Assembly: GCF_018326285.1 (NCBI RefSeq)
Contig: NZ_AP023362.1
Coordinates: forward strand, 5,642,001 to 5,706,000
Reading direction: 5' to 3'
Source: Mycolicibacterium sp. TY81
GTDB lineage: Bacteria > Actinomycetota > Actinomycetes > Mycobacteriales > Mycobacteriaceae
Length of the DNA stretch: 64,000 nt
Every line of letters begins with the position of its first letter. Position 1 is the stretch's first letter. Below the pieces are notes generated by a model. That model was not told the origin of the DNA, searched no databases, and saw nothing but the letters and a program-made list of their open reading frames with translations. The position numbers were made by a program, and so were the translations under genes. Shown in pieces: positions 1-64,000 of the stretch.

Positions 1-1
1 C

Positions 2-1330
2 CGGCTGTGGCTGGCCGTGCTGCGCGCGCAGTCCGAATTGGGCGTGGCCGTGCCGGCCGGCGTCGTCGAGGACTACGAGCGGGTGCTTGAGCAGGTCGAC
101 CTGGGTTCCATCGCCGCGCGGGAACGCGTCACCCGGCACGACGTCAAGGCGCGTATCGAGGAGTTCAACGCGCTGGCCGGCCACGAGCACGTCCACAAGG
201 GGATGACGAGCCGCGACCTCACCGAGAACGTCGAGCAGCTGCAGATCCGCCAGTCGCTGGAGCTGGTGTTCTCGCACGGTGTCGCGGTGGTGGCCCGGCT
301 CGCCGAGCGTGCCGCGCTGTACCGCGACCTGGTGATGGCCGGCCGCTCGCACAACGTGGCGGCGCAGGCCACCACCCTGGGCAAGCGGTTCGCCTCGGCC
401 GCCGAGGAGACGCTGATCGCGCTGACCCGGCTGCGGGAACTGATCGACCGGTACCCGCTGCGCGGCATCAAGGGCCCGATGGGTACTGCGCAGGACATGC
501 TGGACCTGTTCGACGGTGACGGGTCCCGCCTGGCCGACCTGGAGCGCCGGGTTGCCGAATTCCTGGGATTCACCGAGGTTTTCACCTCCGTCGGGCAGGT
601 GTACCCGCGGTCGCTGGACCACGACGTGCTGTCCGCGCTGGTGCAGTTGGGCGCCGGCCCGTCGTCGTTCGCGCACACCATCCGGCTGATGGCCGGCCAT
701 GAACTGGCCACCGAGGGCTTCGCGCCCGGGCAGGTCGGCTCGTCGGCCATGCCGCACAAGATGAACACCCGCTCGTGCGAGCGCGTCAACGGCCTGCAGG
801 TCGTGTTGCGCGGCTACGGCTCCATGGCCGCGGAACTGGCTGGGGCGCAATGGAATGAGGGCGACGTCTTCTGCTCGGTGGTGCGCCGCGTCGCGCTGCC
901 CGACGCGTTCTTCGCGATCGACGGCCAGACCGAGACATTCCTGACGGTGCTCGACGAGTTCGGCGCCTACCCCGCGGTGATCCAGCGCGAGCTGGACCGC
1001 TACCTGCCATTCCTGGCGACGACCCGCATCCTCATCGCCGCCGTGCGGGCCGGAGTCGGCCGCGAGACCGCGCACGAGGTCATCAAGGAGCACGCCGTCG
1101 CCGTCGCGCTCGCGATGCGCGAAAAGGGTTTGGAGCCCGACCTTCTGGACCGGCTGGCGGCCGATCCGCGGCTGCCGCTGGACCGTGTCGAGCTCGACGC
1201 GGCACTGGCCGACAAGCAGGCGTTCAGCGGTGCGGCCGGCGACCAGGTCGACGCCGTCGTCGCCGCGGTGGACCGCCTGGTGGCGCAGTACCCGGAGGCC
1301 GCCAAGTACACCTCGGGCGCCATCCTGTGA
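2..1330 (+). CDS. purB: Adenylosuccinate lyase, 5'-truncated by the window edge
   Basis: Adenylosuccinate lyase acts twice in purine metabolism: it releases fumarate from SAICAR in IMP synthesis and from adenylosuccinate in AMP synthesis. The reading frame is open to the first base, so the first roughly 30 residues of the usual 472 lie outside the window. The fumarase/aspartase-superfamily signature SSAMPHKMN is seen at about 738-770, and the conserved stretch [17 protein letters not shown] lies near 340-390. The protein ends in ...YTSGAIL, as expected for mycobacterial PurB. The TGA stop overlaps the GTG start of the P450 by 4 bp, which suggests translational coupling. Family and order (purB then cyp126) match the core mycobacterial chromosome. 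Confidence 0.97.
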
Positions 1331-2544
1331 CCTTGGCGGGAAGCCTGGCCGGGGTTGACCTGACCGATCTCGACAACTTCGCGTCGGGCTTCCCGCACGA
1401 GCTGTTCGCGCGGCACCGTGCGGAAGCTCCCGTGTACTGGCACGAGCCCACCGAGAACACCCCCGACGGCGAGGGCTTCTGGTCCGTCGCCACCCACGCG
1501 GAAACCCTTGCGGTGCTGCGTGATCCGGTGACGTACTCGTCGGTGACGGGCGGTGCGCGGCCGTTCGGCGGGACCCTGATCCAGGACCTGTCGATCGCCG
1601 GCCAGGTGCTGAACATGATGGACGACCCGCGGCATGCGGAGATCCGGCGGCTGGTGTCGTCGGGGCTGACGCCGCGGATGATCGCGCGGGTCGAGGACGA
1701 CCTACGCGCGCGCAGCCGGGCGCTGCTGGACGCGGTGTCGCCGGGGGTTCCGTTCGACTTCCTGGTCGACATCGCCGCCGAGCTGCCCATGCAGATGATC
1801 TGCATCCTGATGGGTATCCCTGAGTCGCAACGGCATTGGCTTTTCGAGGCCATCGAGCCGAGCTTCGATTTCGGCGGCTCGCGCAAGGCCGCCATCACCC
1901 GGTTGTCCGTGGAGGAAGCCGGTTCCCGGATGTACAACTTCGGCATGGAACTCATCGCCGCCAAGCGCGCCGAACCGACCGACGACATGCTGTCGGTGGT
2001 GGCCAACGCCGAGGGCGTGTCGGACCTCGAGGTGTACCTGTTCTTCAACCTGCTGTTCAGCGCGGGTGCCGAGACCACCCGGAACGCGGTGGCCGGCGGG
2101 CTGTTGGCGTTGTGCGAGAACGCATCTCAGCTGGCACGGTTGCGCGCCGACCTGTCGCTGCTGCCGTCGGCGATCGAGGAGATGGTGCGCTGGACGTCGC
2201 CGTCGCCGTCGAAGCGGCGCACCGCCACACGGGCTGTGTCGCTGGGCGGCTGCGACATCGAGGCGGGGCAGAAGGTGGTCGTCTGGGAAGGCTCGGCCAA
2301 CCGCGACGAGCTGGTGTTCGCCGACCCCATGACTTTCGACGTGACACGGAAACCCAACCCGCACTTGGGATTCGGGCAGGGCCTGCACTACTGCCTCGGG
2401 GCCAACCTGGCGCGTCTGGAGCTGCGGGTGCTGTTCGAGGAGCTGCTCACGCGGTTCCCGGACATCCGGGTCGTCGAGCCGCCGGAATGGACCCGCAGCA
2501 ACCGGCACACCGGACTCCGGCACCTCTGGGTTTCCCTGTCGTGA
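1327..2544 (+). CDS. Cytochrome P450, CYP126-like
   Basis: A 405-residue soluble bacterial P450. The oxygen-binding I-helix motif AGAETT lies near residue 246, the K-helix ExxR (EEMVR) near 285, and the haem loop [10 protein letters not shown] at 349-358 with Cys356 as thiolate ligand. Its position directly after purB is that of cyp126 in Mycobacterium tuberculosis, whose natural substrate is not established. The GTG start overlaps the purB stop (GTGA). The last codon and stop (TCG TGA) lie within the left arm of a palindromic repeat that separates this gene from the convergent methyltransferase. The electron-donor ferredoxin is not in the window. Confidence 0.93.
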
Positions 2545-2596
2545 TTTGTGCACGAAAATCCGCGGCTGGCGCGGAAAATCGTGCACAAATCACGAC
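2538..2596. repeat. Long palindromic intergenic repeat, family A copy 1
   Basis: The perfect 18-bp arms GTCGTGATTTGTGCACGA (2538-2555) and its reverse complement (2579-2596) enclose a 23-bp centre that itself contains CCGCG/CGCGG. The repeat sits between two convergent genes and supplies the stop codon (TCG TGA) to both: cyp at 2542-2544 and the methyltransferase at 2592-2590. As RNA it would fold into a strong hairpin from either strand, so it may also terminate transcription. A second copy lies at 25884-25932. Confidence 0.9.
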
Positions 2597-3447
2597 TTTT
2601 CGAGGGTGAATTGATTGACGTCGACCTGGCGCAGCCGGAACAACTTCGCGCACCCGGTCAGATATTTCATGTATCGGTCGTAGATCTCGACCGATTGCAC
2701 TGCGATGGCTTCGTCGCGGTGTGATTCCAGGGCTTCGGCCCAGAGGTCGAGGGTTCGCGCGTAGTGCGGCTGCAGTGACTGGACTCTCGTCACCTTGAAT
2801 CCGGCCGCCGCGGCGTGCTGACGGACCATCGGTGCGGACGGCAGCCGGCCGCCCGGGAAAATCTCGGTCATGATGAACTTGACGAATCGCAGCAGGCCGA
2901 TCGTCACGGGCAGGTTCGTGTAACGTGGATCGGTGGTGCAGATGGTGTGCAGCAGCATGACGCCGTCGGGCGGGAGGGCGTCGTAGGCCATCTGGAAGAA
3001 CGCCGGATAGCGCTCGTGACCGAAATGCTCGAACGCTCCGATGGAAACGATCCGGTCGACCGTTCCGTCGTACTGTTCCCAGCCGCCGAGGATGACGCGA
3101 CGGGAGCGGGTGGTGTCCATGTCGTCGAAGAGCCGCTCGACGTGGGTGGCCTGGTTCTTGGACAAGGTGAGACCGATGACGTTCACGTCGTACTTCTCGA
3201 TGGCGCGGCGCATGGTGGCGCCCCAGCCGCAGCCGATGTCGAGCAGCGTCATTCCCGGTCTGAGGCCGAGTTTTCCGAGGGCGAGGTCGATCTTGGCGGT
3301 TTGGGCCTGTTCGAGCGTCATGTCGTCGCGCTCGAAGTATGCGCAACTGTAGGTCTGGCTGGGGTCCAGGAACAGTCTGAAGAAGTCGTCGGATAGGTCG
3401 TAGTGGGCTTGGACGTCCGCGAAATGCGGTTGAAGTTTATGCGCCAT
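2590..3447 (-). CDS. Mycolic-acid cyclopropane synthase/methyltransferase (CmaA1/MmaA1-like)
   Basis: A 285-residue SAM-dependent enzyme of the family that adds cyclopropane or methyl groups to meromycolate chains for the mycobacterial outer membrane. The substrate-fold start [15 protein letters not shown] (residues 9-23), SAM motif DIGCGWG (70-76), and conserved EIFPGGRLPS and YDRYMKYLTGCA blocks are all present. The start is the ATG at 3447, preceded by a GGAAGGA ribosome-binding site; an upstream in-frame ATG at 3507 would add 20 non-family residues. It is very similar to the disrupted gene at 6615-8946, mainly differing around residues 170-185. Which double bond or position it modifies cannot be told from sequence. 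Confidence 0.93.
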   Translation of the reverse strand: MAHKLQPHFADVQAHYDLSDDFFRLFLDPSQTYSCAYFERDDMTLEQAQTAKIDLALGKLGLRPGMTLLDIGCGWGATMRRAIEKYDVNVIGLTLSKNQATHVERLFDDMDTTRSRRVILGGWEQYDGTVDRIVSIGAFEHFGHERYPAFFQMAYDALPPDGVMLLHTICTTDPRYTNLPVTIGLLRFVKFIMTEIFPGGRLPSAPMVRQHAAAAGFKVTRVQSLQPHYARTLDLWAEALESHRDEAIAVQSVEIYDRYMKYLTGCAKLFRLRQVDVNQFTLEKS

Positions 3448-3535
3448 GATGTTCCTTCCTAGCGGTTGGGCTGGATTCAGTGCTTCATGAAAAGCATTGA
3501 ATTGCAACGGATATCGATGTGACGGCGTGATCCCG

Positions 3536-4201
3536 TCACATCGGCGGCATCAGGACCGAGTCGATCATGTACACCGTGGCATTCGCGGTCTTGACTCCGC
3601 CGCACACCAGCGCGGCGTCATTGACTTTCAGCCCTGCGCCCTCGCCGGTGACACTCACCGGCGAGCTCTCGAGGGTGGTGTGGGTGCCGGCCACCGCAGC
3701 AGGCGAGAGTTGGCCCTGCACAACGTGATACGTGAGAATTTTGGTCAGGGTGGCGGAGTCCGTCTTGAGTGAATCCAGGGTCGCTGCAGGCAACTTCTTG
3801 AAGGCATCATCGGTGGGCGCGAAAACGGTGTATTCGCCATCGTTCAGCGTCGCGACCAGGTTGACGTTCGGGTTCAGCTTGCCCGACAACGCCGCCGTCA
3901 ACGTGGTCAGCATCGGATTGTCGGAGGCTGCCGTCGCGACCGGGTGCAAGCCCATCCCGGCGACCGAACCCGGCCCGGTGGGCACCTGCTGCGCGTAGGC
4001 CTGGCAACCAGTGCCCACGAGCGCCGTGACGGGCGGAGCCGATGTCACTGCCGTGGCAGCACTTGGCATTGAAGCCATGTTCGTACTTGGCGCAGCCGAG
4101 GGTGCCGATTTGGTGCCGGCGTCCGAACACGCTGATAAGCCGACGACGGCGACAATCGACATGCCGGCGGCCGCGATGTGTGAATAGCGAGGGTGTTGCA
4201 T
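3536..4201 (-). CDS. Fasciclin (FAS1) domain lipoprotein, MPT83/MPT70-like
   Basis: A 221-residue predicted lipoprotein: signal peptide with lipobox LSAC and lipidated Cys25, then an Ala/Ser/Pro-rich linker, then one FAS1 domain (about residues 90-221) with the typical [12 protein letters not shown] and [12 protein letters not shown] blocks. FAS1 lipoproteins are surface or adhesion proteins; MPT83 is the best-known mycobacterial member. The start is the ATG at 4201 with AAAGGAG 8 bases upstream. It lies among mycolate-modifying genes and points away from the reductase gene, the two sharing the 262-bp interval 4202-4463, which must hold both promoters. Role here is inferred only from family. 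Confidence 0.92.
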
Positions 4202-4463
4202 CCGGGTCTCCTTTGTGCGGACGACTGCCGCCGTGGTTTGTTCTTTGTTTACTGATTCGGAACCCCGGCGCTTTTGGATGGGTCGCGGGAAGATGGAATG
4301 AGGTTTGTCCGCCAACATGATTCGACTGGAGGGAGGAAGCGGCCAGATTCGGGTAACCGAAGACACCGAATTCGCTGCCGCACCCATCCGGGCTGCCCTT
4401 GGCTCCGAACCACTCCTGCGACCCGCGCGTGATGGCTCGGGCGTCGGACGAGAGTGAGACCAG

Positions 4464-5642
4464 ATGACGGAGCGATTTGACGTGGCGATCGTGGGCGGCG
4501 GACCGGCCGGTGCGGCCGCGGCGTGGCAGGCGGCGCAGGCCGGGGCCCGCGTGCTGGTGCTCGACAAGGCTGAGTTCCCCCGCGACAAGCCGTGTGGCGA
4601 CGGCCTGACGCCCCGGGCCGTCAGCTACATCCAGAAGATGGGACTTGCCGAACAGGTTGCGAAGTTCCACCGCGTGAATCGAGCCACCGTCTACAGTCCG
4701 AGCCGTTGGGACCTGGCATTTCCGGACCGCCCGGGGATGCCTGATCACGGTCACGTGGCGCGTCGACTGGATCTGGACTTGATGCTGCTCGACCGGGCCG
4801 AGTTCTGCGGGGCCCAGGTGCGCCGCGGCGCAGAGGTGGCCGGGCCCATCATCGATTTCGGTGGGCGGGTCGCCGGAGTGATCCTCAAGACCGGGGAACG
4901 GGTCGCTGCCGATGCCGTAATCGCCGCTGACGGCGCCCATTCGCCGATCAAGCGGGCACTGGAACTCAAGTCGCGCTACAACGGCTACGCGGCGATCGCG
5001 ATTCGCGCAGAAATGTCGGCGGAACGCCCGGATGTCGATTCTCTTGACGTACACCTGCAGCTCAGATTCGAGGGCGATCAGCTGCCGGGCTATGGCTGGG
5101 TGTTCCCGCTCGGAGGCGGCCGGGTCAATGTCGGCCTGGGTTACGTCAACAGCTACAAGAAGTGGCGACAGATCAATGCGACGCGACTGCTGGGCGAGTT
5201 CCTCGCCGGGCTGCCGGCCGAGTGGAATCTCCCGGCGATCGATGAATTGATGAAAGCCAAAGCCGTGCAAGCATGGCGGCTCCCGATGGGTTTCACCGCA
5301 TGGCCCCCGTGGCGGCCGGGCGTCCTTTTCGCCGGCGACGCCTTGGGCGCGGCGCGCCCCGCCTCGGGTGCGGGAATCTCGAAGGCCCTGCAGTCCGGTC
5401 TGGCGGCCGGCGAGTGCGCTGTCGCGGCGCTGACCAATGGCGGCCCAGGCGATTTCACCAACTACGCCCAGCGGGTAGAGGAGGCGTGGGGTACGGAATA
5501 CCGCCGGGGCCGGTGGTTCCACAAGTTGGTCGGTGTACCGGCGGTCGCGGCCGCCGGCGTGCGCACACTCGACGTCGTCAGCAATCCGTCGGTGCGCGCG
5601 AGACTGTTGTTCTGGGAGCAATGGTCCAACGCTCAGAGCTAG
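4464..5642 (+). CDS. Geranylgeranyl-reductase-family FAD oxidoreductase
   Basis: A 392-residue flavoprotein. The N-terminal FAD-binding glycine motif [11 protein letters not shown] lies at residues 9-19, followed by the family motif [14 protein letters not shown] and the C-terminal FAD motif [15 protein letters not shown] near 290. Relatives saturate isoprenoid chains (geranylgeranyl groups, menaquinone tails) or act as halogenase-like monooxygenases. In mycobacteria, saturation of a menaquinone isoprene unit by MenJ is the best-known reaction, but this gene lies among mycolate genes, so the substrate is open. It ends before a strong bidirectional hairpin shared with the convergent methyltransferase operon. 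Confidence 0.88.
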
Positions 5643-5682
5643 CGGGTGATACGCAGTGGCCCAGTGTATTTGGCGTGTGACA

Positions 5683-5716
5683 GCGTGCGATCGGCCCGGG
5701 CGGGCCGATCGCACGC
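5683..5716. terminator. Bidirectional terminator hairpin
   Basis: The perfect 15-bp arms GCGTGCGATCGGCCC (5683-5697) and GGGCCGATCGCACGC (5702-5716) flank a 4-base loop. It lies between the convergent reductase and methyltransferase genes. There is no T-tract, as is usual in mycobacteria. Confidence 0.8.
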
Positions 5717-5720
5717 ATAC

Positions 5721-6605
5721 CTAGGCCGCGCGCTTGTGATAGCTGGCCAGGGTGACGTCGAGCAGGCCTTCGGTGAAGTAGCGTTCGCAGCCGCGCAGAT
5801 ACTTCATGAAGCGCTGGTAGACCTCCTCGGATTGGATTTCCACCGCCTTCTCGTGGTTGGCCTCGAGTGCGTCACCCCACGTCTTGAGCGTCCGGATGTA
5901 GTGCGGCCGTAAGGATATGGCTTCGGGGACGACGAAACCGGCCCGTTCGCCGTGTTCGACCATCATGTCTGTCGTCGGTATCCGGCCGCCCGGGAAGATC
6001 TCGGTGACGATGAACTTGATGAACCGTGCGGTCTCGAAAGTCACCTTCTTCCCGTCCGCATTCAGCTGGTACGGATGGAAGCCGACGCTGCTCTGAATCG
6101 TCATCCGGCCGTCGGCGGGCAGAATGTCGAAACATTTCTTGAAGAAATCCGGATAGCGTTCGAAACCGAAGTGTTCGAAGGCTTCGATGGACACGATCCG
6201 GTCGACGGGTTCGTCGAACTCCTCCCAGCCGTGTAGCAGCACCCGGCGGGTCCGGTCGCTGTCGATGCCGTCCAGCAGTTGCTGCGTGAAGGCCTGTTGA
6301 TTCTTCGACAGGGTCAATCCGATGACGTTGACGTCGTACTTCTCGACTGCGCGTTTGACGGTGGCACCCCAGCCACACCCGATGTCCAACAACGTCATTC
6401 CGGGTTCGAGATCGAGTTTGTCGAGGTTGAGATCGATCTTGGCGAGCTGCGCTTCCTCGAGGGTGAGCGTCGGCGGTTCGAAATAGGCGCAGCTGTAGGT
6501 ACGGGAGGGGTCTTGGAACAGCGCAAAGAAATCGTCTGACAGGTCGTAGTGGGCTTGCACTTCTTCGAAATGCGGTCGCAGGTCGTCATGGGAACCAGAT
6601 GGCAT
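5721..6605 (-). CDS. Mycolic-acid methyltransferase, MmaA4/hydroxymycolate-synthase-like
   Basis: A 294-residue SAM-dependent methyltransferase of the cyclopropane-synthase family. [20 protein letters not shown] at the N-terminus, [18 protein letters not shown] for SAM binding, and the block [13 protein letters not shown] followed by [11 protein letters not shown] match MmaA4 better than CmaA1/CmaA2: the latter have LLHTI and MKYLTGCA at those points. MmaA4 makes the hydroxymycolate precursor of keto- and methoxymycolates. It lies 9 bp downstream of the C-terminal fragment of the interrupted methyltransferase, so the two were probably one operon. The specific hydroxylating activity is inferred from similarity. 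Confidence 0.9.
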
Positions 6606-6955
6606 GAACCGGGCCTACTTCTCCAGTGTGAACTGGTTGATGTCGACCTGGCGGCGACGGAACATGTCCGCGCAACCCGTCAGGTATTTCATGTACCGGT
6701 CGTAGACCTCCACCGACTGGATTGCGATGGCCTCATCGCGATGTGCCTCCAGCGCCTCGGCCCACAGATCCAGGGTCCGCGCGTAGTGCGGCTGCAGCGA
6801 TTGCACCCGAGTCACCCGGAATCCGGCCGCACCGGCCTGGTCACAGACCATCTGGATGGACGGCAGCCGGCCGCCCGGGAAGATCTCGGTGAGGATGAAC
6901 TTGATGAACCTCGCCAGCTCGAAAGTCAGTGGTACACCGAGTTCGGCGGCCTGCG

Positions 6956-6964
6956 CCGGCTTGA
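6956..6964. repeat. 9-bp target-site duplication, left copy
   Basis: CCGGCTTGA immediately left of the IS and identical to 8424-8432. Collapsing the two copies restores the methyltransferase frame. Confidence 0.9.
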
Positions 6965-8423
6965 GATAGCGTCCCGGGGAGTGGTGGACTTCGGATCTGG
7001 CGTGGTTCACGCGTTGTGATCAACGAGTCATGGTGAACGCTAGGCGATTTGGTGTTGTTTGGCAAGTGCTGCCGCGGCGTGTTTGGCGGCGATCACGGCG
7101 CGTAGTTCGTCCATGGAGACATCGGAGAGGTAGCGGCGGGTGACCTGCCACTCGTCGTGGGATTCGATGACCACCGCGGTGGCCAGGCGAAGGAACGCCG
7201 CCGGATTGGGGAAGATCTCCACGACATCGGCCCGACGCTTGATCTCTTTATTCAGACGCTCTATCGGATTATTCGACCAGATCTTCTGCCAATGCGCCTT
7301 CGGGAACGCAGTGAACGCCAACACGTCGGTCTTGGCCTCGCCCATCATCGCGGCCACCTTCGGGAACGACGCGGCCAGGGTGTCGGCGACCCGGTCCCAC
7401 TGCGCGGCGACCTCGTCGGGTTCGGTGTGAGCGAAGATGGTCTTGACCGCCGCGGTAACCGCCGGGGCGTGTTTGGCCGATACCGCGGTATGCAGGTTCC
7501 GCATGAAATGCACCCGGCACCGCTGCCACGATGAGTTCGTGAACTGCTGTGCCACAGCGACTTTCAACCCAGCGTGCGCATCGGAGATGACCAGGTGCAC
7601 CCCCGATAGGCCGCGCGCCTTAAGCGAGGCGAGGAACTCGCGCCAGAACTCGAACGACTCGCTGTCACCGACCGCGGTGCCCAGCACCTCACGGGTGCCG
7701 TCGATCGACACGCCGGTCGCGACCACCAGGGCCTGGGAGACCACGTGCGCCCCCACGCGGACCTTGCAGAAGGTGGCATCGCAGAACACGTAGGGGAAGC
7801 TGGTGTGGGTCAGCGAGCGTTCCCGAAACGCTGTGATCTCGCGGTCCAGGCGGCGCAGATCCGCGACACCTCCGACTTGGACACCCCGGTCTGCACGCCC
7901 ATCGCCGTCACCAGGTCATCGACGCTGCGGGTGGACACCCCGTGCACGTAGGCCTCCATGATGACCGCGTGCAGCGCCTTGTCGATACGCCGGCGGGGTT
8001 CCAGCAGCGACGGGAAGAACGATCCCGCCCGTAGCTTGGGGATCTGCACCTCGATGTCCCCGGCGGTCGTGGAGACGGTCTTGGGGGCGGTGCCCGTTGC
8101 GGTGCACCGTGCGGCCGTCGCTGCGTTCGTAACGGCCCGCGCCGATCGCCGCGGTGGCCTCGGCCTCGATGAGCTGCTGCAACCCGGAACGGATCAACTC
8201 GGCGAACACCGCACCCGAGTCAGCGGACTTCAGTGCATCGAGCTGAGCGAGCAGGGCAGAATGGTCAAGGGTCATCGCGCGGTTTCCTTCGGTGAGTCAC
8301 TTTGGTACGTAACTCACTGACCACTACGCGATGGCCCACCCCAACACCGGCACCGACACGGCCTGAACATCTCCGCCCACCTCAGCCCCGTCCCCGAATT
8401 CCCACCACCCCAGGGGACTTAGC
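6965..8423 (-). mobile_element. IS256-family insertion sequence, 1459 bp, decayed
   Basis: It is bounded by the 9-bp duplications and carries imperfect terminal inverted repeats: the left end reads GATAGCGTCCCGGGGAGTGG and the right end, read inward on the other strand, GCTAAGTCCCCTGGGGTGG. Size, 9-bp duplication and transposase type resemble mycobacterial IS256-family elements such as IS6120. It splits a mycolate methyltransferase gene. Two frameshifts in the transposase mean that it can no longer move by itself. Confidence 0.92.
7040..8275 (-). pseudogene. IS256-family (mutator-type) transposase, two frameshifts
   Basis: The reconstructed protein of about 411 residues begins MTLDHSALLAQLDALKSADS at 8275 and ends at 7040. 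Family landmarks are present: VFCDATFCKVRVG with the first catalytic Asp, LVISDAHAGL with the second Asp, and NNPIERLNKEIKRR with the catalytic Glu. The reading frame breaks twice. An extra base in the G5 run at 8083-8087 shifts it after RNGHRP, and a missing base near 7851 shifts it after RIC (restoring one A would give ICADLDREI). No single product contains the complete DDE site, so the transposase is a pseudogene. Confidence 0.93.
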
Positions 8424-8432
8424 CCGGCTTGA
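8424..8432. repeat. 9-bp target-site duplication, right copy
   Basis: CCGGCTTGA immediately right of the IS, identical to 6956-6964. It encodes the ...KPG... end of the N-terminal methyltransferase fragment. Confidence 0.9.
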
Positions 8433-8946
8433 TGCCGCAGATGGTGTGCAGCAGCATGACGCCGTCGGGCGGGAGCGCGTCGTAGGCCATCCGGAAGAAC
8501 GCCGGATAGCGGTCGTGGCCGAAATGCTCGAAGGCGCCGATCGACACGATGCGGTCCACCGGTTCGTCGTACTCCTCCCAGCCCTCCAGCAGAACCTTCC
8601 GCGAGCGCGTGGTGTCCAGGCCGTCGAACAGTCGATTGACATGTGCGGCTTGGTTTTTCGACAACGTCAGCCCGACGACGTCGACGTCGTATTTCTCGAT
8701 TGCGCGTCGCATCGTCGCGCCCCAGCCGCAGCCGATGTCGAGCAGCGTCATTCCCGGTTCGAGGCCCAGCTTGCCCAACGCGAGGTCGATCTTCGCCAAC
8801 TGGGCCTGTTCGAGCGTCATGTCGTCGCGTTCGAAATAGGCACAACTGTAGGTCTGGCTCGGATCCAGAAACAGTCTGAAGAAATCATCTGACAGGTCGT
8901 AATGCGCCTGGACGTCCGCAAAATGCGGTTTGAGTTTTTCTGCCAT

Positions 8947-9323
8947 GGCTTCCTCTCCAGGCCGACGGCCTGAGAATGCTGATCGCGCGCACGCCTGCTC
9001 AGCCGGCGACTCCGACGGCTCGTAGGGAAGTGCTGTGCCCTGTACACGTTTGTGGTGCCCGCACGGTTCACGAGCACGACAACTGGTATTCGTTGCCAGG
9101 TTTCAGTTGGATGGGTGAGGCGCCGAAATTGATGATTTGCCCGGTTGCTGGAGCGAGATCGGCGCAGCGATCGGCAGCGCAGGAATTCGCGGTCTGGCGG
9201 CGCCCGCGCTGCTGGAGCGATCAGCCAGAGAAGCCCTGAAAGATAGTGCCGACGGCTTACCAGTGAAGCAACGACTCAGCGGCAATGCAAGAGCAAACGC
9301 CCACGATCGGTCGGTGTCATCCG
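8947..9323. other. Intergenic region with no recognisable gene
   Basis: About 377 bp between the start of the disrupted methyltransferase and the stop of the convergently placed membrane-protein gene. It must carry the promoter of the methyltransferase operon near its left end. The remainder shows no open frame with family resemblance, no repeat shared with the rest of the window and no clear strong hairpin. Confidence 0.5.
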
Positions 9324-9953
9324 TTAGGACGACGTGGGCCGGGCCGGCCGGAGACCGGCCGACCGCAGTTCCAGCGCCGCCAGCTTCCGGATCGCGACGG
9401 TGTCGTGGGTGCGCCACGCGGTCACCGGATCGTCGGAAACCTCGGTCAGCTTTGCCAGCGGCCGGTTGGCCAGCGCCCGCAACGCCAGCAGCTGTTCGCC
9501 GGCGTCGGTCGACGCCAGCGTCACGGCCGTCCACTTCCGGCGGAAGAACCTGATCCGCAGCACCAGCCACGGCATCGCGACGGCGAGGATCGGCGGCAGC
9601 GCCACCGCCAGTGCGAGCACCCAGGCCAGCCAGCTGGCGGTGCTGTTCAGGCTGTCACCGGCGCCCGCGATGTCGACAGCGGCGTGACCGGCCGAGCGCA
9701 ACGGACCGCCGAAGGCCTTTCCGATCAGGGGAATGCCGTCGGCGTTGTGGCCGGCGGAGGCCAGGCTGTCGGCGACGCCGTCGGCGCCGTCGTGCACCTG
9801 GCGCCCGACGTCGGCGATGGTGGCGATGGCGCTGTGCACCGCGACGCCGACGGAGATCCAGATGGCGAACCACACCAGAGCGACGACATCGCTGGTCAAC
9901 TGGGCGAGCAGCCGGCCCGGCGTGCGGGCGTAGGGCACGTAGCGCGAACTCAT
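9324..9953 (-). CDS. Conserved mycobacterial membrane protein (Rv0779c-like)
   Basis: A 209-residue protein with two hydrophobic segments: one near residues 15-40 (LTSDVVALVWFAIWISVGVAV) and one near 105-135 (WLAWVLALAVALPPILAVAMPWLVLR). They flank a loop rich in Gly, Ala and Asp, and a basic cytoplasmic tail follows. It is divergent from purC, as Rv0779c is in M. tuberculosis. No enzymatic motif is seen and the function is unknown. The ATG at 9953 is chosen; a second ATG at 9962 would add three residues. The purC start lies 30 bp away, so the two promoters overlap. Confidence 0.82.
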   Translation of the reverse strand: MSSRYVPYARTPGRLLAQLTSDVVALVWFAIWISVGVAVHSAIATIADVGRQVHDGADGVADSLASAGHNADGIPLIGKAFGGPLRSAGHAAVDIAGAGDSLNSTASWLAWVLALAVALPPILAVAMPWLVLRIRFFRRKWTAVTLASTDAGEQLLALRALANRPLAKLTEVSDDPVTAWRTHDTVAIRKLAALELRSAGLRPARPTSS

Positions 9954-9983
9954 GCCAACCATCCCAACAGATAGGGTGGTCCG

Positions 9984-10883
9984 ATGCGCCCAGCTTTGTC
10001 CGACTACCGCCATCTGACCAGCGGCAAGGTTCGCGACCTGTACCGCATCGACGACGATCACCTGCTGTTCGTCGCGTCCGACCGGATCTCGGCTTTCGAC
10101 TATGTACTCGACAGCGAGATCCCGGACAAGGGCCGCGTGCTCACCGCCATGAGCGTCTTCTTCTTCGACTATCTGGCCGAGCAGCTGGGCACCGCCAACC
10201 ACCTCGCCGGCCCGGCCGACGACGAGCGCATCCCCGCCGAGGTACTGGGCCGTGCCCTGGTGGTGCGCAGCCTGGAAATGATGCCGGTCGAGTGCGTGGC
10301 GCGCGGATACCTGACCGGTTCGGGGCTCATCGACTACCGCAAGACGGGGCAGGTGTGCGGCATCGCGCTGCCGGAGGGCCTGACGGAGGCCAGCCGGTTC
10401 GGTGAGCCGCTGTTCACGCCGGCGACCAAGGCCGAGATCGGTGCGCACGACGAGAACATCGCGTTCGACGCCGTCGTGAAGCTGGTCGGCGCCCAGCGGG
10501 CCGCACAGCTGCGCGACGAGACCCTCAAGGTCTACAGCGCCGCCGCCGCCCATGCGCTGACCAAGGGCATCATCCTGGCGGACACCAAGTTCGAGTTCGG
10601 GGTCGACGCCGACGGCGGGCTGGTGCTGGCCGACGAGGTGCTCACGCCGGACTCGTCGCGGTACTGGCCGGTGGACGGCTACGCCGAGGGTGTGGTGCAG
10701 CCCAGCTTCGACAAGCAGTTCGTCCGGAATTGGCTGACCGGTCCGGACTCCGGCTGGGACCGCGCCGGCGACACCCCGCCGCCGCCGTTGCCCGACGACA
10801 TCGTCGAGGCCACCCGGGCGCGGTACATCGAGGCGTACGAACGGATTTCGGGGCGCCGGTTCGCCGATTGGATCGGCGCATGA
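9984..10883 (+). CDS. purC: SAICAR synthetase
   Basis: Phosphoribosylaminoimidazole-succinocarboxamide synthetase ligates aspartate to CAIR with ATP in IMP synthesis. The 299-residue protein is of normal length. Family blocks are seen in order: SGKVRDLY (N-terminal ATP site), [39 protein letters not shown] (family signature), and [10 protein letters not shown] with [12 protein letters not shown] near the C-terminus. The stop overlaps the start of ptrB by 4 bp (ATGA), so the protease is probably cotranslated. The purB gene lies about 9 kb upstream, separated by an envelope-lipid patch. Confidence 0.97.
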
Positions 10884-13036
10884 GCAACCCGCCGATCGCC
10901 AAGAAGGTCGAGCACCGCCGCGAACACCACGGCGACGTGTTCATCGACCCGTACGAGTGGATGCGGGACAAGAACGATCCCGAGGTGATCGCGCTCCTCA
11001 ACGCGGAGAACGCCTACACCGAGGAGATCACCGCGCCGCTGGAACCGTTGCGGCAGAAGATCTTCGACGAGATCAAGGCCCGCACCAAGGAGACCGACCT
11101 GTCGGTGCCGACCCGACGCGGCGACTGGTGGTATTACGCCCGCAGCTTCGAGGGCAAGCAGTACAGCGTGCATTGCCGGTGCCCCATCAGCGATCCCGAC
11201 GACTGGACCCCGCCGCAGCTCGATGAGCACACCGAGGTCCCCGGCGAGCAGGTGCTGCTGGACGAGAACGTCGAGGCCGAGGGCCACGACTTCTTCTCGC
11301 TCGGCGCGGCCACCGTCAGCGTCGACGCCAACATCCTCGCCTACTCCGTCGACACCGTGGGCGACGAGCGATACACGTTGAAGTTCAAGGACTTACGCAC
11401 CGGTGAGCTGTACGACGACCGGATCACCGGCATCGGCGCCGGCGGCACCTGGGCGGCCGACAACCGGACGCTCTACTACGTCACGGTCGACGACGCCTGG
11501 CGGCCGGACACCGTCTGGCGTCACCGACTGGGCTCCGGGCTGCCCGGTGAGAAGGTGCACCACGAGTCCGACGAGCGGTTCTGGGTGGGCGTGGGCCGCA
11601 CCCGCAGTGACAAGTACATCTTCATCGCCGCGGGCAGTGCCGTCACCTCCGAGGTGCGTTACGCCGACGCGGGCGACGCCAAGGCCGAATTCAAAGTGGT
11701 GTTGCCGCGCAAGGACTCCGTCGAATATTCGGTCGAGCACGCGGTGGTCGGCGGCGAGGATCGGTTCCTGATCCTGCATAACGACGGCGCCGAGAACTTC
11801 ACGCTGGTCGATGTGCCGGTGTCCGATGCTCCGCTGACGAGCCTCGACGGCGCCCGCACGCTCATCGAGCACCGCGACGACGTCCGCCTCGATGGCGTCG
11901 ATGCGTTCGCCGACCAGTTGGTGGTGAGCTATCGGCGGGAGGCGTTGCCGCGAATCCAGCTGTGGCCCTTCGATTCCGACGGCAACTACGGCGAGACCCA
12001 GGAGATCGCGTTCGAGTCGGAGTTGATGTCGGTCGGCCTGTCGGGCAACCCGAACTGGTCGTCGCCGCGGCTGCGGGTGGGGGCGACGTCGTTCGTCATC
12101 CCGGTGCGGATCTATGACCTGGACCTGGCCACCGGTGAACGAATCCTGTTGCGCGAGCAGCCGGTTCTTGGTGACTACCGGCCCGAGGACTACCTCGAGC
12201 GCCGGGACTGGGCGGTGGCCGCCGACGGTACGAAGGTGCCGTTGTCGATCATCCAGCGGGTGGGCGCGCCGACCCCGGCGCCCGCGCTGCTGTACGGCTA
12301 CGGCGCCTACGAGTCCTGCGAGGACCCCCGTTTCTCGATCGCCCGGCTGTCGCTGCTGGACCGCGGCGTGGTGTTCGTCGTCGCGCACGTGCGTGGCGGC
12401 GGTGAGCTGGGGCGTGGCTGGTACGAGCACGGCAAGCTGCTGGAGAAGAAGAACACCTTCACCGACTTCATCAGCGCCGCAGAGCATCTGATCGCCACGG
12501 GCGTCACCAGGCCGGAGAATCTCGTGGCGCTCGGTGGCAGTGCCGGTGGCCTGCTGATGGGTGCCGTCGCCAACATGGCGCCGCACCTGTTCGCCGGCAT
12601 CCTCGCCCAGGTGCCCTTCGTCGACGCGCTGACCACCATCCTCGACCCGTCGCTGCCGCTCACCGTCACCGAGTGGGACGAGTGGGGTAACCCGTTGGCG
12701 GACAAGGCCGTCTACGACTACATGAAGTCCTACACGCCGTACGAGAACGTGACGGCTCAGGACTACCCGGCGATTCTGGCGATGACGTCGCTCAACGACA
12801 CCCGCGTGTACTACGTCGAGCCCGCGAAATGGGTTGCCGCGCTGCGCAGTACCAAGACCGACGACCATCCCGTCTTGCTCAAGACCGAGATGGCGGCCGG
12901 GCACGGCGGCACCAGTGGGCGCTACGAACGCTGGAAGGAAGCCGCGTTCCAGTACGCCTGGGTGCTAGCCACCGCGGACCGCGACAAATATGGCAGCGGC
13001 CAGGTAGATGACCTCCTGGACGGAGCGCACGCCTAG
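10880..13036 (+). CDS. ptrB: Oligopeptidase B (prolyl oligopeptidase family S9A)
   Basis: A 718-residue cytosolic serine peptidase that cuts short peptides after basic residues. An N-terminal seven-bladed beta-propeller (about residues 70-410) limits access to the C-terminal alpha/beta-hydrolase domain. The catalytic triad can be placed: Ser554 in GGSAGG, Asp640 in LNDTRV and His675 in GHGGTSGR. The start is the ATG overlapping the purC stop; longer frames upstream belong to purC. The last 72 bp overlap the convergent DoxX-like gene on the other strand, so transcription of the two may interfere. Confidence 0.95.
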
Positions 13037-13411
13037 GTTCGACGCCATGGAGGGCGGGGTGTCGGGCATCTGCGCGGCGTAGATGTTGGCGGGGAACATG
13101 GCCAGCATCAGCAGGAACAGGCAGATGGCGGCCGCGACACGCGTGGGCGGGAACAGGAGCCCGACGGCGCCGAGCAGCTCCAGCACGCCGGTGATGGCCA
13201 CCAGTCGTTCCGGCGACGGCAGCCGCGGCGGGACGATCGCGATCATGTCGCGCCGCATGCCCGGGGTGAAATGTGCGACGCCGGTCATGAAGAACATCAG
13301 GGCCAAGCCGACCGCGATGGCGCTCGGCCAGCTGTCGACGTAGCCGACCCCGAGCCAGCCGGCGACGCGTGCGGCCAGGCTGCCCAGCACGAGAGCGAGA
13401 AGAACGGCCAT
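12965..13411 (-). CDS. DoxX-family membrane protein
   Basis: A 148-residue integral membrane protein with about four hydrophobic segments (MAVLLALVLGSLAARVAGWL, AIAVGLALMFFMTGVAHF, LVAITGVLELLGAVGLLF, AAICLFLLMLAMFPANIY) and the DoxX-type TGVLELLGAVGLLFPPT block. DoxX proteins are linked to redox balance and, in mycobacteria, to membrane-associated oxidoreductase complexes; the precise role here is unknown. It is divergent from a TetR regulator, with three small palindromes in the 80-bp gap, so it is the likely regulated target. Its 3' end overlaps ptrB by 72 bp. Confidence 0.85.
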   Translation of the reverse strand: MAVLLALVLGSLAARVAGWLGVGYVDSWPSAIAVGLALMFFMTGVAHFTPGMRRDMIAIVPPRLPSPERLVAITGVLELLGAVGLLFPPTRVAAAICLFLLMLAMFPANIYAAQMPDTPPSMASNLGVRSVQEVIYLAAAIFVAVRGG

Positions 13412-13426
13412 GGGCTGCGCCTCCGT

Positions 13427-13478
13427 AATCTAGTCGACGTCTAGATTGAAGGATATCCTGGAACTTGACACTGTCAAG
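13427..13478. promoter_or_regulatory. Divergent operator region with three dyads
   Basis: AATCTAG-N7-CTAGATT (13427-13447, perfect 7-bp arms), AGGATATCCT (13450-13459) and CTTGACA-C-TGTCAAG (13464-13478) lie between the divergent doxX-like and tetR starts. The first is a typical TetR-size operator; TTGACA inside the third could also serve as a -35 element. Binding by the adjacent regulator is inferred. Confidence 0.65.
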
Positions 13479-13491
13479 ATAGGATGCGGAC

Positions 13492-14043
13492 ATGGCCAGG
13501 CAGAGCTACCACCACGGCGATCTGAAGGCCGTCATCCTGGAGCAGGCGGCCGCGCTCGTCGCCGAACGTGGCGCCGACAGCATCTCGCTGCGCGAGTTGG
13601 CCCGCGCGGCCGGCGTATCGCACGCGGCGCCGGCGCACCACTTCACCGATCGGCGGGGGTTGTTCACCGCGCTGGCGACCGAGGGCTTCACGCAGCTGGC
13701 GGCTGCCCTCGCTGAGGCGGAGCCGGAATTCGCCTATGCGGCACGGGCTTACGTGCAGTTCGCCCTCGACCACCCCGGCCACTACGCCGTCATGTTCGAC
13801 AAGATGCTCTACGACGCATCCGACCCGGACCTGCGAGCCGCCGAAGCCGAGGCGGCCGCCGAACTCACCGGCGGCGTGGCGACCCTGGTTGATCCCAATG
13901 CCCAGAACGACCCCGAGGGCTCGGCCCTGGCCGCGTGGTCTCTGGTCCACGGTTTCGCGCTGCTGACCCTCAACGGCGCGGTCACCGACCCCGATCCCGT
14001 CGACACCGCCGAACGCCTCGCCCGCATCCTCTTCTCCGGCTAG
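13492..14043 (+). CDS. TetR/AcrR-family transcriptional regulator
   Basis: A 183-residue regulator. The N-terminal TetR helix-turn-helix covers about residues 8-55 (SYHHGDLKAVILEQAAAL ... SLRELARAAGVSHAAPAHHF). The C-terminal ligand-binding half contains HPGHYAVMFDKML, typical of the WHG-type effector domain found in small TetR proteins. It faces the DoxX-family gene across an 80-bp gap with three dyad symmetries, so local repression of both promoters is likely. The ligand is unknown. Confidence 0.9.
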   Translation: MARQSYHHGDLKAVILEQAAALVAERGADSISLRELARAAGVSHAAPAHHFTDRRGLFTALATEGFTQLAAALAEAEPEFAYAARAYVQFALDHPGHYAVMFDKMLYDASDPDLRAAEAEAAAELTGGVATLVDPNAQNDPEGSALAAWSLVHGFALLTLNGAVTDPDPVDTAERLARILFSG

Positions 14044-14055
14044 TTCTCCGGCCAG

Positions 14056-14157
14056 CCCCGCCCACCTCCCGCCTCTCACCCCCACTTCCCGCGCACCCCA
14101 CCTCCCGCCGCCCCCCTTCCCGCCTCCCACCCCCACTTCCCGCTGCCCCCACTTCCC
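14056..14157. repeat. C-rich low-complexity tract with short tandem motifs
   Basis: About 100 bp made of repeated blocks such as CCCACTTCCCGC and CCCACCTCCCGCC, nearly free of purines apart from scattered A and G. The opposite strand is G-run rich and could form a G-quadruplex. It follows the tetR stop directly and precedes the palindromic repeat array. Confidence 0.7.
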
Positions 14158-14350
14158 GCGAGCGGCCGTGTTTGTACGGCGACGCGCCGCAATTTGCGTG
14201 CAGGAAGGTGCCGCTCACAACTGCTGAGCGGCCGTGTCTGTACGGCGACGCGCCGCAATCTGCGTGCAAGAAGGTGCCGCTCGTGGCTGCTGAGTGACCG
14301 CGTTTTGTACACGTAGGTCGGCGTGTCGCCGTACAAACACGGCCGCTCGC
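14158..14350. repeat. 66-bp tandem repeats closed by an inverted end, family B copy 1
   Basis: Two near-identical 66-bp units (14160-14225 and 14226-14291) begin GAGCGGCCGTG and contain TGTACGGCGACGCGCCGCAA. A third, diverged unit begins at 14292 and ends with the inverted copy GTACAAACACGGCCGCTCGC (14331-14350), the exact reverse complement of 14158-14177. The same 20-mer recurs at 42790-42809. No gene is found in 14044-14441; this array, the C-rich tract before it and a 90-bp promoter interval fill it. Confidence 0.85.
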
Positions 14351-14441
14351 GCTGAAGAGCAGGGAGAGAAAAGGGGCAGTGTTCAGGCGGCACCAATGTC
14401 ACGGCAACCGACGGGACACCTGACGTTGTCACACTGCTTAC

Positions 14442-15146
14442 ATGGCTGGCCAATTGATCGTCTCGATCTCGGGGATCCGGGACCGCACGCTGGGTGACGT
14501 CGCCGACTTCTGTGCCGAGCTCGACGCCCGGCAGATTCCGGCGTCGCTGCTGGTCGCCCCGCGGCTCAAAGGCGGCTACCGGCTGGAGCGTGACATCCCC
14601 ACGGTCGAGTGGTTGACCAAACGCCGTGCGGCGGGGGCCGCTGTTGTCCTGCACGGGTTCGACGAAGCGGCCAGCAAGAAGCGTCGCGGCGAATTCGCCG
14701 CCCTGCCCGCACACGAGGCCAACCTGCGGCTGATGGGCGCCGACCGGGTGCTCGAACACCTCGGCCTGCGCACCCGCTTGTTCGCCGCGCCCGGTTGGAC
14801 GGCGTCGCAGGGCACCGTGACCGCGTTGCCGCGCAACGGATTCCGGCTGTTGGCCGGCGATGCGGGCATCACCGACCTGGTGCGGTCCACCACCTTGCGG
14901 TCGCGGGTCTTCGGCATCGGCGAGGGGTTCCTCACCGAACCCTGGTGGTGTCGCACCCTGGTGCTGGCCGCCGAGCGCACGGCCCGGCGCGGCGGCACCG
15001 TCCGGCTCGCCGTGGCCGCCGGTCAGCTGCGCCGGACCGGGCCGCGTCAGGCCATGCTCGACGCCATCGACCTCTCACTCATGCACGGTTGCGCCCCCGC
15101 GGCCTACGAGTGGACGCCCGACCCGGCACTAACTGACGCGGCCTGA
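14442..15146 (+). CDS. DUF2334 / polysaccharide-deacetylase-like protein
   Basis: A 234-residue protein that begins MAGQLIVSISGIRDRTLGDV and contains VAPRLKGGYRLERDI and VVLHGFDE. This is the N-terminal pattern of DUF2334 proteins, which share the NodB/polysaccharide-deacetylase fold. The HGFDE block corresponds to the HGY/HG metal-site region of that fold. The tail is Ala-rich and ends ...TPDPALTDAA. It has an orthologue-like neighbour arrangement (just before an FAD dehydrogenase) in M. tuberculosis. Substrate is unknown. Confidence 0.75.
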   Translation: MAGQLIVSISGIRDRTLGDVADFCAELDARQIPASLLVAPRLKGGYRLERDIPTVEWLTKRRAAGAAVVLHGFDEAASKKRRGEFAALPAHEANLRLMGADRVLEHLGLRTRLFAAPGWTASQGTVTALPRNGFRLLAGDAGITDLVRSTTLRSRVFGIGEGFLTEPWWCRTLVLAAERTARRGGTVRLAVAAGQLRRTGPRQAMLDAIDLSLMHGCAPAAYEWTPDPALTDAA

Positions 15147-15170
15147 CCCCTGGGACGCTAGCGTGGCCCC

Positions 15171-16811
15171 ATGGACGCTGACGTCATCGTGGTGGGGGCC
15201 GGGCTGGCCGGGCTGGTCGCTGCCGCCGAACTGCTCGAGCGGGGCCGGTCAGTTCTGATCGTCGACCAGGAGAACGAGGCCAACATCGGTGGCCAGGCGT
15301 TCTGGTCGTTCGGCGGACTGTTCTTCGTCGACAGCGCCGAACAGCGACGGGTCGGTATTCGCGACAGCTACGAGCGGGCGCTGGAAGATTGGCTGCGCAC
15401 AGCAGGTTTCGACCGCGACGAGGACCACTGGCCCGAGCAGTGGGCGCGCGCCTACGTCGACTTCGCCGCGGGCGAGAAGCGCAGCTGGCTGCGCGAGCGG
15501 GGCCTGCAGACCTTCGCGTTGGTCGGCTGGGCCGAACGCGGCGGCTGGGACGGCAAGGGGCCGGGCAACTCGGTGCCGCGCTTCCACATCACCTGGGGTA
15601 CCGGCCCGGCACTGGTCGACATCTTCGCGCGACGGGTCGTCGGGCACCCCAAAGTGCGCTTCGCACACCGGCATCGGGTCGACGAACTGATTGTCGATCA
15701 AGGCGCCGTCGCCGGCGTGCGCGGCGCGGTGCTGGAACCGTCGAACACTGCCCGTGGTGAGGCGTCATCGCGTAACACCGTGGGGGAGTTCGAGTTCCGC
15801 GCGCAGTCGGTGATCGTCGCAAGTGGTGGCATCGGCGGCAACCACGACCTGGTGCGCCAGAACTGGCCCAAGCGCATGGGCCGGGTGCCCGGCCAGCTGC
15901 TGTCCGGTGTGCCCGCGCACGTCGACGGCCGCATGCTCGGCATCAGCCAGGCCGCCGGCGCCAGCGTCATCAACAACGACCGGATGTGGCACTACACCGA
16001 GGGCATCACCAACTACGACCCGATCTGGCCGCTGCACGGCATCCGCATCCTGCCCGGGCCGTCGTCGCTGTGGCTGGACGCCACCGGCAAGCGGCTGCCC
16101 GACCCGCTGTACCCGGGCTACGACACCCTGGGCACGCTGGAATACATCTGCCAAACCGGTTACGACTACACGTGGTTCGTGCTCGACCAGAGCATCATCG
16201 CCAAGGAATTCGGGCTGTCCGGACAGGAGCAGAATCCCGACCTCACCGGCAAGAACCTGCGGGAAGTGCTGGGGCGTAGCCGGGGCGGTGGCCCGGCCCC
16301 GGTCCGCGCGTTCGTCGACAAGGGCGTGGACTTCGTGTCGGCGAACACATTGCGCGACTTGGTTTCTGCCATGAACAAGGTGCCCGACGTCGAACCGCTG
16401 GACTACGCGACCGTCGAGGCCGAGGTCAACGCCCGCGACAAGGAGATGACCAGCAAGCTCACCAGCGACGGCCAGACCGTGGCCTACCGGGCCGCACGCT
16501 CGTACCTGCCGGACCGGCTGGCGCGCATCGCCGGGCCGCACAAACTGACCGACCCCAAGGCCGGCCCGATGATCGCCGTCAAGCTGCACATCCTGACCCG
16601 AAAGTCCTTGGGCGGCTTGCACACCGACCTCGACTCGCGGGTGCTGACGCCGGAGGGCGCGGTGCTCGACGGACTGTACGCGGCCGGCGAGGCGGCCGGT
16701 TTCGGCGGCGGCGGTGTGCACGGCTACCGGGCGCTGGAAGGCACCTTCCTGGGTGGCTGCATCTTCTCCGGCCGCGCCGCCGGACGTGCCGCGGCCCGCG
16801 CCGTCGGCTGA
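15171..16811 (+). CDS. FAD-dependent dehydrogenase of the ketosteroid-dehydrogenase/fumarate-reductase family
   Basis: A 546-residue flavoprotein. DVIVVGAGLAGLVAAAELLE at residues 3-22 is the FAD Rossmann motif, with the ribose-binding acid in VLIVDQE. The central IVASGGIGGNHDLV and the C-terminal GLYAAGEAAGFGGGGVHGYRALEG match 3-ketosteroid-dehydrogenase-like FAD_binding_2 proteins. It resembles Rv0785 in sequence type and position. A true steroid dehydrogenase is not proven: no steroid-degradation genes are nearby. It starts 24 bp after the DUF2334 gene, so the two may be cotranscribed. Confidence 0.88.
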   Translation: MDADVIVVGAGLAGLVAAAELLERGRSVLIVDQENEANIGGQAFWSFGGLFFVDSAEQRRVGIRDSYERALEDWLRTAGFDRDEDHWPEQWARAYVDFAAGEKRSWLRERGLQTFALVGWAERGGWDGKGPGNSVPRFHITWGTGPALVDIFARRVVGHPKVRFAHRHRVDELIVDQGAVAGVRGAVLEPSNTARGEASSRNTVGEFEFRAQSVIVASGGIGGNHDLVRQNWPKRMGRVPGQLLSGVPAHVDGRMLGISQAAGASVINNDRMWHYTEGITNYDPIWPLHGIRILPGPSSLWLDATGKRLPDPLYPGYDTLGTLEYICQTGYDYTWFVLDQSIIAKEFGLSGQEQNPDLTGKNLREVLGRSRGGGPAPVRAFVDKGVDFVSANTLRDLVSAMNKVPDVEPLDYATVEAEVNARDKEMTSKLTSDGQTVAYRAARSYLPDRLARIAGPHKLTDPKAGPMIAVKLHILTRKSLGGLHTDLDSRVLTPEGAVLDGLYAAGEAAGFGGGGVHGYRALEGTFLGGCIFSGRAAGRAAARAVG

Positions 16812-16815
16812 GTAC

Positions 16816-17409
16816 CTAGCCGCCGGCGGGTGACTGCACGCGGTCGGCGCCCCTGGCGCGCGGGGAACGATGCAGTACCTGCGGGCCGGCGGCCAGGACC
16901 GCCAGGCACACCATCGACGTGGCATAGAGCGCGCCGCCGATGATGTCGGTGAAGTAGTGGAAGTGGTTGCTGGCCATGCCGATAGACGGGATGGCGGCGC
17001 CGATCGTCGCGATCGTGACGCTCCACGCGTGCACCCCGATCCCGAGCACCAGCATGGCCGCGACGGTGATCGCCACGGTGGTGTGGCCGCTGGGATACGC
17101 CAGATTCTCGCCGTACCAGGGCCGGCCGAACAGCACCTTCAGCACCTTGGCGCCGATGATCGAGATGACCGGGCACAACGCGGCCACGGTGGCCAGCCGC
17201 CACTCGCGTCGCCACAGCGGGATGCCCACAGCCAGCAGATAGAGCGGTACCAGCACCTTGACGCGGTTGAGCAGCAGCATCCAGTACGGGTGGTCGCCGA
17301 GCAGTGCGCGCGACGTCTGCATGAACCAGTGATCCACGGCCGAGTCACCCGACCGGACGACGATGCCCAGCGCGATCATCGCGGTGAACCCGACAAGCGG
17401 CCACCACAC
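16816..17409 (-). CDS. PAP2-superfamily membrane phosphatase
   Basis: About 197 residues with five or six hydrophobic segments. The phosphatase motifs are seen in order: KVLFGRPWYGENLAYPSGH (motif 1 KxxxxxxRP and the PSGH of motif 2) and SNHFHYFTDIIGGALY (motif 3, SRxxxxxHxxxD-like, with N for R). Such enzymes remove phosphate from lipid phosphates such as phosphatidic acid or polyprenyl phosphate. The start is uncertain: no ATG lies near the frame start, and the GTG at 17409 (or TTG at 17412) is chosen. It follows the metal-hydrolase gene by 17 bp on the same strand. Confidence 0.82.
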   Translation of the reverse strand: MWWPLVGFTAMIALGIVVRSGDSAVDHWFMQTSRALLGDHPYWMLLLNRVKVLVPLYLLAVGIPLWRREWRLATVAALCPVISIIGAKVLKVLFGRPWYGENLAYPSGHTTVAITVAAMLVLGIGVHAWSVTIATIGAAIPSIGMASNHFHYFTDIIGGALYATSMVCLAVLAAGPQVLHRSPRARGADRVQSPAGG

Positions 17410-17426
17410 CAAGAACCGTCGCGCGT

Positions 17427-18077
17427 TCAGAACCGCATCTCCTGCTCGGGCGTCAGCACCCGGAAGTCGGTGTCGGTCATCTCGTCGAGGCGGCCGTAGT
17501 AGATGCCCTTGGCCTGCTCGGCGACGACGCCCTGATGGATCGGCACCGCATGCTGCGGCGCGACGGCCCGCAGGAAGTCGACGGCCTCGGCGATCTTCAT
17601 CCACGGAGCGGCGGCCGGTGCGGCCAGCACCTCGACCGGCTCGTCCGGCACGAACAGCGCGTCGCCCGGGTGCATCAGGCGGGCAGCGTGACCAGCATCA
17701 CCGACCAGGTACGAGATGTTGTCGATGATCGGAATCTCCGGGTGGATCACCGCATGCTTGCCGCCTGCGCCGCGCACCGTCAGGTGACCGATCGACACCG
17801 TGTCGCCGACGTGCACGGCCTGCCACGCGCCACCCAGCTGCGCCGCGGTCATGGGGTCGGCATACAGCTTGGCCTGCGGATTCGCCTCGACCAGGGCCGG
17901 CAGCCGGGCCGGATCGGCGTGGTCGGGGTGCTGATGAGTGATCAGGATGGCGTCCAGTCCCGTGATGCCCTCGAACCCGTGCGAGAAGTTGCCCGGGTCG
18001 AACAGGACCGTCGCCTGCGCGTCACCGTCGGTGAATCGGGCCAACAGGCAGGAATGTCCGAAGTGCGTCAGCTCCAT
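17427..18077 (-). CDS. Metallo-beta-lactamase-fold hydrolase (UPF0173/UlaG-like)
   Basis: A 216-residue hydrolase. The N-terminal [13 protein letters not shown] and the zinc-binding block [13 protein letters not shown] (HxHxDH variant HQHPDH) near residue 57 identify a metallo-beta-lactamase fold. Later metal ligands are plausible in [10 protein letters not shown], and HAVPIHQGV provides the last His. Substrate is unknown; relatives include N-acyl-ethanolamine phospholipase-like and UlaG-like enzymes. It is divergent from purS, as Rv0786c is in M. tuberculosis. Confidence 0.88.
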
Positions 18078-18188
18078 CAGTCCATTGTGCGGGCATCGCG
18101 GCGCACAAGGGCGCCGGTAGAGTACAGATGTCTTCCCGTCGCTACGCTCGCCTCGGCAGAGCAATCCGACCCGAACAAAGGAGCGCGC

Positions 18189-18428
18189 GTGGCCCGCGTC
18201 GTTGTGCACGTGATGCCCAAGGCCGAAATCCTGGACCCGCAAGGCCAGGCGATTGTGGGAGCGCTGGGGCGCCTCGGGATCACCGGAGTGTCCGACGTCC
18301 GCCAGGGCAAGCGCTTCGAGCTCGAGGTCGACGACACCGTGTCCGACGAGACGCTGGAGCACGTCGCCGAGACGCTGCTGGCCAACACCGTCATCGAGGA
18401 CTTCTCGGTGCACCGGGAGAACGCATGA
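18189..18428 (+). CDS. purS: FGAM synthase small subunit PurS
   Basis: A 79-residue protein that bridges PurL and PurQ in formylglycinamidine synthase, passing ammonia from the glutaminase to the synthetase. The sequence starts [15 protein letters not shown] and contains [16 protein letters not shown] and [12 protein letters not shown], which are diagnostic. The GTG at 18189 is chosen because the conserved protein starts there. Its stop overlaps the purQ start by 4 bp (ATGA). Confidence 0.96.
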
Positions 18429-19099
18429 CCACCAAGGTCGGTGTCATCACCTTCCCCGGCACGCTCGACGATGTCGACGCGGCGCGCGCCGTCCGGGCCG
18501 TCGGCGGCGAGGCCGTCAGCCTCTGGCACGCCGATCCGGACCTGAAGGGCGTCGACGCCGTCATCGTCCCCGGCGGTTTCTCGTACGGCGACTACCTGCG
18601 CTGCGGCGCCATCGCCAAGTTCGCGCCCGTCATGACCTCGGTCGTCGAAGCGGCCGGCAAGGGCATGCCCGTGCTGGGCATCTGCAACGGCTTCCAGGTG
18701 CTGTGCGAGGCCGGGCTGCTGCCGGGCGCGCTGACCCGCAACGAGGGTCTGCACTTCATCTGCCGCGACGTGTGGCTCGAGGTGACCGCGACGTCGACCG
18801 CGTGGAGCAGCCGCTATGAACCCGGCGCCGACATCCTGATCCCGCTCAAGTCGGGTGAGGGTCGGTACGTCGCGTCGGAGAGCGTGCTCGACGAGCTCGA
18901 AGGCGAAGGTCGCGTGGTCTTCCGCTACCGCGACAACATGAACGGCTCGATGCGCTCGATCGCCGGGATCAGCTCGGCCAACGGCCGCGTCGTCGGCCTG
19001 ATGCCGCACCCCGAACACGCCACCGAGGCCCTCACCGGCCCGTCCGACGACGGACTCGGCATCTTCTTCTCGGCACTCGACGCGGTCCTGAGCGCCTGA
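18425..19099 (+). CDS. purQ: FGAM synthase glutaminase subunit PurQ
   Basis: A 224-residue class-I glutamine amidotransferase. The catalytic triad is visible: Cys87 in GICNGFQ, and His195 and Glu197 in PHPEHATE. With PurS and PurL it converts FGAR to FGAM. It starts on the ATG that overlaps the purS stop. The partner purL lies 4.5 kb downstream, separated by the encapsulin and peptidase genes. Three successive hairpins follow its stop. Confidence 0.97.
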
Positions 19100-19118
19100 C
19101 GCCGTTCTGGCTTGCCCG

Positions 19119-19283
19119 CGAGGGTGCATACAGATCGCGAAAATCGCCCGCGAGACGCGCTAGGCGCACCCTCGTTGGCGTGGCCGACGCAGCTGCGCCC
19201 AGGGTTCAGGGTCAACTCGATTCGAGCATCCCGACCTGTTGACCCTGACCTGAGGGCGCACCTCACTCGAAGAAGTGCGCCCT
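19119..19283. terminator. Three consecutive hairpins between convergent genes
   Basis: CGAGGGTGC/GCACCCTCG (19119-19127 and 19166-19174), CAGGGTCAAC/GTTGACCCTG (19207-19216 and 19238-19247) and AGGGCGCAC/GTGCGCCCT (19253-19261 and 19275-19283) fill the 227 bp between purQ and the encapsulin gene. They can fold from either strand and most likely stop transcription in both directions. Confidence 0.7.
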
Positions 19284-19326
19284 GGGTACAGGATCAATGC
19301 GGTGGTGCGGGGGAGCAACCGATGCG

Positions 19327-20124
19327 TCAGCTGTCGAGCGCGACCGACGCCTCGGCGGTGTAGCACAGGAACGTCAGCGTCTCCTGCAGGTACAGCTGCA
19401 CCGTCTCGGCATCGTGCGACAGGTAGCCGATGGTCACGTCGGTGCCCAGCTGCAGGTCGAAATCGCCTCCGCGCGTGGACAATACGAACGCGCCGTCGAT
19501 GGCGGGCGCCCAGATGATCTCACCGTCGACCAGGCGGTTGAGGTGCTCCAGCAGCGGGTAGCCGTGCTCGGTGGTCTCACTGACCTTGGTGTAGGCCTCC
19601 GCCGACAGCAGCACCGAGTACGGCCCGTCCACACCGGCCAGACGCAGCTCGGACAGCGCCTGCGAGATCACGTCCGGGTAGCCCCGCGGGTCGCTCGGCA
19701 GCGCCAGCGCCGGGTTGGAGCTGGCGGCGCGGATGCCCTCGATCTGCGCGGCCGGGTAGCCCTCGAAGATCGCCCGGTCCTCCGAGAACGCCAGCTTCTT
19801 GGCGGCTTCCTTCACCGGATCCCAGTCGGAGTCCTGCGCGCCGCGCTCGACGTCGTCGATCGCCGTGCGGGTCACCGTGAACGGCACCCGCAGCCGCACC
19901 AGCGGCCGGGCTTCCCGAAGGTGCGCCACCACACCGTCGGCCGGCGACGTGACATCGACGAGATGGCCGGTGCTGACCGCGGCCGTCTTCGGTCCACCCG
20001 GCTCGCTCACGTCGACGACGCGACGGCCAGCGATGTGCCGCTTGAACGTCCGGGCGGCCTCCTCTTCGATCTGGGCCCACGCGGCCGCGGTGATCGGAGC
20101 GAGATCGCGGTACAGGTTGTTCAT
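19327..20124 (-). CDS. Encapsulin shell protein, family 1 (Cfp29-like)
   Basis: A 265-residue HK97-fold protein that self-assembles into a protein nanocompartment. It starts [20 protein letters not shown] and contains the family blocks FKRHIAGRRVVDV, LVRLRVPFTV and GDFDLQLGTDVTIGY. In M. tuberculosis the same protein (Cfp29) encloses a dye-decolourising peroxidase. The upstream gene here is exactly that cargo, and its stop overlaps this start by ATGA. The role is therefore to sequester the peroxidase, probably in oxidative-stress defence in acidic compartments. Confidence 0.96.
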   Translation of the reverse strand: MNNLYRDLAPITAAAWAQIEEEAARTFKRHIAGRRVVDVSEPGGPKTAAVSTGHLVDVTSPADGVVAHLREARPLVRLRVPFTVTRTAIDDVERGAQDSDWDPVKEAAKKLAFSEDRAIFEGYPAAQIEGIRAASSNPALALPSDPRGYPDVISQALSELRLAGVDGPYSVLLSAEAYTKVSETTEHGYPLLEHLNRLVDGEIIWAPAIDGAFVLSTRGGDFDLQLGTDVTIGYLSHDAETVQLYLQETLTFLCYTAEASVALDS

Positions 20125-21137
20125 TGCGGTTGACCTTTCAGACTGCCGATGGACAGGGTGCCAGTTGACGTGGGTTGGGCTTCGGGTTCTGCCGGTGCTG
20201 CGGCGGGCAGGGGCGGCGGCGCATCGAGGAAATCGACTGTGGGAGTGAAGAACAACACTCCGGTGACCGCCGTGGAGAAATCCAGGATGCGATCGGTGTT
20301 GCCCGGCGGGTCGCCGATGAACATGTTGCGCAGCATGCGTTCGGTGACGGCCGGGTCGGCCGAGTACGCGATGTAGTACGTGCCGAATTCCCCTGAGCCG
20401 ACGCGGCCGAACGGCATGTTGGCCCGCACGATCTGCAGTTGGTTACCGTCGTCGTCCTCGATGACGTTGAGGGCCAGGTGTGAGTTGGGTGGCTTGACGT
20501 CGTCGGCCATCTCGATGTCCTCGAGCTTGCTGCGGCCGATCACCCGTTCCTGCTCGGTGACGCTGAGCGACTCCCACGACGCCATGTCGTGCAGGTACTT
20601 CTGCACGTGAACGTAACTGCCACCGGCGAATTCGGGATCGTCGTCGCCGACCAGCGCCGCGACCACGGCATCCGGTCCGTCCGGGTTCTCGGTGCCGTCG
20701 ACGAAGCCGAGCAGGTCGCGGTTCTCGAAGAACTTGAATCCGTGTACCTCGTCGATCACCGTCACCGCGCCGTCGAGTGACTTCAGAATCTGGCTGGCCA
20801 GCTCGAAACACACGTCCATGGCGTTGGCCCGGATGTGGAACAGCAGGTCGCCCGGCGTCGACGGCGCGTGGTGACGCGCACCCTGCAATTCCGGGAACTC
20901 ATGCAGCCCGGCCGGCCGCGGCCCGCTGAACAAGCGATCCCAGGCGTCCGAGCTGATGCCGGTCACCAGGCTCAGACGGCTTGCGGGCGTGCGGAATCCA
21001 ACTGCCCGAACAAGTCCGGACAGCCCGGTGAGCGCATCGTGCACTTCGGGCTCGGCGCCCTCATCGATGGTGGCGATGAGAAAGATGGCAGCAGATGTCA
21101 ACGTGGTGAGAACGGGCTGAGGCCGTGCGGGACACAC
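20121..21137 (-). CDS. Dye-decolourising peroxidase, encapsulin cargo
   Basis: A 338-residue haem peroxidase of the DyP family. The signature GFVDGTENP supplies the distal Asp, NSHLALNV the proximal His, and [20 protein letters not shown] the distal Arg region. After the enzyme ends ([10 protein letters not shown]) comes a Pro/Ala linker and a terminal [14 protein letters not shown]. This is the short C-terminal peptide that docks DyP inside the encapsulin shell. The GTG at 21137 is taken as start because the family begins close to PQPVLTTLT; no ATG is available there. It is divergent from the M18 peptidase, 51 bp away. Confidence 0.94.
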
Positions 21138-21188
21138 GAACTCGACCCTAGCGGCAACGGCAACGGATTTCCGGGTGATGATGGCCTC

Positions 21189-22448
21189 ATGACCGGAGCT
21201 ACTGCCGCAGGCCTCTGCGGGTTCATCGACGCGTCGCCCTCGCCGTTCCATGTGTGCGCGACGGTGGCCGCGCGGCTGACCGCCGCCGGCTTCACCGAAC
21301 TCGCCGAGACCGACGCCTGGCCCGCCTCTCCCGGTAACTACTTCACGGTGCGGGCCGGCTCGCTGGTGGCGTGGCGGGCGACGGAGGCGCCGAAGCCCTT
21401 CCGCATCGTCGGCGGCCACACCGACAGCCCCAACCTGCGGGTCAAGCAGCACCCCGACCGGTTCGTCAGCGGCTGGCAGGTCGTGGCGCTCGAGCCCTAC
21501 GGCGGCGCGTGGCTGAACTCGTGGCTGGACCGCGACCTCGGCATCAGTGGCCGGCTCTCGGTACGGCGCGGCGACACCGTCGAGGACGTCCTGGTCCGGA
21601 TCGACGACCCGATCCTGCGGGTGCCGCAGCTGGCCATCCACCTGTCCGAGGACCGCAAGGGCGTCAGCCTCGATCCGCAGCGGCACGTCAACGCGGTGTG
21701 GGGCGTCGGCACGGGTACCCGCGACTTCCTCGGTTACGTCGCCGCGCACGCGGGGGTCGACGGTGCCGATGTCCTGGCCGCCGACCTGATGACGCACGAC
21801 CTCGCGCCGTCGCGCCTGATCGGCGTCGACAGCGATCTGATCAGCGCACCCCGGCTCGACAACCAGGGCACCTGCTACGCCGGGCTGGAGGCGTTCCTGG
21901 CCGCGCCGGCTGCCGACTACGTTCCGGTGCTGGCGCTGTTCGACCACGAAGAGGTCGGGTCGACGTCCGACCACGGCGCGCAGTCCGATCTGCTGCCGAC
22001 GGTGCTGGAGCGCATCGTGCTGGCGGCTGGCGGAACGCGCGAGGATCTGCTGCGCCGGCTGGCCGGCTCGATGGTGGCCTCGGGCGACATGGCGCACGCC
22101 ACGCACCCGAACTACCCGGAGCGGCATGAACCGGGGCACCTCATCCAGGTCAACGGCGGCCCGGTGCTCAAGGTGCAACCCAACCTGCGGTACGCCACCG
22201 ACGGCCGGACCGCCGCGGCGTTCGCATTGGCCTGCGCGCAAGCCGGGGTACCGCTGCAGCGGTACGAGCACCGCGCCGACCTGCCGTGCGGATCGACGAT
22301 CGGACCGATGACCGCCGCCCGCACCGGCATCCCGACCGTCGACGTCGGCGCCGCGCAGCTGGCCATGCACTCGGCACGCGAGGTGATGGGCGCGCTCGAC
22401 GTGCCGGCCTACGCCGCGGCGCTGCAGGCGTTCCTGGCACCCGCCTAG
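21189..22448 (+). CDS. M18-family aspartyl aminopeptidase
   Basis: A 419-residue zinc aminopeptidase that removes acidic N-terminal residues. Metal ligands and catalytic sites fit M18: [13 protein letters not shown] near residue 78, SAPRLDNQG near 220, [18 protein letters not shown] near 250, and [12 protein letters not shown] near 305. The ATG at 21189 matches the family start. It shares its 51-bp upstream gap with the divergent DyP gene, so the promoters are back to back. The order matches Rv0798c-Rv0799c-Rv0800 in M. tuberculosis. Confidence 0.94.
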
Positions 22449-22457
22449 AGTTTGACC

Positions 22458-22811
22458 ATGGCACTCAAAGTGGAGATGGTCACATTCGACTGCACCGACG
22501 CGCAGGCCCTCGCCGACTGGTGGGCCGCGCAATTCGGCGGCAAGGTGCACACCCTGATGCCGGGGGAGTTCTTCGTCGTCAACTTCCCGGAGGGCCCGAA
22601 TCTGGGCTTCCAGCAGGTCGACGACCCGACGCCCGGCAAGAACCGGCTGCACCTGGACTTCCACCTCGAAGGCGACATCGAGCCCGAGCTCGAGCGCCTC
22701 AAAGCCGCGGGCGCGACGGAAACCGAACGCCATGCCTTCGGCGAGGTGGCCCGCTGGGTGGTGCTGGCCGACCCGGAGGGCAACGCGTTCTGCATCGCGG
22801 GCGCGGCCTGA
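22458..22811 (+). CDS. VOC-family (glyoxalase-like) protein
   Basis: A 117-residue single VOC module with the beta-alpha-beta-beta-beta pattern: VEMVTFDCTDAQALADWW at the start, LHLDFHLEG in the middle and WVVLADPEGNAFCI at the end. It resembles Rv0801, which has no known substrate. The glyoxalase-like metal ligands are incompletely preserved at the first position. The ATG at 22458 is preferred over the in-frame TTG at 22452. It begins 9 bp after the peptidase stop. Confidence 0.85.
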   Translation: MALKVEMVTFDCTDAQALADWWAAQFGGKVHTLMPGEFFVVNFPEGPNLGFQQVDDPTPGKNRLHLDFHLEGDIEPELERLKAAGATETERHAFGEVARWVVLADPEGNAFCIAGAA

Positions 22812-22815
22812 CGGG

Positions 22816-22986
22816 CTAGGGACCGGCCTGCTCGACCAGTTCGACGCCGGTGGACACCACCGGCTCCGACGCGGCATGCCACGCCTTGGACGCGACGACG
22901 ATGGCGCCGGCACAGATACACACCAGGGCCGCGATCACGGCCAGTACCGCGATCGCACCCCGGTTGAGTCCGATGTGAAGTCTCAT
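22816..22986 (-). CDS. Small single-pass membrane protein
   Basis: A 56-residue frame starting MRLHIGLNRGAIAVL. A hydrophobic span of about 25 residues (AIAVLAVIAALVCICAGAIV) follows a short basic N-terminus, then a polar tail ...STGVELVEQAGP. It fills the gap between two well-supported genes on the other strand, and its high-GC codon pattern fits a coding sequence. No family is recognised, and function is unknown. Confidence 0.55.
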   Translation of the reverse strand: MRLHIGLNRGAIAVLAVIAALVCICAGAIVVASKAWHAASEPVVSTGVELVEQAGP

Positions 22987-23122
22987 CCGGCCACGCTAAG
23001 AGTGCGGGATGAGGCCCCGATGGGTCCTACCTAGCAGCCCGCTATGAGGGCCGCCGCGATGAGTTCCCGCCTTCGGGCGAGTCGACCTAGTGTTGAACCG
23101 CCGATCGAGAACGGAGTCCGCC

Positions 23123-23545
23123 ATGGCCGACGCCAAGGATGTATCGCAATCACGGGCCGTGTGGGCCGGTCGCACCACACCGCAGAAGGCCGGCCTCGTC
23201 CTGAGCGCCTTCCTCCTGCTGTTCCTGCTGGCCGATGCCATTCCGAAGATTCTCGGGATGGAGTTCGCCCGCACCGCGACCGAGGGCATCGGCTTCCCGC
23301 CCTACCAGACGTACGTCATCGGGTGGGTGCTGCTGGCTTGCATCATCGTGTGGGTGATCCCCCGCACCGCAGTGCTGGGCGCGGTCGGGCTGACGGCCTA
23401 TCTCGGCGGTGCCGTGACCATCGACATGCACCAAGAGGCGTGGTTCCCCGTGGTCTTCGCGGTGGCCTTCGGACTCTTGATCTGGGGCGCGCTCATCCTG
23501 CGGCGGCCGGCGCTGCTCAAGGTGCTGGTCAGCGGCGACGAGTAG
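23123..23545 (+). CDS. DoxX-like small membrane protein
   Basis: A 140-residue membrane protein with four hydrophobic spans (GLVLSAFLLLFLLADAIPKI, YVIGWVLLACIIVWVIP, AVLGAVGLTAYLGGAV, FPVVFAVAFGLLIWGALIL). The pattern GFPPYQTYVIGWVLLA and TAYLGGAVTIDMHQEAWF fits DoxX-like family proteins. The ATG at 23123 is chosen because the residues upstream are not family-like. Function is unknown. Confidence 0.8.
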   Translation: MADAKDVSQSRAVWAGRTTPQKAGLVLSAFLLLFLLADAIPKILGMEFARTATEGIGFPPYQTYVIGWVLLACIIVWVIPRTAVLGAVGLTAYLGGAVTIDMHQEAWFPVVFAVAFGLLIWGALILRRPALLKVLVSGDE

Positions 23546-23596
23546 CCGGCGCTCGCCGTGGCGGGCGGGCAAGTTCCGCAACGATAGACTCTCTGC

Positions 23597-25883
<2,287 letters not shown>

Positions 25884-25885
<2 letters not shown>

Positions 25886-25932
25886 TTTGTGCACGAAAAT
25901 CCGCGCCCACCGCGGAAAATCGTGCACAAATC
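25884..25932. repeat. Long palindromic intergenic repeat, family A copy 2
   Basis: The perfect 13-bp arms GATTTGTGCACGA (25884-25896) and TCGTGCACAAATC (25920-25932) surround AAATCCGCG...CGCGGAAAA, as in the copy at 2538-2596. Only the central loop bases differ (CCCAC against GCTGG). It begins within the purL stop codon and ends 6 bp before the next gene's start. Confidence 0.9.
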
Positions 25933-25938
25933 CCTGAG

Positions 25939-26319
25939 ATGGTGACGCGTAAGGCGCCCGACCCGGCGGCGACGCGGGCGGCGGTGCTGCTCGTCGCCGA
26001 CTGGCTGCGTGACGAGCACGCCGAAACGCCGCCGCGCGCCGCGATCGCGGAGGCCGTCCGGCTGACGGCGCGCACGCTGGCGGCCGTCGCGCCCGGCGCC
26101 AGCGTCGAGGTCCGCGTGCCGCCATTCGTTGCGGTGCAGTGCATTTCGGGCCTCAGTCACACCCGCGGCAATCCGCCCAACGTGGTGGAGACGGACCCGC
26201 GCACCTGGCTGCTGTTGGCCACCGGGTTGTTGTCGCTGGACGACGCGGCGGGCGCCATCGAGATGTCCGGGTCACGGGCACGGGAGATCGGCCCGTGGCT
26301 GCCGCTGGTCGAGCTGTAG
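25939..26319 (+). CDS. Sterol-carrier-family small protein (Rv0807-like)
   Basis: A 126-residue protein starting MVTRKAPDPAATRAAVLLVADWL and ending GSRAREIGPWLPLVEL. The block HTRGNPPNVVETDPRTWLLLATG matches the actinobacterial family annotated as sterol-carrier-related that sits next to purF. The ligand is not established. The start may be ATG 25939 or GTG 25942; the frame extends upstream through the palindromic repeat, which is unlikely to be coding. Confidence 0.8.
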   Translation: MVTRKAPDPAATRAAVLLVADWLRDEHAETPPRAAIAEAVRLTARTLAAVAPGASVEVRVPPFVAVQCISGLSHTRGNPPNVVETDPRTWLLLATGLLSLDDAAGAIEMSGSRAREIGPWLPLVEL

Positions 26320-26322
26320 GGC

Positions 26323-27675
26323 TCACTTGAAGAACGGGTATTCCTGCACCCAGTGAAAGCCCCTGTTGCGCAACGTGAATTGATCGAGGTCGACCTGATC
26401 GAGGGTGATCTGCACCGGACGGCCCTGCAGCGTGCCGGTCAGTTGCAGCTGCCGGGCCGCCGGCCGCGAGACCTTCAGCTCGGCCAGTGCCGCGCCGCCG
26501 GGTCCGGTCGCGGTGATGGTGTCGGACTTGATGGTGGCGGGGGCGTCGACCAGCTCGCCGTTCATCCGCTGATACGTCAGGGCGCCGTCCGTCTCGAAAA
26601 CCAGCCGTTGCCAACGGGTTTGATCGGTCGTCAGCGGCGGCAGCGGCTTGCCGTCCACGCTGAACTCCCGGACCGACCAGATCCCGTACAGCTCGGGCTT
26701 GGCCTTGCCGCCGCCGTAGGCGTGCCACGCCTGCCAGCTGGCGAGGATGCATCCGGCCAGTACCCAGAGCCCGAGCACGGCCTGCACGGTGGCGGCTCTG
26801 CGATTGGCCCGCGCGGAGCTGAACAGGGCGGGTTGGCTCACCGGCTCCGACGGGCGTTGCAGGACAAACAGGTCCGTCAGCCGGCGCAGCTGCGGCGCGA
26901 GCAGCACCAGGCTTATCAGCAGCAGATGGCCGGACAAGATCTTGACCGGCACGTCGAACGTCATGTTCAACAGGAACACCTGGGCCATGCTGGCCAGCCC
27001 GAGCAGCGTGCCCAGGGTCGCGGTGCGCGGCAGGAACATCAGCAATCCGGCCAGTACCTCGACGGCGCCGAGGGTCATCTCGTACGGGTGCGAGCTGCCC
27101 ACCTGCAGCCACAGCACCGAGGCCGGACTCAAGTCGCCGAAGGACCGCAGCAGCGCGGACGGTGGCGGAGACGGCATCTGGGTGGGCACCAGTTTGGCGA
27201 ACCCGTAGAAGAGCATCTGGCCGGCGACGCACAACCGCAGGAACGTCAGGAACCACGCTGACAGCCGCGCGTAGTCGGGCCGCCGCCGGTCCATGAGCGT
27301 CCACACCGCGGTGCCGACGGCCGCGACGACCGCCAGGGTGAAGACCATCACCCAGACGACGGTCTGATCGCCGCTGCCGGAGTCCTGATGGAGCACCGCG
27401 TCGACGCCGAAGACCTCGCGACCGACCCACCTCAGTGGCGGGCCCAGCAGCGTCATCTGCCACATCACCGCCAGCTTGGGCAGCCACTCGCCGACGATCC
27501 CGAAGAAGGCAAAGGTGATCTGCGCGAACAACACACAGAACAGACCGAAGTACAGAAAGCAGAATCTGAATGCGATCTTCGTCACGGTCGACCATGGCCG
27601 GGTGGGGTCGGCGGCGACGGGATCGGCGACAACGGAACCGGGACTCTCGGATAATTGACTGGCCATGAAATCCAT
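26323..27675 (-). CDS. DoxX-family multi-pass membrane protein with C-terminal extracytoplasmic domain
   Basis: A 450-residue protein. Hydrophobic segments near residues 30-60, 105-125, 140-165, 190-290 and 300-320 include the DoxX-like blocks LRLCVAGQMLFYGFAKLVP and TLGAVEVLAGLLMFLP. The last 120 residues form a soluble beta-rich domain (ELYGIWSVREFSVDGKPL ... FHWVQEYPFF). Such proteins are predicted to work with membrane oxidoreductases; the substrate is unknown. It is divergent from purF, whose promoter must lie in the 210-bp gap. Starts at 27675 or 27666 are both possible. Confidence 0.82.
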   Translation of the reverse strand: MDFMASQLSESPGSVVADPVAADPTRPWSTVTKIAFRFCFLYFGLFCVLFAQITFAFFGIVGEWLPKLAVMWQMTLLGPPLRWVGREVFGVDAVLHQDSGSGDQTVVWVMVFTLAVVAAVGTAVWTLMDRRRPDYARLSAWFLTFLRLCVAGQMLFYGFAKLVPTQMPSPPPSALLRSFGDLSPASVLWLQVGSSHPYEMTLGAVEVLAGLLMFLPRTATLGTLLGLASMAQVFLLNMTFDVPVKILSGHLLLISLVLLAPQLRRLTDLFVLQRPSEPVSQPALFSSARANRRAATVQAVLGLWVLAGCILASWQAWHAYGGGKAKPELYGIWSVREFSVDGKPLPPLTTDQTRWQRLVFETDGALTYQRMNGELVDAPATIKSDTITATGPGGAALAELKVSRPAARQLQLTGTLQGRPVQITLDQVDLDQFTLRNRGFHWVQEYPFFK

Positions 27676-27885
27676 ATAAACAGCCGGATTGAAGTGGGCT
27701 GATGAGACGGCTGACGCCCCCGCGCGAAGCCGTCCGCGGCGCGGCGGCCGAGCCGGAAACCGGCCCGGCCGACACGCCTACGGTGTACGACGCGCCAACA
27801 GAAGGAAGATTCGATTCCGTTTCGCGCCCAACGGGACCGTAGACTCGAACCCGTCACCAACCGCCTCCCCGGGAGCAGCCCTATC

Positions 27886-29415
27886 GTGACCGAACAGACC
27901 GAGAACGAGCCACGCGAGGAATGCGGCGTATTCGGGGTCTGGGCCCCTGGCGAGGATGTGGCAAAGCTCACTTACTACGGTCTCTATGCCCTGCAACACA
28001 GAGGGCAGGAAGCGGCAGGTATCGCTGTCGCTGACGGATCGCAGATTCTGGTCTTCAAGGACCTCGGTCTGGTCAGTCAGGTGTTCGACGAGCAGACCCT
28101 GGCCGCCATGCACGGCCACGTCGCCGTCGGGCACTGCCGCTACTCCACCACCGGCTCCACGACGTGGGAGAACGCCCAGCCGGTGTTCCGCAACACCGCC
28201 GCCGGCACCGGCGTCGCGCTCGGCCACAACGGCAACCTGGTCAACACCGCCGAACTGGCGGCGCGGGCCCGCGAAGCCGGACTGATCAACGCGCGTGGCC
28301 ATGTCGCCGCCACCACCGACTCGGACATCCTGGGCGCCCTGCTGGCGCACGGCGCGGCCGACTCGACGCTGGAACAGTCCGCCCTGGAACTGCTGCCGAC
28401 GGTCCGTGGCGCGTTCTGCCTGACTTTCATGGACGAGAACACCCTGTACGCCGCGCGCGACCCGCACGGCGTCCGCCCGCTGTCCCTGGGCCGGCTGGAC
28501 CGCGGCTGGGTCGTCGCCTCCGAGACCGCGGCGCTGGACATCGTCGGCGCCTCGTTCGTCCGCGACATCGAGCCCGGTGAGCTGCTGGCCATCGACGCCG
28601 ACGGCGTGCGCTCCACCCGGTTCGCCAACCCCGAGCCCAAGAGCTGCGTCTTCGAGTACGTCTACCTGGCCCGCCCGGACAGCACCATCGCCGGCCGCTC
28701 GGTCCACGCCGCGCGCGTCGACATCGGCCGCCGGCTCGCCCAGGAGAAGCCCGTCGACGCCGACCTGGTGATCGGGGTGCCCGAATCGGGCGTGCCCGCG
28801 GCCGTCGGCTACGCGCAGGGCTCGGGTATCCCGTTCGGCCAGGGCCTCATGAAGAACGCCTACGTCGGGCGCACGTTCATCCAGCCGTCGCAGACCATCC
28901 GCCAGCTCGGTATCCGGCTCAAGCTCAACCCGCTGAAGGAAGTCATCCGCGGCAAGCGGCTGATCGTCGTCGACGACTCGATCGTCCGCGGCAACACCCA
29001 GCGCGCCCTGGTCCGCATGCTGCGCGAGGCCGGTGCTGTCGAGGTGCACGTACGCATCGCGTCGCCGCCGGTGAAGTGGCCATGCTTCTACGGCATCGAC
29101 TTCGCCACCCCCGCCGAGCTGATCGCCAACGCCAAGAGCACCGAGGCGAGCGAAGACGAGATGCTCGAAGCGGTCCGCCACGCGATCGGCGCCGATTCAT
29201 TGGGCTACATCAGCCGCCAGGGCATGATCGCCGCCACCGAGCAGCCCGCCACCCGGCTGTGCGCGGCCTGCTTCGACGGCAACTACCCGATCGAACTGCC
29301 AGGTGAAGCCGCCCTCGGCAAGAACGTCGTCGAGCACATGTTGGCGTCGGCGGCTCGCACCGGGCTGCCGCTGACTGCCGACAACGACAACGCCTCGGCC
29401 CTGCGCCGTCCCTGA
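27886..29415 (+). CDS. purF: Amidophosphoribosyltransferase
   Basis: A 509-residue enzyme for the first committed step of purine synthesis, PRPP plus glutamine to phosphoribosylamine. A short propeptide (12 residues) precedes Cys13 in EECGVFG, the N-terminal nucleophile. The PRPP loop VVDDSIVRGNT is near residue 361. WPCFYGIDF and LCAACFDGNYP carry the cysteines expected of the Fe4S4-containing Bacillus-type enzyme. It starts on GTG. The purM gene follows after 63 bp, and both probably form an operon. Confidence 0.97.
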   Translation: MTEQTENEPREECGVFGVWAPGEDVAKLTYYGLYALQHRGQEAAGIAVADGSQILVFKDLGLVSQVFDEQTLAAMHGHVAVGHCRYSTTGSTTWENAQPVFRNTAAGTGVALGHNGNLVNTAELAARAREAGLINARGHVAATTDSDILGALLAHGAADSTLEQSALELLPTVRGAFCLTFMDENTLYAARDPHGVRPLSLGRLDRGWVVASETAALDIVGASFVRDIEPGELLAIDADGVRSTRFANPEPKSCVFEYVYLARPDSTIAGRSVHAARVDIGRRLAQEKPVDADLVIGVPESGVPAAVGYAQGSGIPFGQGLMKNAYVGRTFIQPSQTIRQLGIRLKLNPLKEVIRGKRLIVVDDSIVRGNTQRALVRMLREAGAVEVHVRIASPPVKWPCFYGIDFATPAELIANAKSTEASEDEMLEAVRHAIGADSLGYISRQGMIAATEQPATRLCAACFDGNYPIELPGEAALGKNVVEHMLASAARTGLPLTADNDNASALRRP

Positions 29416-29478
29416 CCTGACGGCCGTCAACAGGCGCGACGTGCATCCGCGAGGGTGCGACCGGTAGCCTTGGGGCCG

Positions 29479-30561
29479 ATGACTAGCCAGGATGAGCGAG
29501 CTGAATCGATTGGCGCCTCCTACGCTTCGGCGGGGGTTGACATCGAGGCAGGCGATCGCGCCGTCGAATTGTTCAAGCCCCACGCCAAGAAGGCCACCCG
29601 CCCCGAGGTCCGGGGTGGCCTCGGAGGTTTTGCCGGGCTGTTCGGTCTGAAAGCCGGGTACCGCGAGCCGCTGCTGGCTTCGTCGACCGACGGTGTGGGC
29701 ACCAAGCTCGCCGTGGCGCAGGCCATGGACAAGCACGACACCGTCGGCATCGACCTCGTCGCGATGGTCGTGGACGACCTCGTGGTGTGTGGCGCCGAGC
29801 CGCTGTTCCTGCAGGACTACATCGCCGTGGGCCGTACCGTGCCCGAGCGGGTGGCCGAGATCGTCTCGGGCATCGCCGAAGGCTGTGTGCAGGCCGGCTG
29901 TGCGCTGCTGGGTGGTGAGACCGCCGAGCACCCGGGCCTCATGGAGCCCGACCACTACGACATCTCCGCGACCGGCGTCGGCGTCGTCGAGGCCGACGAC
30001 CTGCTTGGCCCCGAGAACGTCCGCCCCGGCGATGTGATCATCGCCATGGCCGCCACCGGCCTGCACTCCAACGGCTACTCGCTGGCCCGCAAGGTGCTGC
30101 TCGAGATCGACCGCATGAGCCTGTCCGGGCACGTCGAGGAGTTCGGCCGCACGCTCGGCGAAGAGCTGCTGGAGCCGACACGGATCTACGCCAAGGACTG
30201 CCTCGCGCTGGCCGCCGAGACCCAGGTACGCACCTTCTGCCACGTCACCGGCGGCGGACTGGCCGGAAACCTGGAACGCGTCATCCCGCACGGCCTGACC
30301 GCTGAGATGGACCGCGGTACCTGGACGCCGGCACCGGTGTTCCAGATGATCGCCCAGCGCGGCCGCGTGGAGCGTGCCGAAATGGAGAAGACGTTCAACA
30401 TGGGTGTCGGCATGGTCGCCGTCGTCGCGCCGGAGGACACCGACCGCGCACTGGCGATTCTGACTGCTCGGCACCTGGACTGCTGGACTCTGGGCACCGT
30501 CAACAAGGGTGGCAAGAGCAGCGTTCGCGCCGAGCTGGTGGGCCAGCACCCGCGCTTCTGA
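29479..30561 (+). CDS. purM: AIR synthetase
   Basis: A 360-residue phosphoribosylformylglycinamidine cyclo-ligase that closes the imidazole ring (FGAM to AIR). Blocks in order are YASAGVDIEAGDRAVEL, LLASSTDGVGTKLAVA (ATP/substrate), DLVAMVVDDLVVCGAEPLF, LLGGETAEHPG and HVTGGGLAGNLERVIP. The ATG at 29479 fits the family start. It ends before a hairpin shared with the convergent DUF3073 gene. Confidence 0.97.
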   Translation: MTSQDERAESIGASYASAGVDIEAGDRAVELFKPHAKKATRPEVRGGLGGFAGLFGLKAGYREPLLASSTDGVGTKLAVAQAMDKHDTVGIDLVAMVVDDLVVCGAEPLFLQDYIAVGRTVPERVAEIVSGIAEGCVQAGCALLGGETAEHPGLMEPDHYDISATGVGVVEADDLLGPENVRPGDVIIAMAATGLHSNGYSLARKVLLEIDRMSLSGHVEEFGRTLGEELLEPTRIYAKDCLALAAETQVRTFCHVTGGGLAGNLERVIPHGLTAEMDRGTWTPAPVFQMIAQRGRVERAEMEKTFNMGVGMVAVVAPEDTDRALAILTARHLDCWTLGTVNKGGKSSVRAELVGQHPRF

Positions 30562-30591
30562 CCTTCGGGTCGCGCGCGCGGGGCTGGGCCT

Positions 30592-30614
30592 GCGGCCCTG
30601 GGACTCAGGGCCGC
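30592..30614. terminator. Hairpin between convergent purM and DUF3073 genes
   Basis: GCGGCCCTG (30592-30600) and CAGGGCCGC (30606-30614) form a perfect 9-bp stem with a 5-base loop; no T-tract. Confidence 0.7.
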
Positions 30615-30623
30615 TCGTGGGGT

Positions 30624-30836
30624 CTAGTGACGCCAGTCGTCTTCGGGTACGGCCCAGCGACCGGCGGGCTCGTCGCCCGAGTCGTCGTCCAGGTCGTCAT
30701 CGATGGCACTGGAGCTGTAACCAACGGAGTCGTTCGAGAGCTCTCGCTGCAACCGAGTGAAATCGGTCTGCGGTGAGCTGTACTTAAGGTCTCGAGCAAC
30801 CTTGGTCTGCTTTGCCTTTGCCCGGCCGCGGCCCAT
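30624..30836 (-). CDS. DUF3073 small protein (Rv0810c-like)
   Basis: A 70-residue protein that begins MGRGRAKAKQTKVARDLKY and ends with an acidic DDDLDDDSGDEPAGRW stretch and WAVPEDDWRH. This is the exact architecture of the DUF3073 family conserved across actinobacteria next to purM. Function is unknown; the basic N-terminus and acidic tail suggest nucleic-acid or ribosome contact, but that is guesswork. In the core chromosome its other neighbour is usually ygfZ; here an accessory cluster intervenes. Confidence 0.92.
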   Translation of the reverse strand: MGRGRAKAKQTKVARDLKYSSPQTDFTRLQRELSNDSVGYSSSAIDDDLDDDSGDEPAGRWAVPEDDWRH

Positions 30837-30981
30837 AAGGGACCCCCTCGCGCAATAACGGAGCGGCCCGATGTGCAGGCGGCTCCGATCTGAGTGTGTT
30901 TATTGTCCTGCCGTTAGCTTACCGTGCCCGGCGGTCTCATGCTGGCAGGCCACCCTCACCGGGGGTCTGAGGGCCGAATCG

Positions 30982-32091
30982 TCAGCCCTGGTCGAACAGG
31001 ATGACCTGACGAATGGCCTGCCCGTCGGCCAGCCGATCCATCGCCTCGTTGATCTGATCGAGCCGAATCCGCGCGGAAATGAGCTTCTCCACCGGCAGCT
31101 TCCCGTCGCGCCACAGTTGCGCGTACCTGGGGATGTCGCGGGCCGGGACCGACGAGCCCAGATAGCTGCCGACGACCATCCTGGCCTCGGCGGTGACCGT
31201 CAGCGGTGAGATGGCGGCCAGTGCGGCCGCGGCCGGCAGGCCCACCGTGATGGTGTTGCCGCCCGGCAGCGTCGCGCCGAAGGCCGTCTCGAAGGCGCGG
31301 GGATGCCCGGCACACTCGATGACGTGCCGGGCCTTGATGCCGAGTTCAGCGGCCTGACCTGCGGTATAGGTCTCGGTCGCGCCCAGCGCGGCTGCCTGGC
31401 CGAGCTTGTCCGCGGCGGTGTCGACCGCGATGACCCGCGCGACCTGCAGCGCCCGCGCGGTGATGACGGCCGCCATGCCGACGCCGCCGAGGCCGACCAC
31501 CATCAGGCTGTCGGTCGGCGCGGGCCTGGCGACGTTGAGTACCGCACCACCGCCGGTCAGCACGGCGCAGCCGAGCATCGCGGCGACGTCGGGCGGGACA
31601 TCGGATCCGACGGGCACGACGGAGGCCCGGTCGACGACGGCGTGGGTGGCGAAACCGGAGACGCCGAGGTGGTGGTGCACGGGCCGGCCGGCCGCACTCA
31701 GGCGCCGGCCGGCCAGCAGCGTGCCGGCGGAGTTCGCCGCGGATCCGGTCGGGCACGGCAGGCGGCCGCCTTCGGCGCAGTCGGGGCACTCGCCGCAGCG
31801 GGGCAGGAACGACATCACGACGCGCTGCCCGGGGCGGATGTCGCCGACGGCGTCACCGGTGGCGACGACGACACCGGCTGCCTCGTGCCCCAGCAGCATC
31901 GGCAGCGGGCGGGGCCGGTTGCCGTCGACGACGCTCAGGTCCGAGTGGCATACGCCGGCCGCCTCGATCCGGACCAGCAGCTCGGTCGGGCCGGGATCCG
32001 CCAGCTCCAGCTCGCCGACCGTGATCGGCCGCGACTGTGCGTACGGCCGGGCCCGCCCGGCCTCCTCGAGGACTGCACCGGTGATCTTCAT
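30982..32091 (-). CDS. Zinc-dependent medium-chain alcohol dehydrogenase
   Basis: A 369-residue MDR dehydrogenase. Catalytic zinc ligands are Cys in GVCHSDL and the GHEAAG His/Glu pair; the structural-zinc loop CGECPDCAEGGRLPC carries four cysteines. The NAD(P) Rossmann motif is GLGGVGMAAV. Last gene of a four-gene operon: its start overlaps the aminotransferase stop by ATGA. It presumably oxidises an alcohol or reduces an aldehyde made by the other enzymes; the substrate is not known. Confidence 0.9.
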   Translation of the reverse strand: MKITGAVLEEAGRARPYAQSRPITVGELELADPGPTELLVRIEAAGVCHSDLSVVDGNRPRPLPMLLGHEAAGVVVATGDAVGDIRPGQRVVMSFLPRCGECPDCAEGGRLPCPTGSAANSAGTLLAGRRLSAAGRPVHHHLGVSGFATHAVVDRASVVPVGSDVPPDVAAMLGCAVLTGGGAVLNVARPAPTDSLMVVGLGGVGMAAVITARALQVARVIAVDTAADKLGQAAALGATETYTAGQAAELGIKARHVIECAGHPRAFETAFGATLPGGNTITVGLPAAAALAAISPLTVTAEARMVVGSYLGSSVPARDIPRYAQLWRDGKLPVEKLISARIRLDQINEAMDRLADGQAIRQVILFDQG

Positions 32092-33305
32092 CGGCGGGCC
32101 AATGCCGCGAAGGCGTCGTCGGTGCGGTCGAGCGCGTCGTGGATGTCCGTCGCCGTGTGGGCCGCGCTGAGGAACCAGTTGTGGTACGGGTGCAGGTAGA
32201 CGCCGCGGGCACCGGCCTCGTCGCACCACAGCCGGGTCTGGCTGAAGTCGTCGTCACCGGCGAACCGCAGCAGTGGCATCTGCACCGGCCCCGTCTGCAC
32301 GACCTCGAAGCCGTGCGCGCGGGCCTGGGCCGCCAGCCCTTCGCGCAGGCGCTGACCGGAGTCGGACATGCGCTGCATCGCGTCGGTGTCGCGCAGTTCC
32401 CGGATGGTCGCCAGCGCGGCCGCCATCGACACCGCGGAGTACCAGAACGACCCCGTGGCGTAGATGCTGCCAGCCGCTTCTCTCATCGCTTCGGTGCCCG
32501 TCACTGCCGCCAGCGCGTAGCCGTTGGCGATGGCCTTGGACCACGCCGACAGATCGGGACGCACGCCCAGCGGCTCCCAGCTACCGGCGAGGTCCAGCCG
32601 GAAGCCGCAGCGGACGTCGTCGAGGACCAGCGCCGCGCCGGTGCGGTCGCACAGTTCGCGTAACCCCTTGGCGAACAACGGATCGGCCAGTTCCTGATCG
32701 CGGTACACGTCGTGCCGGAACGGGCAGACGATGACGGCGGCCAGATCGCCGCCGGCGCGGTCGACAGCGGCGCGAAGGGAATCGAGGTCGTTGTACTCGA
32801 AGTAGTCGAGATGCGCCCGGTCCTCACGCGTCACCCCTGCCGTCACGGGGGTGCACCACGGCACCGCACCGTGATACGCCCCGTGAGCGATGAGCACCTT
32901 GCGCCGCCCGGTGGCCGCGCGCGCGATCGTCACACACGCGGTGGTGGCGTCGGTGCCGTTCTTGGCCAGCATCGCCCAGTCGGCGTGGGCCACGGTGTCG
33001 ACGAGCAGTTCGGCCAGTTCCACCATCACCGGAGCCGCGCCGTTGAGGCAGTCGCCCTTGGCGATCTGCTCCGAAACCGCTTGTTGTACAGCTGGATTGC
33101 GATGGCCGAGCACCACGGGGCCCCAGCCGCACATGAAATCCAGGTACGTGTTGCCGTCGGTGTCGGTGATGCGGCAGCCCTCGCCGGTGGCCATGTACTG
33201 CGGCAGCGTGGCCGAGAACGACCGCACATTCATGTGTCCGTACATGCCGCCGGGGACGACGAGCCGGGCTCGTTTGGTCAGGGCCGTGTCGTTGTGGTCG
33301 ATCAT
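32088..33305 (-). CDS. Class-III PLP-dependent aminotransferase (GSA-aminomutase-like)
   Basis: A 405-residue fold-type-I aminotransferase. Landmarks are GHRNPAVQQAVSEQI at the N-terminus, the cofactor-binding block VLDDVRCGFRLD with the Asp that holds the pyridine nitrogen, and SAWSKAIANGYALAA with the Schiff-base Lys. The closest pattern is that of glutamate-1-semialdehyde aminotransferases and omega-amino aminotransferases. Operon order is transketolase N half, transketolase C half, this gene, dehydrogenase, each overlapping by 4 bp. Together they could make or break an amino-ketose or amino alcohol. Confidence 0.88.
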   Translation of the reverse strand: MIDHNDTALTKRARLVVPGGMYGHMNVRSFSATLPQYMATGEGCRITDTDGNTYLDFMCGWGPVVLGHRNPAVQQAVSEQIAKGDCLNGAAPVMVELAELLVDTVAHADWAMLAKNGTDATTACVTIARAATGRRKVLIAHGAYHGAVPWCTPVTAGVTREDRAHLDYFEYNDLDSLRAAVDRAGGDLAAVIVCPFRHDVYRDQELADPLFAKGLRELCDRTGAALVLDDVRCGFRLDLAGSWEPLGVRPDLSAWSKAIANGYALAAVTGTEAMREAAGSIYATGSFWYSAVSMAAALATIRELRDTDAMQRMSDSGQRLREGLAAQARAHGFEVVQTGPVQMPLLRFAGDDDFSQTRLWCDEAGARGVYLHPYHNWFLSAAHTATDIHDALDRTDDAFAALARR

Positions 33306-34318
33306 CGCAACAGCTCCCGGGCCACCGCCGCGACACCGGGTGCGTCCAGCCGGTACTTGGCATACAGCGCCGCCGGGGGACCGACGGGGATGTACTCGTC
33401 GGGCACACCGTGTTTGGCGAACGGCACGGTGGGCGCGCCGTTCAGGAACAGCGCTTCGGCGACCGCCGACCCCAGGCCATTGGTGACGTTGTGTTCCTCG
33501 ACGGTGAGGATGGCGCCGGTCTCGTGCGCGGCGGCGAGTACCTCGTCGATGTCGAGCGGCGCGACGGTGTGCATGTCGACGACGCGGGTCCTGATGCCTT
33601 CGTCCGCCAGGATCGCCGCGGCCTCCAGGGCCGGGTGGACCTCGCTGCCGGTGGCGATGATGGTCAGGTTGTGGCCGTCGCACAGCCGGATGGCCTTGCC
33701 GAAGGTGAGCTCGGGCACCGTCTGATAGACCTCGGGGTCGCGGCCGCGGCCCAGCCGGATGTACATCGCGCCCGGGTGGTCGACGGACGCCCGCAGGATC
33801 GCGCGCAGGTGGTTGGCGTCGGTCGCGCAGACGACGGTCAGTTCGGCGAAAGTGCGCAGTACGCCAAGGTCTTCCAGCGCGTGGTGGCTGGTGCCGTAGA
33901 ACCCCATCGACATGCCGGAGTGGTGTCCGACGATCCGCACGGGCATCCGCGGGTACGCGCAGTCGGTGCGGATCTGCTCGGCGCACAGCAGTGCCGAGAA
34001 CGACGCGAACGTCGCGGCGAACGGCACGTAGCCGCACGACGCCATACCGGCCGCGGACGTGATCATGCCCTTCTCGGCGATGCCCATGTTGAAGAACCGG
34101 TTCGGGTGGCGCGCCGAGAAATCGGTGGCCCGGTTGGCGCTCGCCAGATCGGCCGTCAGCACGACGACGCGCGGATCGTGGTCGGCCAGGTCGGCCAGTT
34201 CCTCACCGAACACGAACGCGGGAATCGAACTGACGTCGCTGCCGTCGAACGAGCGCTTGTCGCGCAGTTCGGTGGCGCCGCCGCCGAAAATCTCTGCCTG
34301 GTCCTGGGTTTCGGTCAT
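33302..34318 (-). CDS. Transketolase-like C-terminal subunit
   Basis: A 338-residue protein with the pyrimidine-binding and C-terminal domains of a transketolase/DXP-synthase-type enzyme. RFFNMGIAEKGMITSAAGMA contains the catalytic Glu that activates thiamine diphosphate, and HHSGMSMGFYGTSHHALED and MYIRLGRGRDPEVY are typical of split transketolases. The N-terminal half is encoded just upstream, with a 4-bp overlap. Split transketolases act on varied ketose or alpha-keto donors in specialised metabolism, so the reaction is uncertain. Confidence 0.9.
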   Translation of the reverse strand: MTETQDQAEIFGGGATELRDKRSFDGSDVSSIPAFVFGEELADLADHDPRVVVLTADLASANRATDFSARHPNRFFNMGIAEKGMITSAAGMASCGYVPFAATFASFSALLCAEQIRTDCAYPRMPVRIVGHHSGMSMGFYGTSHHALEDLGVLRTFAELTVVCATDANHLRAILRASVDHPGAMYIRLGRGRDPEVYQTVPELTFGKAIRLCDGHNLTIIATGSEVHPALEAAAILADEGIRTRVVDMHTVAPLDIDEVLAAAHETGAILTVEEHNVTNGLGSAVAEALFLNGAPTVPFAKHGVPDEYIPVGPPAALYAKYRLDAPGVAAVARELLR

Positions 34319-35190
34319 TTCGCTGCCTCCAGCGGACGCAGGCCGGCCTGCAGTTCCGCGATCACGTCGTCGTAGTCGGCGCCGACGAGGTTGCCGACGT
34401 GCCAATCGGGGTTGTATTCCATGAGCTGCACGCCGCGGCCCTTGACCGTGTCGGCAACGATGAGTTGTGGTGGGCCGTCGGGTTTGTCGGGCAGGGTGCC
34501 GAACAAATCCAGCAGCGCGGCGGGGTCATGCCCGTCGACGCGGTGGGTCTGCCAGCCGAAGGCGGCGAAGCGGTCTTCGATGGGCTCGACGCTCATCACG
34601 TCATCGGTGAAGCCGTCGATGCACAACTGGTTACGGTCGACGATCGCGACCAGCTTTCCGAGGCGGTAGTGCCCGGCGGCGTTGGCGGCCTCCCAGATCT
34701 GGCCCTCGTGCAACTCGCCGTCGCCCAACATGCAGAAGGTGCGGTACGGGCGGTCGCCGACCCGTCCGGCGAAGGCCATGCCGACGGAGATGGAGAGGCC
34801 GTGGCCGAGCGAGCCCGAACTGAAATCGATGCCCGGGATCTTCTTCATGTCCGGGTGATCGCCGAACGGGCTGCCCAGGCGCGTGTAGTCGTCGAGCGCC
34901 GACGGCGGGAAGAAGCCGACATCGGCCAGCACCGGGTACAGGCCGATGGCGGCGTGGCCCTTGCTCAGGACGAACCGGTCACGGTCGGCCCATTTCGGTT
35001 CTGCCGGGCGGTATTTCAGGACCGAGTAGTACAGGGCCGCGAACAGCTCGGCGGCCGAGAAGGACGACGTGTAGTGGCCGGCGCCGGCGATCCGGGACAG
35101 TCGCACGGTCTCGAGCCGGATGAACTTCGCCCGGTCGACGAGTTGCTCCAGTGCCGCCGCCCGGTCGGGCGTTCCCGTTGGTGGAATCAT
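34315..35190 (-). CDS. Transketolase-like N-terminal subunit
   Basis: A 291-residue thiamine-diphosphate-binding half. GAGHYTSSFSAAELFAALYY, FVLSKGHAAIGLYPVLAD, and the ThDP motif GDGELHEGQIWEAANAA followed by LVAIVDRNQLCIDG (GDG...N pattern) are clear. The ATG at 35190 has GGGAGCAG upstream and begins the four-gene operon. The interval to the divergent AsnC regulator is 281 bp and includes a motif repeated before the aldehyde dehydrogenase gene. Confidence 0.92.
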   Translation of the reverse strand: MIPPTGTPDRAAALEQLVDRAKFIRLETVRLSRIAGAGHYTSSFSAAELFAALYYSVLKYRPAEPKWADRDRFVLSKGHAAIGLYPVLADVGFFPPSALDDYTRLGSPFGDHPDMKKIPGIDFSSGSLGHGLSISVGMAFAGRVGDRPYRTFCMLGDGELHEGQIWEAANAAGHYRLGKLVAIVDRNQLCIDGFTDDVMSVEPIEDRFAAFGWQTHRVDGHDPAALLDLFGTLPDKPDGPPQLIVADTVKGRGVQLMEYNPDWHVGNLVGADYDDVIAELQAGLRPLEAAK

Positions 35191-35342
35191 CTGCTGCTCC
35201 CTTGCAGTGGGTGGTGCCGACCGGGGTGTGCCAAAGGCGATGTGGCGCAACGGGTATGGCGCTGATCGCAGTTCCGGCTGTGGTCGGCCTCACGCTATGG
35301 TGGGAGATCTTTCGAGGCTGGACGGGTACAACCGAATTTCGT

Positions 35343-35355
35343 TCGGAAACTCCGG
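35343..35355. promoter_or_regulatory. Candidate shared operator motif, copy 1
   Basis: TCGGAAACTCCGG lies in the divergent promoter region between the transketolase operon and the AsnC gene. A near-identical TCGAAACTTCCGG occurs at 36052-36064 before the aldehyde dehydrogenase gene. Both are in front of genes of the same accessory cluster, so both could be AsnC targets. Confidence 0.35.
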
Positions 35356-35471
35356 CGAACAAGACTCTTTTTTCGGCTGCGGCCCGTATTGTCCGAGATG
35401 CGCCGAAGGATGTGCTGCCCGAACTCGGGCGCGGACGCCGCGGCTTCAGGCTGTGGCACGAGGAGGTTCAG

Positions 35472-35996
35472 ATGCAGCGGTATGAGGACGACCGGGTCGG
35501 AGAGGTCAAGACCGACGAGATCGACGAGTTGTTGCTCTGGGAGCTGACCACCAACGGCCGGCGCACCAACAATGAGTTGGCCCGCAAGGCGGGAATCGCG
35601 CCGTCGACCTGCCATGCGCGGATCAAGCGGCTCGAGCAGCTCGGTGTCATCCGGTCGATCAACGCGTTCGTGGACTACGAGGCGCTCGGATTCCCGGTGC
35701 AGGCAATCGTTTTCGTGCGGCTGCCCGCGTCGGCGCGCGATCAGGTGAAGAGCTACGCCAGTCGGGTGATCCGGTTTCCCCAGGTGCTCAACGTGTTTCA
35801 CATGGGCGGGCCGGACGACTTCCTGATCCATGTGGCGTGCACGTCGACCAGTCAGCTGCGCGACTTCGTCGCGACCAAGCTCAGTTCCGGGCCCGTCGCG
35901 GCCACGACGACCAGCATCATGTTCGATCACTACATCGGCGTCCAGCACATGGAATACGTCAGCGGTTACGACGAGATGCGTCGGCCGATCCGGTAA
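35472..35996 (+). CDS. Lrp/AsnC-family transcriptional regulator
   Basis: A 174-residue regulator. The N-terminal helix-turn-helix is at about residues 14-62 (IDELLLWELTTNGRRTNNELARKAGIAPSTCHARIKRLEQ), followed by the ligand-binding RAM domain with VLNVFHMGGPDDFLIHVAC. The ATG at 35472 has GAGGAGG upstream. Lrp/AsnC proteins respond to amino acids or related metabolites, which fits the aminotransferase and amino-acid permease in the same cluster. It is divergent from the transketolase operon and upstream of the aldehyde dehydrogenase, so it probably controls both. Confidence 0.92.
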   Translation: MQRYEDDRVGEVKTDEIDELLLWELTTNGRRTNNELARKAGIAPSTCHARIKRLEQLGVIRSINAFVDYEALGFPVQAIVFVRLPASARDQVKSYASRVIRFPQVLNVFHMGGPDDFLIHVACTSTSQLRDFVATKLSSGPVAATTTSIMFDHYIGVQHMEYVSGYDEMRRPIR

Positions 35997-36039
35997 ATAC
36001 CGAAGAAATTTCGGCGGGCACCAGGTCTGGCCGGGCTTG

Positions 36040-36064
36040 TTTCGAAGAACATCGAAACTTCCGG
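36040..36064. promoter_or_regulatory. Candidate operator before aldehyde dehydrogenase
   Basis: TTTCGA-N6-TCGAAA (36040-36045 and 36052-36057) is a perfect inverted repeat overlapping TCGAAACTTCCGG, the motif shared with 35343-35355. It lies in the 171-bp gap between the AsnC stop and the aldehyde dehydrogenase start. Confidence 0.4.
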
Positions 36065-36167
36065 ACCACCTGGCGCACGATGTTCGGAATCCTCCCGGGG
36101 CCCGAAATGTGGTCTGCATCATAGGCAGCGTCTTGCCGCCACGGCCCGCCCCGAGAGGAATTCGACG

Positions 36168-37634
36168 ATGACCGCAGCAATGGAACTGCTCGCCAAGCAC
36201 CGGATGTCGATCGGTGGTCAGGAGCGCGACAGCGCCTCCGGTCAGGTCATCGAGATCCGCGACAAGTTCGACGGCCACCTCATCGGCACCGTGCCGGCCG
36301 GCACCGTCGCCGACGCGCAGGACGCCCTCGACGCAGCCGTGGCCGGTGTCGAAACCTGGTCGGCAACACCGGCGTTCCGTCGAGCCGCCATCCTCAAGAC
36401 CGCCGCTGCACAGATCCGCGCCGACCGCGCCCAACTGAGCGCGATGCTGTCGGCGGAGAACGGCAAGACCATCTCCGATGCCAGGGCGGAGATCGACACC
36501 ACCGCCCGCATCTTCGACGGCTTCGCCGAAGAATCCCTGCGGCTGTTCGGGCAGACCATCCCCCTCGACATCCAGGACGGGCTGCAATCGGACCTCATGC
36601 TCACAGTGCGTGAGCCGCTCGGCGTCATGGTGGGCATCGTCCCGTTCAACTTCCCGGCCGAGTTGTACGCGCACAAAGTGGGGGCCGCGCTCGCCGCGGG
36701 CAACCCCATGATCGTCAAGCCGCCGGAGGACGACCCGATCGTCACCGTCATGCTCACCGAGATCCTGCACCGGGCCGGAGTGCCCGGCGCCGCACTGCAA
36801 TTGGTCACCGGTTATGGCCACATCGTCGGCGCGCACCTGGCCGGCAGCCCCGACATCGCGGCGGTCACGTTCACCGGCAGCACCGCGGTAGGCGCCGTCA
36901 TCGCCGCCGCCGCGGGCCGCAACGTCGTTCGCGTCTTCCTCGAACTCAGTGGCAACGACGCCTTCATCGTCTGCGACGACGCCGACCTCGACACGGCCGT
37001 CGACCATGCCGTCGCGGGGCGCACCTACGCCAACGGACAGGTGTGCGTGGCCACCAAACGCATCATGGTCGTCCGGTCCCGCTATCAGGAGTTCGTGGAC
37101 CGCCTGCGTGAGCGGGTCGCGGCGCTGCGGGTCGGCGATCAGCGCTGCGAAACCACCGATGTCGGTCCGCTCATCAGCGTCGAGGCAGCGCGGACCGTCG
37201 AACGGCAGATCCACGAAGCCGTCGAGCAGGGCGCGCGGGTGCTGGTCGGTGGCACCCGGCGCGGTCCCTTCATCGACCCCACGCTGCTGGAGATCGACAC
37301 CCGCGTCGGCATCGCCACCGACGAAGAAATCTTCGGGCCCGTCTTCTCGGTGCTCGCCGTCGACAACCTCGACGAGGCCATCGAACTCGCCAACGCCTCC
37401 CAATTCGGGCTCAATGCAGCGGTTTTCACCAACGACGTCACACAGGCCATCCGCGCCGGCCGGCGCATCAAGGCCGGCATCGTCTCGGTGAACGGCGGCA
37501 ACACCTACCGGCCCGACGTGGCCGCGTTCGGCGGCTACAAGAAGAGCGGCCTGGGGCGTGAAGGGATCGCCTACACGCTCGACGAATTCACCCAGGTCAA
37601 GAGCATCGTGCTGCGGGGCGTGCTCGCCGACTGA
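36168..37634 (+). CDS. NAD(P)-dependent aldehyde dehydrogenase
   Basis: A 488-residue ALDH-superfamily enzyme. The catalytic Cys is residue 293 in NGQVCVATKR, and the general-base Glu lies in FLELSGNDAFIV near 259. The cofactor loop FTGSTAVGAVIA and the C-terminal AFGGYKKSGLGREG, typical of succinate-semialdehyde and related aldehyde dehydrogenases, are present. It probably oxidises the aldehyde released by the aminotransferase or alcohol dehydrogenase of this cluster. The APC permease follows after 74 bp. Confidence 0.92.
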   Translation: MTAAMELLAKHRMSIGGQERDSASGQVIEIRDKFDGHLIGTVPAGTVADAQDALDAAVAGVETWSATPAFRRAAILKTAAAQIRADRAQLSAMLSAENGKTISDARAEIDTTARIFDGFAEESLRLFGQTIPLDIQDGLQSDLMLTVREPLGVMVGIVPFNFPAELYAHKVGAALAAGNPMIVKPPEDDPIVTVMLTEILHRAGVPGAALQLVTGYGHIVGAHLAGSPDIAAVTFTGSTAVGAVIAAAAGRNVVRVFLELSGNDAFIVCDDADLDTAVDHAVAGRTYANGQVCVATKRIMVVRSRYQEFVDRLRERVAALRVGDQRCETTDVGPLISVEAARTVERQIHEAVEQGARVLVGGTRRGPFIDPTLLEIDTRVGIATDEEIFGPVFSVLAVDNLDEAIELANASQFGLNAAVFTNDVTQAIRAGRRIKAGIVSVNGGNTYRPDVAAFGGYKKSGLGREGIAYTLDEFTQVKSIVLRGVLAD

Positions 37635-37708
37635 CCCCGCCCGCTCGCCCCGCCGTTCCTGGGTTCCCGGAATTCACCCCGACAGCGTCGTCAGAAAGCC
37701 GAAAATCA

Positions 37709-39184
37709 ATGATCAACACTCCACCATCCGACCCCGCGACGACGCTGGAAGCAGCGCCCGGGACACACACCATGCTGCAGCGCGGGCTGGGCGTCGGCTC
37801 CATCGTGTTCATGGTCGTCGCCGCGGCGGCCCCGCTGGCCGTCGTCACCGCCAGCGTCCCGATCATCATCTCGGTGAGCGGCAGCGCCGCCGCGCCGCAG
37901 TTCTTCCTGATCGCGATGGTGATCCTGGCGCTGTTCTCGGTCGGTTTCACCTCGATGAGCAAGTACGTGCCCAATGCCGGCGCGTTCTACTCGTACATCC
38001 AGCGCGGCCTGGGACGGCACGTCGGGGTGGGCGCGGCGGCACTCGCGCTGGGGTCTTACGGGGTGATGCTCATCGGGCTGTACACCTACCTCGGCGTGGC
38101 CACGTCGAAGCTGTTGACCGCGGTGCACATCGGAATTCCGTGGTGGGCCAGTGCGATTGGCTGGGTCTGCCTGGTCGGGGTGCTGGGCTACCGCGACATC
38201 GAGCTGAGCTCCAAGGTGCTGGGGGTACTGCTGATCGCCGAGACGCTGGCCGTCGTGCTCGTCGACATCGGTGTCATCTGTGCAGGCGGAGCCGGCTGGT
38301 CCGGCGGCGAGGGCGGCCTGAGCCTCGTACCGCTGTCACCGTCCGAATTCGCCATCGGCGCACCGAGTCTAGGCCTGATGTTCGCGTTCTTCTGCTTCAT
38401 CGGATTCGAGGCCACCGCGGTGTTCCGCAACGAAGCCAAAGACCCCGACCGCACCATTCCGCGGGCGACCTACACCGCCGTGGTCTTCATCGGACTGTTC
38501 TACGCGCTGGCGGCATGGGCGGTTGTCGAGGGCCTGGGTGTGGATCGGGCCGTCGATTCCGCCAAGGCCGAGCCCGAGAACGTCGTGCAGAATCTGGCGA
38601 GCACCTACATCTCACCGATCCTCACCGACGTCATCCAGGTGCTGCTGGTGACCAGCTTCTTCGCCTGCGTGCTGTCGTTCCACAACGTCATCACCCGCTA
38701 CCAGTTCACGTTGGCGACCAAGGGGCTGCTGCCCGCGTCGCTCGCCGAGGTCGACGAGCGGCACCGCACGCCGTCCCGGTCGTCGCTGGTGTTCACGGTG
38801 ATCTCGCTGGCCGCCATGGTGGCTGTCGGGGTGATCGGCTGGGACCCGATCACGCAGACCTACATGTGGTTCTCGGGCGCATCCACGCTGGGCCTCATCG
38901 CCCTCATGGCGATGACGAGCCTGGCCGTCATCGTCTTCTTCCGGACACAGGAGCACGGTGCGAGCGTGTGGCACACCGTGATCGCGCCCGGCCTGTCGTT
39001 CCTCGGGCTCACCGCGATCCTGCTGCTGGTGATCAAGAACTTCGCGCTCCTGGTCGGCAGCACCACCACTGCGGTGGTGCTCGGTGGGCTCATCGCCGCG
39101 ATCTTCGCCGCGGGCGTGGCCGTCGCCGAGCGGGTTCGGTGCCGTCGTCCCGACCGCTACCGGGCGCTGGTGCAGGACAACTAG
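37709..39184 (+). CDS. APC-superfamily amino acid permease
   Basis: A 491-residue transporter with about twelve hydrophobic segments. The N-terminal block LGVGSIVFMVVAAAAPLAVV and FCFIGFEATAVFRNEAKDPDRTIPRA (segment 6 region) are typical of the APC family. It is the likely importer of the amine or amino acid used by the accessory cluster. Its stop overlaps the stop of the convergent ygfZ gene (AACTAG read from both strands). Confidence 0.93.
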   Translation: MINTPPSDPATTLEAAPGTHTMLQRGLGVGSIVFMVVAAAAPLAVVTASVPIIISVSGSAAAPQFFLIAMVILALFSVGFTSMSKYVPNAGAFYSYIQRGLGRHVGVGAAALALGSYGVMLIGLYTYLGVATSKLLTAVHIGIPWWASAIGWVCLVGVLGYRDIELSSKVLGVLLIAETLAVVLVDIGVICAGGAGWSGGEGGLSLVPLSPSEFAIGAPSLGLMFAFFCFIGFEATAVFRNEAKDPDRTIPRATYTAVVFIGLFYALAAWAVVEGLGVDRAVDSAKAEPENVVQNLASTYISPILTDVIQVLLVTSFFACVLSFHNVITRYQFTLATKGLLPASLAEVDERHRTPSRSSLVFTVISLAAMVAVGVIGWDPITQTYMWFSGASTLGLIALMAMTSLAVIVFFRTQEHGASVWHTVIAPGLSFLGLTAILLLVIKNFALLVGSTTTAVVLGGLIAAIFAAGVAVAERVRCRRPDRYRALVQDN

Positions 39185-40248
39185 TTCCGGGCGCCGCCGC
39201 GCAACCGGTCCACCGCGGCCCGGCCTGCGCCGGCAGACGTGTCGGCCTCCGGCAGCGAGTCCGCGTCGATCGCGGCGGGCACCTCGGCGTCACCGCCGGT
39301 GGTCAGCTCGGTGTCGGCGGGCACGCCGCGCTTGAGCAGCGCCAGCGCGATGGGGCCGAGGTCCACATGCTCGGCGACGGTCCCGACGCGGCCGATCGCC
39401 CGGCCGCCGGCGAGTACCGGATCACCCGTCGCGGGGCGGTCGTCGCCGCCGTCCAGATGCAGCAGGACCAGCATGCGGGGCGGCTTGCCCAGGTTGTGGA
39501 CCCGCGCGACGGTCTCCTGGCCGCGGTAGCAACCCTTGTCCAGATGTACGGCGCCGACGCCCGGGCCGCCGATCCAGCCGACCTCGTGCGGGATGGTGCG
39601 CTCATCGGTGTCGACGCCCAGTCGCGGCCGCAGCGCCGCTACGCGCAGGGCCTCGTAGGCCCACAGCCCGGCGGGCCGGACACCCGCGTCGAGCAGCCGC
39701 TGTCGCCATGTCGCGGCGTCGGCCCGCGGGACCACCAGCTCGATCTCGTCGGGGCCCACTCGGCGGACGAAACCGCCCTGGGGCAGCGGCGCGGCGGTCC
39801 AGGCGGCGTCCGGGGTCGGCAGGTCCAACTGGTTGACGGCGGGCCCGAGCAGCGACAGCACCGCGAGGTCAGCGGGGTTCACTTCGACCTTCGACCAGAA
39901 CACCATCTTGCGCAGGAAGTCGGCGAGCGGCTGCCCGCGCCACGACTCGGTGTCCAGCGTGGTGACGCCGCCGAGTTCGGTCTGCAGCCAGTGGTCCTCG
40001 ACCCGGCCCTGGCCGTCCAGACTCAGGTTCTGGACGACGGACCCCTCCGGAAGGGCGCTGACGTGCTGGCTCGAGATGGTGTGCAGCCAGCTCTGGCGAT
40101 CGTCGCCGGTGAGCTCGATGGTCGCGCGGTGGCCGCGGTCGACGACGACGGCCTCGGTGGCGGCGGCACGCTGCTCCCCGAGCGGGTCGCCATAGTGCCA
40201 GACGGCGCCGGCGTCGGGTCCGGATTCGGGGGCGGGAACTGCGCTCAT
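39181..40248 (-). CDS. YgfZ/GcvT-like folate-binding protein
   Basis: A 355-residue protein of the YgfZ family, which uses folate and aids assembly or repair of Fe-S clusters. The signature KGCYRGQE with its conserved Cys is present near residue 255, and the N-terminal half has the GcvT-like fold (VVVDRGHRATIELTGDDRQSWLHTI). It is back to back with the ADC-lyase-like gene, 39 bp apart, the arrangement of Rv0811c/Rv0812. Confidence 0.9.
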   Translation of the reverse strand: MSAVPAPESGPDAGAVWHYGDPLGEQRAAATEAVVVDRGHRATIELTGDDRQSWLHTISSQHVSALPEGSVVQNLSLDGQGRVEDHWLQTELGGVTTLDTESWRGQPLADFLRKMVFWSKVEVNPADLAVLSLLGPAVNQLDLPTPDAAWTAAPLPQGGFVRRVGPDEIELVVPRADAATWRQRLLDAGVRPAGLWAYEALRVAALRPRLGVDTDERTIPHEVGWIGGPGVGAVHLDKGCYRGQETVARVHNLGKPPRMLVLLHLDGGDDRPATGDPVLAGGRAIGRVGTVAEHVDLGPIALALLKRGVPADTELTTGGDAEVPAAIDADSLPEADTSAGAGRAAVDRLRGGARN

Positions 40249-40287
40249 GCTTCGAGCGTAGTTGGCGTCCCGACTAGCCTTCTGGCC

Positions 40288-41094
40288 GTGACCACCCCGC
40301 CGCCCATCGTCGTCGCCGTCGACGGCTGCCGGGCCACGGTCCGCGCCGACGATCCCGTGTTCTCCCGCGGCGACGGGGTTTTCGAGACGGCACTCGTGCG
40401 TTCGGGGGCCGTCTGCCTGTTGGACGAGCACCTGGCGCGGCTGACGGCGTCGGCGGCATTGGCGGGCCTGCCGTGTCCGGACGCCGGCCGATGGCGGGCG
40501 GCGGTGACGGCCGCGGTGGCCCAGTGGCCCGACGGGGAGGCCGTGCTGCGGCTGGTGCTCGGCCGCGGCGTCGACGGTGTGGTGGCCTTCGTGATGGTCT
40601 CGGCCGTGCCGGAGCGCGTCGCCGCGGCCCGCCGGGACGGCGTCGCGGCCGTGACTCTGGTGCGGCCCCACTGGCCGCTGGCCGCCGCGAAATCGTTGTC
40701 CTATGCGGCGAACGTGGCCGCGCTGCGGCACGCCGAACGGGCCGGCGCCGGCGACGCCGTGTTCGTCGACGCGACGGGCGCGGTGCTCGAAGGGCCGCGC
40801 TCGGCCGTCGTGCTGGCGGTTCGTGGCTCAGCCGGGGAACCCGTCCTGGTGACGCCCGATGCGTCGTCGATCCTGCCGTCGACCACGCAGCGCGCGCTGT
40901 TCGCGGCCGCCGCGGCGCAGGGCATCGAGTGCGTGTACCGACGGGTGACGGTACCGGATTTGATTGCCGCGCAAGGTGTTTGGCTGCTTTCGGCGATCAC
41001 GCTGGCGGCGCGGGTGCATACGTTGGATGGGCGGACGCTGGCGGCTTCGCCCTTCGAAGCCTTGATCAGCGGGTTGATCGACCGGCAGATCTGA
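40288..41094 (+). CDS. Aminodeoxychorismate lyase / branched-chain-aminotransferase-fold protein
   Basis: A 268-residue fold-type-IV PLP enzyme. The start MTTPPPIVVAVDG is from GTG at 40288; FSRGDGVFETALVRSG and AAAKSLSYAANVAALRHAERAGAGDAVF carry the family pattern, with the PLP Lys in AAAKSLSY, then EGPRSAVVLAV. 4-Amino-4-deoxychorismate lyase (PabC) yields p-aminobenzoate for folate. The neighbour ygfZ uses folate, which supports this role. A D-amino-acid or branched-chain aminotransferase activity remains possible. Confidence 0.82.
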   Translation: MTTPPPIVVAVDGCRATVRADDPVFSRGDGVFETALVRSGAVCLLDEHLARLTASAALAGLPCPDAGRWRAAVTAAVAQWPDGEAVLRLVLGRGVDGVVAFVMVSAVPERVAAARRDGVAAVTLVRPHWPLAAAKSLSYAANVAALRHAERAGAGDAVFVDATGAVLEGPRSAVVLAVRGSAGEPVLVTPDASSILPSTTQRALFAAAAAQGIECVYRRVTVPDLIAAQGVWLLSAITLAARVHTLDGRTLAASPFEALISGLIDRQI

Positions 41095-41154
41095 GCCCGA
41101 GAAAAATCGGTTGTCGGGTCTTCGACCTGGGAGTACGGTCGCACGTACACAGGG

Positions 41155-41262
41155 AAGGAGGTGGTCCGACAAATTGATTGATTCTTTGAGGACATGTGAG
41201 GTGGCTGCCCGCTAGTAGCGCCGGGTAATTCCCGAGCGCACTCGCGAATTCCCGCAGCCACC
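41155..41262 (+). ncRNA. Candidate structured small RNA with a 13-codon ORF
   Basis: An unusually strong Shine-Dalgarno AAGGAGGTG (41155-41163) precedes, at 10 nt, a TTG-started frame MIDSLRTCEVAAR (41174-41215) ended by TAG. Its last codons form one side of a 9-bp stem, GGTGGCTGC (41200-41208) with GCAGCCACC (41254-41262). A terminator-like hairpin follows. No gene lies downstream on this strand, so a leader role is not obvious and a free-standing small RNA or micro-peptide is possible. Confidence 0.45.
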
Positions 41263-41265
41263 CGG

Positions 41266-41312
41266 CCCCCGAGCCTCCCGGTCTTGTCCAACCAGGAACC
41301 TTGGCTCGGGGG
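41266..41312. terminator. Strong hairpin, probable bidirectional terminator
   Basis: CCCCCGAGCC (41266-41275) and GGCTCGGGGG (41303-41312) pair over 10 bp around a 27-base loop. It closes the small-RNA candidate on the + strand and lies 21 bp past the lipoprotein stop on the - strand. Confidence 0.75.
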
Positions 41313-41333
41313 CTGCCTCATGTCCGGGGTAGG

Positions 41334-41738
41334 TCAGCCGGCCGGCGGAGGCGTCGGCGCGAGCGAGTTGCACGCCTGCGTCGCGGACTTCCAAGTGTTC
41401 TCGTCGACCCCGGGAGGAGCCGGCGGGGTGCCGTGCTCGCCACTGGGCGGGGGACCCTGATGGCCCTCGTGCTTGCCCGGAGCGCCCGGCGGCGGGCCCT
41501 GCGGCGGCGCGGGAACGCCGTGCTCGGTCAGGCACTGCGCGAAGGCGTCACCACCGGGTGGCGTGCCCGGAGCTTCCGAGCCGGACACCGGTGCCGCGCT
41601 GCTGGACGAGGCTGCCGACGACGCCGTGCTCGAGCTGCTCGGCGCCGAGTCGCTGCTCGACGAACACCCGACCACACCGCCGACCAGCGCGGCCGCAGTC
41701 GCACTGAAGACGGCGAGACGAATAGCGGAAGGAACCAC
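41334..41738 (-). CDS. Ser/Pro-rich lipoprotein
   Basis: A 134-residue secreted protein. Signal peptide VPSAIRLAVFSATAAALVGG leads to lipobox VVGC, then a serine-rich linker and a Pro/Gly-rich segment (PPQGPPPGAPGKHEGHQGPP). Two cysteines (AQCLTEHGVP and TQACNSLAP) could form a disulfide in the mature domain. The GTG at 41738 is chosen: it has GGGGGAA upstream and starts the signal peptide. No named family is recognised; function is unknown. Confidence 0.75.
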   Translation of the reverse strand: MVPSAIRLAVFSATAAALVGGVVGCSSSSDSAPSSSSTASSAASSSSAAPVSGSEAPGTPPGGDAFAQCLTEHGVPAPPQGPPPGAPGKHEGHQGPPPSGEHGTPPAPPGVDENTWKSATQACNSLAPTPPPAG

Positions 41739-41879
41739 GTTTCCCCCAATCTGGTTGCGAATTGCTGACCAGGCAGACGCTAGAGAGCGCCGATGGGGGA
41801 GTGATATCGAGAATCTAGGCGTCACCTGTGAAGTGGCGGCGCCGAGACCGACGAAACCCGACGCGAAGCCGAAGCAGCG

Positions 41880-42593
41880 TCAGCCGACGAAGCGCGACAG
41901 GCGCGCGGAGAGGTGCGGGGTCAGGCCGCCGTCGGCGTCCACGCGCTCCTCGACGTAGGCCAGGTCGCCGTTCTCGATGATGCCGTAGAGCCGCTTCGCG
42001 CCGCCGACGAGCATGCCGGACTTGCTACGGGCCAGGGCGTCGGTCGCCAGTTCCCAGGAGGCCTGGTTCAGCGGGGTGCCGTAGAACAGCTCGACGTAGC
42101 CGGCCGAATGCGCCAGCAGCAGCTCGATGGCCTGGGACTCGTCCTGCCCGTGGGGATCGTTCGGGTCGTTCACGAACCGCCAGTAGCCGGTCTCGCGCAG
42201 GCCCGGGCCGGCGTATTCGCCGTTCTCGTCGAGCCGCCAGGAGCGGGCATCCCAGTTGAGGTAGTCGCCGCCGTTGTGCGACACGATGATCTGCTGGCCG
42301 AAGCGGTAGTCACCGGCGGAATCGCGGCCTTCGCCCTCACCGCGCCAGACACCGACGAGCGGCAGCAGGGCCAGCAGGGCGTCGTTGAAGTCCGCGCCCT
42401 CACGGAGGTTGGCGGTATCCGCGGGCAGTGGCAGGTCGTCGAACCCGGGTACGTTGCGCGCGGCCGTGGCCTTGGCGCGATCGGCCGCCGCGGCGATGGC
42501 GCGGTCGCCGGAACCGGCCAGCGCGCCGAGCTCGCCCAAGCCGTCAGGGGCTGAATCGCTCCTCGCGTGCGCGGGGTCCTGGTCGGACGTCAC
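41880..42593 (-). CDS. Nitrobindin-like haem-binding beta-barrel protein (Rv0813c-like)
   Basis: A 237-residue protein with a flexible Ala-rich N-terminus of about 60 residues and a ten-stranded nitrobindin/FABP-like barrel. The signature GVWRGEGEG (GxWxGxG) is near residue 80, and the C-terminal [12 protein letters not shown] carries the His that binds haem iron in nitrobindins. These ferric proteins react with nitric oxide and peroxynitrite. It starts on GTG that overlaps the stop of the small membrane protein upstream (GTGA). Confidence 0.88.
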
Positions 42594-42688
42594 GACTCGT
42601 CGGTGATCAGGCGGTACAACGCGTAGAGCGCAAACCAGGTGATGGCCAGCGAGGCCACGACCAGCAGGATCTCGAAGAAAAGCACCAC
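42590..42688 (-). CDS. 32-residue single-pass membrane protein upstream of nitrobindin
   Basis: The frame [19 protein letters not shown]... ends [11 protein letters not shown] and is translationally coupled by a GTGA overlap to the nitrobindin gene. Nearly the whole protein is one transmembrane helix. A GTG at 42688 or 42685 would start it. The overlap and codon pattern support it as a real gene despite its size. Function is unknown. Confidence 0.6.
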
Positions 42689-42747
42689 GGACAGACAGGT
42701 TACTCGGGATGCCGGTGTGACGTGCGCCGCACCGGCCCCTCAGATGC

Positions 42748-42809
42748 GACGAGCGGCCGCATCTGTACGTCCAGACACGGAGTGTCGGGGTACAAACACG
42801 GCCGCTCGC
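42748..42809. repeat. Palindromic intergenic repeat, family B copy 2
   Basis: GAGCGGCCGCATCTGTAC (42751-42768) and the 20-mer GTACAAACACGGCCGCTCGC (42790-42809) form a long imperfect hairpin. The 20-mer is identical to 14331-14350, and the outer arms match the family B array there. It lies between the small membrane protein and sseC. Confidence 0.85.
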
Positions 42810-42830
42810 GGCAGTAAGAACTAACTCAGG

Positions 42831-43133
42831 TCACGCGACCTTGACGTCGACCTCGTGGATGCCGGCACCGGTCGGCGCCACCACGGCGTCGCCGTTGCCG
42901 ACCTTGGACAGCGCACGCAGCGTCCAGGTGCCGGGCGCGGCGAAGAAGCGGAAGTCACCGGTGGCCGACGCGACGACCTCGGCGGTGAACTCGTCGGTGC
43001 TGTCCAGCAGGCGCACGAATGCCCCGCCGACAGGCTGGCCCGAGCCGTCGACGACGCGGCCGGTGATGACCGTTTCCTTCTCCAGATCAACGCTGGCCGG
43101 CAGCGTCAGGCCTTGCTTGGGTGCAGAGCACAT
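42831..43133 (-). CDS. sseC: SseC-like DUF1416 protein
   Basis: A 100-residue protein starting MCSAPKQGLTLPASVDLEKE with an Ig-like, carboxypeptidase-regulatory-type fold (VVDGSGQPVGGAFVRLLDS). It is always found beside the thiosulfate sulfurtransferase CysA in mycobacteria and is thought to act in sulfur metabolism, without a proven reaction. Its start lies 1 base after the cysA stop, so translation is coupled. Last gene of the poly-Cys-led operon. Confidence 0.92.
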   Translation of the reverse strand: MCSAPKQGLTLPASVDLEKETVITGRVVDGSGQPVGGAFVRLLDSTDEFTAEVVASATGDFRFFAAPGTWTLRALSKVGNGDAVVAPTGAGIHEVDVKVA

Positions 43134-43134
43134 A

Positions 43135-43971
43135 TCAATTTCCCAACTCGATCGGGGCACCCACCAGGGAGCCGTATTCGGTCCAACTGCCGTCGTAGTT
43201 CTTTACATTCCGATGGCCGAGCAACTCCTGCAGCACGAACCAGGTGTGCGACGAACGCTCACCGATGCGGCAGTAGGCGATGGTCTCCTTCTCGCCGTCG
43301 AGGCCGGCGTCGGCGTAGATCTTCGCCAGCTCCTCGTCGGACTTGAAGGTGCCGTCGTCGTTGGCGGCCCGGCTCCACGGCACGTTGATGGCGCTCGGCA
43401 CGTGGCCGGGGCGCTGGCTCTGCTCCTGCGGCAGGTGCGCGGGAGCCAGAATCTTGCCGGAGAACTCGTCGGGCGAACGCACGTCGACCAGGTTCTTGGT
43501 GTTGATCGCGGCGATCACCTCGTCGCGGAACGCGCGGATGCTGTTGTCAATGGGCTTGGCCTCGTACGAGGTCGCCGGGCGGACGGTGGCGTCCTTGACC
43601 AGCGGGCGGTCGTCGAGCTCCCAGCGCTTGCGGCCGCCGTCGAGCAGCTTGACGTCGTTGTGGCCGTACAACTTGAAGTACCAGTAGGCGTAAGCCGCGA
43701 ACCAGTTGTTGTTGCCGCCGTACAGGACGACGGTGTCGTCGTTGCTGATGCCCTTGTCGGACAACAGCTTCGAGAACTGCTGCTGGTCGACGAAGTCACG
43801 CTTGACCGAGTCCTGCAGATCATCGCGCCAGTCCAGCTTGACGGCGCCGGGGATGTGCCCCTCGTCGTCGTAGGCGCTGGTGTTCTCGTCGACCTCGACG
43901 AACACCACGCCGGCGGTGTCGAGGTTGTTCTCGGCCCATTCGGTCGAGACCAGGACGTCGGAACGTGCCAT
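43135..43971 (-). CDS. cysA: Thiosulfate sulfurtransferase (rhodanese, CysA2/SseA type)
   Basis: A 278-residue protein with two rhodanese domains. The C-terminal domain carries the active-site loop CRIGERS with catalytic Cys234, which takes up the sulfane sulfur. The CRIG(E/x)RS loop and HIPGAVKLDWRDDLQ mark it as a mycobacterial CysA. It moves sulfur from thiosulfate to acceptors. Operon order is leader ORF, DUF4395, this gene, sseC. It should not be confused with the sulfate-transport ATPase of the same symbol. Confidence 0.94.
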   Translation of the reverse strand: MARSDVLVSTEWAENNLDTAGVVFVEVDENTSAYDDEGHIPGAVKLDWRDDLQDSVKRDFVDQQQFSKLLSDKGISNDDTVVLYGGNNNWFAAYAYWYFKLYGHNDVKLLDGGRKRWELDDRPLVKDATVRPATSYEAKPIDNSIRAFRDEVIAAINTKNLVDVRSPDEFSGKILAPAHLPQEQSQRPGHVPSAINVPWSRAANDDGTFKSDEELAKIYADAGLDGEKETIAYCRIGERSSHTWFVLQELLGHRNVKNYDGSWTEYGSLVGAPIELGN

Positions 43972-44009
43972 GTACGAATTCCTTTCGGTTGCTTATGAGC
44001 TCTAGCGGG

Positions 44010-44477
44010 TCAGGTGGCGGGGACGCCCGTGCGGCGCAGTCGCGCCACCAGGGGGTAAATCTGGCAACCGAGGCAGATGCCGAAGGCAGCGTTCAGGAAG
44101 GCGGCGATCAACGCGAACGCGGTGGCACCGAGTCCCAGGGCGGTGATACCCGTCGCGAAGCCGACGAATCCCGCGATGGCGAACAGCAGGCCCACGAGTT
44201 GGGCGAACTTCAGCGGTGCGACCGGTTCCTTCTCCGACACCGGCGCCAGCCGCGGCGCGATGAAGGTGGCGAAGATCCGGCCATAGGGGTGCTTGCGCGG
44301 GCCGCCGATCGCGCCGATCGCGAACACCACGGCCTGCACGCCGAGGATCACGGCCGCGGCGATCGGGCTGACAGCCGACACCAGCAGCGCAGCGATCAGC
44401 ACCGCGGTGGTGACCCAGGCTGCGAAGCGGGGTCCACGCACGTCGACCTGCGGGGTTTCGATGGAATTGTCTGACAT
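44010..44477 (-). CDS. DUF4395 membrane protein
   Basis: A 155-residue protein with about four hydrophobic spans. Near its C-terminus the conserved GICLGCQIY contains a CxxC pair, suggesting a thiol or sulfur-relay role at the membrane. It is the first structural gene after the poly-Cys leader and probably supplies thiosulfate-sulfur handling with CysA. The ATG at 44477 has CAGGAG upstream; the leader stop at 44560 is 83 bases ahead. Confidence 0.86.
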   Translation of the reverse strand: MSDNSIETPQVDVRGPRFAAWVTTAVLIAALLVSAVSPIAAAVILGVQAVVFAIGAIGGPRKHPYGRIFATFIAPRLAPVSEKEPVAPLKFAQLVGLLFAIAGFVGFATGITALGLGATAFALIAAFLNAAFGICLGCQIYPLVARLRRTGVPAT

Positions 44478-44559
44478 GGGAAAGCTCCTGTTGTTTGTGA
44501 TCGTGGACTGGCCACAGAAGGGCTGCTCGGAGCGCAACACGAAATGACGGCGCGGCTAC

Positions 44560-44652
44560 TCAGCAGCTACAACAACAACAGCAACAACCCGCAACGCGGC
44601 ACAGATCTACTGCGCGACGCTTGGTGAGCAGGAGCTCGCGGGGGGCCAACAC
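44560..44652 (-). CDS. Poly-cysteine leader peptide (upstream ORF)
   Basis: A 30-codon frame starting GTG (44652) then TTG. It contains TKRRAVDLCRVAG followed by six consecutive Cys codons, Ser, Cys and stop (44586-44560). Poly-Cys upstream ORFs before sulfur genes are known in mycobacteria to sense cysteine: ribosomes that stall at Cys codons when cysteine is scarce open the downstream ribosome-binding site. The putative -10 TAAGCT sits exactly 7 bases before the GTG, so the message is probably leaderless. It lies 83 bp before DUF4395, the first gene it would control. Confidence 0.85.
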   Translation of the reverse strand: MLAPRELLLTKRRAVDLCRVAGCCCCCCSC

Positions 44653-44659
44653 GGCAGAC

Positions 44660-44665
44660 AGCTTA
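44660..44665 (-). promoter_or_regulatory. -10 element for the poly-Cys leader transcript
   Basis: TAAGCT read on the minus strand (44665-44660), 7 bases upstream of the GTG at 44652. This TAnnnT hexamer is the usual mycobacterial -10 and predicts a leaderless transcript starting at the leader ORF. It lies just after the thiX stop. Confidence 0.55.
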
Positions 44666-44681
44666 CCCAAAGACGGGGTGG

Positions 44682-45107
44682 TCAGGCCAACAGCGGTAGC
44701 AGGGCCTCGCGCAGATCAGCGGATTTCGGGACGCCCGCGGTGCGGTACCGCTGCTGCCCCGCGGCGTCGAAGATGAACGTCGTCGGCAGCGAGAGCACCG
44801 ACAGTCGTCGGGCCGCAACGGGATTGGCGTCCAGATCGAGCTCGACATGCGCGACCCCGAGGTCATCACAGACCTGGTCGACGACGCGGCGCACGGCCGC
44901 ACAGGGTCCGCACCACGTTGCGCTGAAATGCACGACGGTCGGGCCGGTGGTCGACAGGCCGAGGTCGGCGTTGTCGTTTTCGGCCGACGTCTCGGCCGGC
45001 ACGACTTCCTTCATCAGGCCGGCGCGCAGCGTCAGCAGACGCCCGATGATGTACGCGATCCCGAGCGCGGCGACCAGGACCGTCAGCACCACGACTGTGG
45101 AGTTCAT
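44682..45107 (-). CDS. thiX: Membrane-anchored thioredoxin-like protein
   Basis: A 141-residue protein: an N-terminal transmembrane helix (VVVLTVLVAALGIAYIIGRLL), then a thioredoxin fold with active site WCGPC (residues 65-69) and the cis-Pro loop LSLPTTFIF. The topology suggests the thioredoxin domain faces the cytoplasm or periplasm close to the membrane. In M. tuberculosis thiX (Rv0816c) also lies next to the cysA/sseC genes and the LmeA-like gene. Start overlaps the upstream stop by ATGA. Confidence 0.92.
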   Translation of the reverse strand: MNSTVVVLTVLVAALGIAYIIGRLLTLRAGLMKEVVPAETSAENDNADLGLSTTGPTVVHFSATWCGPCAAVRRVVDQVCDDLGVAHVELDLDANPVAARRLSVLSLPTTFIFDAAGQQRYRTAGVPKSADLREALLPLLA

Positions 45108-45901
45108 GATTGTCTGAACCCATCCAGGGGCACGGTTACTCCCGTGGCGATGCCTTCGATGATGACGTCGGAGCCGCGCGCCCCCTCGCTGGTCGGCGTG
45201 AGCCCGAACGGCAGCTTCATCCCCGGCATCGTGGTGGAGAAGGCCCGCAGGACCGCGGCCTTCTTGTCGTCGGGCACCTTTTCTTCCGCCGTGCCCGGAC
45301 CGGTGAGCACATCGGTCGCCGTGAACACCAGGTTCGTGTGGTCGGCGCCGGTGATGGACAGGTCCACCGAGACGCTGACGCGCTTGTTCAGGCCGGCGGC
45401 GGCCGGGGTCCCGGTGAACACGAGGCCGTGGTTCTCGGAGATACCGGATTCGGTGGTGCCGCCGGTGGCGTCGTTGGAATCGTTGGTCGGGGCTTCCACC
45501 AACAGGTCCTTGATACCCATGAAGCGGCCGACATGGGTCGAGTCGACGATGATGCGGCTTTCCAGCTTGGCCGCGGTCAACTTGGCGTCGGGTCCGATCA
45601 GCCAGGACTTGGGCGTCGCGACCATGTCGTACAGCGTGGCCTCGATGGACGCCTTGCCCACGACGGGGTGCGCGACGGCGGCGGCTTTGACCTCGACCTG
45701 CTGGTAGCGGCCCCGCGCCGCCTGGGTTCCGAACGGGAAACCGAGGATCGACACCCACGGATCGAAGTGCAGGTGGGCGGCGGTCCGGACACTGCGCGCC
45801 ATGCGGTATTCGGCGAAGATCGCGAAGCCGAAATCGGTGCCGACGACCGCGAGGATCAGCACGACCACTGGGATCAGCAGCCGGGTCAGCACCTTACGCA
45901 T
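45104..45901 (-). CDS. LmeA-like phospholipid-binding protein (DUF2993)
   Basis: A 265-residue protein with an N-terminal signal anchor (MRKVLTRLLIPVVVLILAVVG) and a DUF2993 domain. LmeA in mycobacteria binds phospholipids and is needed for lipomannan elongation under stress. Blocks VEVKAAAVAHPVVGKASIEATLYDM and LSITGADHTNLVFTATDVL follow the family pattern. It is translationally coupled to thiX downstream. Confidence 0.85.
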   Translation of the reverse strand: MRKVLTRLLIPVVVLILAVVGTDFGFAIFAEYRMARSVRTAAHLHFDPWVSILGFPFGTQAARGRYQQVEVKAAAVAHPVVGKASIEATLYDMVATPKSWLIGPDAKLTAAKLESRIIVDSTHVGRFMGIKDLLVEAPTNDSNDATGGTTESGISENHGLVFTGTPAAAGLNKRVSVSVDLSITGADHTNLVFTATDVLTGPGTAEEKVPDDKKAAVLRAFSTTMPGMKLPFGLTPTSEGARGSDVIIEGIATGVTVPLDGFRQS

Positions 45902-46109
45902 CCGGACATTCTGGCGTACGCCCAGGCACGCAGCGTCGCGACCGGCCGTTCCAAGCCGCTAAATCGCAGGTGGCAAGCTATCGTTAGATGATCTTGGCCG
46001 GTAACGGCCATGTGTCAGCCATGATTCTCCGGAGTTGAATCGGATTGAACTGCGACAGCGTCGTCGCGGGGGAACGTCCGGTGCGGCCCCGGACGTACTG
46101 GAGGACCCG

Positions 46110-47797
<1,688 letters not shown>

Positions 47798-47829
47798 AAC
47801 GACGAGTTGCCTGAAAAGTCGCTGATCGA

Positions 47830-47847
47830 GTTCACCCGGTGTTCATT
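47830..47847 (+). promoter_or_regulatory. Pho box upstream of the resident pst operon
   Basis: GTTCACC (47830-47836), a 4-bp spacer and GTTCATT (47841-47847) form direct repeats with an 11-bp period. This is the spacing and sequence of actinobacterial PhoP/RegX3-type phosphate boxes. It lies about 100 bp before the pstS start. Confidence 0.8.
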
Positions 47848-47946
47848 CGGCATCAGTGATTCGTCCATTACGGCCGCATACGTTGCGCGGGAGTCGGAAG
47901 CCGACCCTTGAAAGCCGACCATCGGCCGACACCGAAAGTAGGACCC

Positions 47947-49059
47947 GTGAAGTTCACCAGCATCGGTAAAGCATTCGTCGTCACCGCAGCGGCCGCATCG
48001 CTTGCCGTCGGCATGACCGCGTGTGGCAACGACAACACCTCCGGCACTTCGTCGTCGTCGGCGTCCGGTTCGTCTGCCGAGTGTGGCGGCAAGAACGCGC
48101 TGACCGCCGAGGGCTCGACCGCGCAGCAGAACGCGATCGCCGAGTTCAACAAGGCCTGGGGCCAGGTGTGCGCCGGCAAGAACCTGTCCTACAACGGCAC
48201 CGGCTCGGGTGCCGGCCGCCAGCAGTTCATCGCCAAGCAGGTCGACTTCGCCGGTTCCGACTCGGCGCTGGCCAAGGAGCAGATCGAGAAGGCCGCCGAG
48301 CGCTGCGGTGGCAACCCGGCGTGGAACCTGCCGCTGGTCTTCGGCCCCGTCGCTCTGGCCTACCACCTCGAAGGCGTGAGCAAGCTCGTCGTCAACGCCG
48401 ACGTGCTGGCCAAGATCTTCCAGGGTGAGATCAAGAAGTGGAACGACCCGGCCATCGCCGCGCTGAACGCCGGCACCACCCTGCCGGACACCGACATCAA
48501 GCCGGTCTACCGCTCGGACTCGTCGGGCACCACCGACAACTTCCAGAAGTACCTGGCCGCCGCGGCTCCCGAGAGCTGGAAGAAGGGCGCCGGTAGCGAG
48601 TTCCAGGGCGGCGCCGGTGAAGGCGCGCAGAAGTCGGCCGGCGTCGTGCAGGCCGTCCAGGCCACCCCGGGCGCCATCGGTTACGTCGAGAAGAGCCCGG
48701 CCGCAGCCGCCGGGCTGCCGTTCGCGCAGATCGACAACGGTTCGGGCGCAGTCGAACTGACCGACGACAACGCCAAGAAGGCCATCGCCGCCGCCAAGTT
48801 CGCCAAGGACGGCAACGACCTGGCTCTCGACCTGAAGTCGCTGTACTCGACCAAGGAAGCCGGCGCCTACCCGCTGGTGCTGGCCACCTACGAGATCGTC
48901 TGCTCGAAGGGCTACGACGCCGACACCGCCGCCGCGGTGAAGTCGTTCCTGAAGGTCGCCGCCAACCAGGGCCAGGCCAACCTGTCGAAGGCGGGCTACA
49001 TCCCGCTGCCCGACGCCTTCAAGGCGCGTCTGCTGCAGTCGGTCGACGCAATCGCTTAA
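47947..49059 (+). CDS. pstS: Phosphate-binding lipoprotein PstS, resident operon
   Basis: A 370-residue periplasmic-type binding protein anchored as a lipoprotein. The signal peptide runs to lipobox VGMTAC with Cys26. The phosphate-contact loops are LTAEGSTAQQNAI and [16 protein letters not shown], and IKKWNDPAI matches mycobacterial PstS. It starts on GTG after GTAGGA. It lies behind a Pho box and, with pstC and the truncated pstA, forms the host's operon after mshD, the usual chromosomal site. Confidence 0.95.
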   Translation: MKFTSIGKAFVVTAAAASLAVGMTACGNDNTSGTSSSSASGSSAECGGKNALTAEGSTAQQNAIAEFNKAWGQVCAGKNLSYNGTGSGAGRQQFIAKQVDFAGSDSALAKEQIEKAAERCGGNPAWNLPLVFGPVALAYHLEGVSKLVVNADVLAKIFQGEIKKWNDPAIAALNAGTTLPDTDIKPVYRSDSSGTTDNFQKYLAAAAPESWKKGAGSEFQGGAGEGAQKSAGVVQAVQATPGAIGYVEKSPAAAAGLPFAQIDNGSGAVELTDDNAKKAIAAAKFAKDGNDLALDLKSLYSTKEAGAYPLVLATYEIVCSKGYDADTAAAVKSFLKVAANQGQANLSKAGYIPLPDAFKARLLQSVDAIA

Positions 49060-49070
49060 GCAGTGCTGGC

Positions 49071-49106
49071 GCTCCGGTTCCATCGCAGTAAGGATGGAAC
49101 CGGAGC
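49071..49106 (+). other. pstS-pstC intercistronic hairpin, resident operon
   Basis: Perfect 14-bp arms GCTCCGGTTCCATC (49071-49084) and GATGGAACCGGAGC (49093-49106) with an 8-base loop, 11 bp after the pstS stop. Such hairpins protect upstream mRNA or partially terminate, giving more binding protein than membrane subunits. The second pst operon has a similar one at 60192-60220. Confidence 0.75.
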
Positions 49107-49131
49107 CCACGACCGTTAGGTTCCTGACAGG

Positions 49132-50163
49132 ATGACAGTGACAACACCGAATCCAGCCGACGCGGGGTCGGGGGAGGCAATTGCCGCACACTTCCCCGAG
49201 CCGACGCCGGTGTCTCTCGACCCGTCGAAGGGCTCGAAAGTTCGCCTGGGCGACCGGATTTTCCGCCTACTCGCCGAGGGTTCCGGCGTACTGATCGTCG
49301 CGCTCATCGCGGCCATCGGTGTGTTCCTGCTGTGGCGCGCCATCCCGGCGCTGGCCCGCAACAAGGAGAACTTCTTCACCTTCGGCGGCAACTGGGTCAC
49401 CACCGACACCTCCGCGATGCACTTCGGCATCCTCGATCTGCTGCAGGTCACCGTCTTCGTGTCGGTGTTCGCGCTGCTGATCGCGATGCCGGTCGCACTG
49501 GGTATCGCGATCTTCGTCACGCAGTACGCGCCGCGCCGGCTGTCCGGCCCGCTGTCGTACATGGTGGACCTGCTGGCCGCGGTGCCGTCGATCGTCTACG
49601 GCGTCTGGGGTCTGTACGTGCTGGCCCCGGTGCTCAAGCCGTTTGCGTTGTGGCTCAACAAGGATCTGGGCTGGCTGTTCCTGTTCAAGACCGGTAATGC
49701 CTCGGTCGCCGGCGGTGGCACGGTCTTCACCGCGGGCATCGTGCTCGCGGTGATGATCCTGCCGATCATCACCGCGGTGAGCCGTGAGGTCTTCGTGCAG
49801 ACGCCGCGCGGTCAGATCGAGGCCGCACTGGCGCTGGGTGCCACCCGCTGGGAAGTCGTGCGCACCACCGTCCTGCCGTTCGGGCTGTCGGGCTACATCA
49901 GCGGCGCCATGCTCGGCCTCGGCCGCGCTCTCGGTGAGACCATCGCGCTGCTGATCATCCTGCGCGGCACGCAAACCCAGTTCAGCTGGACCCTGTTCGA
50001 CGGCGGCTATACGTTCGCGAGCAAGATCGCCGCGACCGCAAGCGAATTCAACGACCAGTACAAGGCGGGCGCCTACATCGCCGCCGGCCTGGTGCTGTTC
50101 ATCCTCACCTTCGTGGTGAACTCCGCGGCACGCGCCGTCGTGGCCGGAAGGGGCGCGAAATGA
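49132..50163 (+). CDS. pstC: Phosphate ABC transporter permease PstC, resident operon
   Basis: A 343-residue permease with six predicted membrane spans (the first at about residue 53). The EAA loop reads [25 protein letters not shown] hydrophilic N-terminus of about 40 residues precedes the first helix. The stop overlaps the pstA start by ATGA. PstC must pair with PstA to form the channel; its own partner is truncated by the inserted island. Confidence 0.94.
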
Positions 50164-50897
50164 ACGCCAAGATGGCCGCGATGCTGGAACGGCCGGTCAA
50201 GCACCAGTCTTTCGAGGGCGTCGGTTTCCGCCGCAAGGCCACCAACTGGGTGGCCACGGTGCTGGTCAGCCTGTCGGTGCTCGTGGCGCTGATCCCGCTG
50301 GTGTGGGTGCTGTATTCCGTTGTCACCAAGGGTTATGAGGCGCTGACATCGGCAGACTGGTTCACCAACTCGCAGTCCGGCATGACGGCGTTCGAGGCGG
50401 GCGGTGGTGCGTACCACGCCATCGTCGGCACCGTCCTGCAGGCGCTTGTCTGTGCTGTCATCTCGATCCCGATCGGCGTGATGGTGGCGGTGTACCTCGT
50501 GGAGTACGGCGGCGGCACCCGGCTGGGCAAGGTCACCACTTTCATGGTCGACATCCTCACCGGTGTCCCGTCGATCGTCGCCGCACTGTTCATCTACGCG
50601 CTGTGGGTGGCCACCCTGGGCTTCCAGCGCACCGGTTTCGCGGTGTCGCTGTCGCTGGTGTTGCTGATGATCCCGGTCATCGTGCGGTCCACAGAAGAGA
50701 TGCTGCGCATCGTCCCGATGGACCTGCGTGAGGCCAGCTACGCGCTTGGCATTCCCAAGTGGAAAACCATTGTGCGCATTGTCATCCCGACTGCACGGCG
50801 CGTTCTATATCCGACACTTCTGTTGTGGTTGAATCTCGGTTCACCACGATTGGGGGTCTCGCGATGGGTGCGTGTAGATGGCGTTTGCACCGGCTGA
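50160..50897 (+). pseudogene. pstA: PstA permease truncated by an inserted mobile element
   Basis: The frame begins like a normal PstA and matches the second pstA closely up to IPKWKTIVRIVIPTA, about residue 212, ending near base 50795. It then runs 33 codons into foreign sequence (RRVLYPTLLLWLNL...) before a stop at 50897. The family normally has about 300 residues; the lost part includes the last membrane helices, while the EAA loop ([13 protein letters not shown]) is kept. The host transporter is therefore almost certainly inactive. The 3' part and pstB are not in the remaining 13 kb. Confidence 0.95.
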
Positions 50898-52315
50898 CGC
50901 TGGATGAAGCGCGACTATCGGAGGTTTCTGAACTAGCGGGCCTGGGAGTGCAGCTGGGTGCATTGGGGTCACGGTTGGGCGCACTTCCAGGTCAGCGGAT
51001 TGTCCTCGACCCGAGCGGCTTCCCTGACCTGCGAATCAACGCTTTCTTGGCTTCCGCACGTATGCGAAACATGGCCGATACAACGAATCGCGACTACTCG
51101 CAATCGCTGTTGTTGTGGTTGAACTTTCTGGACATCAGGGGGGTCCAGTGGTGGACCGCGACGTCCGACGATGCGGAGGAGTTCGAGTTCTGGCGAACCA
51201 CTGACCCCGCGAACCCGGAGCCGGTCGGTACATCGACGTTCGCCAAAGATGTTGCGGCGTGCAAGAAGTTCTATCGCTGGGTGGCCGCCCGGTATCCGGA
51301 TGTGTCGGACATTTTCGCGGAAGTTGCGTTTCCGCGCGCTAAGCGCGAGGCGCGAGTGAGGTGGCTTGATCCGGCGGCAATTGCTCGGTGGCGTGATGTT
51401 GGTGTAAGGGGTCGAGACTTGTCGGGTCGGAGAGACAGATCGTGGAAAGGTCGAAATGAGCAGCGAGACAGCGCATTTGTCGACGGCCTCTACGGTACCG
51501 GCCTGCGGCTTACCGAATGGGGCAGCATCGTGCTGCCCGAGCTGGCCAAGCTGGAATTCGGTCGCAACTTCTTCACATCGCGGCTTGCCGATGCCTGCGC
51601 CAAAGGTGGCTACGGGCATCCCTACTGGGTTCCGCGAGAGGTGCTCAGCGCAGTATCCGCCTACGTCGAGGGTGCCCGTGCACGGGCGGTACGCGATGCG
51701 CAGACTGCTGGCCGATACGATCGGATCAAAGATCGCAGCGTGATCTGTAAGCAGTCCCGCGCCGGTCGCGTCGAGTATGTCGATTCGACAGGGAGGCGTA
51801 TACGGACTTCATGGAACGAGCTCACGCCAGGGGTACGACGAAAGCTATTTCGGGAGAACGTATCCGGGTTGGAGCCGATTGCATTGTGGTTGAACGCCGA
51901 TGGCCTGCCGCGTGATCCACACGGCTGGCATCACACGTTCGACACGGCGAATACCCGGATCGCTGCGTTGGGGCTGAACGACTTCAGCTGTACACCGCAC
52001 ATGCATCGACATTCGTTCGCCCTGAAGTGGTTCGCGATCGGCAAGTTGGTGTATTCCGCACGCGTGGGTCATCTCGACGGGGCCCAGGCTGACGACTTCC
52101 GTGTGCAGTTCGGTGACACCTGGCACCTAGTACAAACCATGTTGGGCCACGCGCGGGTGGAGACGACCAAGAACGTATACCTGGAACCGTTCCGAAACCT
52201 TGAAGTCGAGGTGCTGTTGGCGCACGCGGAGGGTTTTCCGGTGCAGGAGTTCATGTCTCAAGCATTCCGGGCGCACCCGCAGGTGGCCGGTGACCCGATA
52301 CTGGAGCGGCCGTGA
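50864..52315 (+). CDS. Tyrosine recombinase 1 (TnpA-like)
   Basis: A 483-residue site-specific recombinase. The catalytic residues are in place: Arg215 in TGLRLTEWG, His379-x-x-Arg382 in PHMHRHSF, His429 in LGHARVETT and the nucleophile Tyr439 in KNVY. The ATG at 50864 is chosen because GGGGGT lies 6 bases before it; the frame open to the left is pstA and island-end sequence. The tail of truncated pstA overlaps its first 34 bp. Its stop overlaps the second recombinase by GTGA. In Tn554-type elements TnpA and TnpB act together to insert without duplication. Confidence 0.9.
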   Translation: MGACRWRLHRLTLDEARLSEVSELAGLGVQLGALGSRLGALPGQRIVLDPSGFPDLRINAFLASARMRNMADTTNRDYSQSLLLWLNFLDIRGVQWWTATSDDAEEFEFWRTTDPANPEPVGTSTFAKDVAACKKFYRWVAARYPDVSDIFAEVAFPRAKREARVRWLDPAAIARWRDVGVRGRDLSGRRDRSWKGRNEQRDSAFVDGLYGTGLRLTEWGSIVLPELAKLEFGRNFFTSRLADACAKGGYGHPYWVPREVLSAVSAYVEGARARAVRDAQTAGRYDRIKDRSVICKQSRAGRVEYVDSTGRRIRTSWNELTPGVRRKLFRENVSGLEPIALWLNADGLPRDPHGWHHTFDTANTRIAALGLNDFSCTPHMHRHSFALKWFAIGKLVYSARVGHLDGAQADDFRVQFGDTWHLVQTMLGHARVETTKNVYLEPFRNLEVEVLLAHAEGFPVQEFMSQAFRAHPQVAGDPILERP

Positions 52316-54171
52316 GCAGGCGTGGTCGCTCAGCATCGTTGCCGGATGGCGCTGGCTTAACGACGCACGGCGTTCTCCAGGATGGAGTGACCGTGCGATG
52401 GTTTGCCGCCGAGGAGCGGGTCGCCAACGACTACAGTTTCGCGCTGCTGCCAGTGCCGGCCTTGATGCAGCGGCAACTCGCTGCAGCATTCGCTCGCCGA
52501 ATCGCACCAGGGTCGGGCATCGGTAGCCTCTCCGCTGTTCGGCACCAATACGTTGCCGTTCAACGATTTTGCACGTTTCTTGCTGGGCTCTCTGATCCGC
52601 CACCGGATTGTTCGGCGTTGGCGCCCAGTCATATTGATGCGTTTCTGGTCTACTGCCGTGGTGACAACGGCGTCGTCCGGGAGTGGTTCCGTTTGATCAA
52701 GGCGATGCTTCGCGTGTGCGATTCGCTAACGCCGGCGGTGAGTGTAAAGGTCCGCGAACCCAGTCCAAAGAACGTGCCTGTGTCGCGGAAGACCAGCTAC
52801 AGCCGGGCTGAGTTCACCCGGATTGCGCAGGCAGCGCGCTCGGATCTACGCAGGGCCGCGACACGGATCCGTGCCAATCGGGCGCTGCTAGCGCGCTACC
52901 GCGCCGGCACCGTTGCCGACACCGATCGGCGTTGCGAGTTACTGGATTTCGTGGATGTGCACGGCGATGTTCCCCGCTATGACGGGGTCACGAAGTGGGG
53001 GCAAGTCGTCGCCAAAGGGTGGGTCACCCAGGGCGGATTTGGCTCGGTGCCCGACATTATGAGCTGGTTAAGCCTGTCAGCGGTGGAGCTAGCAGCGGCC
53101 GCGATCTTGCTGGCGGTGATGACAGGGCAGAACCCGAGCGTGATCAAAGGTACGCCGGCCAAGCATCACCGCGGGGATGGATACGTTGACGATGGACTGG
53201 CGACGGTGATCATTGATGTGCATAAGCCGCGTCGCGGCCGGCGCGCCTACATGAATGCGGTGTTGGCTGATGTGCCGGATTGGATTTCGGTACCGGCCAA
53301 CCCGGATCGCCTGACGTCGCGCGATCAGCTGCACACCCCGTTCGGGGTGTACGCCCTGCTGCACGAGTTGACGATGAGCGCACGGCAGAGGTGCGGCAGT
53401 GACCGCTTGTTGGTCGGCTATCACGGGTGTGGCGGAACCGGCATTGGGCGGGGATTTCGTCCGTTGGGGAGCCGCGAACCGCTCGAAAATTGGTCAAACA
53501 GCCGCCGTGTGCCCAGTGACGCCGGGGATGCACCGTTGCGTGTGACGCTGGATCGGCTGCGGTTGACGTTTGTTGAGCTGCATCAGAAACCGGTGGCACA
53601 CACCGAGGAAACCCTGGTCAACGAATACCTGGGGCGCAATCGGGGCAATCTGGTGGCCTATCGCGACGTGGTCGAAGCGGCCCTGCAAGAGGAAGTCACC
53701 AAGGCGCGTAGCAGGGCAGTCATCGACGTCCTGACCAAAGAGGAACTGGCGCAGGCGAATCCGAAGGAACTGGCGGCGGCGCACGGTCTCAATGCCGACG
53801 TGTTCAAACGGATGCTTGCTCGTGAACTCGACACCGTGATGGTCGCTTGCACCGACAACGTGAACAGTCCCTTCACCGGACCGGATCAGCCGTGCAGCGC
53901 CTCGTTCATGATGTGTCTAGGCTGCCCCTGTGCCCGTGCACTACCGCACCACCTGCCTGTGCAGGTGCTGGTCCATGATCATTTGCAGGCGCGTAAATCC
54001 CACATGACCCCCCTGGTGTGGGTGCAGCGGTTTGGGCTGCCGCACGCGCAGTTAACAGACCTGCTCGACCGCCACGACCCAATCGACATCGCCGATGCGC
54101 GGGCCGGGGCGACGCCTGACCAACGGCGTCTGGTCGAGCGTTTCGTCAATCGTGAACTGGATATCCGATGA
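52312..54171 (+). CDS. Tyrosine recombinase 2, catalytic residues degenerate
   Basis: A 619-residue recombinase-like protein, similar in length to TnpB of Tn554. Box I reads MTGQNPSVIKG, so the catalytic Arg is replaced (Asn274). Box II reads DRLRLTF (Asp414 for His, Arg417 kept), the later GH is replaced (LGRN), and a Tyr is at 450 (VAYRDVV). It therefore probably does not cut DNA alone but could help bind ends or hold the complex. The frame is intact and coupled to both neighbours by 4-bp overlaps, which argues that it is kept for a purpose. Confidence 0.82.
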   Translation: MSRRGRSASLPDGAGLTTHGVLQDGVTVRWFAAEERVANDYSFALLPVPALMQRQLAAAFARRIAPGSGIGSLSAVRHQYVAVQRFCTFLAGLSDPPPDCSALAPSHIDAFLVYCRGDNGVVREWFRLIKAMLRVCDSLTPAVSVKVREPSPKNVPVSRKTSYSRAEFTRIAQAARSDLRRAATRIRANRALLARYRAGTVADTDRRCELLDFVDVHGDVPRYDGVTKWGQVVAKGWVTQGGFGSVPDIMSWLSLSAVELAAAAILLAVMTGQNPSVIKGTPAKHHRGDGYVDDGLATVIIDVHKPRRGRRAYMNAVLADVPDWISVPANPDRLTSRDQLHTPFGVYALLHELTMSARQRCGSDRLLVGYHGCGGTGIGRGFRPLGSREPLENWSNSRRVPSDAGDAPLRVTLDRLRLTFVELHQKPVAHTEETLVNEYLGRNRGNLVAYRDVVEAALQEEVTKARSRAVIDVLTKEELAQANPKELAAAHGLNADVFKRMLARELDTVMVACTDNVNSPFTGPDQPCSASFMMCLGCPCARALPHHLPVQVLVHDHLQARKSHMTPLVWVQRFGLPHAQLTDLLDRHDPIDIADARAGATPDQRRLVERFVNRELDIR

Positions 54172-56369
54172 GTCCGTCACCCGGCCACCCAGCCCGCGAC
54201 GACCAATCCGGCAGTGTCGCACCGTATCCTGCACACACTGTGAGGGTCGCTGACAGTGTCGACAGCGACGCCGGCCCCGTCACGACCTGGCCGTCCGAAC
54301 AGACCCCGGTTCTGCTCACACGCGAACTCGTGCCCGGCACCGACCTGAGTGCGCTCAGCCTGTTCGGTGAGGACCGCTGGTGCTTGAGCCCCGCATTCTT
54401 CGAAGAACATGCCGACGCCGCCAGTCTGAACTTCACGGCGATACCGCAGCCGCTGCGACTGGCGGCCAAACACTACATCTGGCAACTGATCAACCGGGAT
54501 TATCCGGTCCCGTTTCTGCGGTTCGGCGAAGAGCGCACTGCTATCCAGACGATCATGTCGTCGTGGGGATCGTTCAAATACTTCACCGTGTGGCTGCACA
54601 GCCGCGAGATCACCGAGTTTGCTCAGGTCGACGCTGATCTGCTCGACGCTTACGTCAATGATCTTGCCGCACAAGAGATATCCATGGACAGCAGATTCCG
54701 CCGGGTGTGGGAGGTGCGCCGGTTGTGGAGCTACCGCAGTGTGCTGCCAGAGAGCATGCGGCTGCCTGAGGCGCGGCCGTGGCACGACGATGCACCACGC
54801 GAATTGTTCGGAGCCAAACGCGGCTACCGCGAGAACGCGACCCCGCGCATCGCTGAGTCGACCATGCAAGCGTTGCTGTTCTGGTCGCTACAGTTCGTAG
54901 AGAACTTCGCGCCCGACATCCTGGCCGCCCATGCCGAGTCGTGCCGGCTGAAAGACCGTGCGCCGGAAGGACGTCGGGCCCGAGGCCCAGTCGTTTTCCG
55001 CCCTCCGACTGGCCAGATAGAGGCGCGGATGGCGGCCTACCTGCAAGGGTTGAAAGACAGTGGCGGATCCTTGCCGGGGAAACTGGATTCCGTCGGGGTT
55101 GCCCAGGTGGACTGGCGCCACATCGGCATGATTCTTGAATGCACCCTACGCGCCTATTCGGCTGTTAATCCGGTGGGCCAGATGGTGCTCGATTCGGGTC
55201 TGCCGATCGCGGACCATGCCTACCTAAACACCCCCATCACGGCCGAACTTGATGGCCGGCCTTGGCGTGATACGCCGATCATCCACCAAGAGGCTCGTGG
55301 TTTGGCCCTGCATCTGAGTACGGCGTGCATGATCGTCATCGCCTATCTGTCCGGCGCACGGCCGGGTGAGGTGCTGAACTTGCGCCGCGGCTGCATCGAC
55401 TACGACGTGAGTACGGACATGTGGCTCATGTCGGGGGTGTTCTTCAAAAACGCCGTCGATGTCAACGGCAATAAGCTCCCCGGCGGGATGCGGCGCCAGG
55501 ATCCGTGGGTGGTGGTCAAACCGGTCGCCGACGCCGTGGCTGTTTCGGAGCGTCTACACGATCACGATGTGATTTTCCCGGCCCGCATCGAGGCATTGCG
55601 GAGAGACCGGTCTGCGCGGCGGGCGGGCGAAGCGCGGATGGCCTCGCGCGCCAATGGGGACATCGAACTGTTCATCGGGTGGGTCAACAACTATGCCGCT
55701 GCCAGGGGGCGTCCCGGCATCCCCACGGATCCGCATGGTGCGATTACCAATTCGCGGTTCCGGCGGACTTTGGCCTGGTTCATCCGGCGCCGCCCCCGAG
55801 GGCTGGTCGCCGGCGCCATCCAATACGGTCATGTGCACACTCGGCTGATCCAGGGATACGCAGGCGACTACAACTCCGGCTTCCCCGACGAATACGCTTA
55901 CGAAGATTTCTTGGCACGCCTGGACGAACTCGCCGACGACGAACAAGCCCTCGCCAGCAGCGAACGTGTGTCGGGTCCGGCCGCAGAGGAATACCGCCGC
56001 CGCGTGCCCGCCGCCGCACGAAAATTCGCCGGGCATGTTCTGACCTCCGAGCGCCAAGCCCGTGATCTGGTGACCAACCCGCTGCTGCAGATTTACCACG
56101 GCGACGGCATGACCTGTGTCTTCAATCCGCACCAGGCGGCCTGTCAATTGCGCGGCGGGGTCGATGATCCGACAGTGACCCCGGATATCGATGACTGTCA
56201 GCCTCGCTGTCGGAACATTGCGCGCACCGACCGCGATATCGCCGTCATTCGGGCCCGCCGCGACGAACTGCGTTCGATTCTCGACGAGGACTTGGCCCCA
56301 CCCATTCGACGCCAGCGTGAACAGTTGGAGTTGGACCGGCTTAACACCGTCCTGGAGAGGCACAGATGA
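54168..56369 (+). CDS. Tyrosine recombinase 3 (TnpB-like)
   Basis: A 733-residue recombinase. Catalytic-site elements are Arg398 in SGARPGEVLNL, Arg533 in SRFRRTLA (the preceding His is Arg530), His555 in YGHVHTRL and Tyr564 in QGYAG. Apart from the His-to-Arg change this is a full catalytic set, so it is probably active. The C-terminal part ends in a long charged helix-rich region (RRQREQLELDRL). It starts on ATG overlapping the previous stop and overlaps the following gene's start by ATGA. Confidence 0.88.
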   Translation: MSPSPGHPARDDQSGSVAPYPAHTVRVADSVDSDAGPVTTWPSEQTPVLLTRELVPGTDLSALSLFGEDRWCLSPAFFEEHADAASLNFTAIPQPLRLAAKHYIWQLINRDYPVPFLRFGEERTAIQTIMSSWGSFKYFTVWLHSREITEFAQVDADLLDAYVNDLAAQEISMDSRFRRVWEVRRLWSYRSVLPESMRLPEARPWHDDAPRELFGAKRGYRENATPRIAESTMQALLFWSLQFVENFAPDILAAHAESCRLKDRAPEGRRARGPVVFRPPTGQIEARMAAYLQGLKDSGGSLPGKLDSVGVAQVDWRHIGMILECTLRAYSAVNPVGQMVLDSGLPIADHAYLNTPITAELDGRPWRDTPIIHQEARGLALHLSTACMIVIAYLSGARPGEVLNLRRGCIDYDVSTDMWLMSGVFFKNAVDVNGNKLPGGMRRQDPWVVVKPVADAVAVSERLHDHDVIFPARIEALRRDRSARRAGEARMASRANGDIELFIGWVNNYAAARGRPGIPTDPHGAITNSRFRRTLAWFIRRRPRGLVAGAIQYGHVHTRLIQGYAGDYNSGFPDEYAYEDFLARLDELADDEQALASSERVSGPAAEEYRRRVPAAARKFAGHVLTSERQARDLVTNPLLQIYHGDGMTCVFNPHQAACQLRGGVDDPTVTPDIDDCQPRCRNIARTDRDIAVIRARRDELRSILDEDLAPPIRRQREQLELDRLNTVLERHR

Positions 56370-56788
56370 ACCCATCGTCGTTCCCCGGCGGAGAGACTGA
56401 TGTTGTGCGCCAACAGATTCTGGCCGCGATGGACCGGCTGCTGGCGGGTGAGCCGCTGCGTTCCACCGGCCGGTTGAGTGTCTCGCAACTGGCGGTCGAG
56501 GCCGACGTCGGCCGCTGGCAGCTGACCCATCAGCACGTCGATCTCAAAGAACTATTCCAGGCCCGCGTGCGCAACGCTGACGGGGCGCCGGCCGCTTTTA
56601 CCCGCCAGCTCAGCGACTTCGAGAAACTCAAACGCGACCACACCGCGCTGCTCGCCCACTGCGCCGAGCTGGAGGACCGCCTCAACACCTACGCCAGTGC
56701 CATTCAGCTGCTGGTGTTGGAGCGCGATGCTGCCGCGCGGAAGGCTCCTGTCGCCGACATCGCGTCACGGCGCACCGGCCGCAGCTGA
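56366..56788 (+). CDS. TnpC-like small accessory protein (DUF6262 type)
   Basis: A 140-residue protein that is the fourth gene of the recombinase operon. The N-terminal half contains a helix-turn-helix-like stretch (LSVSQLAVEADVGRWQL); the second half is a likely coiled coil (FEKLKRDHTALLAHCAELEDRLN). It fits the TnpC position and architecture of Tn554-type elements, where the protein affects orientation and efficiency of insertion. The family name is inferred from architecture. Confidence 0.72.
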   Translation: MNPSSFPGGETDVVRQQILAAMDRLLAGEPLRSTGRLSVSQLAVEADVGRWQLTHQHVDLKELFQARVRNADGAPAAFTRQLSDFEKLKRDHTALLAHCAELEDRLNTYASAIQLLVLERDAAARKAPVADIASRRTGRS

Positions 56789-56851
56789 CCTCCGACAAGC
56801 GCGGCCGCACGCCTGCGCGAAGCTGTGGCGTGCGACCGGCCTGCTGGGGAT

Positions 56852-57328
56852 TCAGCAGCAGGAGGCGGCGCTGGGCTGACCGGCTTCAGCGGCCGCGGTG
56901 CCGCCGCAGCAGACACCGCCTTCGCCGGAGTCGTCGAGAAGGTTGGGGCTGGAGCCGAAGGTGTCCGAATCGGCGAGGACGGTGTAGACCTCCCACTTCT
57001 CGCCGGCCGGTCCGGTCACCCACACTTTGTCCTGGGTGGCGAAACAGCACGTGGTGCCGATTTCCTCGTCGGTGAACAATCCTTCGCCGGTCAACCGGGC
57101 GATCTCGCTGTGGACCTGCTCGCTGGAGGCCACCTCGACGCCGAGATGGTTGATGGTGCCGCCCTTGCCGGGGTTCTCCAGCAGCACGAGCTTCAGCGGC
57201 GGCTCGGTCACCGCGAAGTTGGCGTAACCCGGCTTCACCTTGGCCGGGCTGATGCCAAACAGCTTGGAGTAGAACGTGATTGCCTCGTCGAGGTTGTCGA
57301 CGTTAAGGGCGAGCTGGACACGGGACAT
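56852..57328 (-). CDS. ArsI/CadI-like VOC dioxygenase
   Basis: A 158-residue VOC-fold enzyme. ArsI cleaves the carbon-arsenic bond of trivalent organoarsenicals using Fe(II). The expected metal ligands are Gln5, His61 (NHLGVEV) and Glu113 (KWEVYTV), and the vicinal Cys94-Cys95 (TTCCFATQ) is the As-binding site. A Cys-rich tail (GVCCGG ... SCC) is also present. It equally resembles mycobacterial CadI (Rv2641), beside an arsR. The ATG at 57328 has GGAGG upstream. It is divergent from arsR, with paired operators between. Confidence 0.88.
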   Translation of the reverse strand: MSRVQLALNVDNLDEAITFYSKLFGISPAKVKPGYANFAVTEPPLKLVLLENPGKGGTINHLGVEVASSEQVHSEIARLTGEGLFTDEEIGTTCCFATQDKVWVTGPAGEKWEVYTVLADSDTFGSSPNLLDDSGEGGVCCGGTAAAEAGQPSAASCC

Positions 57329-57352
57329 GGTCGAGACCTCCAGTATTGGATG

Positions 57353-57407
57353 TGACATATATCGAATTGGCGCCAACCTCAGCTTGCCACCTTTTTGATA
57401 TATGTCA
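57353..57407. promoter_or_regulatory. Paired ArsR-type operators in the arsI-arsR divergent promoter
   Basis: TGACATATATC (57353-57363) and GATATATGTCA (57397-57407) are perfect inverted copies of one 11-bp motif, 33 bp apart. Each half is part of a near-palindrome of form TTGAnATATnTCAA. The AT-rich motif resembles ArsR/SmtB-family operators, so ArsR may bind both sites and control both directions. Confidence 0.75.
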
Positions 57408-57429
57408 AGATCGCTGGCACGATGGTGTC

Positions 57430-57789
57430 ATGCCCAAGGCGTTACCGATGATCGACATGTCCGAGCCGGTGTGTTGCAACCCGGTGGCCTCGGGCCCGAT
57501 GGGCGATGAGGATGCGCTGGCGGTGGCCATGCGGCTCAAGGCAATCGCCGACCCGGTGCGCATCAAGATCTTGTCGTCCCTGTTCAGCGCGGCCGATGGC
57601 GAGCAGACCAGCGGGGACCTGTCCGAAGCGCTCGGCGTAGGAGAGTCCACGATCAGTCATCACATCGGGCAGCTGCGCACCGCGGGGCTGGTGTTGTCCG
57701 ATCGCCGCGGCATGAGGGTGTTCCACCGGGTGAAACCTGATGCGCTGCAAGCGTTGTGTGTGGTACTCGATCCCCGCTGCTGCCAATAG
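57430..57789 (+). CDS. arsR: ArsR/SmtB-family metalloregulator
   Basis: A 119-residue repressor with a winged helix (LKAIADPVRIKILSSLF...EALGVGESTISHHIGQLRTAGLV). N-terminal Cys15-Cys16 (EPVCCNP) and C-terminal Cys117-Cys118 (DPRCC) could bind As(III), Cd(II) or Pb(II), which would release DNA. The ATG at 57430 is chosen; earlier in-frame codons would extend into the operator. It is divergent from the arsI-like gene and probably controls both. Confidence 0.9.
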   Translation: MPKALPMIDMSEPVCCNPVASGPMGDEDALAVAMRLKAIADPVRIKILSSLFSAADGEQTSGDLSEALGVGESTISHHIGQLRTAGLVLSDRRGMRVFHRVKPDALQALCVVLDPRCCQ

Positions 57790-57800
57790 CGGGGCGGCCT

Positions 57801-58106
57801 CTAGGCGCGCCCGGGGTATGCGCGCAGCAGCCGCTCGATGGTGCGCCGCTGCCCAGGATGGGGCAGCCGGCCGGTGACACCGACAATCGCCACCGCGACC
57901 TCCACCGGATCGGCCGGGCGGTCCACCAAGTGCTCGACCACCTGCTGGGCCTGCTTCGGCGTCAGCGACGGCGGGCCCGCCAACGCCATGAGCGGTGAAT
58001 ACCCCAGGCCCGGAGCCTCATTCGGGTAGCCCGCCCGGAACCAATCGCGCAACGCCCGCAGGCGGCGCGTGAGCGGGACGGAGGCTGTGCCGGCCACCGT
58101 GACCAC
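57801..58106 (-). CDS. DUF3349 protein
   Basis: A 101-residue protein with the pattern LRDWFRAGYPNEAPGLGYSPLMAL and AVAIVGVTGRLPHPGQRRTIERLL, which matches the mycobacterial DUF3349 family (small helical proteins of unknown function, such as Rv0543c). It starts on GTG 6 bp after the stop of the ArsR-ArsC fusion, so it is the second gene of that operon. Why it travels with arsenic genes is not known. Confidence 0.78.
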   Translation of the reverse strand: MVTVAGTASVPLTRRLRALRDWFRAGYPNEAPGLGYSPLMALAGPPSLTPKQAQQVVEHLVDRPADPVEVAVAIVGVTGRLPHPGQRRTIERLLRAYPGRA

Positions 58107-58112
58107 CGGACC

Positions 58113-58805
58113 TCAGCCCGCCCGCAGCCGCGGGGCGACGTGATCGATGCGTTCGACAAGCGTGTCGACCACGATGTCGAAGGCATCGGGCGTCGCCGCG
58201 CGGACCGGATCGGGGATCGACCAGTGGATCCGTTGCGGGTCGGCGGGCAGTTCCTCGTGCGCGTTGTCACACACCGCGATCACCAGGTCGCTGGGCTGCA
58301 GCACGTCGTCGAGGCGCTGGGGTGTGCGCGCCGGCATCGGCACCTGCCGACGCTGCGCGGCCGCCAGTGCCAAGGGATGAATGTGCTCGGCGGGATGGGT
58401 GCCGGCCGAGGTGGCCGGCACGGCGCTCATACGGTTCCAGATCGCCGCCGCGAGCTGACTGCGCGCAGAATTCTGCGTGCAGACGAAAACCACCCGGCGA
58501 GCCCGCCGCCCCGCCACGGGCACCATGGCATCCAACGCGCGGCGGTCCAAATGCAAGTACGTACGGCGCCCGTCGGCTTCGGAGCGGCGGCGGGTGATGA
58601 GCCCGGCCTCGGCCAGCACCCGCAGATGATGGGCCAACAGATTCGACCCGACACTCAGCAGCTCTTGAAGTTCCGACGGGGACGCGTCTGCCAGCAACAA
58701 ATGGTCAACGATGGTGAGGCGGCCCGGATCGGCCAGTGCGGCGTGGATGGCCGCCCGGTGGTGCACGGTGTCACTCGACTCCATAGGCATTGACTCAATG
58801 TTCAT
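58113..58805 (-). CDS. ArsR-arsenate reductase (LMW phosphatase-type) fusion protein
   Basis: About 230 residues. The N-terminal ArsR winged helix covers residues 15-92 (AIHAALADPGRLTIVDHLLLAD...LLAHHLRVLAEAGLITRRR). It is followed by a low-molecular-weight-phosphatase fold with P-loop CTQNSAR (Cys109 to Arg115) and the DP loop IPDPVRAA. Such fusions sense and reduce arsenate with mycothiol or thioredoxin as donor. An operator (ACTCAAT/ATTGAGT) overlaps the ATG at 58805; starts at 58790 or 58784 are also possible. It is divergent from the pst operon. Confidence 0.88.
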   Translation of the reverse strand: MNIESMPMESSDTVHHRAAIHAALADPGRLTIVDHLLLADASPSELQELLSVGSNLLAHHLRVLAEAGLITRRRSEADGRRTYLHLDRRALDAMVPVAGRRARRVVFVCTQNSARSQLAAAIWNRMSAVPATSAGTHPAEHIHPLALAAAQRRQVPMPARTPQRLDDVLQPSDLVIAVCDNAHEELPADPQRIHWSIPDPVRAATPDAFDIVVDTLVERIDHVAPRLRAG

Positions 58806-58810
58806 TGAGT
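58793..58810. promoter_or_regulatory. Operator overlapping the start of the ArsR-ArsC fusion gene
   Basis: ACTCAAT (58793-58799), a 4-bp spacer and ATTGAGT (58804-58810) are a perfect inverted repeat. Size and AT-rich arms fit an ArsR-family site; autoregulation by the fusion protein is likely. Confidence 0.7.
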
Positions 58811-58865
58811 TATCACGATACGTCAAGGTAGGGCATACCGCTGCAGCGGACACCCTCCCAGCGTG

Positions 58866-58883
58866 GTTCATCTTCCGTTCATC
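58866..58883 (+). promoter_or_regulatory. Pho box upstream of the island-borne pst operon
   Basis: GTTCATC (58866-58872), spacer TTCC and GTTCATC (58877-58883) are identical direct repeats with an 11-bp period, more regular than in the resident box. It lies 148 bp before pstS2 and 61 bp from the divergent ArsR-ArsC start. Regulation by host phosphate starvation (RegX3-type) is inferred. Confidence 0.8.
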
Positions 58884-59030
58884 GTGATTGGGCCGGACGT
58901 TCATGGGGGACGCCTAGGTTCTGTTGCCGGACGGAGACAGAACCGTCTAGCGGAGCGACATTTTCGTGCTCGGCCCAACCCGGTGACGCAAATTTTTGCG
59001 GACGTCACCCCAATGCTGTGAGGGAGTTCT

Positions 59031-60149
59031 GTGAAGCTCAACCGATTTGGCGTCTCCGTGAGCTTGGTGGCCGCCGGAGCGCTGGCGCTGTCGGCGTGCG
59101 GCAGCGACAACAACGCGTCCTCGGGTGGCTCGAGCGCCAACGGCGGTTCGTCCAACGTGTCCTGCGGCGGCAAGAAGGCACTCAAGGCCAGCGGCTCGAC
59201 CGCGCAGGCCAACGCGATGACCCGCTTCGTCAAGGCCTACGAGGAGGCCTGCTCGGGCTACACCCTGAACTACACCTCCAACGGTTCGGGCGCCGGCGTG
59301 AGCGAATTCCTCGGCAAGCAGACCGATTTCGGTGGCTCGGACTCCCCGCTGAACGCCAAGAAGGGCGAGATCGACAAGGCCAAGGACCGCTGCGGCTCGG
59401 AAGCCTGGAACCTGCCGGTCGTCTTCGGCCCGATCGCCATCACCTACAACGTCCCCGGCGTGACCTCCCTGTCGCTCGACGGCCCCACCGCCGCCAAGAT
59501 CTTCAACGGTGAGATCAAGACCTGGAACGACCCGGCCATCGCCGCACTGAACAACGGCGTCGCCCTGCCGGCCGACCCGATCCACGTGGTCTTCCGCAGC
59601 GACGAATCCGGCACCACCGACAACTTCCAGAAGTACCTGGACGCGGCCTCTGACGGCGCCTGGGGCAAGGGCGCGGGCAAGGCGTTCGCCGGCGGCGTCG
59701 GCGAAGGTGCCAAGGGCAACGAGGGCACCTCGGCCGCCATCAAGAACACCCCCGGATCGATCACCTACAACGAGTGGTCCTTCGCCAAGACCCAGGGCCT
59801 GACCACCGCCAAGGTCGTCACCTCGGCCGGACCGGAGCCCGTCGACATCAGCACCGAGACCGTGGGTAAGACCATCGCCGGCGCCAAGGTCAAGGGCCAG
59901 GGCAACGACCTGGTGCTCGACACCGCCACCTTCTACAAGCCGACTCAGGCCGGCTCGTACCCGATCGTGTTGGCCACCTACGAGATCGTGTGCTCGAAGT
60001 ACGCCGACGCCGACACCGGCAAGGCGGTCAAGGCGTTCCTGCAGTCGACGATCACCGGTGGGCAGAAGGGCCTGGACAGCAACGGCTACATCCCGATCCC
60101 GGCCGAGTTCCAGTCGAAGTTGACCACCGCCGTCAACGCGATCTCCTGA
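59031..60149 (+). CDS. pstS: Phosphate-binding lipoprotein PstS, island copy
   Basis: A 372-residue lipoprotein with lipobox LSAC (Cys23). The phosphate loops are [12 protein letters not shown] and [15 protein letters not shown]. At the first loop the resident protein has AEGSTAQQ in place of ASGSTAQA, a difference next to the phosphate-contact serine/threonine. The GTG at 59031 has GGGAG upstream. It is placed beside arsenate-reduction genes, so it may select phosphate over arsenate. Confidence 0.94.
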
Positions 60150-60191
60150 TTTGAGTTCTCATGGCGTTACAACCCGATATTTCGGGAACCC

Positions 60192-60220
60192 CGCGGGTGC
60201 CGTCGTCGACGGCACCCGCG
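60192..60220 (+). other. pstS-pstC intercistronic hairpin, island operon
   Basis: Perfect 13-bp arms CGCGGGTGCCGTC (60192-60204) and GACGGCACCCGCG (60208-60220) with a 3-base loop. It lies between pstS2 and the more likely pstC2 start, and argues against the earlier ATG at 60161. It parallels the hairpin of the resident operon but shares no sequence with it. Confidence 0.75.
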
Positions 60221-60238
60221 CCGGGGGACAATTCACGG

Positions 60239-61210
60239 ATGTCTGATCCGATCACGCCCCCGAAACCGGCCGCCCCGAAACGGACCAGCACCGGCGCCCT
60301 CGGCGACCGGATTTTCAAGGCCATTGCCGTCGCCGCCGGGGCCACGATCGTCATCGCCATCGCGCTGATCGCCGTGTTCCTGTTGATCCAGGCGATCCCG
60401 TCGTTGATGGCCAACCACGACAACTTCTTCACCAGCAGCGAGTTCAAGACCTCCGACGGTGACCACCTGGCGTTCGGTATCGCCGACCTGTTCATGGTCA
60501 CGGTGCTCAGCGCAGGATTCGCACTGGTCTTGGCGGTACCAGTGGCGATCGGCATCGCCCTGTTCCTGACGCACTACGCCCCGGCCCGACTGTCCCGGCC
60601 GTTCGGCATCGCGGTCGACCTGCTGGCCGCGGTCCCCTCCATCGTCTTCGGCTTGTGGGGCATCTTCGTGCTGGCACCCCAGCTCTCGCCGGTGGCCGAG
60701 TTCCTCAACCGCAACCTGGGCTGGCTGTTCCTGTTCAAAGAGGGCAACGTGTCGCTAGTTGGTGGCGGCACCATCTTCACCGCGGGCATCGTCCTGGCGG
60801 TGATGATCTTGCCGATCATCACCTCGGTGAGCCGGGAAGTGTTCCGCCAGACCCCGATTCCGCACATCGAAGCCGCCCAGGCCCTGGGCGCGACGAAGTG
60901 GGAAGTGGTGCGCATGACGGTGCTGCCGTTCGGCCGCAGCGGCGTGGTGGCCGCGTCCATGCTGGGCCTGGGTCGTGCCCTCGGTGAGACCGTCGCGGTC
61001 CTGATCATCCTGCGGTCGGCGGCCAAGGCCGGTAACTGGTCGCTGTTCGACGGTGGCTACACCTTCGCATCGAAGATCGCTTCGGCCGCAGCCGAATTCA
61101 GCGCCCCGCTACCTACGGGCGCCTACATCGCTGCGGGCTTCGTCCTGTTCGCGCTGACCTTCGCGGTCAACGCTGCCGCACGCGCCATCGCCGGATCGAA
61201 GGTGAACTGA
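60239..61210 (+). CDS. pstC: Phosphate ABC transporter permease PstC, island copy
   Basis: A 323-residue permease with six hydrophobic segments and EAA loop [24 protein letters not shown]. The ATG at 60239 ([13 protein letters not shown]) is preferred over 60161 because the 60192-60220 hairpin would otherwise be coding. GGGGGAC lies upstream. It is strongly similar to the resident PstC and is complete. Next comes pstA2, 1 base after its stop. Confidence 0.92.
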
Positions 61211-61211
61211 G

Positions 61212-62114
61212 ATGAACGTCGCCACACTGGATGAGCCGATCAAGAGCCCGACTTTTCACCCGACCGCGCGCGGTCGGCGCATCAAGAACGCGGTGGCCAC
61301 CACGCTGGTGGGTAGCGCCTTCGGGGTCGCACTGATCCCGCTGGTCTGGGTGCTCTACATCGTCATCGAGCGAGGCTGGCGCGCCATCGTCAGCTCCACC
61401 TGGTGGACCCGGTCGCTGCAAGGCGTGCTTCCTGAAGAGTTCGCCGGCGGTGTGTACCACGCGCTGTACGGCACCATCGTGCAGGCGAGTATCGCTGCGG
61501 TGCTGGCGATCCCGCTCGGGGTGATGGCCGCAATCTTCCTCGTCGAGTACGGCGGTGGCCGTCTGGCCCGCACCACTACCTTCATGGTGGACGTGCTGGC
61601 CGGTGTGCCGTCGATCGTCGCGGCGCTGTTCATCTTCAGCTTGTGGATCACCACCCTGGGCTTCACCCAGAGCGCGTTCGCGGTCTCGCTGGCGCTGGTG
61701 CTGCTGATGCTGCCAGTGGTGGTCCGATCCACCGAGGAAATGCTCAAGCTCGTCCCCAATGATCTGCGGGAAGCCAGCTACGCCTTGGGCATTCCGAAGT
61801 GGAAGACCATCGCACGCATCGTGGTGCCCACGGCCCTTCCCGGCATCATCACCGGCGTGCTGCTCTCGATCGCCCGCATCATCGGCGAGACCGCGCCGGT
61901 GCTGGTCTTGGTCGGCTATGCCCGTTCGATCAACTTCGACATTTTCGGCGGCAACATGGCCTCGCTGCCGCTGTTGATCTACACCGAGCTGATCAACCCG
62001 CAGCCCGCAGGCCAACTACGGGTGTGGGGCGCGGCACTGACGCTCATCATCGTGGTCGCCATTTTGATCCTCGCCGCCGCGGCCACGACCCGGCTGCTCA
62101 CTCGCAAACGCTGA
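61212..62114 (+). CDS. pstA: Phosphate ABC transporter permease PstA, island copy
   Basis: A 300-residue permease with six membrane spans and EAA loop [20 protein letters not shown], followed by [24 protein letters not shown], the part missing from the resident copy. It is the complete counterpart of the truncated gene. It can pair with PstC of either operon in principle, since the proteins are alike. Confidence 0.94.
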
Positions 62115-62133
62115 ATCGACAGGAACTTTCGTC

Positions 62134-62910
62134 ATGGCCAAACGTATCGACCTCAAAGACGTCAACATCTTCTACGGCGCGTTCCACGCCGTAGCGGATG
62201 TCTCGCTGTCGGTGCAGCCGCGTAGCGTCACCGCGTTCATCGGGCCCTCGGGTTGCGGCAAGTCCACGGTGCTGCGCTCGCTGAACCGCATGCACGAGGT
62301 CACCCCCGGTGCCCGCGTTCAGGGCTCGGTGCTGCTCGACGGCGAGGACATCTACGCCGCCGGTGTGGACCCCGTCGGGGTGCGCCGCACCATCGGCATG
62401 GTGTTCCAGCGGCCGAACCCGTTCCCCACCATGTCCATTCGCGACAACGTCATCGCGGGGTTGAAGCTGCAGGGTGTGCGCAACAAGAAGACCCTCGATG
62501 AGGTCGTCGAGCGCTCGCTCAAAGGCGCCAACCTGTGGAACGAGGTCAAAGACCGCCTCGACAAGCCGGGGTCGGGCCTTTCGGGTGGTCAGCAGCAGCG
62601 GCTGTGCATCGCTCGGGCGATCGCGGTGCAGCCCGATGTGCTGCTGATGGACGAGCCATGCTCGGCGCTGGACCCGATCTCCACGTTGGCGATCGAGGAC
62701 CTGGTCGCCGAGCTCAAGCAGGACTACACCATCGTGATCGTCACGCACAACATGCAGCAGGCTGCCCGGGTCAGCGATCAGACGGCGTTCTTCAACCTGG
62801 AAGCCACCGGTAAGCCGGGCCGGCTGATCGAGATCGACGACACCGAGAAGATGTTCTCCAATCCCGGCAAAAAGGCGACAGAGGATTACATTTCCGGACG
62901 GTTCGGTTAG
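62134..62910 (+). CDS. pstB: Phosphate transporter ATPase PstB, island copy
   Basis: A 258-residue ABC ATPase. Walker [10 protein letters not shown] is near residue 35, the signature LSGGQQQRL near 150, Walker [13 protein letters not shown] near 170, and the His loop is [11 protein letters not shown]. Last gene of the second pst operon, and the only complete pstB in the window. The host's own pstB lies beyond the island, if it is present. Confidence 0.96.
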
Positions 62911-62919
62911 CGTCAGCGT

Positions 62920-62946
62920 GCCGCTCACGGTAGGGGCATGAGCGGC
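62920..62946 (+). terminator. Hairpin after the island pst operon
   Basis: GCCGCTCA (62920-62927) and TGAGCGGC (62939-62946) pair over 8 bp with an 11-base loop, just after the pstB stop and 33 bp before the regulator. It may partly separate the transporter and regulator transcripts. Confidence 0.5.
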
Positions 62947-62978
62947 ATCAGCGGCACAGGAAGGGTGGGCGGCACGCG

Positions 62979-63713
62979 TTGACCATCGAGGTGCGGCGAA
63001 CGAACGCGCCGATGGAGCCGGGGACCTACCGCGCGGCACTGGGTGCGCCGCGCGGCAGCCTGGTGTTGTGTGAAGTCGACTCCCGCATCGCCGCGGACCT
63101 GATGGATGAGGCCGCACGAGCGGGGATCGACACCACCTGGTGCCGCAACGGCGCTGAGACCCTGCTGGCGGTCGGCGCCGGCGCTCCGGATGTGTTGATC
63201 ATGGCCGCCCGCACCGCCACCGTCGCCGCCGCCAGCATCACCTCGGCGGTGCGCGCGACCTCCGATCTGCCAATCCTGGTGGGTGCCGCGCCCGGCGAGG
63301 AAGACCTGGCGCGTCCGGTGCTGGCGGCCGGCGCGTCAGCGGTGATCGCTCGGCCCTATGCCATCGCCGCGATTACCCCCTTCGCCCTCACCGGCGAACC
63401 CGGGCCGGCGATCCTGGTCGCCGGACCGATCCACGTCGACCGGCACGGCTACGAAACCCAGGTTCGGGGCCGCGAAGTCCAGCTCACCCACCGTGAACTG
63501 GAGCTGCTGGTGTTTCTCATCGAGCGGCGCGGCAAAGTCGCCAGCAGCGAAGAGATCAGCCGCGCGGTGTGGGGGCACCCGTCGGACACCAATACTGTTG
63601 CGGTGCATGTCAAACGACTCCGCCGGAAACTGGGCGACGATCCCGAACATGGCGAGTTCATCCGCACCGTCCGCGGGGTTGGCTACCGGCTGGCACCGTC
63701 TGTGTGCGCGTGA
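62979..63713 (+). CDS. OmpR-family regulator with degenerate receiver domain
   Basis: A 244-residue protein. The N-terminal half has receiver-like layout (LVLCEVDSRIAADLMDEAARAGID...APDVLIMAARTATVAA), but the phospho-acceptor Asp is replaced by Ala/Met residues. The C-terminal half is a clear winged helix (LTHRELELLVFLIERRGKVASSEEISRAVWGHPSDTNTVAVHVKRLRRKL). It probably binds DNA without phosphorylation, like GlnR. It lies next to pstB and may control the transporter or arsenic genes. TTG 62979 or ATG 63012 could start it. Confidence 0.82.
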   Translation: MTIEVRRTNAPMEPGTYRAALGAPRGSLVLCEVDSRIAADLMDEAARAGIDTTWCRNGAETLLAVGAGAPDVLIMAARTATVAAASITSAVRATSDLPILVGAAPGEEDLARPVLAAGASAVIARPYAIAAITPFALTGEPGPAILVAGPIHVDRHGYETQVRGREVQLTHRELELLVFLIERRGKVASSEEISRAVWGHPSDTNTVAVHVKRLRRKLGDDPEHGEFIRTVRGVGYRLAPSVCA

Positions 63714-64000
63714 GCGTCCCGGACACCGCGCCGCACTGGAACGATGCCCTGGCCGCCCTGCAGCGCTATCAGAGCCAGCGCGGCACCACCGACGTCGGCC
63801 CGAACATCCGCGCCTACGGCATCGATCTGGGCAAGTGGGTCGCCCGCTGCCGTGACGAGTACTGGGACGGGATCCTGGACCTCGATCACCTCGCTGCGCT
63901 GGAGGCGGTCACCGGCTGGCACTGGGGGCCGCCGCGTCCGGGCAGTTGGCGCCACGGGCACGATGCGCTCGCGACCTTCGCGCGCCAATCCGGCACGACG
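63710..64000 (+). CDS. Helicase-associated-domain protein, 3'-truncated by the window edge
   Basis: 97 codons are visible, from a GTG overlapping the regulator stop by GTGA. The pattern WNDALAALQRYQSQRGTTDVG, YGIDLGKWVARCRDEYWDG and LEAVTGWHWGPP is that of the helicase-associated (HA) repeat, a DNA-binding module with conserved Trp residues. The rest, possibly more HA repeats, is outside the window. Its role on the island is unknown. Confidence 0.75.
   Translation, partial: MSVPDTAPHWNDALAALQRYQSQRGTTDVGPNIRAYGIDLGKWVARCRDEYWDGILDLDHLAALEAVTGWHWGPPRPGSWRHGHDALATFARQSGTT

Follow-up and report, generated by a model that had tools for sequence, protein, structure and literature searches.

Islands of the GInt kind have been described as carrying a four-gene operon at one end, which encodes three integrases and a small protein, along with 2.5 to 70 kb of cargo; they exchange 6 nt, and an ABC transporter gene can serve as their target (Bardaji et al. 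2017, PMC5385486). Strand-biased circularizing integrative elements (SE) have been reported from Gammaproteobacteria (PMC10214605). In recA of Vibrio cholerae S24, the island RME is reported to break a conserved gene site-specifically and to carry a divergent, complete copy of it (PMC4405046). Among 21 arsenic islands surveyed, 10 pst1 operons were described, with pst near ars (Li et al. 2013, PMC3834237). Here we describe a mycobacterial island that touches on each of these systems. We propose, with a probability of roughly 0.7, that a site-specific island of the GInt/SE kind disables the host Pst permease and brings in a complete operon, type II pstSCAB, as its replacement.

The window analyzed here is a stretch of 64,000 nt from Mycolicibacterium sp. 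TY81 (GCF_018326285.1, NZ_AP023362.1, positions 5,642,001-5,706,000, forward strand). The island measures 28.8 kb, extends from window position 50797 to 15.6 kb beyond the window end, and splits pstA within a glnR-mshD-pstSCAB-phoU locus. The left neighbors of the host pst locus are genes for a GlnR-type regulator and MshD (46035-47797, + strand), names that we take from mycobacterial gene order; their order is conserved, and the region is matched in 381 of 396 genus genomes at E<=1e-100. Host pstS and pstC (type I; 47908-50163, +) follow, with 96% DNA identity to the relative G360 across the region. The 5′ part of the type I pstA (50160-50796, +; PF00528), uninterrupted in relatives, is broken in what appears to be the conserved EAA loop.

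An earlier note on this DNA had held that host pstA is interrupted by an element with its own complete pst operon, and both parts of that claim are borne out. The reading frame continues to residue 212 and then breaks; the host pst operon is uninterrupted in six relatives. Host sequence reaches 50796 (...GACTGCAC); next come 6 foreign bases and then TTCTATA, the end of the island. The insertion lies between C and TGTCGG of the type I pstA. The right end, which the note had placed past 64000, was located outside the window at L003:15577 (79577 on the window scale). Host pstA resumes exactly past it with its severed 3′ portion, host pstB and phoU come next, and the additional pst genes lie between the two ends. 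The insertion site is uninterrupted in 28 of 29 loci compared, the anchor motif not being found in L050.

The 6-bp coupling sequence GGCGCG (50797-50802, +) is of non-host origin and varies among islands (CTGGCG, GCGGCA, GCGGCG), and the adjoining left end (50803-50863, +; TTCTATA...CTGTTGTGGTTGA) is kept in near relatives. At the joint, imperfect inverted repeats surround a 6-bp spacer (TTCTATAGC / GCGATAGAA); those of the TY81 island's own joint are TTCTATATC / GCGAAAGAA. Insertion occurs without target duplication and leaves a 6-bp signature. In all six pstA islands identified in this work, the foreign 6 bp lie at the integrase-proximal end. It is only possible that differing target bases shield the cargo pstA from insertion, and even this is doubtful because donor and target have unlike 6-bp sequences in 6/6 insertions, so identity is not required.

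Four island genes fill 50864-56788, ahead of the arsenic genes. Gene A (50864-52315, +) encodes a tyrosine recombinase, or integrase (PF02899, E 7.7e-8; PF00589 below cut-off), with the motif R215 H379 R382 H429 Y439 read by eye from an alignment. The product of gene B (52312-54171, +) is recombinase-like in alignments and of the Tfp/GinC kind, but by eye N274 stands where the first catalytic Arg would be; searches returned no Pfam family above cut-off and no PDB match. Gene C (54168-56369, +) encodes a large recombinase with weak XerD/phage-integrase profile matches, whose motif R398 R533 H555 Y564, assigned by eye, is invariant across 23 alignment rows. Gene D (56366-56788, +), the fourth gene in most relatives, encodes a small accessory protein in the position of GinD/Srap/TnpC; no family was found for it, a loose Pfam threshold yielding only scattered weak matches. 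Of the three tyrosine recombinases counted earlier, gene A alone is therefore certain, by Pfam; gene C has its motif by eye and weak profile matches, and gene B is the least certain. The recombination genes, like the 6-bp coupling sequence, resemble those of GInt/SE elements.

Tn554 inserts into radC without target duplication. We considered membership of the Tn554 family, as the name "Tn554-like" in the earlier note implied, and rejected it: the 6-bp signature is shared, but the island has four recombination genes in place of the three-gene tnpA-tnpB-tnpC layout, and its target is pstA in six genomes.

Behind the recombination module lie arsI/cadI (56852-57376, -; NF041414 above cut-off), an arsR of the Rv2640c family (57346-57789, +; NF041413 above cut-off), and a gene for an ArsR-ArsC fusion (58113-58904, -) that diverges from the cargo pstS, an arrangement recurring in other species. 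The type II pstS, pstC, pstA, and pstB follow (59031-62910, +; TIGR00975 and TIGR00972 above cut-off), along with a gene of the type II cluster for an OmpR-type regulator (62979-63713, +; PF00486), which stands after pstB in six islands. Beyond 63714 the island (+) runs past the window end at 64000, where its cargo includes helicase-associated repeats, a CoA-disulfide-reductase-like gene, two arsC-like genes, arsN1-like, ACR3, arsR, and DUF6602 genes, IS3-type transposase-like genes (the IS3 naming is by eye), and a second, separate pstS (L003:7208-8299). In TY81, G142, G143, and G144, no full-length PstA of the Pst type was found other than that of the cargo.

A related integrase occurs in 46 of the 396 genus genomes, and 6 of 30 inspected loci have the insertion at the identical pstA nucleotide (G000, G152, G240 [M. 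brisbanense], G266, G273 [M. wolinskyi, with the island right end on another contig], and G300 [M. septicum]), which makes pstA the repeated target that the earlier note had envisaged. Each of the six islands carries a second complete pst operon and ars genes, and none of the matched cargo pst frames contains a stop. The recombinases of these islands form one clade (support 0.994), and their cargo pst operons fall into three lineages (three changes, which the starred branches also force). The type II pstSCA and ACR3 segments are 100.0% identical among M. septicum, M. brisbanense, and G266, and the host pst genes of these genomes are 93.9% and 82.6-82.9% identical (pstB rows were unused for M. 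brisbanense, where the best match is evidently the host copy). Insertion is thus precise and recurrent, with a complete operon from one of three lineages each time. We suggest that the cargo operon is kept as a replacement for the broken host operon.

The same cargo could also have been acquired by hitch-hiking: the island would have captured an ars-pst block already assembled on a chromosome, with the arsenic genes as the gain, the second pst operon as incidental, and its correspondence to the target gene as coincidence. Type II pst adjoins ars on chromosomes as well, and pst may therefore have arrived along with ars; ars genes are common at type II loci, and the TY81 cargo is nearly colinear, at ~84-89% identity, with a locus on the G361 chromosome (ArsR, ArsRC, pstSCAB, RR, CoADR, ArsC, ACR3, ArsR). 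We regard this origin as rather unlikely, given that every pstA island has a complete operon and that these operons come from three lineages. A single captured block, moreover, does not explain all islands because gene order differs between them. At 56 other loci of the island family, no pst operon was found within <=10 kb to the right, many contigs ending sooner.

Still less probable, and in our estimate improbable, is that the insertion simply damages a transporter which the host can spare, with no replacement role for the second operon. The TY81 genome has one Pit gene and four PhnD-like matches above cut-off, so the host may tolerate losing Pst, and it is plausible, as the earlier note supposed, that integration need not cost host fitness. 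Related islands in dprA leave that gene broken and carry no spare, and no intact dprA was found in G424, G425, G427, and G429. These islands are a weak control because they are short, the dprA halves lying 6.1 kb apart in G425 and G427 (hardly above genes A-D), 7.3 kb in G429, and 12.2 kb in G426. Against mere damage stand the open cargo frames in all six islands and the one intact Pst kept at the locus in six relatives.

Type II pst also occupies the same chromosomal locus in other species, where it adjoins ars in 15 of 23 cases, as against 0 of 25 for type I; these type II loci are the top of a similarity ranking rather than a random sample, contig ends truncate two of them (G191 and G361), the ars neighbors sought were genes similar to those of the TY81 island, and one locus of another pst type (L308) was left out of the type I count. 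The type II count also omits six type II-like loci (L294-L299), with which it becomes 15/29. These six bear on whether the duplication exists apart from the recombinases, which the note had named as a case against its reading: a second pst set without adjoining recombinases does exist there, but it consists of pstS-pstC-pstA without pstB or ars, lies elsewhere in the genome, and is not TY81's cargo operon.

In G185, G361, and G351, type II takes the place of type I. This arrangement prompted the idea that type II is native and type I the intruder in TY81's species, which we rejected because G360, G250, G408, G177, and G232 have type I only (20-40 kb at the locus), with no cargo-like PstA at E<=1e-110. 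The arrangement also bears on allelic exchange. Because the island sits inside the pst locus, type II alleles entering the cell might have recombined homologously there, through the shared glnR, mshD, pstB, and phoU, and so supplied the operons; G185, G361, and G351 might be later stages that have shed both the remnants of type I and the recombinases. The three cargo lineages and the PstB proteins, ~92% identical between types, are compatible with such exchange. We nonetheless hold it to be doubtful, as a protein search found no recombinase at these three loci (17-20 kb) and a simple type II locus is present in the distant species G179 and G291, so the type II allele may simply be old. Any exchange between island and chromosomal operons may have run in either direction.

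Upstream of the cargo pstS, we predict an ArsR-type operator, ATTGACTCAATnnnnATTGAG (58789-58809, +), with 0 mismatches to a pattern derived from the same alignment that shows its conservation (0.03 matches expected by chance at <=3 mismatches). It is conserved before the cargo pstS in 6/6 islands versus 0/30 type I loci; the own host pstS row was left out of this count, since its sequence starts inside the gene and nearly the whole sequence was scanned. A scan of the window found no such operator before its type I pstS. The second island pstS is preceded by one in 5/5 cases, type II loci without ars have it in 1/8, and G185 and G351, with type II and without ars nearby, lack it. A PHO-box-like 11-bp direct repeat (58866-58883, +; 0 mismatches) is conserved across species, with 3 window matches at <=2 mismatches versus 1.37 expected.

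Together, the type II-ars adjacency and the predicted operator strengthen the idea, raised in the earlier note, that the cargo pump might admit less arsenate than the transporter it displaces. They also imply that the island swaps a phosphate-controlled transporter for one apparently under both phosphate and arsenic control. In the replacement that we favor, integration of an island with four recombination genes into the host type I pstA would abolish the host Pst permease, and the island would contribute type II pstSCAB and its regulator together with the extra pstS and the arsenic genes. The chances are about even that the swap matters in that type II is induced by arsenic via ArsR and by phosphate need via the PHO box; a cell exposed to arsenic would then go on taking up phosphate, with the system that answers to phosphate alone switched off. 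More tentatively, and with the odds against it, target choice and cargo may be functionally coupled, such that the island acts as a transporter-exchange device: one integration would switch Pst to the arsenic-released type via ArsR, prevent mixed transporters, and over time have aided the dissemination of the arsenic-linked pst allele across the genus.

The pstA islands indicate that a mobile island's target site can evolve together with its cargo, a conserved nutrient transporter being broken and an arsenic-gene-linked version brought in. The pattern spans several species and several lineages and offers a testable route for displacing a core operon across species. Because carriers and close noncarriers exist, arsenate exclusion by the pst of arsenic islands is directly testable.

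The TY81 island resembles GInts in its 6-nt exchange, its cargo size, and its ABC transporter target, and it has the four-gene layout at one end, here by gene order, genes B and C being without above-cut-off profile support. The protein without the first Arg is GinC, from the third gene, in GInts and comes from the second gene here. The GInt report does not describe cargo as replacing the target gene, unlike what is proposed here for the pstA islands, and its main text contains none of the words Mycobacterium, Actinobacteria, or arsen- (PMC5385486). Judging from size and motifs, genes A-D would fit the SE order intA-tfp-intB-srap (integrase, recombinase-fold protein without the full motif, large recombinase, small protein). 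SE also have imperfect repeats at their ends, set apart by a 6-bp spacer, as in TY81, but their foreign 6 bp are described as integrase-distal, whereas those of the pstA islands are integrase-proximal. The same source gives Tn554 a 6-bp footprint and a small accessory gene, a likeness, along with three genes and no Tfp counterpart, where the TY81 module and most relatives have four (PMC10214605). Almost all strains described with pst1 arsenic islands have a further pst or phn operon elsewhere, unlike the island-for-target swap proposed here, and integrase and transposase are absent from the main text of that study (PMC3834237). A precedent for an island carrying a replacement gene is RME in Vibrio, and the pstA islands likewise combine a broken target with a complete, divergent copy inside the element. 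RME involves one gene and another integrase (PMC4405046), whereas the pstA islands involve an operon, six genomes, three cargo lineages, and a link to arsenic.

The conserved host pst locus comprises glnR, mshD, pstS and pstC (46035-50163), followed by the 5′ part of host pstA, which starts at 50160 and has its last host base at 50796. In the DNA to the right of the window (L003), the host sequence picks up again at L003:15578 (TG-TCGGGC): first the remainder of pstA, then pstB, and then phoU in the opposite direction. The inserted island spans 50797 to 79577 (window scale), 28,781 bp of a 6.14-Mb contig. An uninterrupted operon, free of insert, was found in six relatives (genomes G360, G250, G408, G177, G232 and G224); alignment with G360 gave 96.2% identity up to 50794, continuing at 79578. 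The pstA sequence at the insertion site is also unbroken in 28 of 29 further loci. The left junction reads host ...GCAC, GGCGCG, TTCTATA, and the right junction ...GCGAAAGAA, host TGTCGG. Target duplication is absent at the junctions, and the six extra bases vary by island (GGCGCG here, CTGGCG in M. septicum and G266, GCGGCA in M. brisbanense and G152, GCGGCG in M. wolinskyi), a combination that fits tyrosine-recombinase exchange over 6 bp. IS3-type transposase-like genes, named by eye, lie close to the right end (L003:12590-15145).

The same gene has been entered repeatedly. In a scan of named genomes, a truncated host pstA stood directly before gene A, the first of the island's four recombination genes (A-D, 50864-56788), in 3 of 59 loci, those of M. 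wolinskyi, M. septicum and M. brisbanense, species that are also matched by genomes of the search genus. Within that genus, 46 of 396 genomes encode a relative of gene A (E<=1e-60). One locus was inspected for each of the best 30 of these 46, and six were pstA insertions: our own genome (G000), M. brisbanense (G240), M. wolinskyi (G273), M. septicum (G300), G266 and G152, the three species names being assigned by matching coordinates. All six islands carry pstS-pstC-pstA-pstB-regulator together with ACR3, arsR and arsC genes. Their matched pst frames contain zero stops, and one stop each occurs in the matched stretches of ACR3 (G152) and ArsC1 (M. wolinskyi, whose island has its right end at the end of another contig). 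Among the matches from our own genome, G142, G143 and G144, no full-length Pst-type PstA other than the cargo copy was found.

Genes A, B, C and D are tandem and overlapping. Gene A is a tyrosine recombinase (Pfam). Gene C retains the family's arginines, histidine and tyrosine in 23 aligned rows, with weak profile matches to XerD (E 0.022) and to phage integrase, the latter in 3 of 23 rows. Gene B, with Asn at the expected position of the first Arg, gave no family match above the cut-off, and no family matched gene D. The module also occurs on actinobacterial plasmids and chromosomes; its near relatives conserve the left end TTCTATAGCC...CTGTTGT and differ in target, the targets including dprA and, by eye, an enoyl-CoA-hydratase-like gene. 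Two further forms were noted: a Nocardia takedensis relative (L084), on a 9.7-kb contig, whose cargo genes resemble arsC, arsR and arsI, and a related A-B-C order, lacking an annotated small fourth gene like D, on plasmid pISP0 of the alphaproteobacterium Sphingomonas (L279).

Islands in dprA make a weak control for replacement of the target by cargo. None of four genomes with a related island in dprA on one contig (G425, G426, G427, G429) has a dprA match between the split halves. These halves are 6.1, 12.2, 6.1 and 7.3 kb apart, respectively, so close that two of the islands hardly exceed genes A-D. The halves lie on two contigs in G424, the 3′ half was not seen in G428, and extra dprA genes occur elsewhere in G426 and G428. 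Loci in which related islands split or abut dprA, like pstA a conserved gene, are L070, L071, L075, L077, L106 and L109.

Between mshD and phoU, the genus has either of two pst alleles, type I (broken here by the island) or type II (carried here as cargo). Ars genes adjoin type II at this locus in 11 of 14 further loci (15 of 23 with nine seen earlier) and type I in 0 of 19 (0 of 25 with six earlier). The Fisher values are 1.9e-6 and 4.5e-7, from draws that are not independent, given the relatedness of the genomes and the non-random choice of type II loci. The cargo pst operon is an arsenic-linked allele. Elsewhere, six genomes carry type II-like pstS-pstC-pstA sets off the main locus, with an extra pstS nearby and without pstB or ars genes (L294-L299), and the G012 locus (L308) has a different, distant pst set in the opposite direction beside two phoU-like matches.

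In several species a gene fusing an ArsR-type regulator to an ArsC-type reductase (58113-58904 here) is divergent from pstS, and the region between them holds a conserved candidate operator, ATTGACTCAATnnnnATTGAG, and a PHO-box-like 11-bp repeat. At <=3 mismatches, with a pattern derived from the intergenic alignment in which it was noticed, the putative operator stands upstream of the cargo pstS of all six islands and is present, among chromosomal type II loci, at 13 of 15 that have ars genes versus 1 of 8 without; it was found at 0 of 30 type I loci and in 0 of 400 random 450-base window stretches. The repeat (<=2 mismatches; 1 of 400 random stretches match) lies upstream of pstS in 28 of 30 type I cases and in 29 of 29 type II cases, at the locus or in islands. 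The second pstS further right on the island (L003:7208-8299) has the putative ArsR-type operator without the PHO-box-like repeat; before this gene the operator was present in 5 of 5 islands, no second pstS being seen in M. wolinskyi, and the repeat was absent. PHO boxes are 11-nt repeats in Streptomyces, and ArsR leaves the pstS1 promoter upon arsenite binding, according to the excerpted texts of PMC7866108 and PMC7533571.

M. septicum, G266 and M. brisbanense share 100.0% identity over both the type II pstSCA segment (about 3 kb) and the ACR3 segment, whereas the host pst genes of these genomes have 93.9% (septicum-G266) and 82.6-82.9% (M. brisbanense) identity. Together with the different 6 bp, this contrast means that the island entered M. 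brisbanense and septicum/G266 separately and recently. M. septicum and G266 have their 6 bp in common; for these two the identity difference by itself suggests separate events. In a midpoint-rooted FastTree phylogeny of A+B+C (48 taxa), the six pstA islands group as a single clade (support 0.994), adjoining the JOB5 plasmid and the G153 island. In an IQ-TREE phylogeny of PstC+PstA (33 taxa, including the 24 highest-ranked chromosomal type II genes), the cargo operons of these islands separate into three positions: ours groups with G185/G361/G351, that of M. wolinskyi joins the G078 group, and those of septicum/brisbanense/G266/G152 stand alone. The starred branches require three changes; a single change suffices for 0% of 200 bootstrap trees. 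With one recombinase clade and three cargo places, the operons were exchanged between islands and chromosomes, or acquired, more than once. Among the nearest islands outside the pstA clade, that of G153 (L237) sits, by eye, in the enoyl-CoA-hydratase-like gene, and that of the JOB5 plasmid (L056) has no annotated pst or ars genes within 14 kb on each side. G185, G361 and G351 (L224, L225, L226) have a type II operon in place of type I at the same locus, with no recombinases in the locus DNA examined; the ars genes of G361 are in almost the order of our island's cargo.

Most likely, the island works by one-step loss and replacement of the host permease: integration would end the resident permease and supply a full substitute. 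Disrupting the resident gene would in addition keep mixed transporters from forming, an argument made for RecA in work on the recA island of Vibrio (PMC4405046, in excerpt). For the arsenic step, we infer that arsenite, by releasing ArsR, would raise the island Pst and the second PstS. Self-protection of cargo pstA from insertion by differing target bases is only possible. The PstA residues at the target are PTALPG in 30 of 30 mycobacterial type II copies and PTALSG in 2 of 2 type I copies, and the bases matching host TGTCGG are TTCCCG, TGCCCG or TGCCGG in seven type II genes. Since donor and host 6 bp differ in 6 of 6 insertions, and the M. wolinskyi host has TCTCGG, identity there is not required.

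In the open-licence literature, we found no earlier case of whole-transporter-operon replacement, recurring in six genomes and linked to arsenic. A replacement copy inside an island within its own target gene is already known from the Vibrio recA island, in the excerpt of PMC4405046, which also cites a thymidylate synthase case. Counterparts of the four-gene module appear, in the excerpted sources, as GInts (PMC5385486) and SEs (PMC10214605), and we place the island in this GInt/SE kind, assigning it to neither one: its gene order agrees with that of SEs, which have the foreign 6 bp at the opposite end, and its size and cargo agree with those of GInts.
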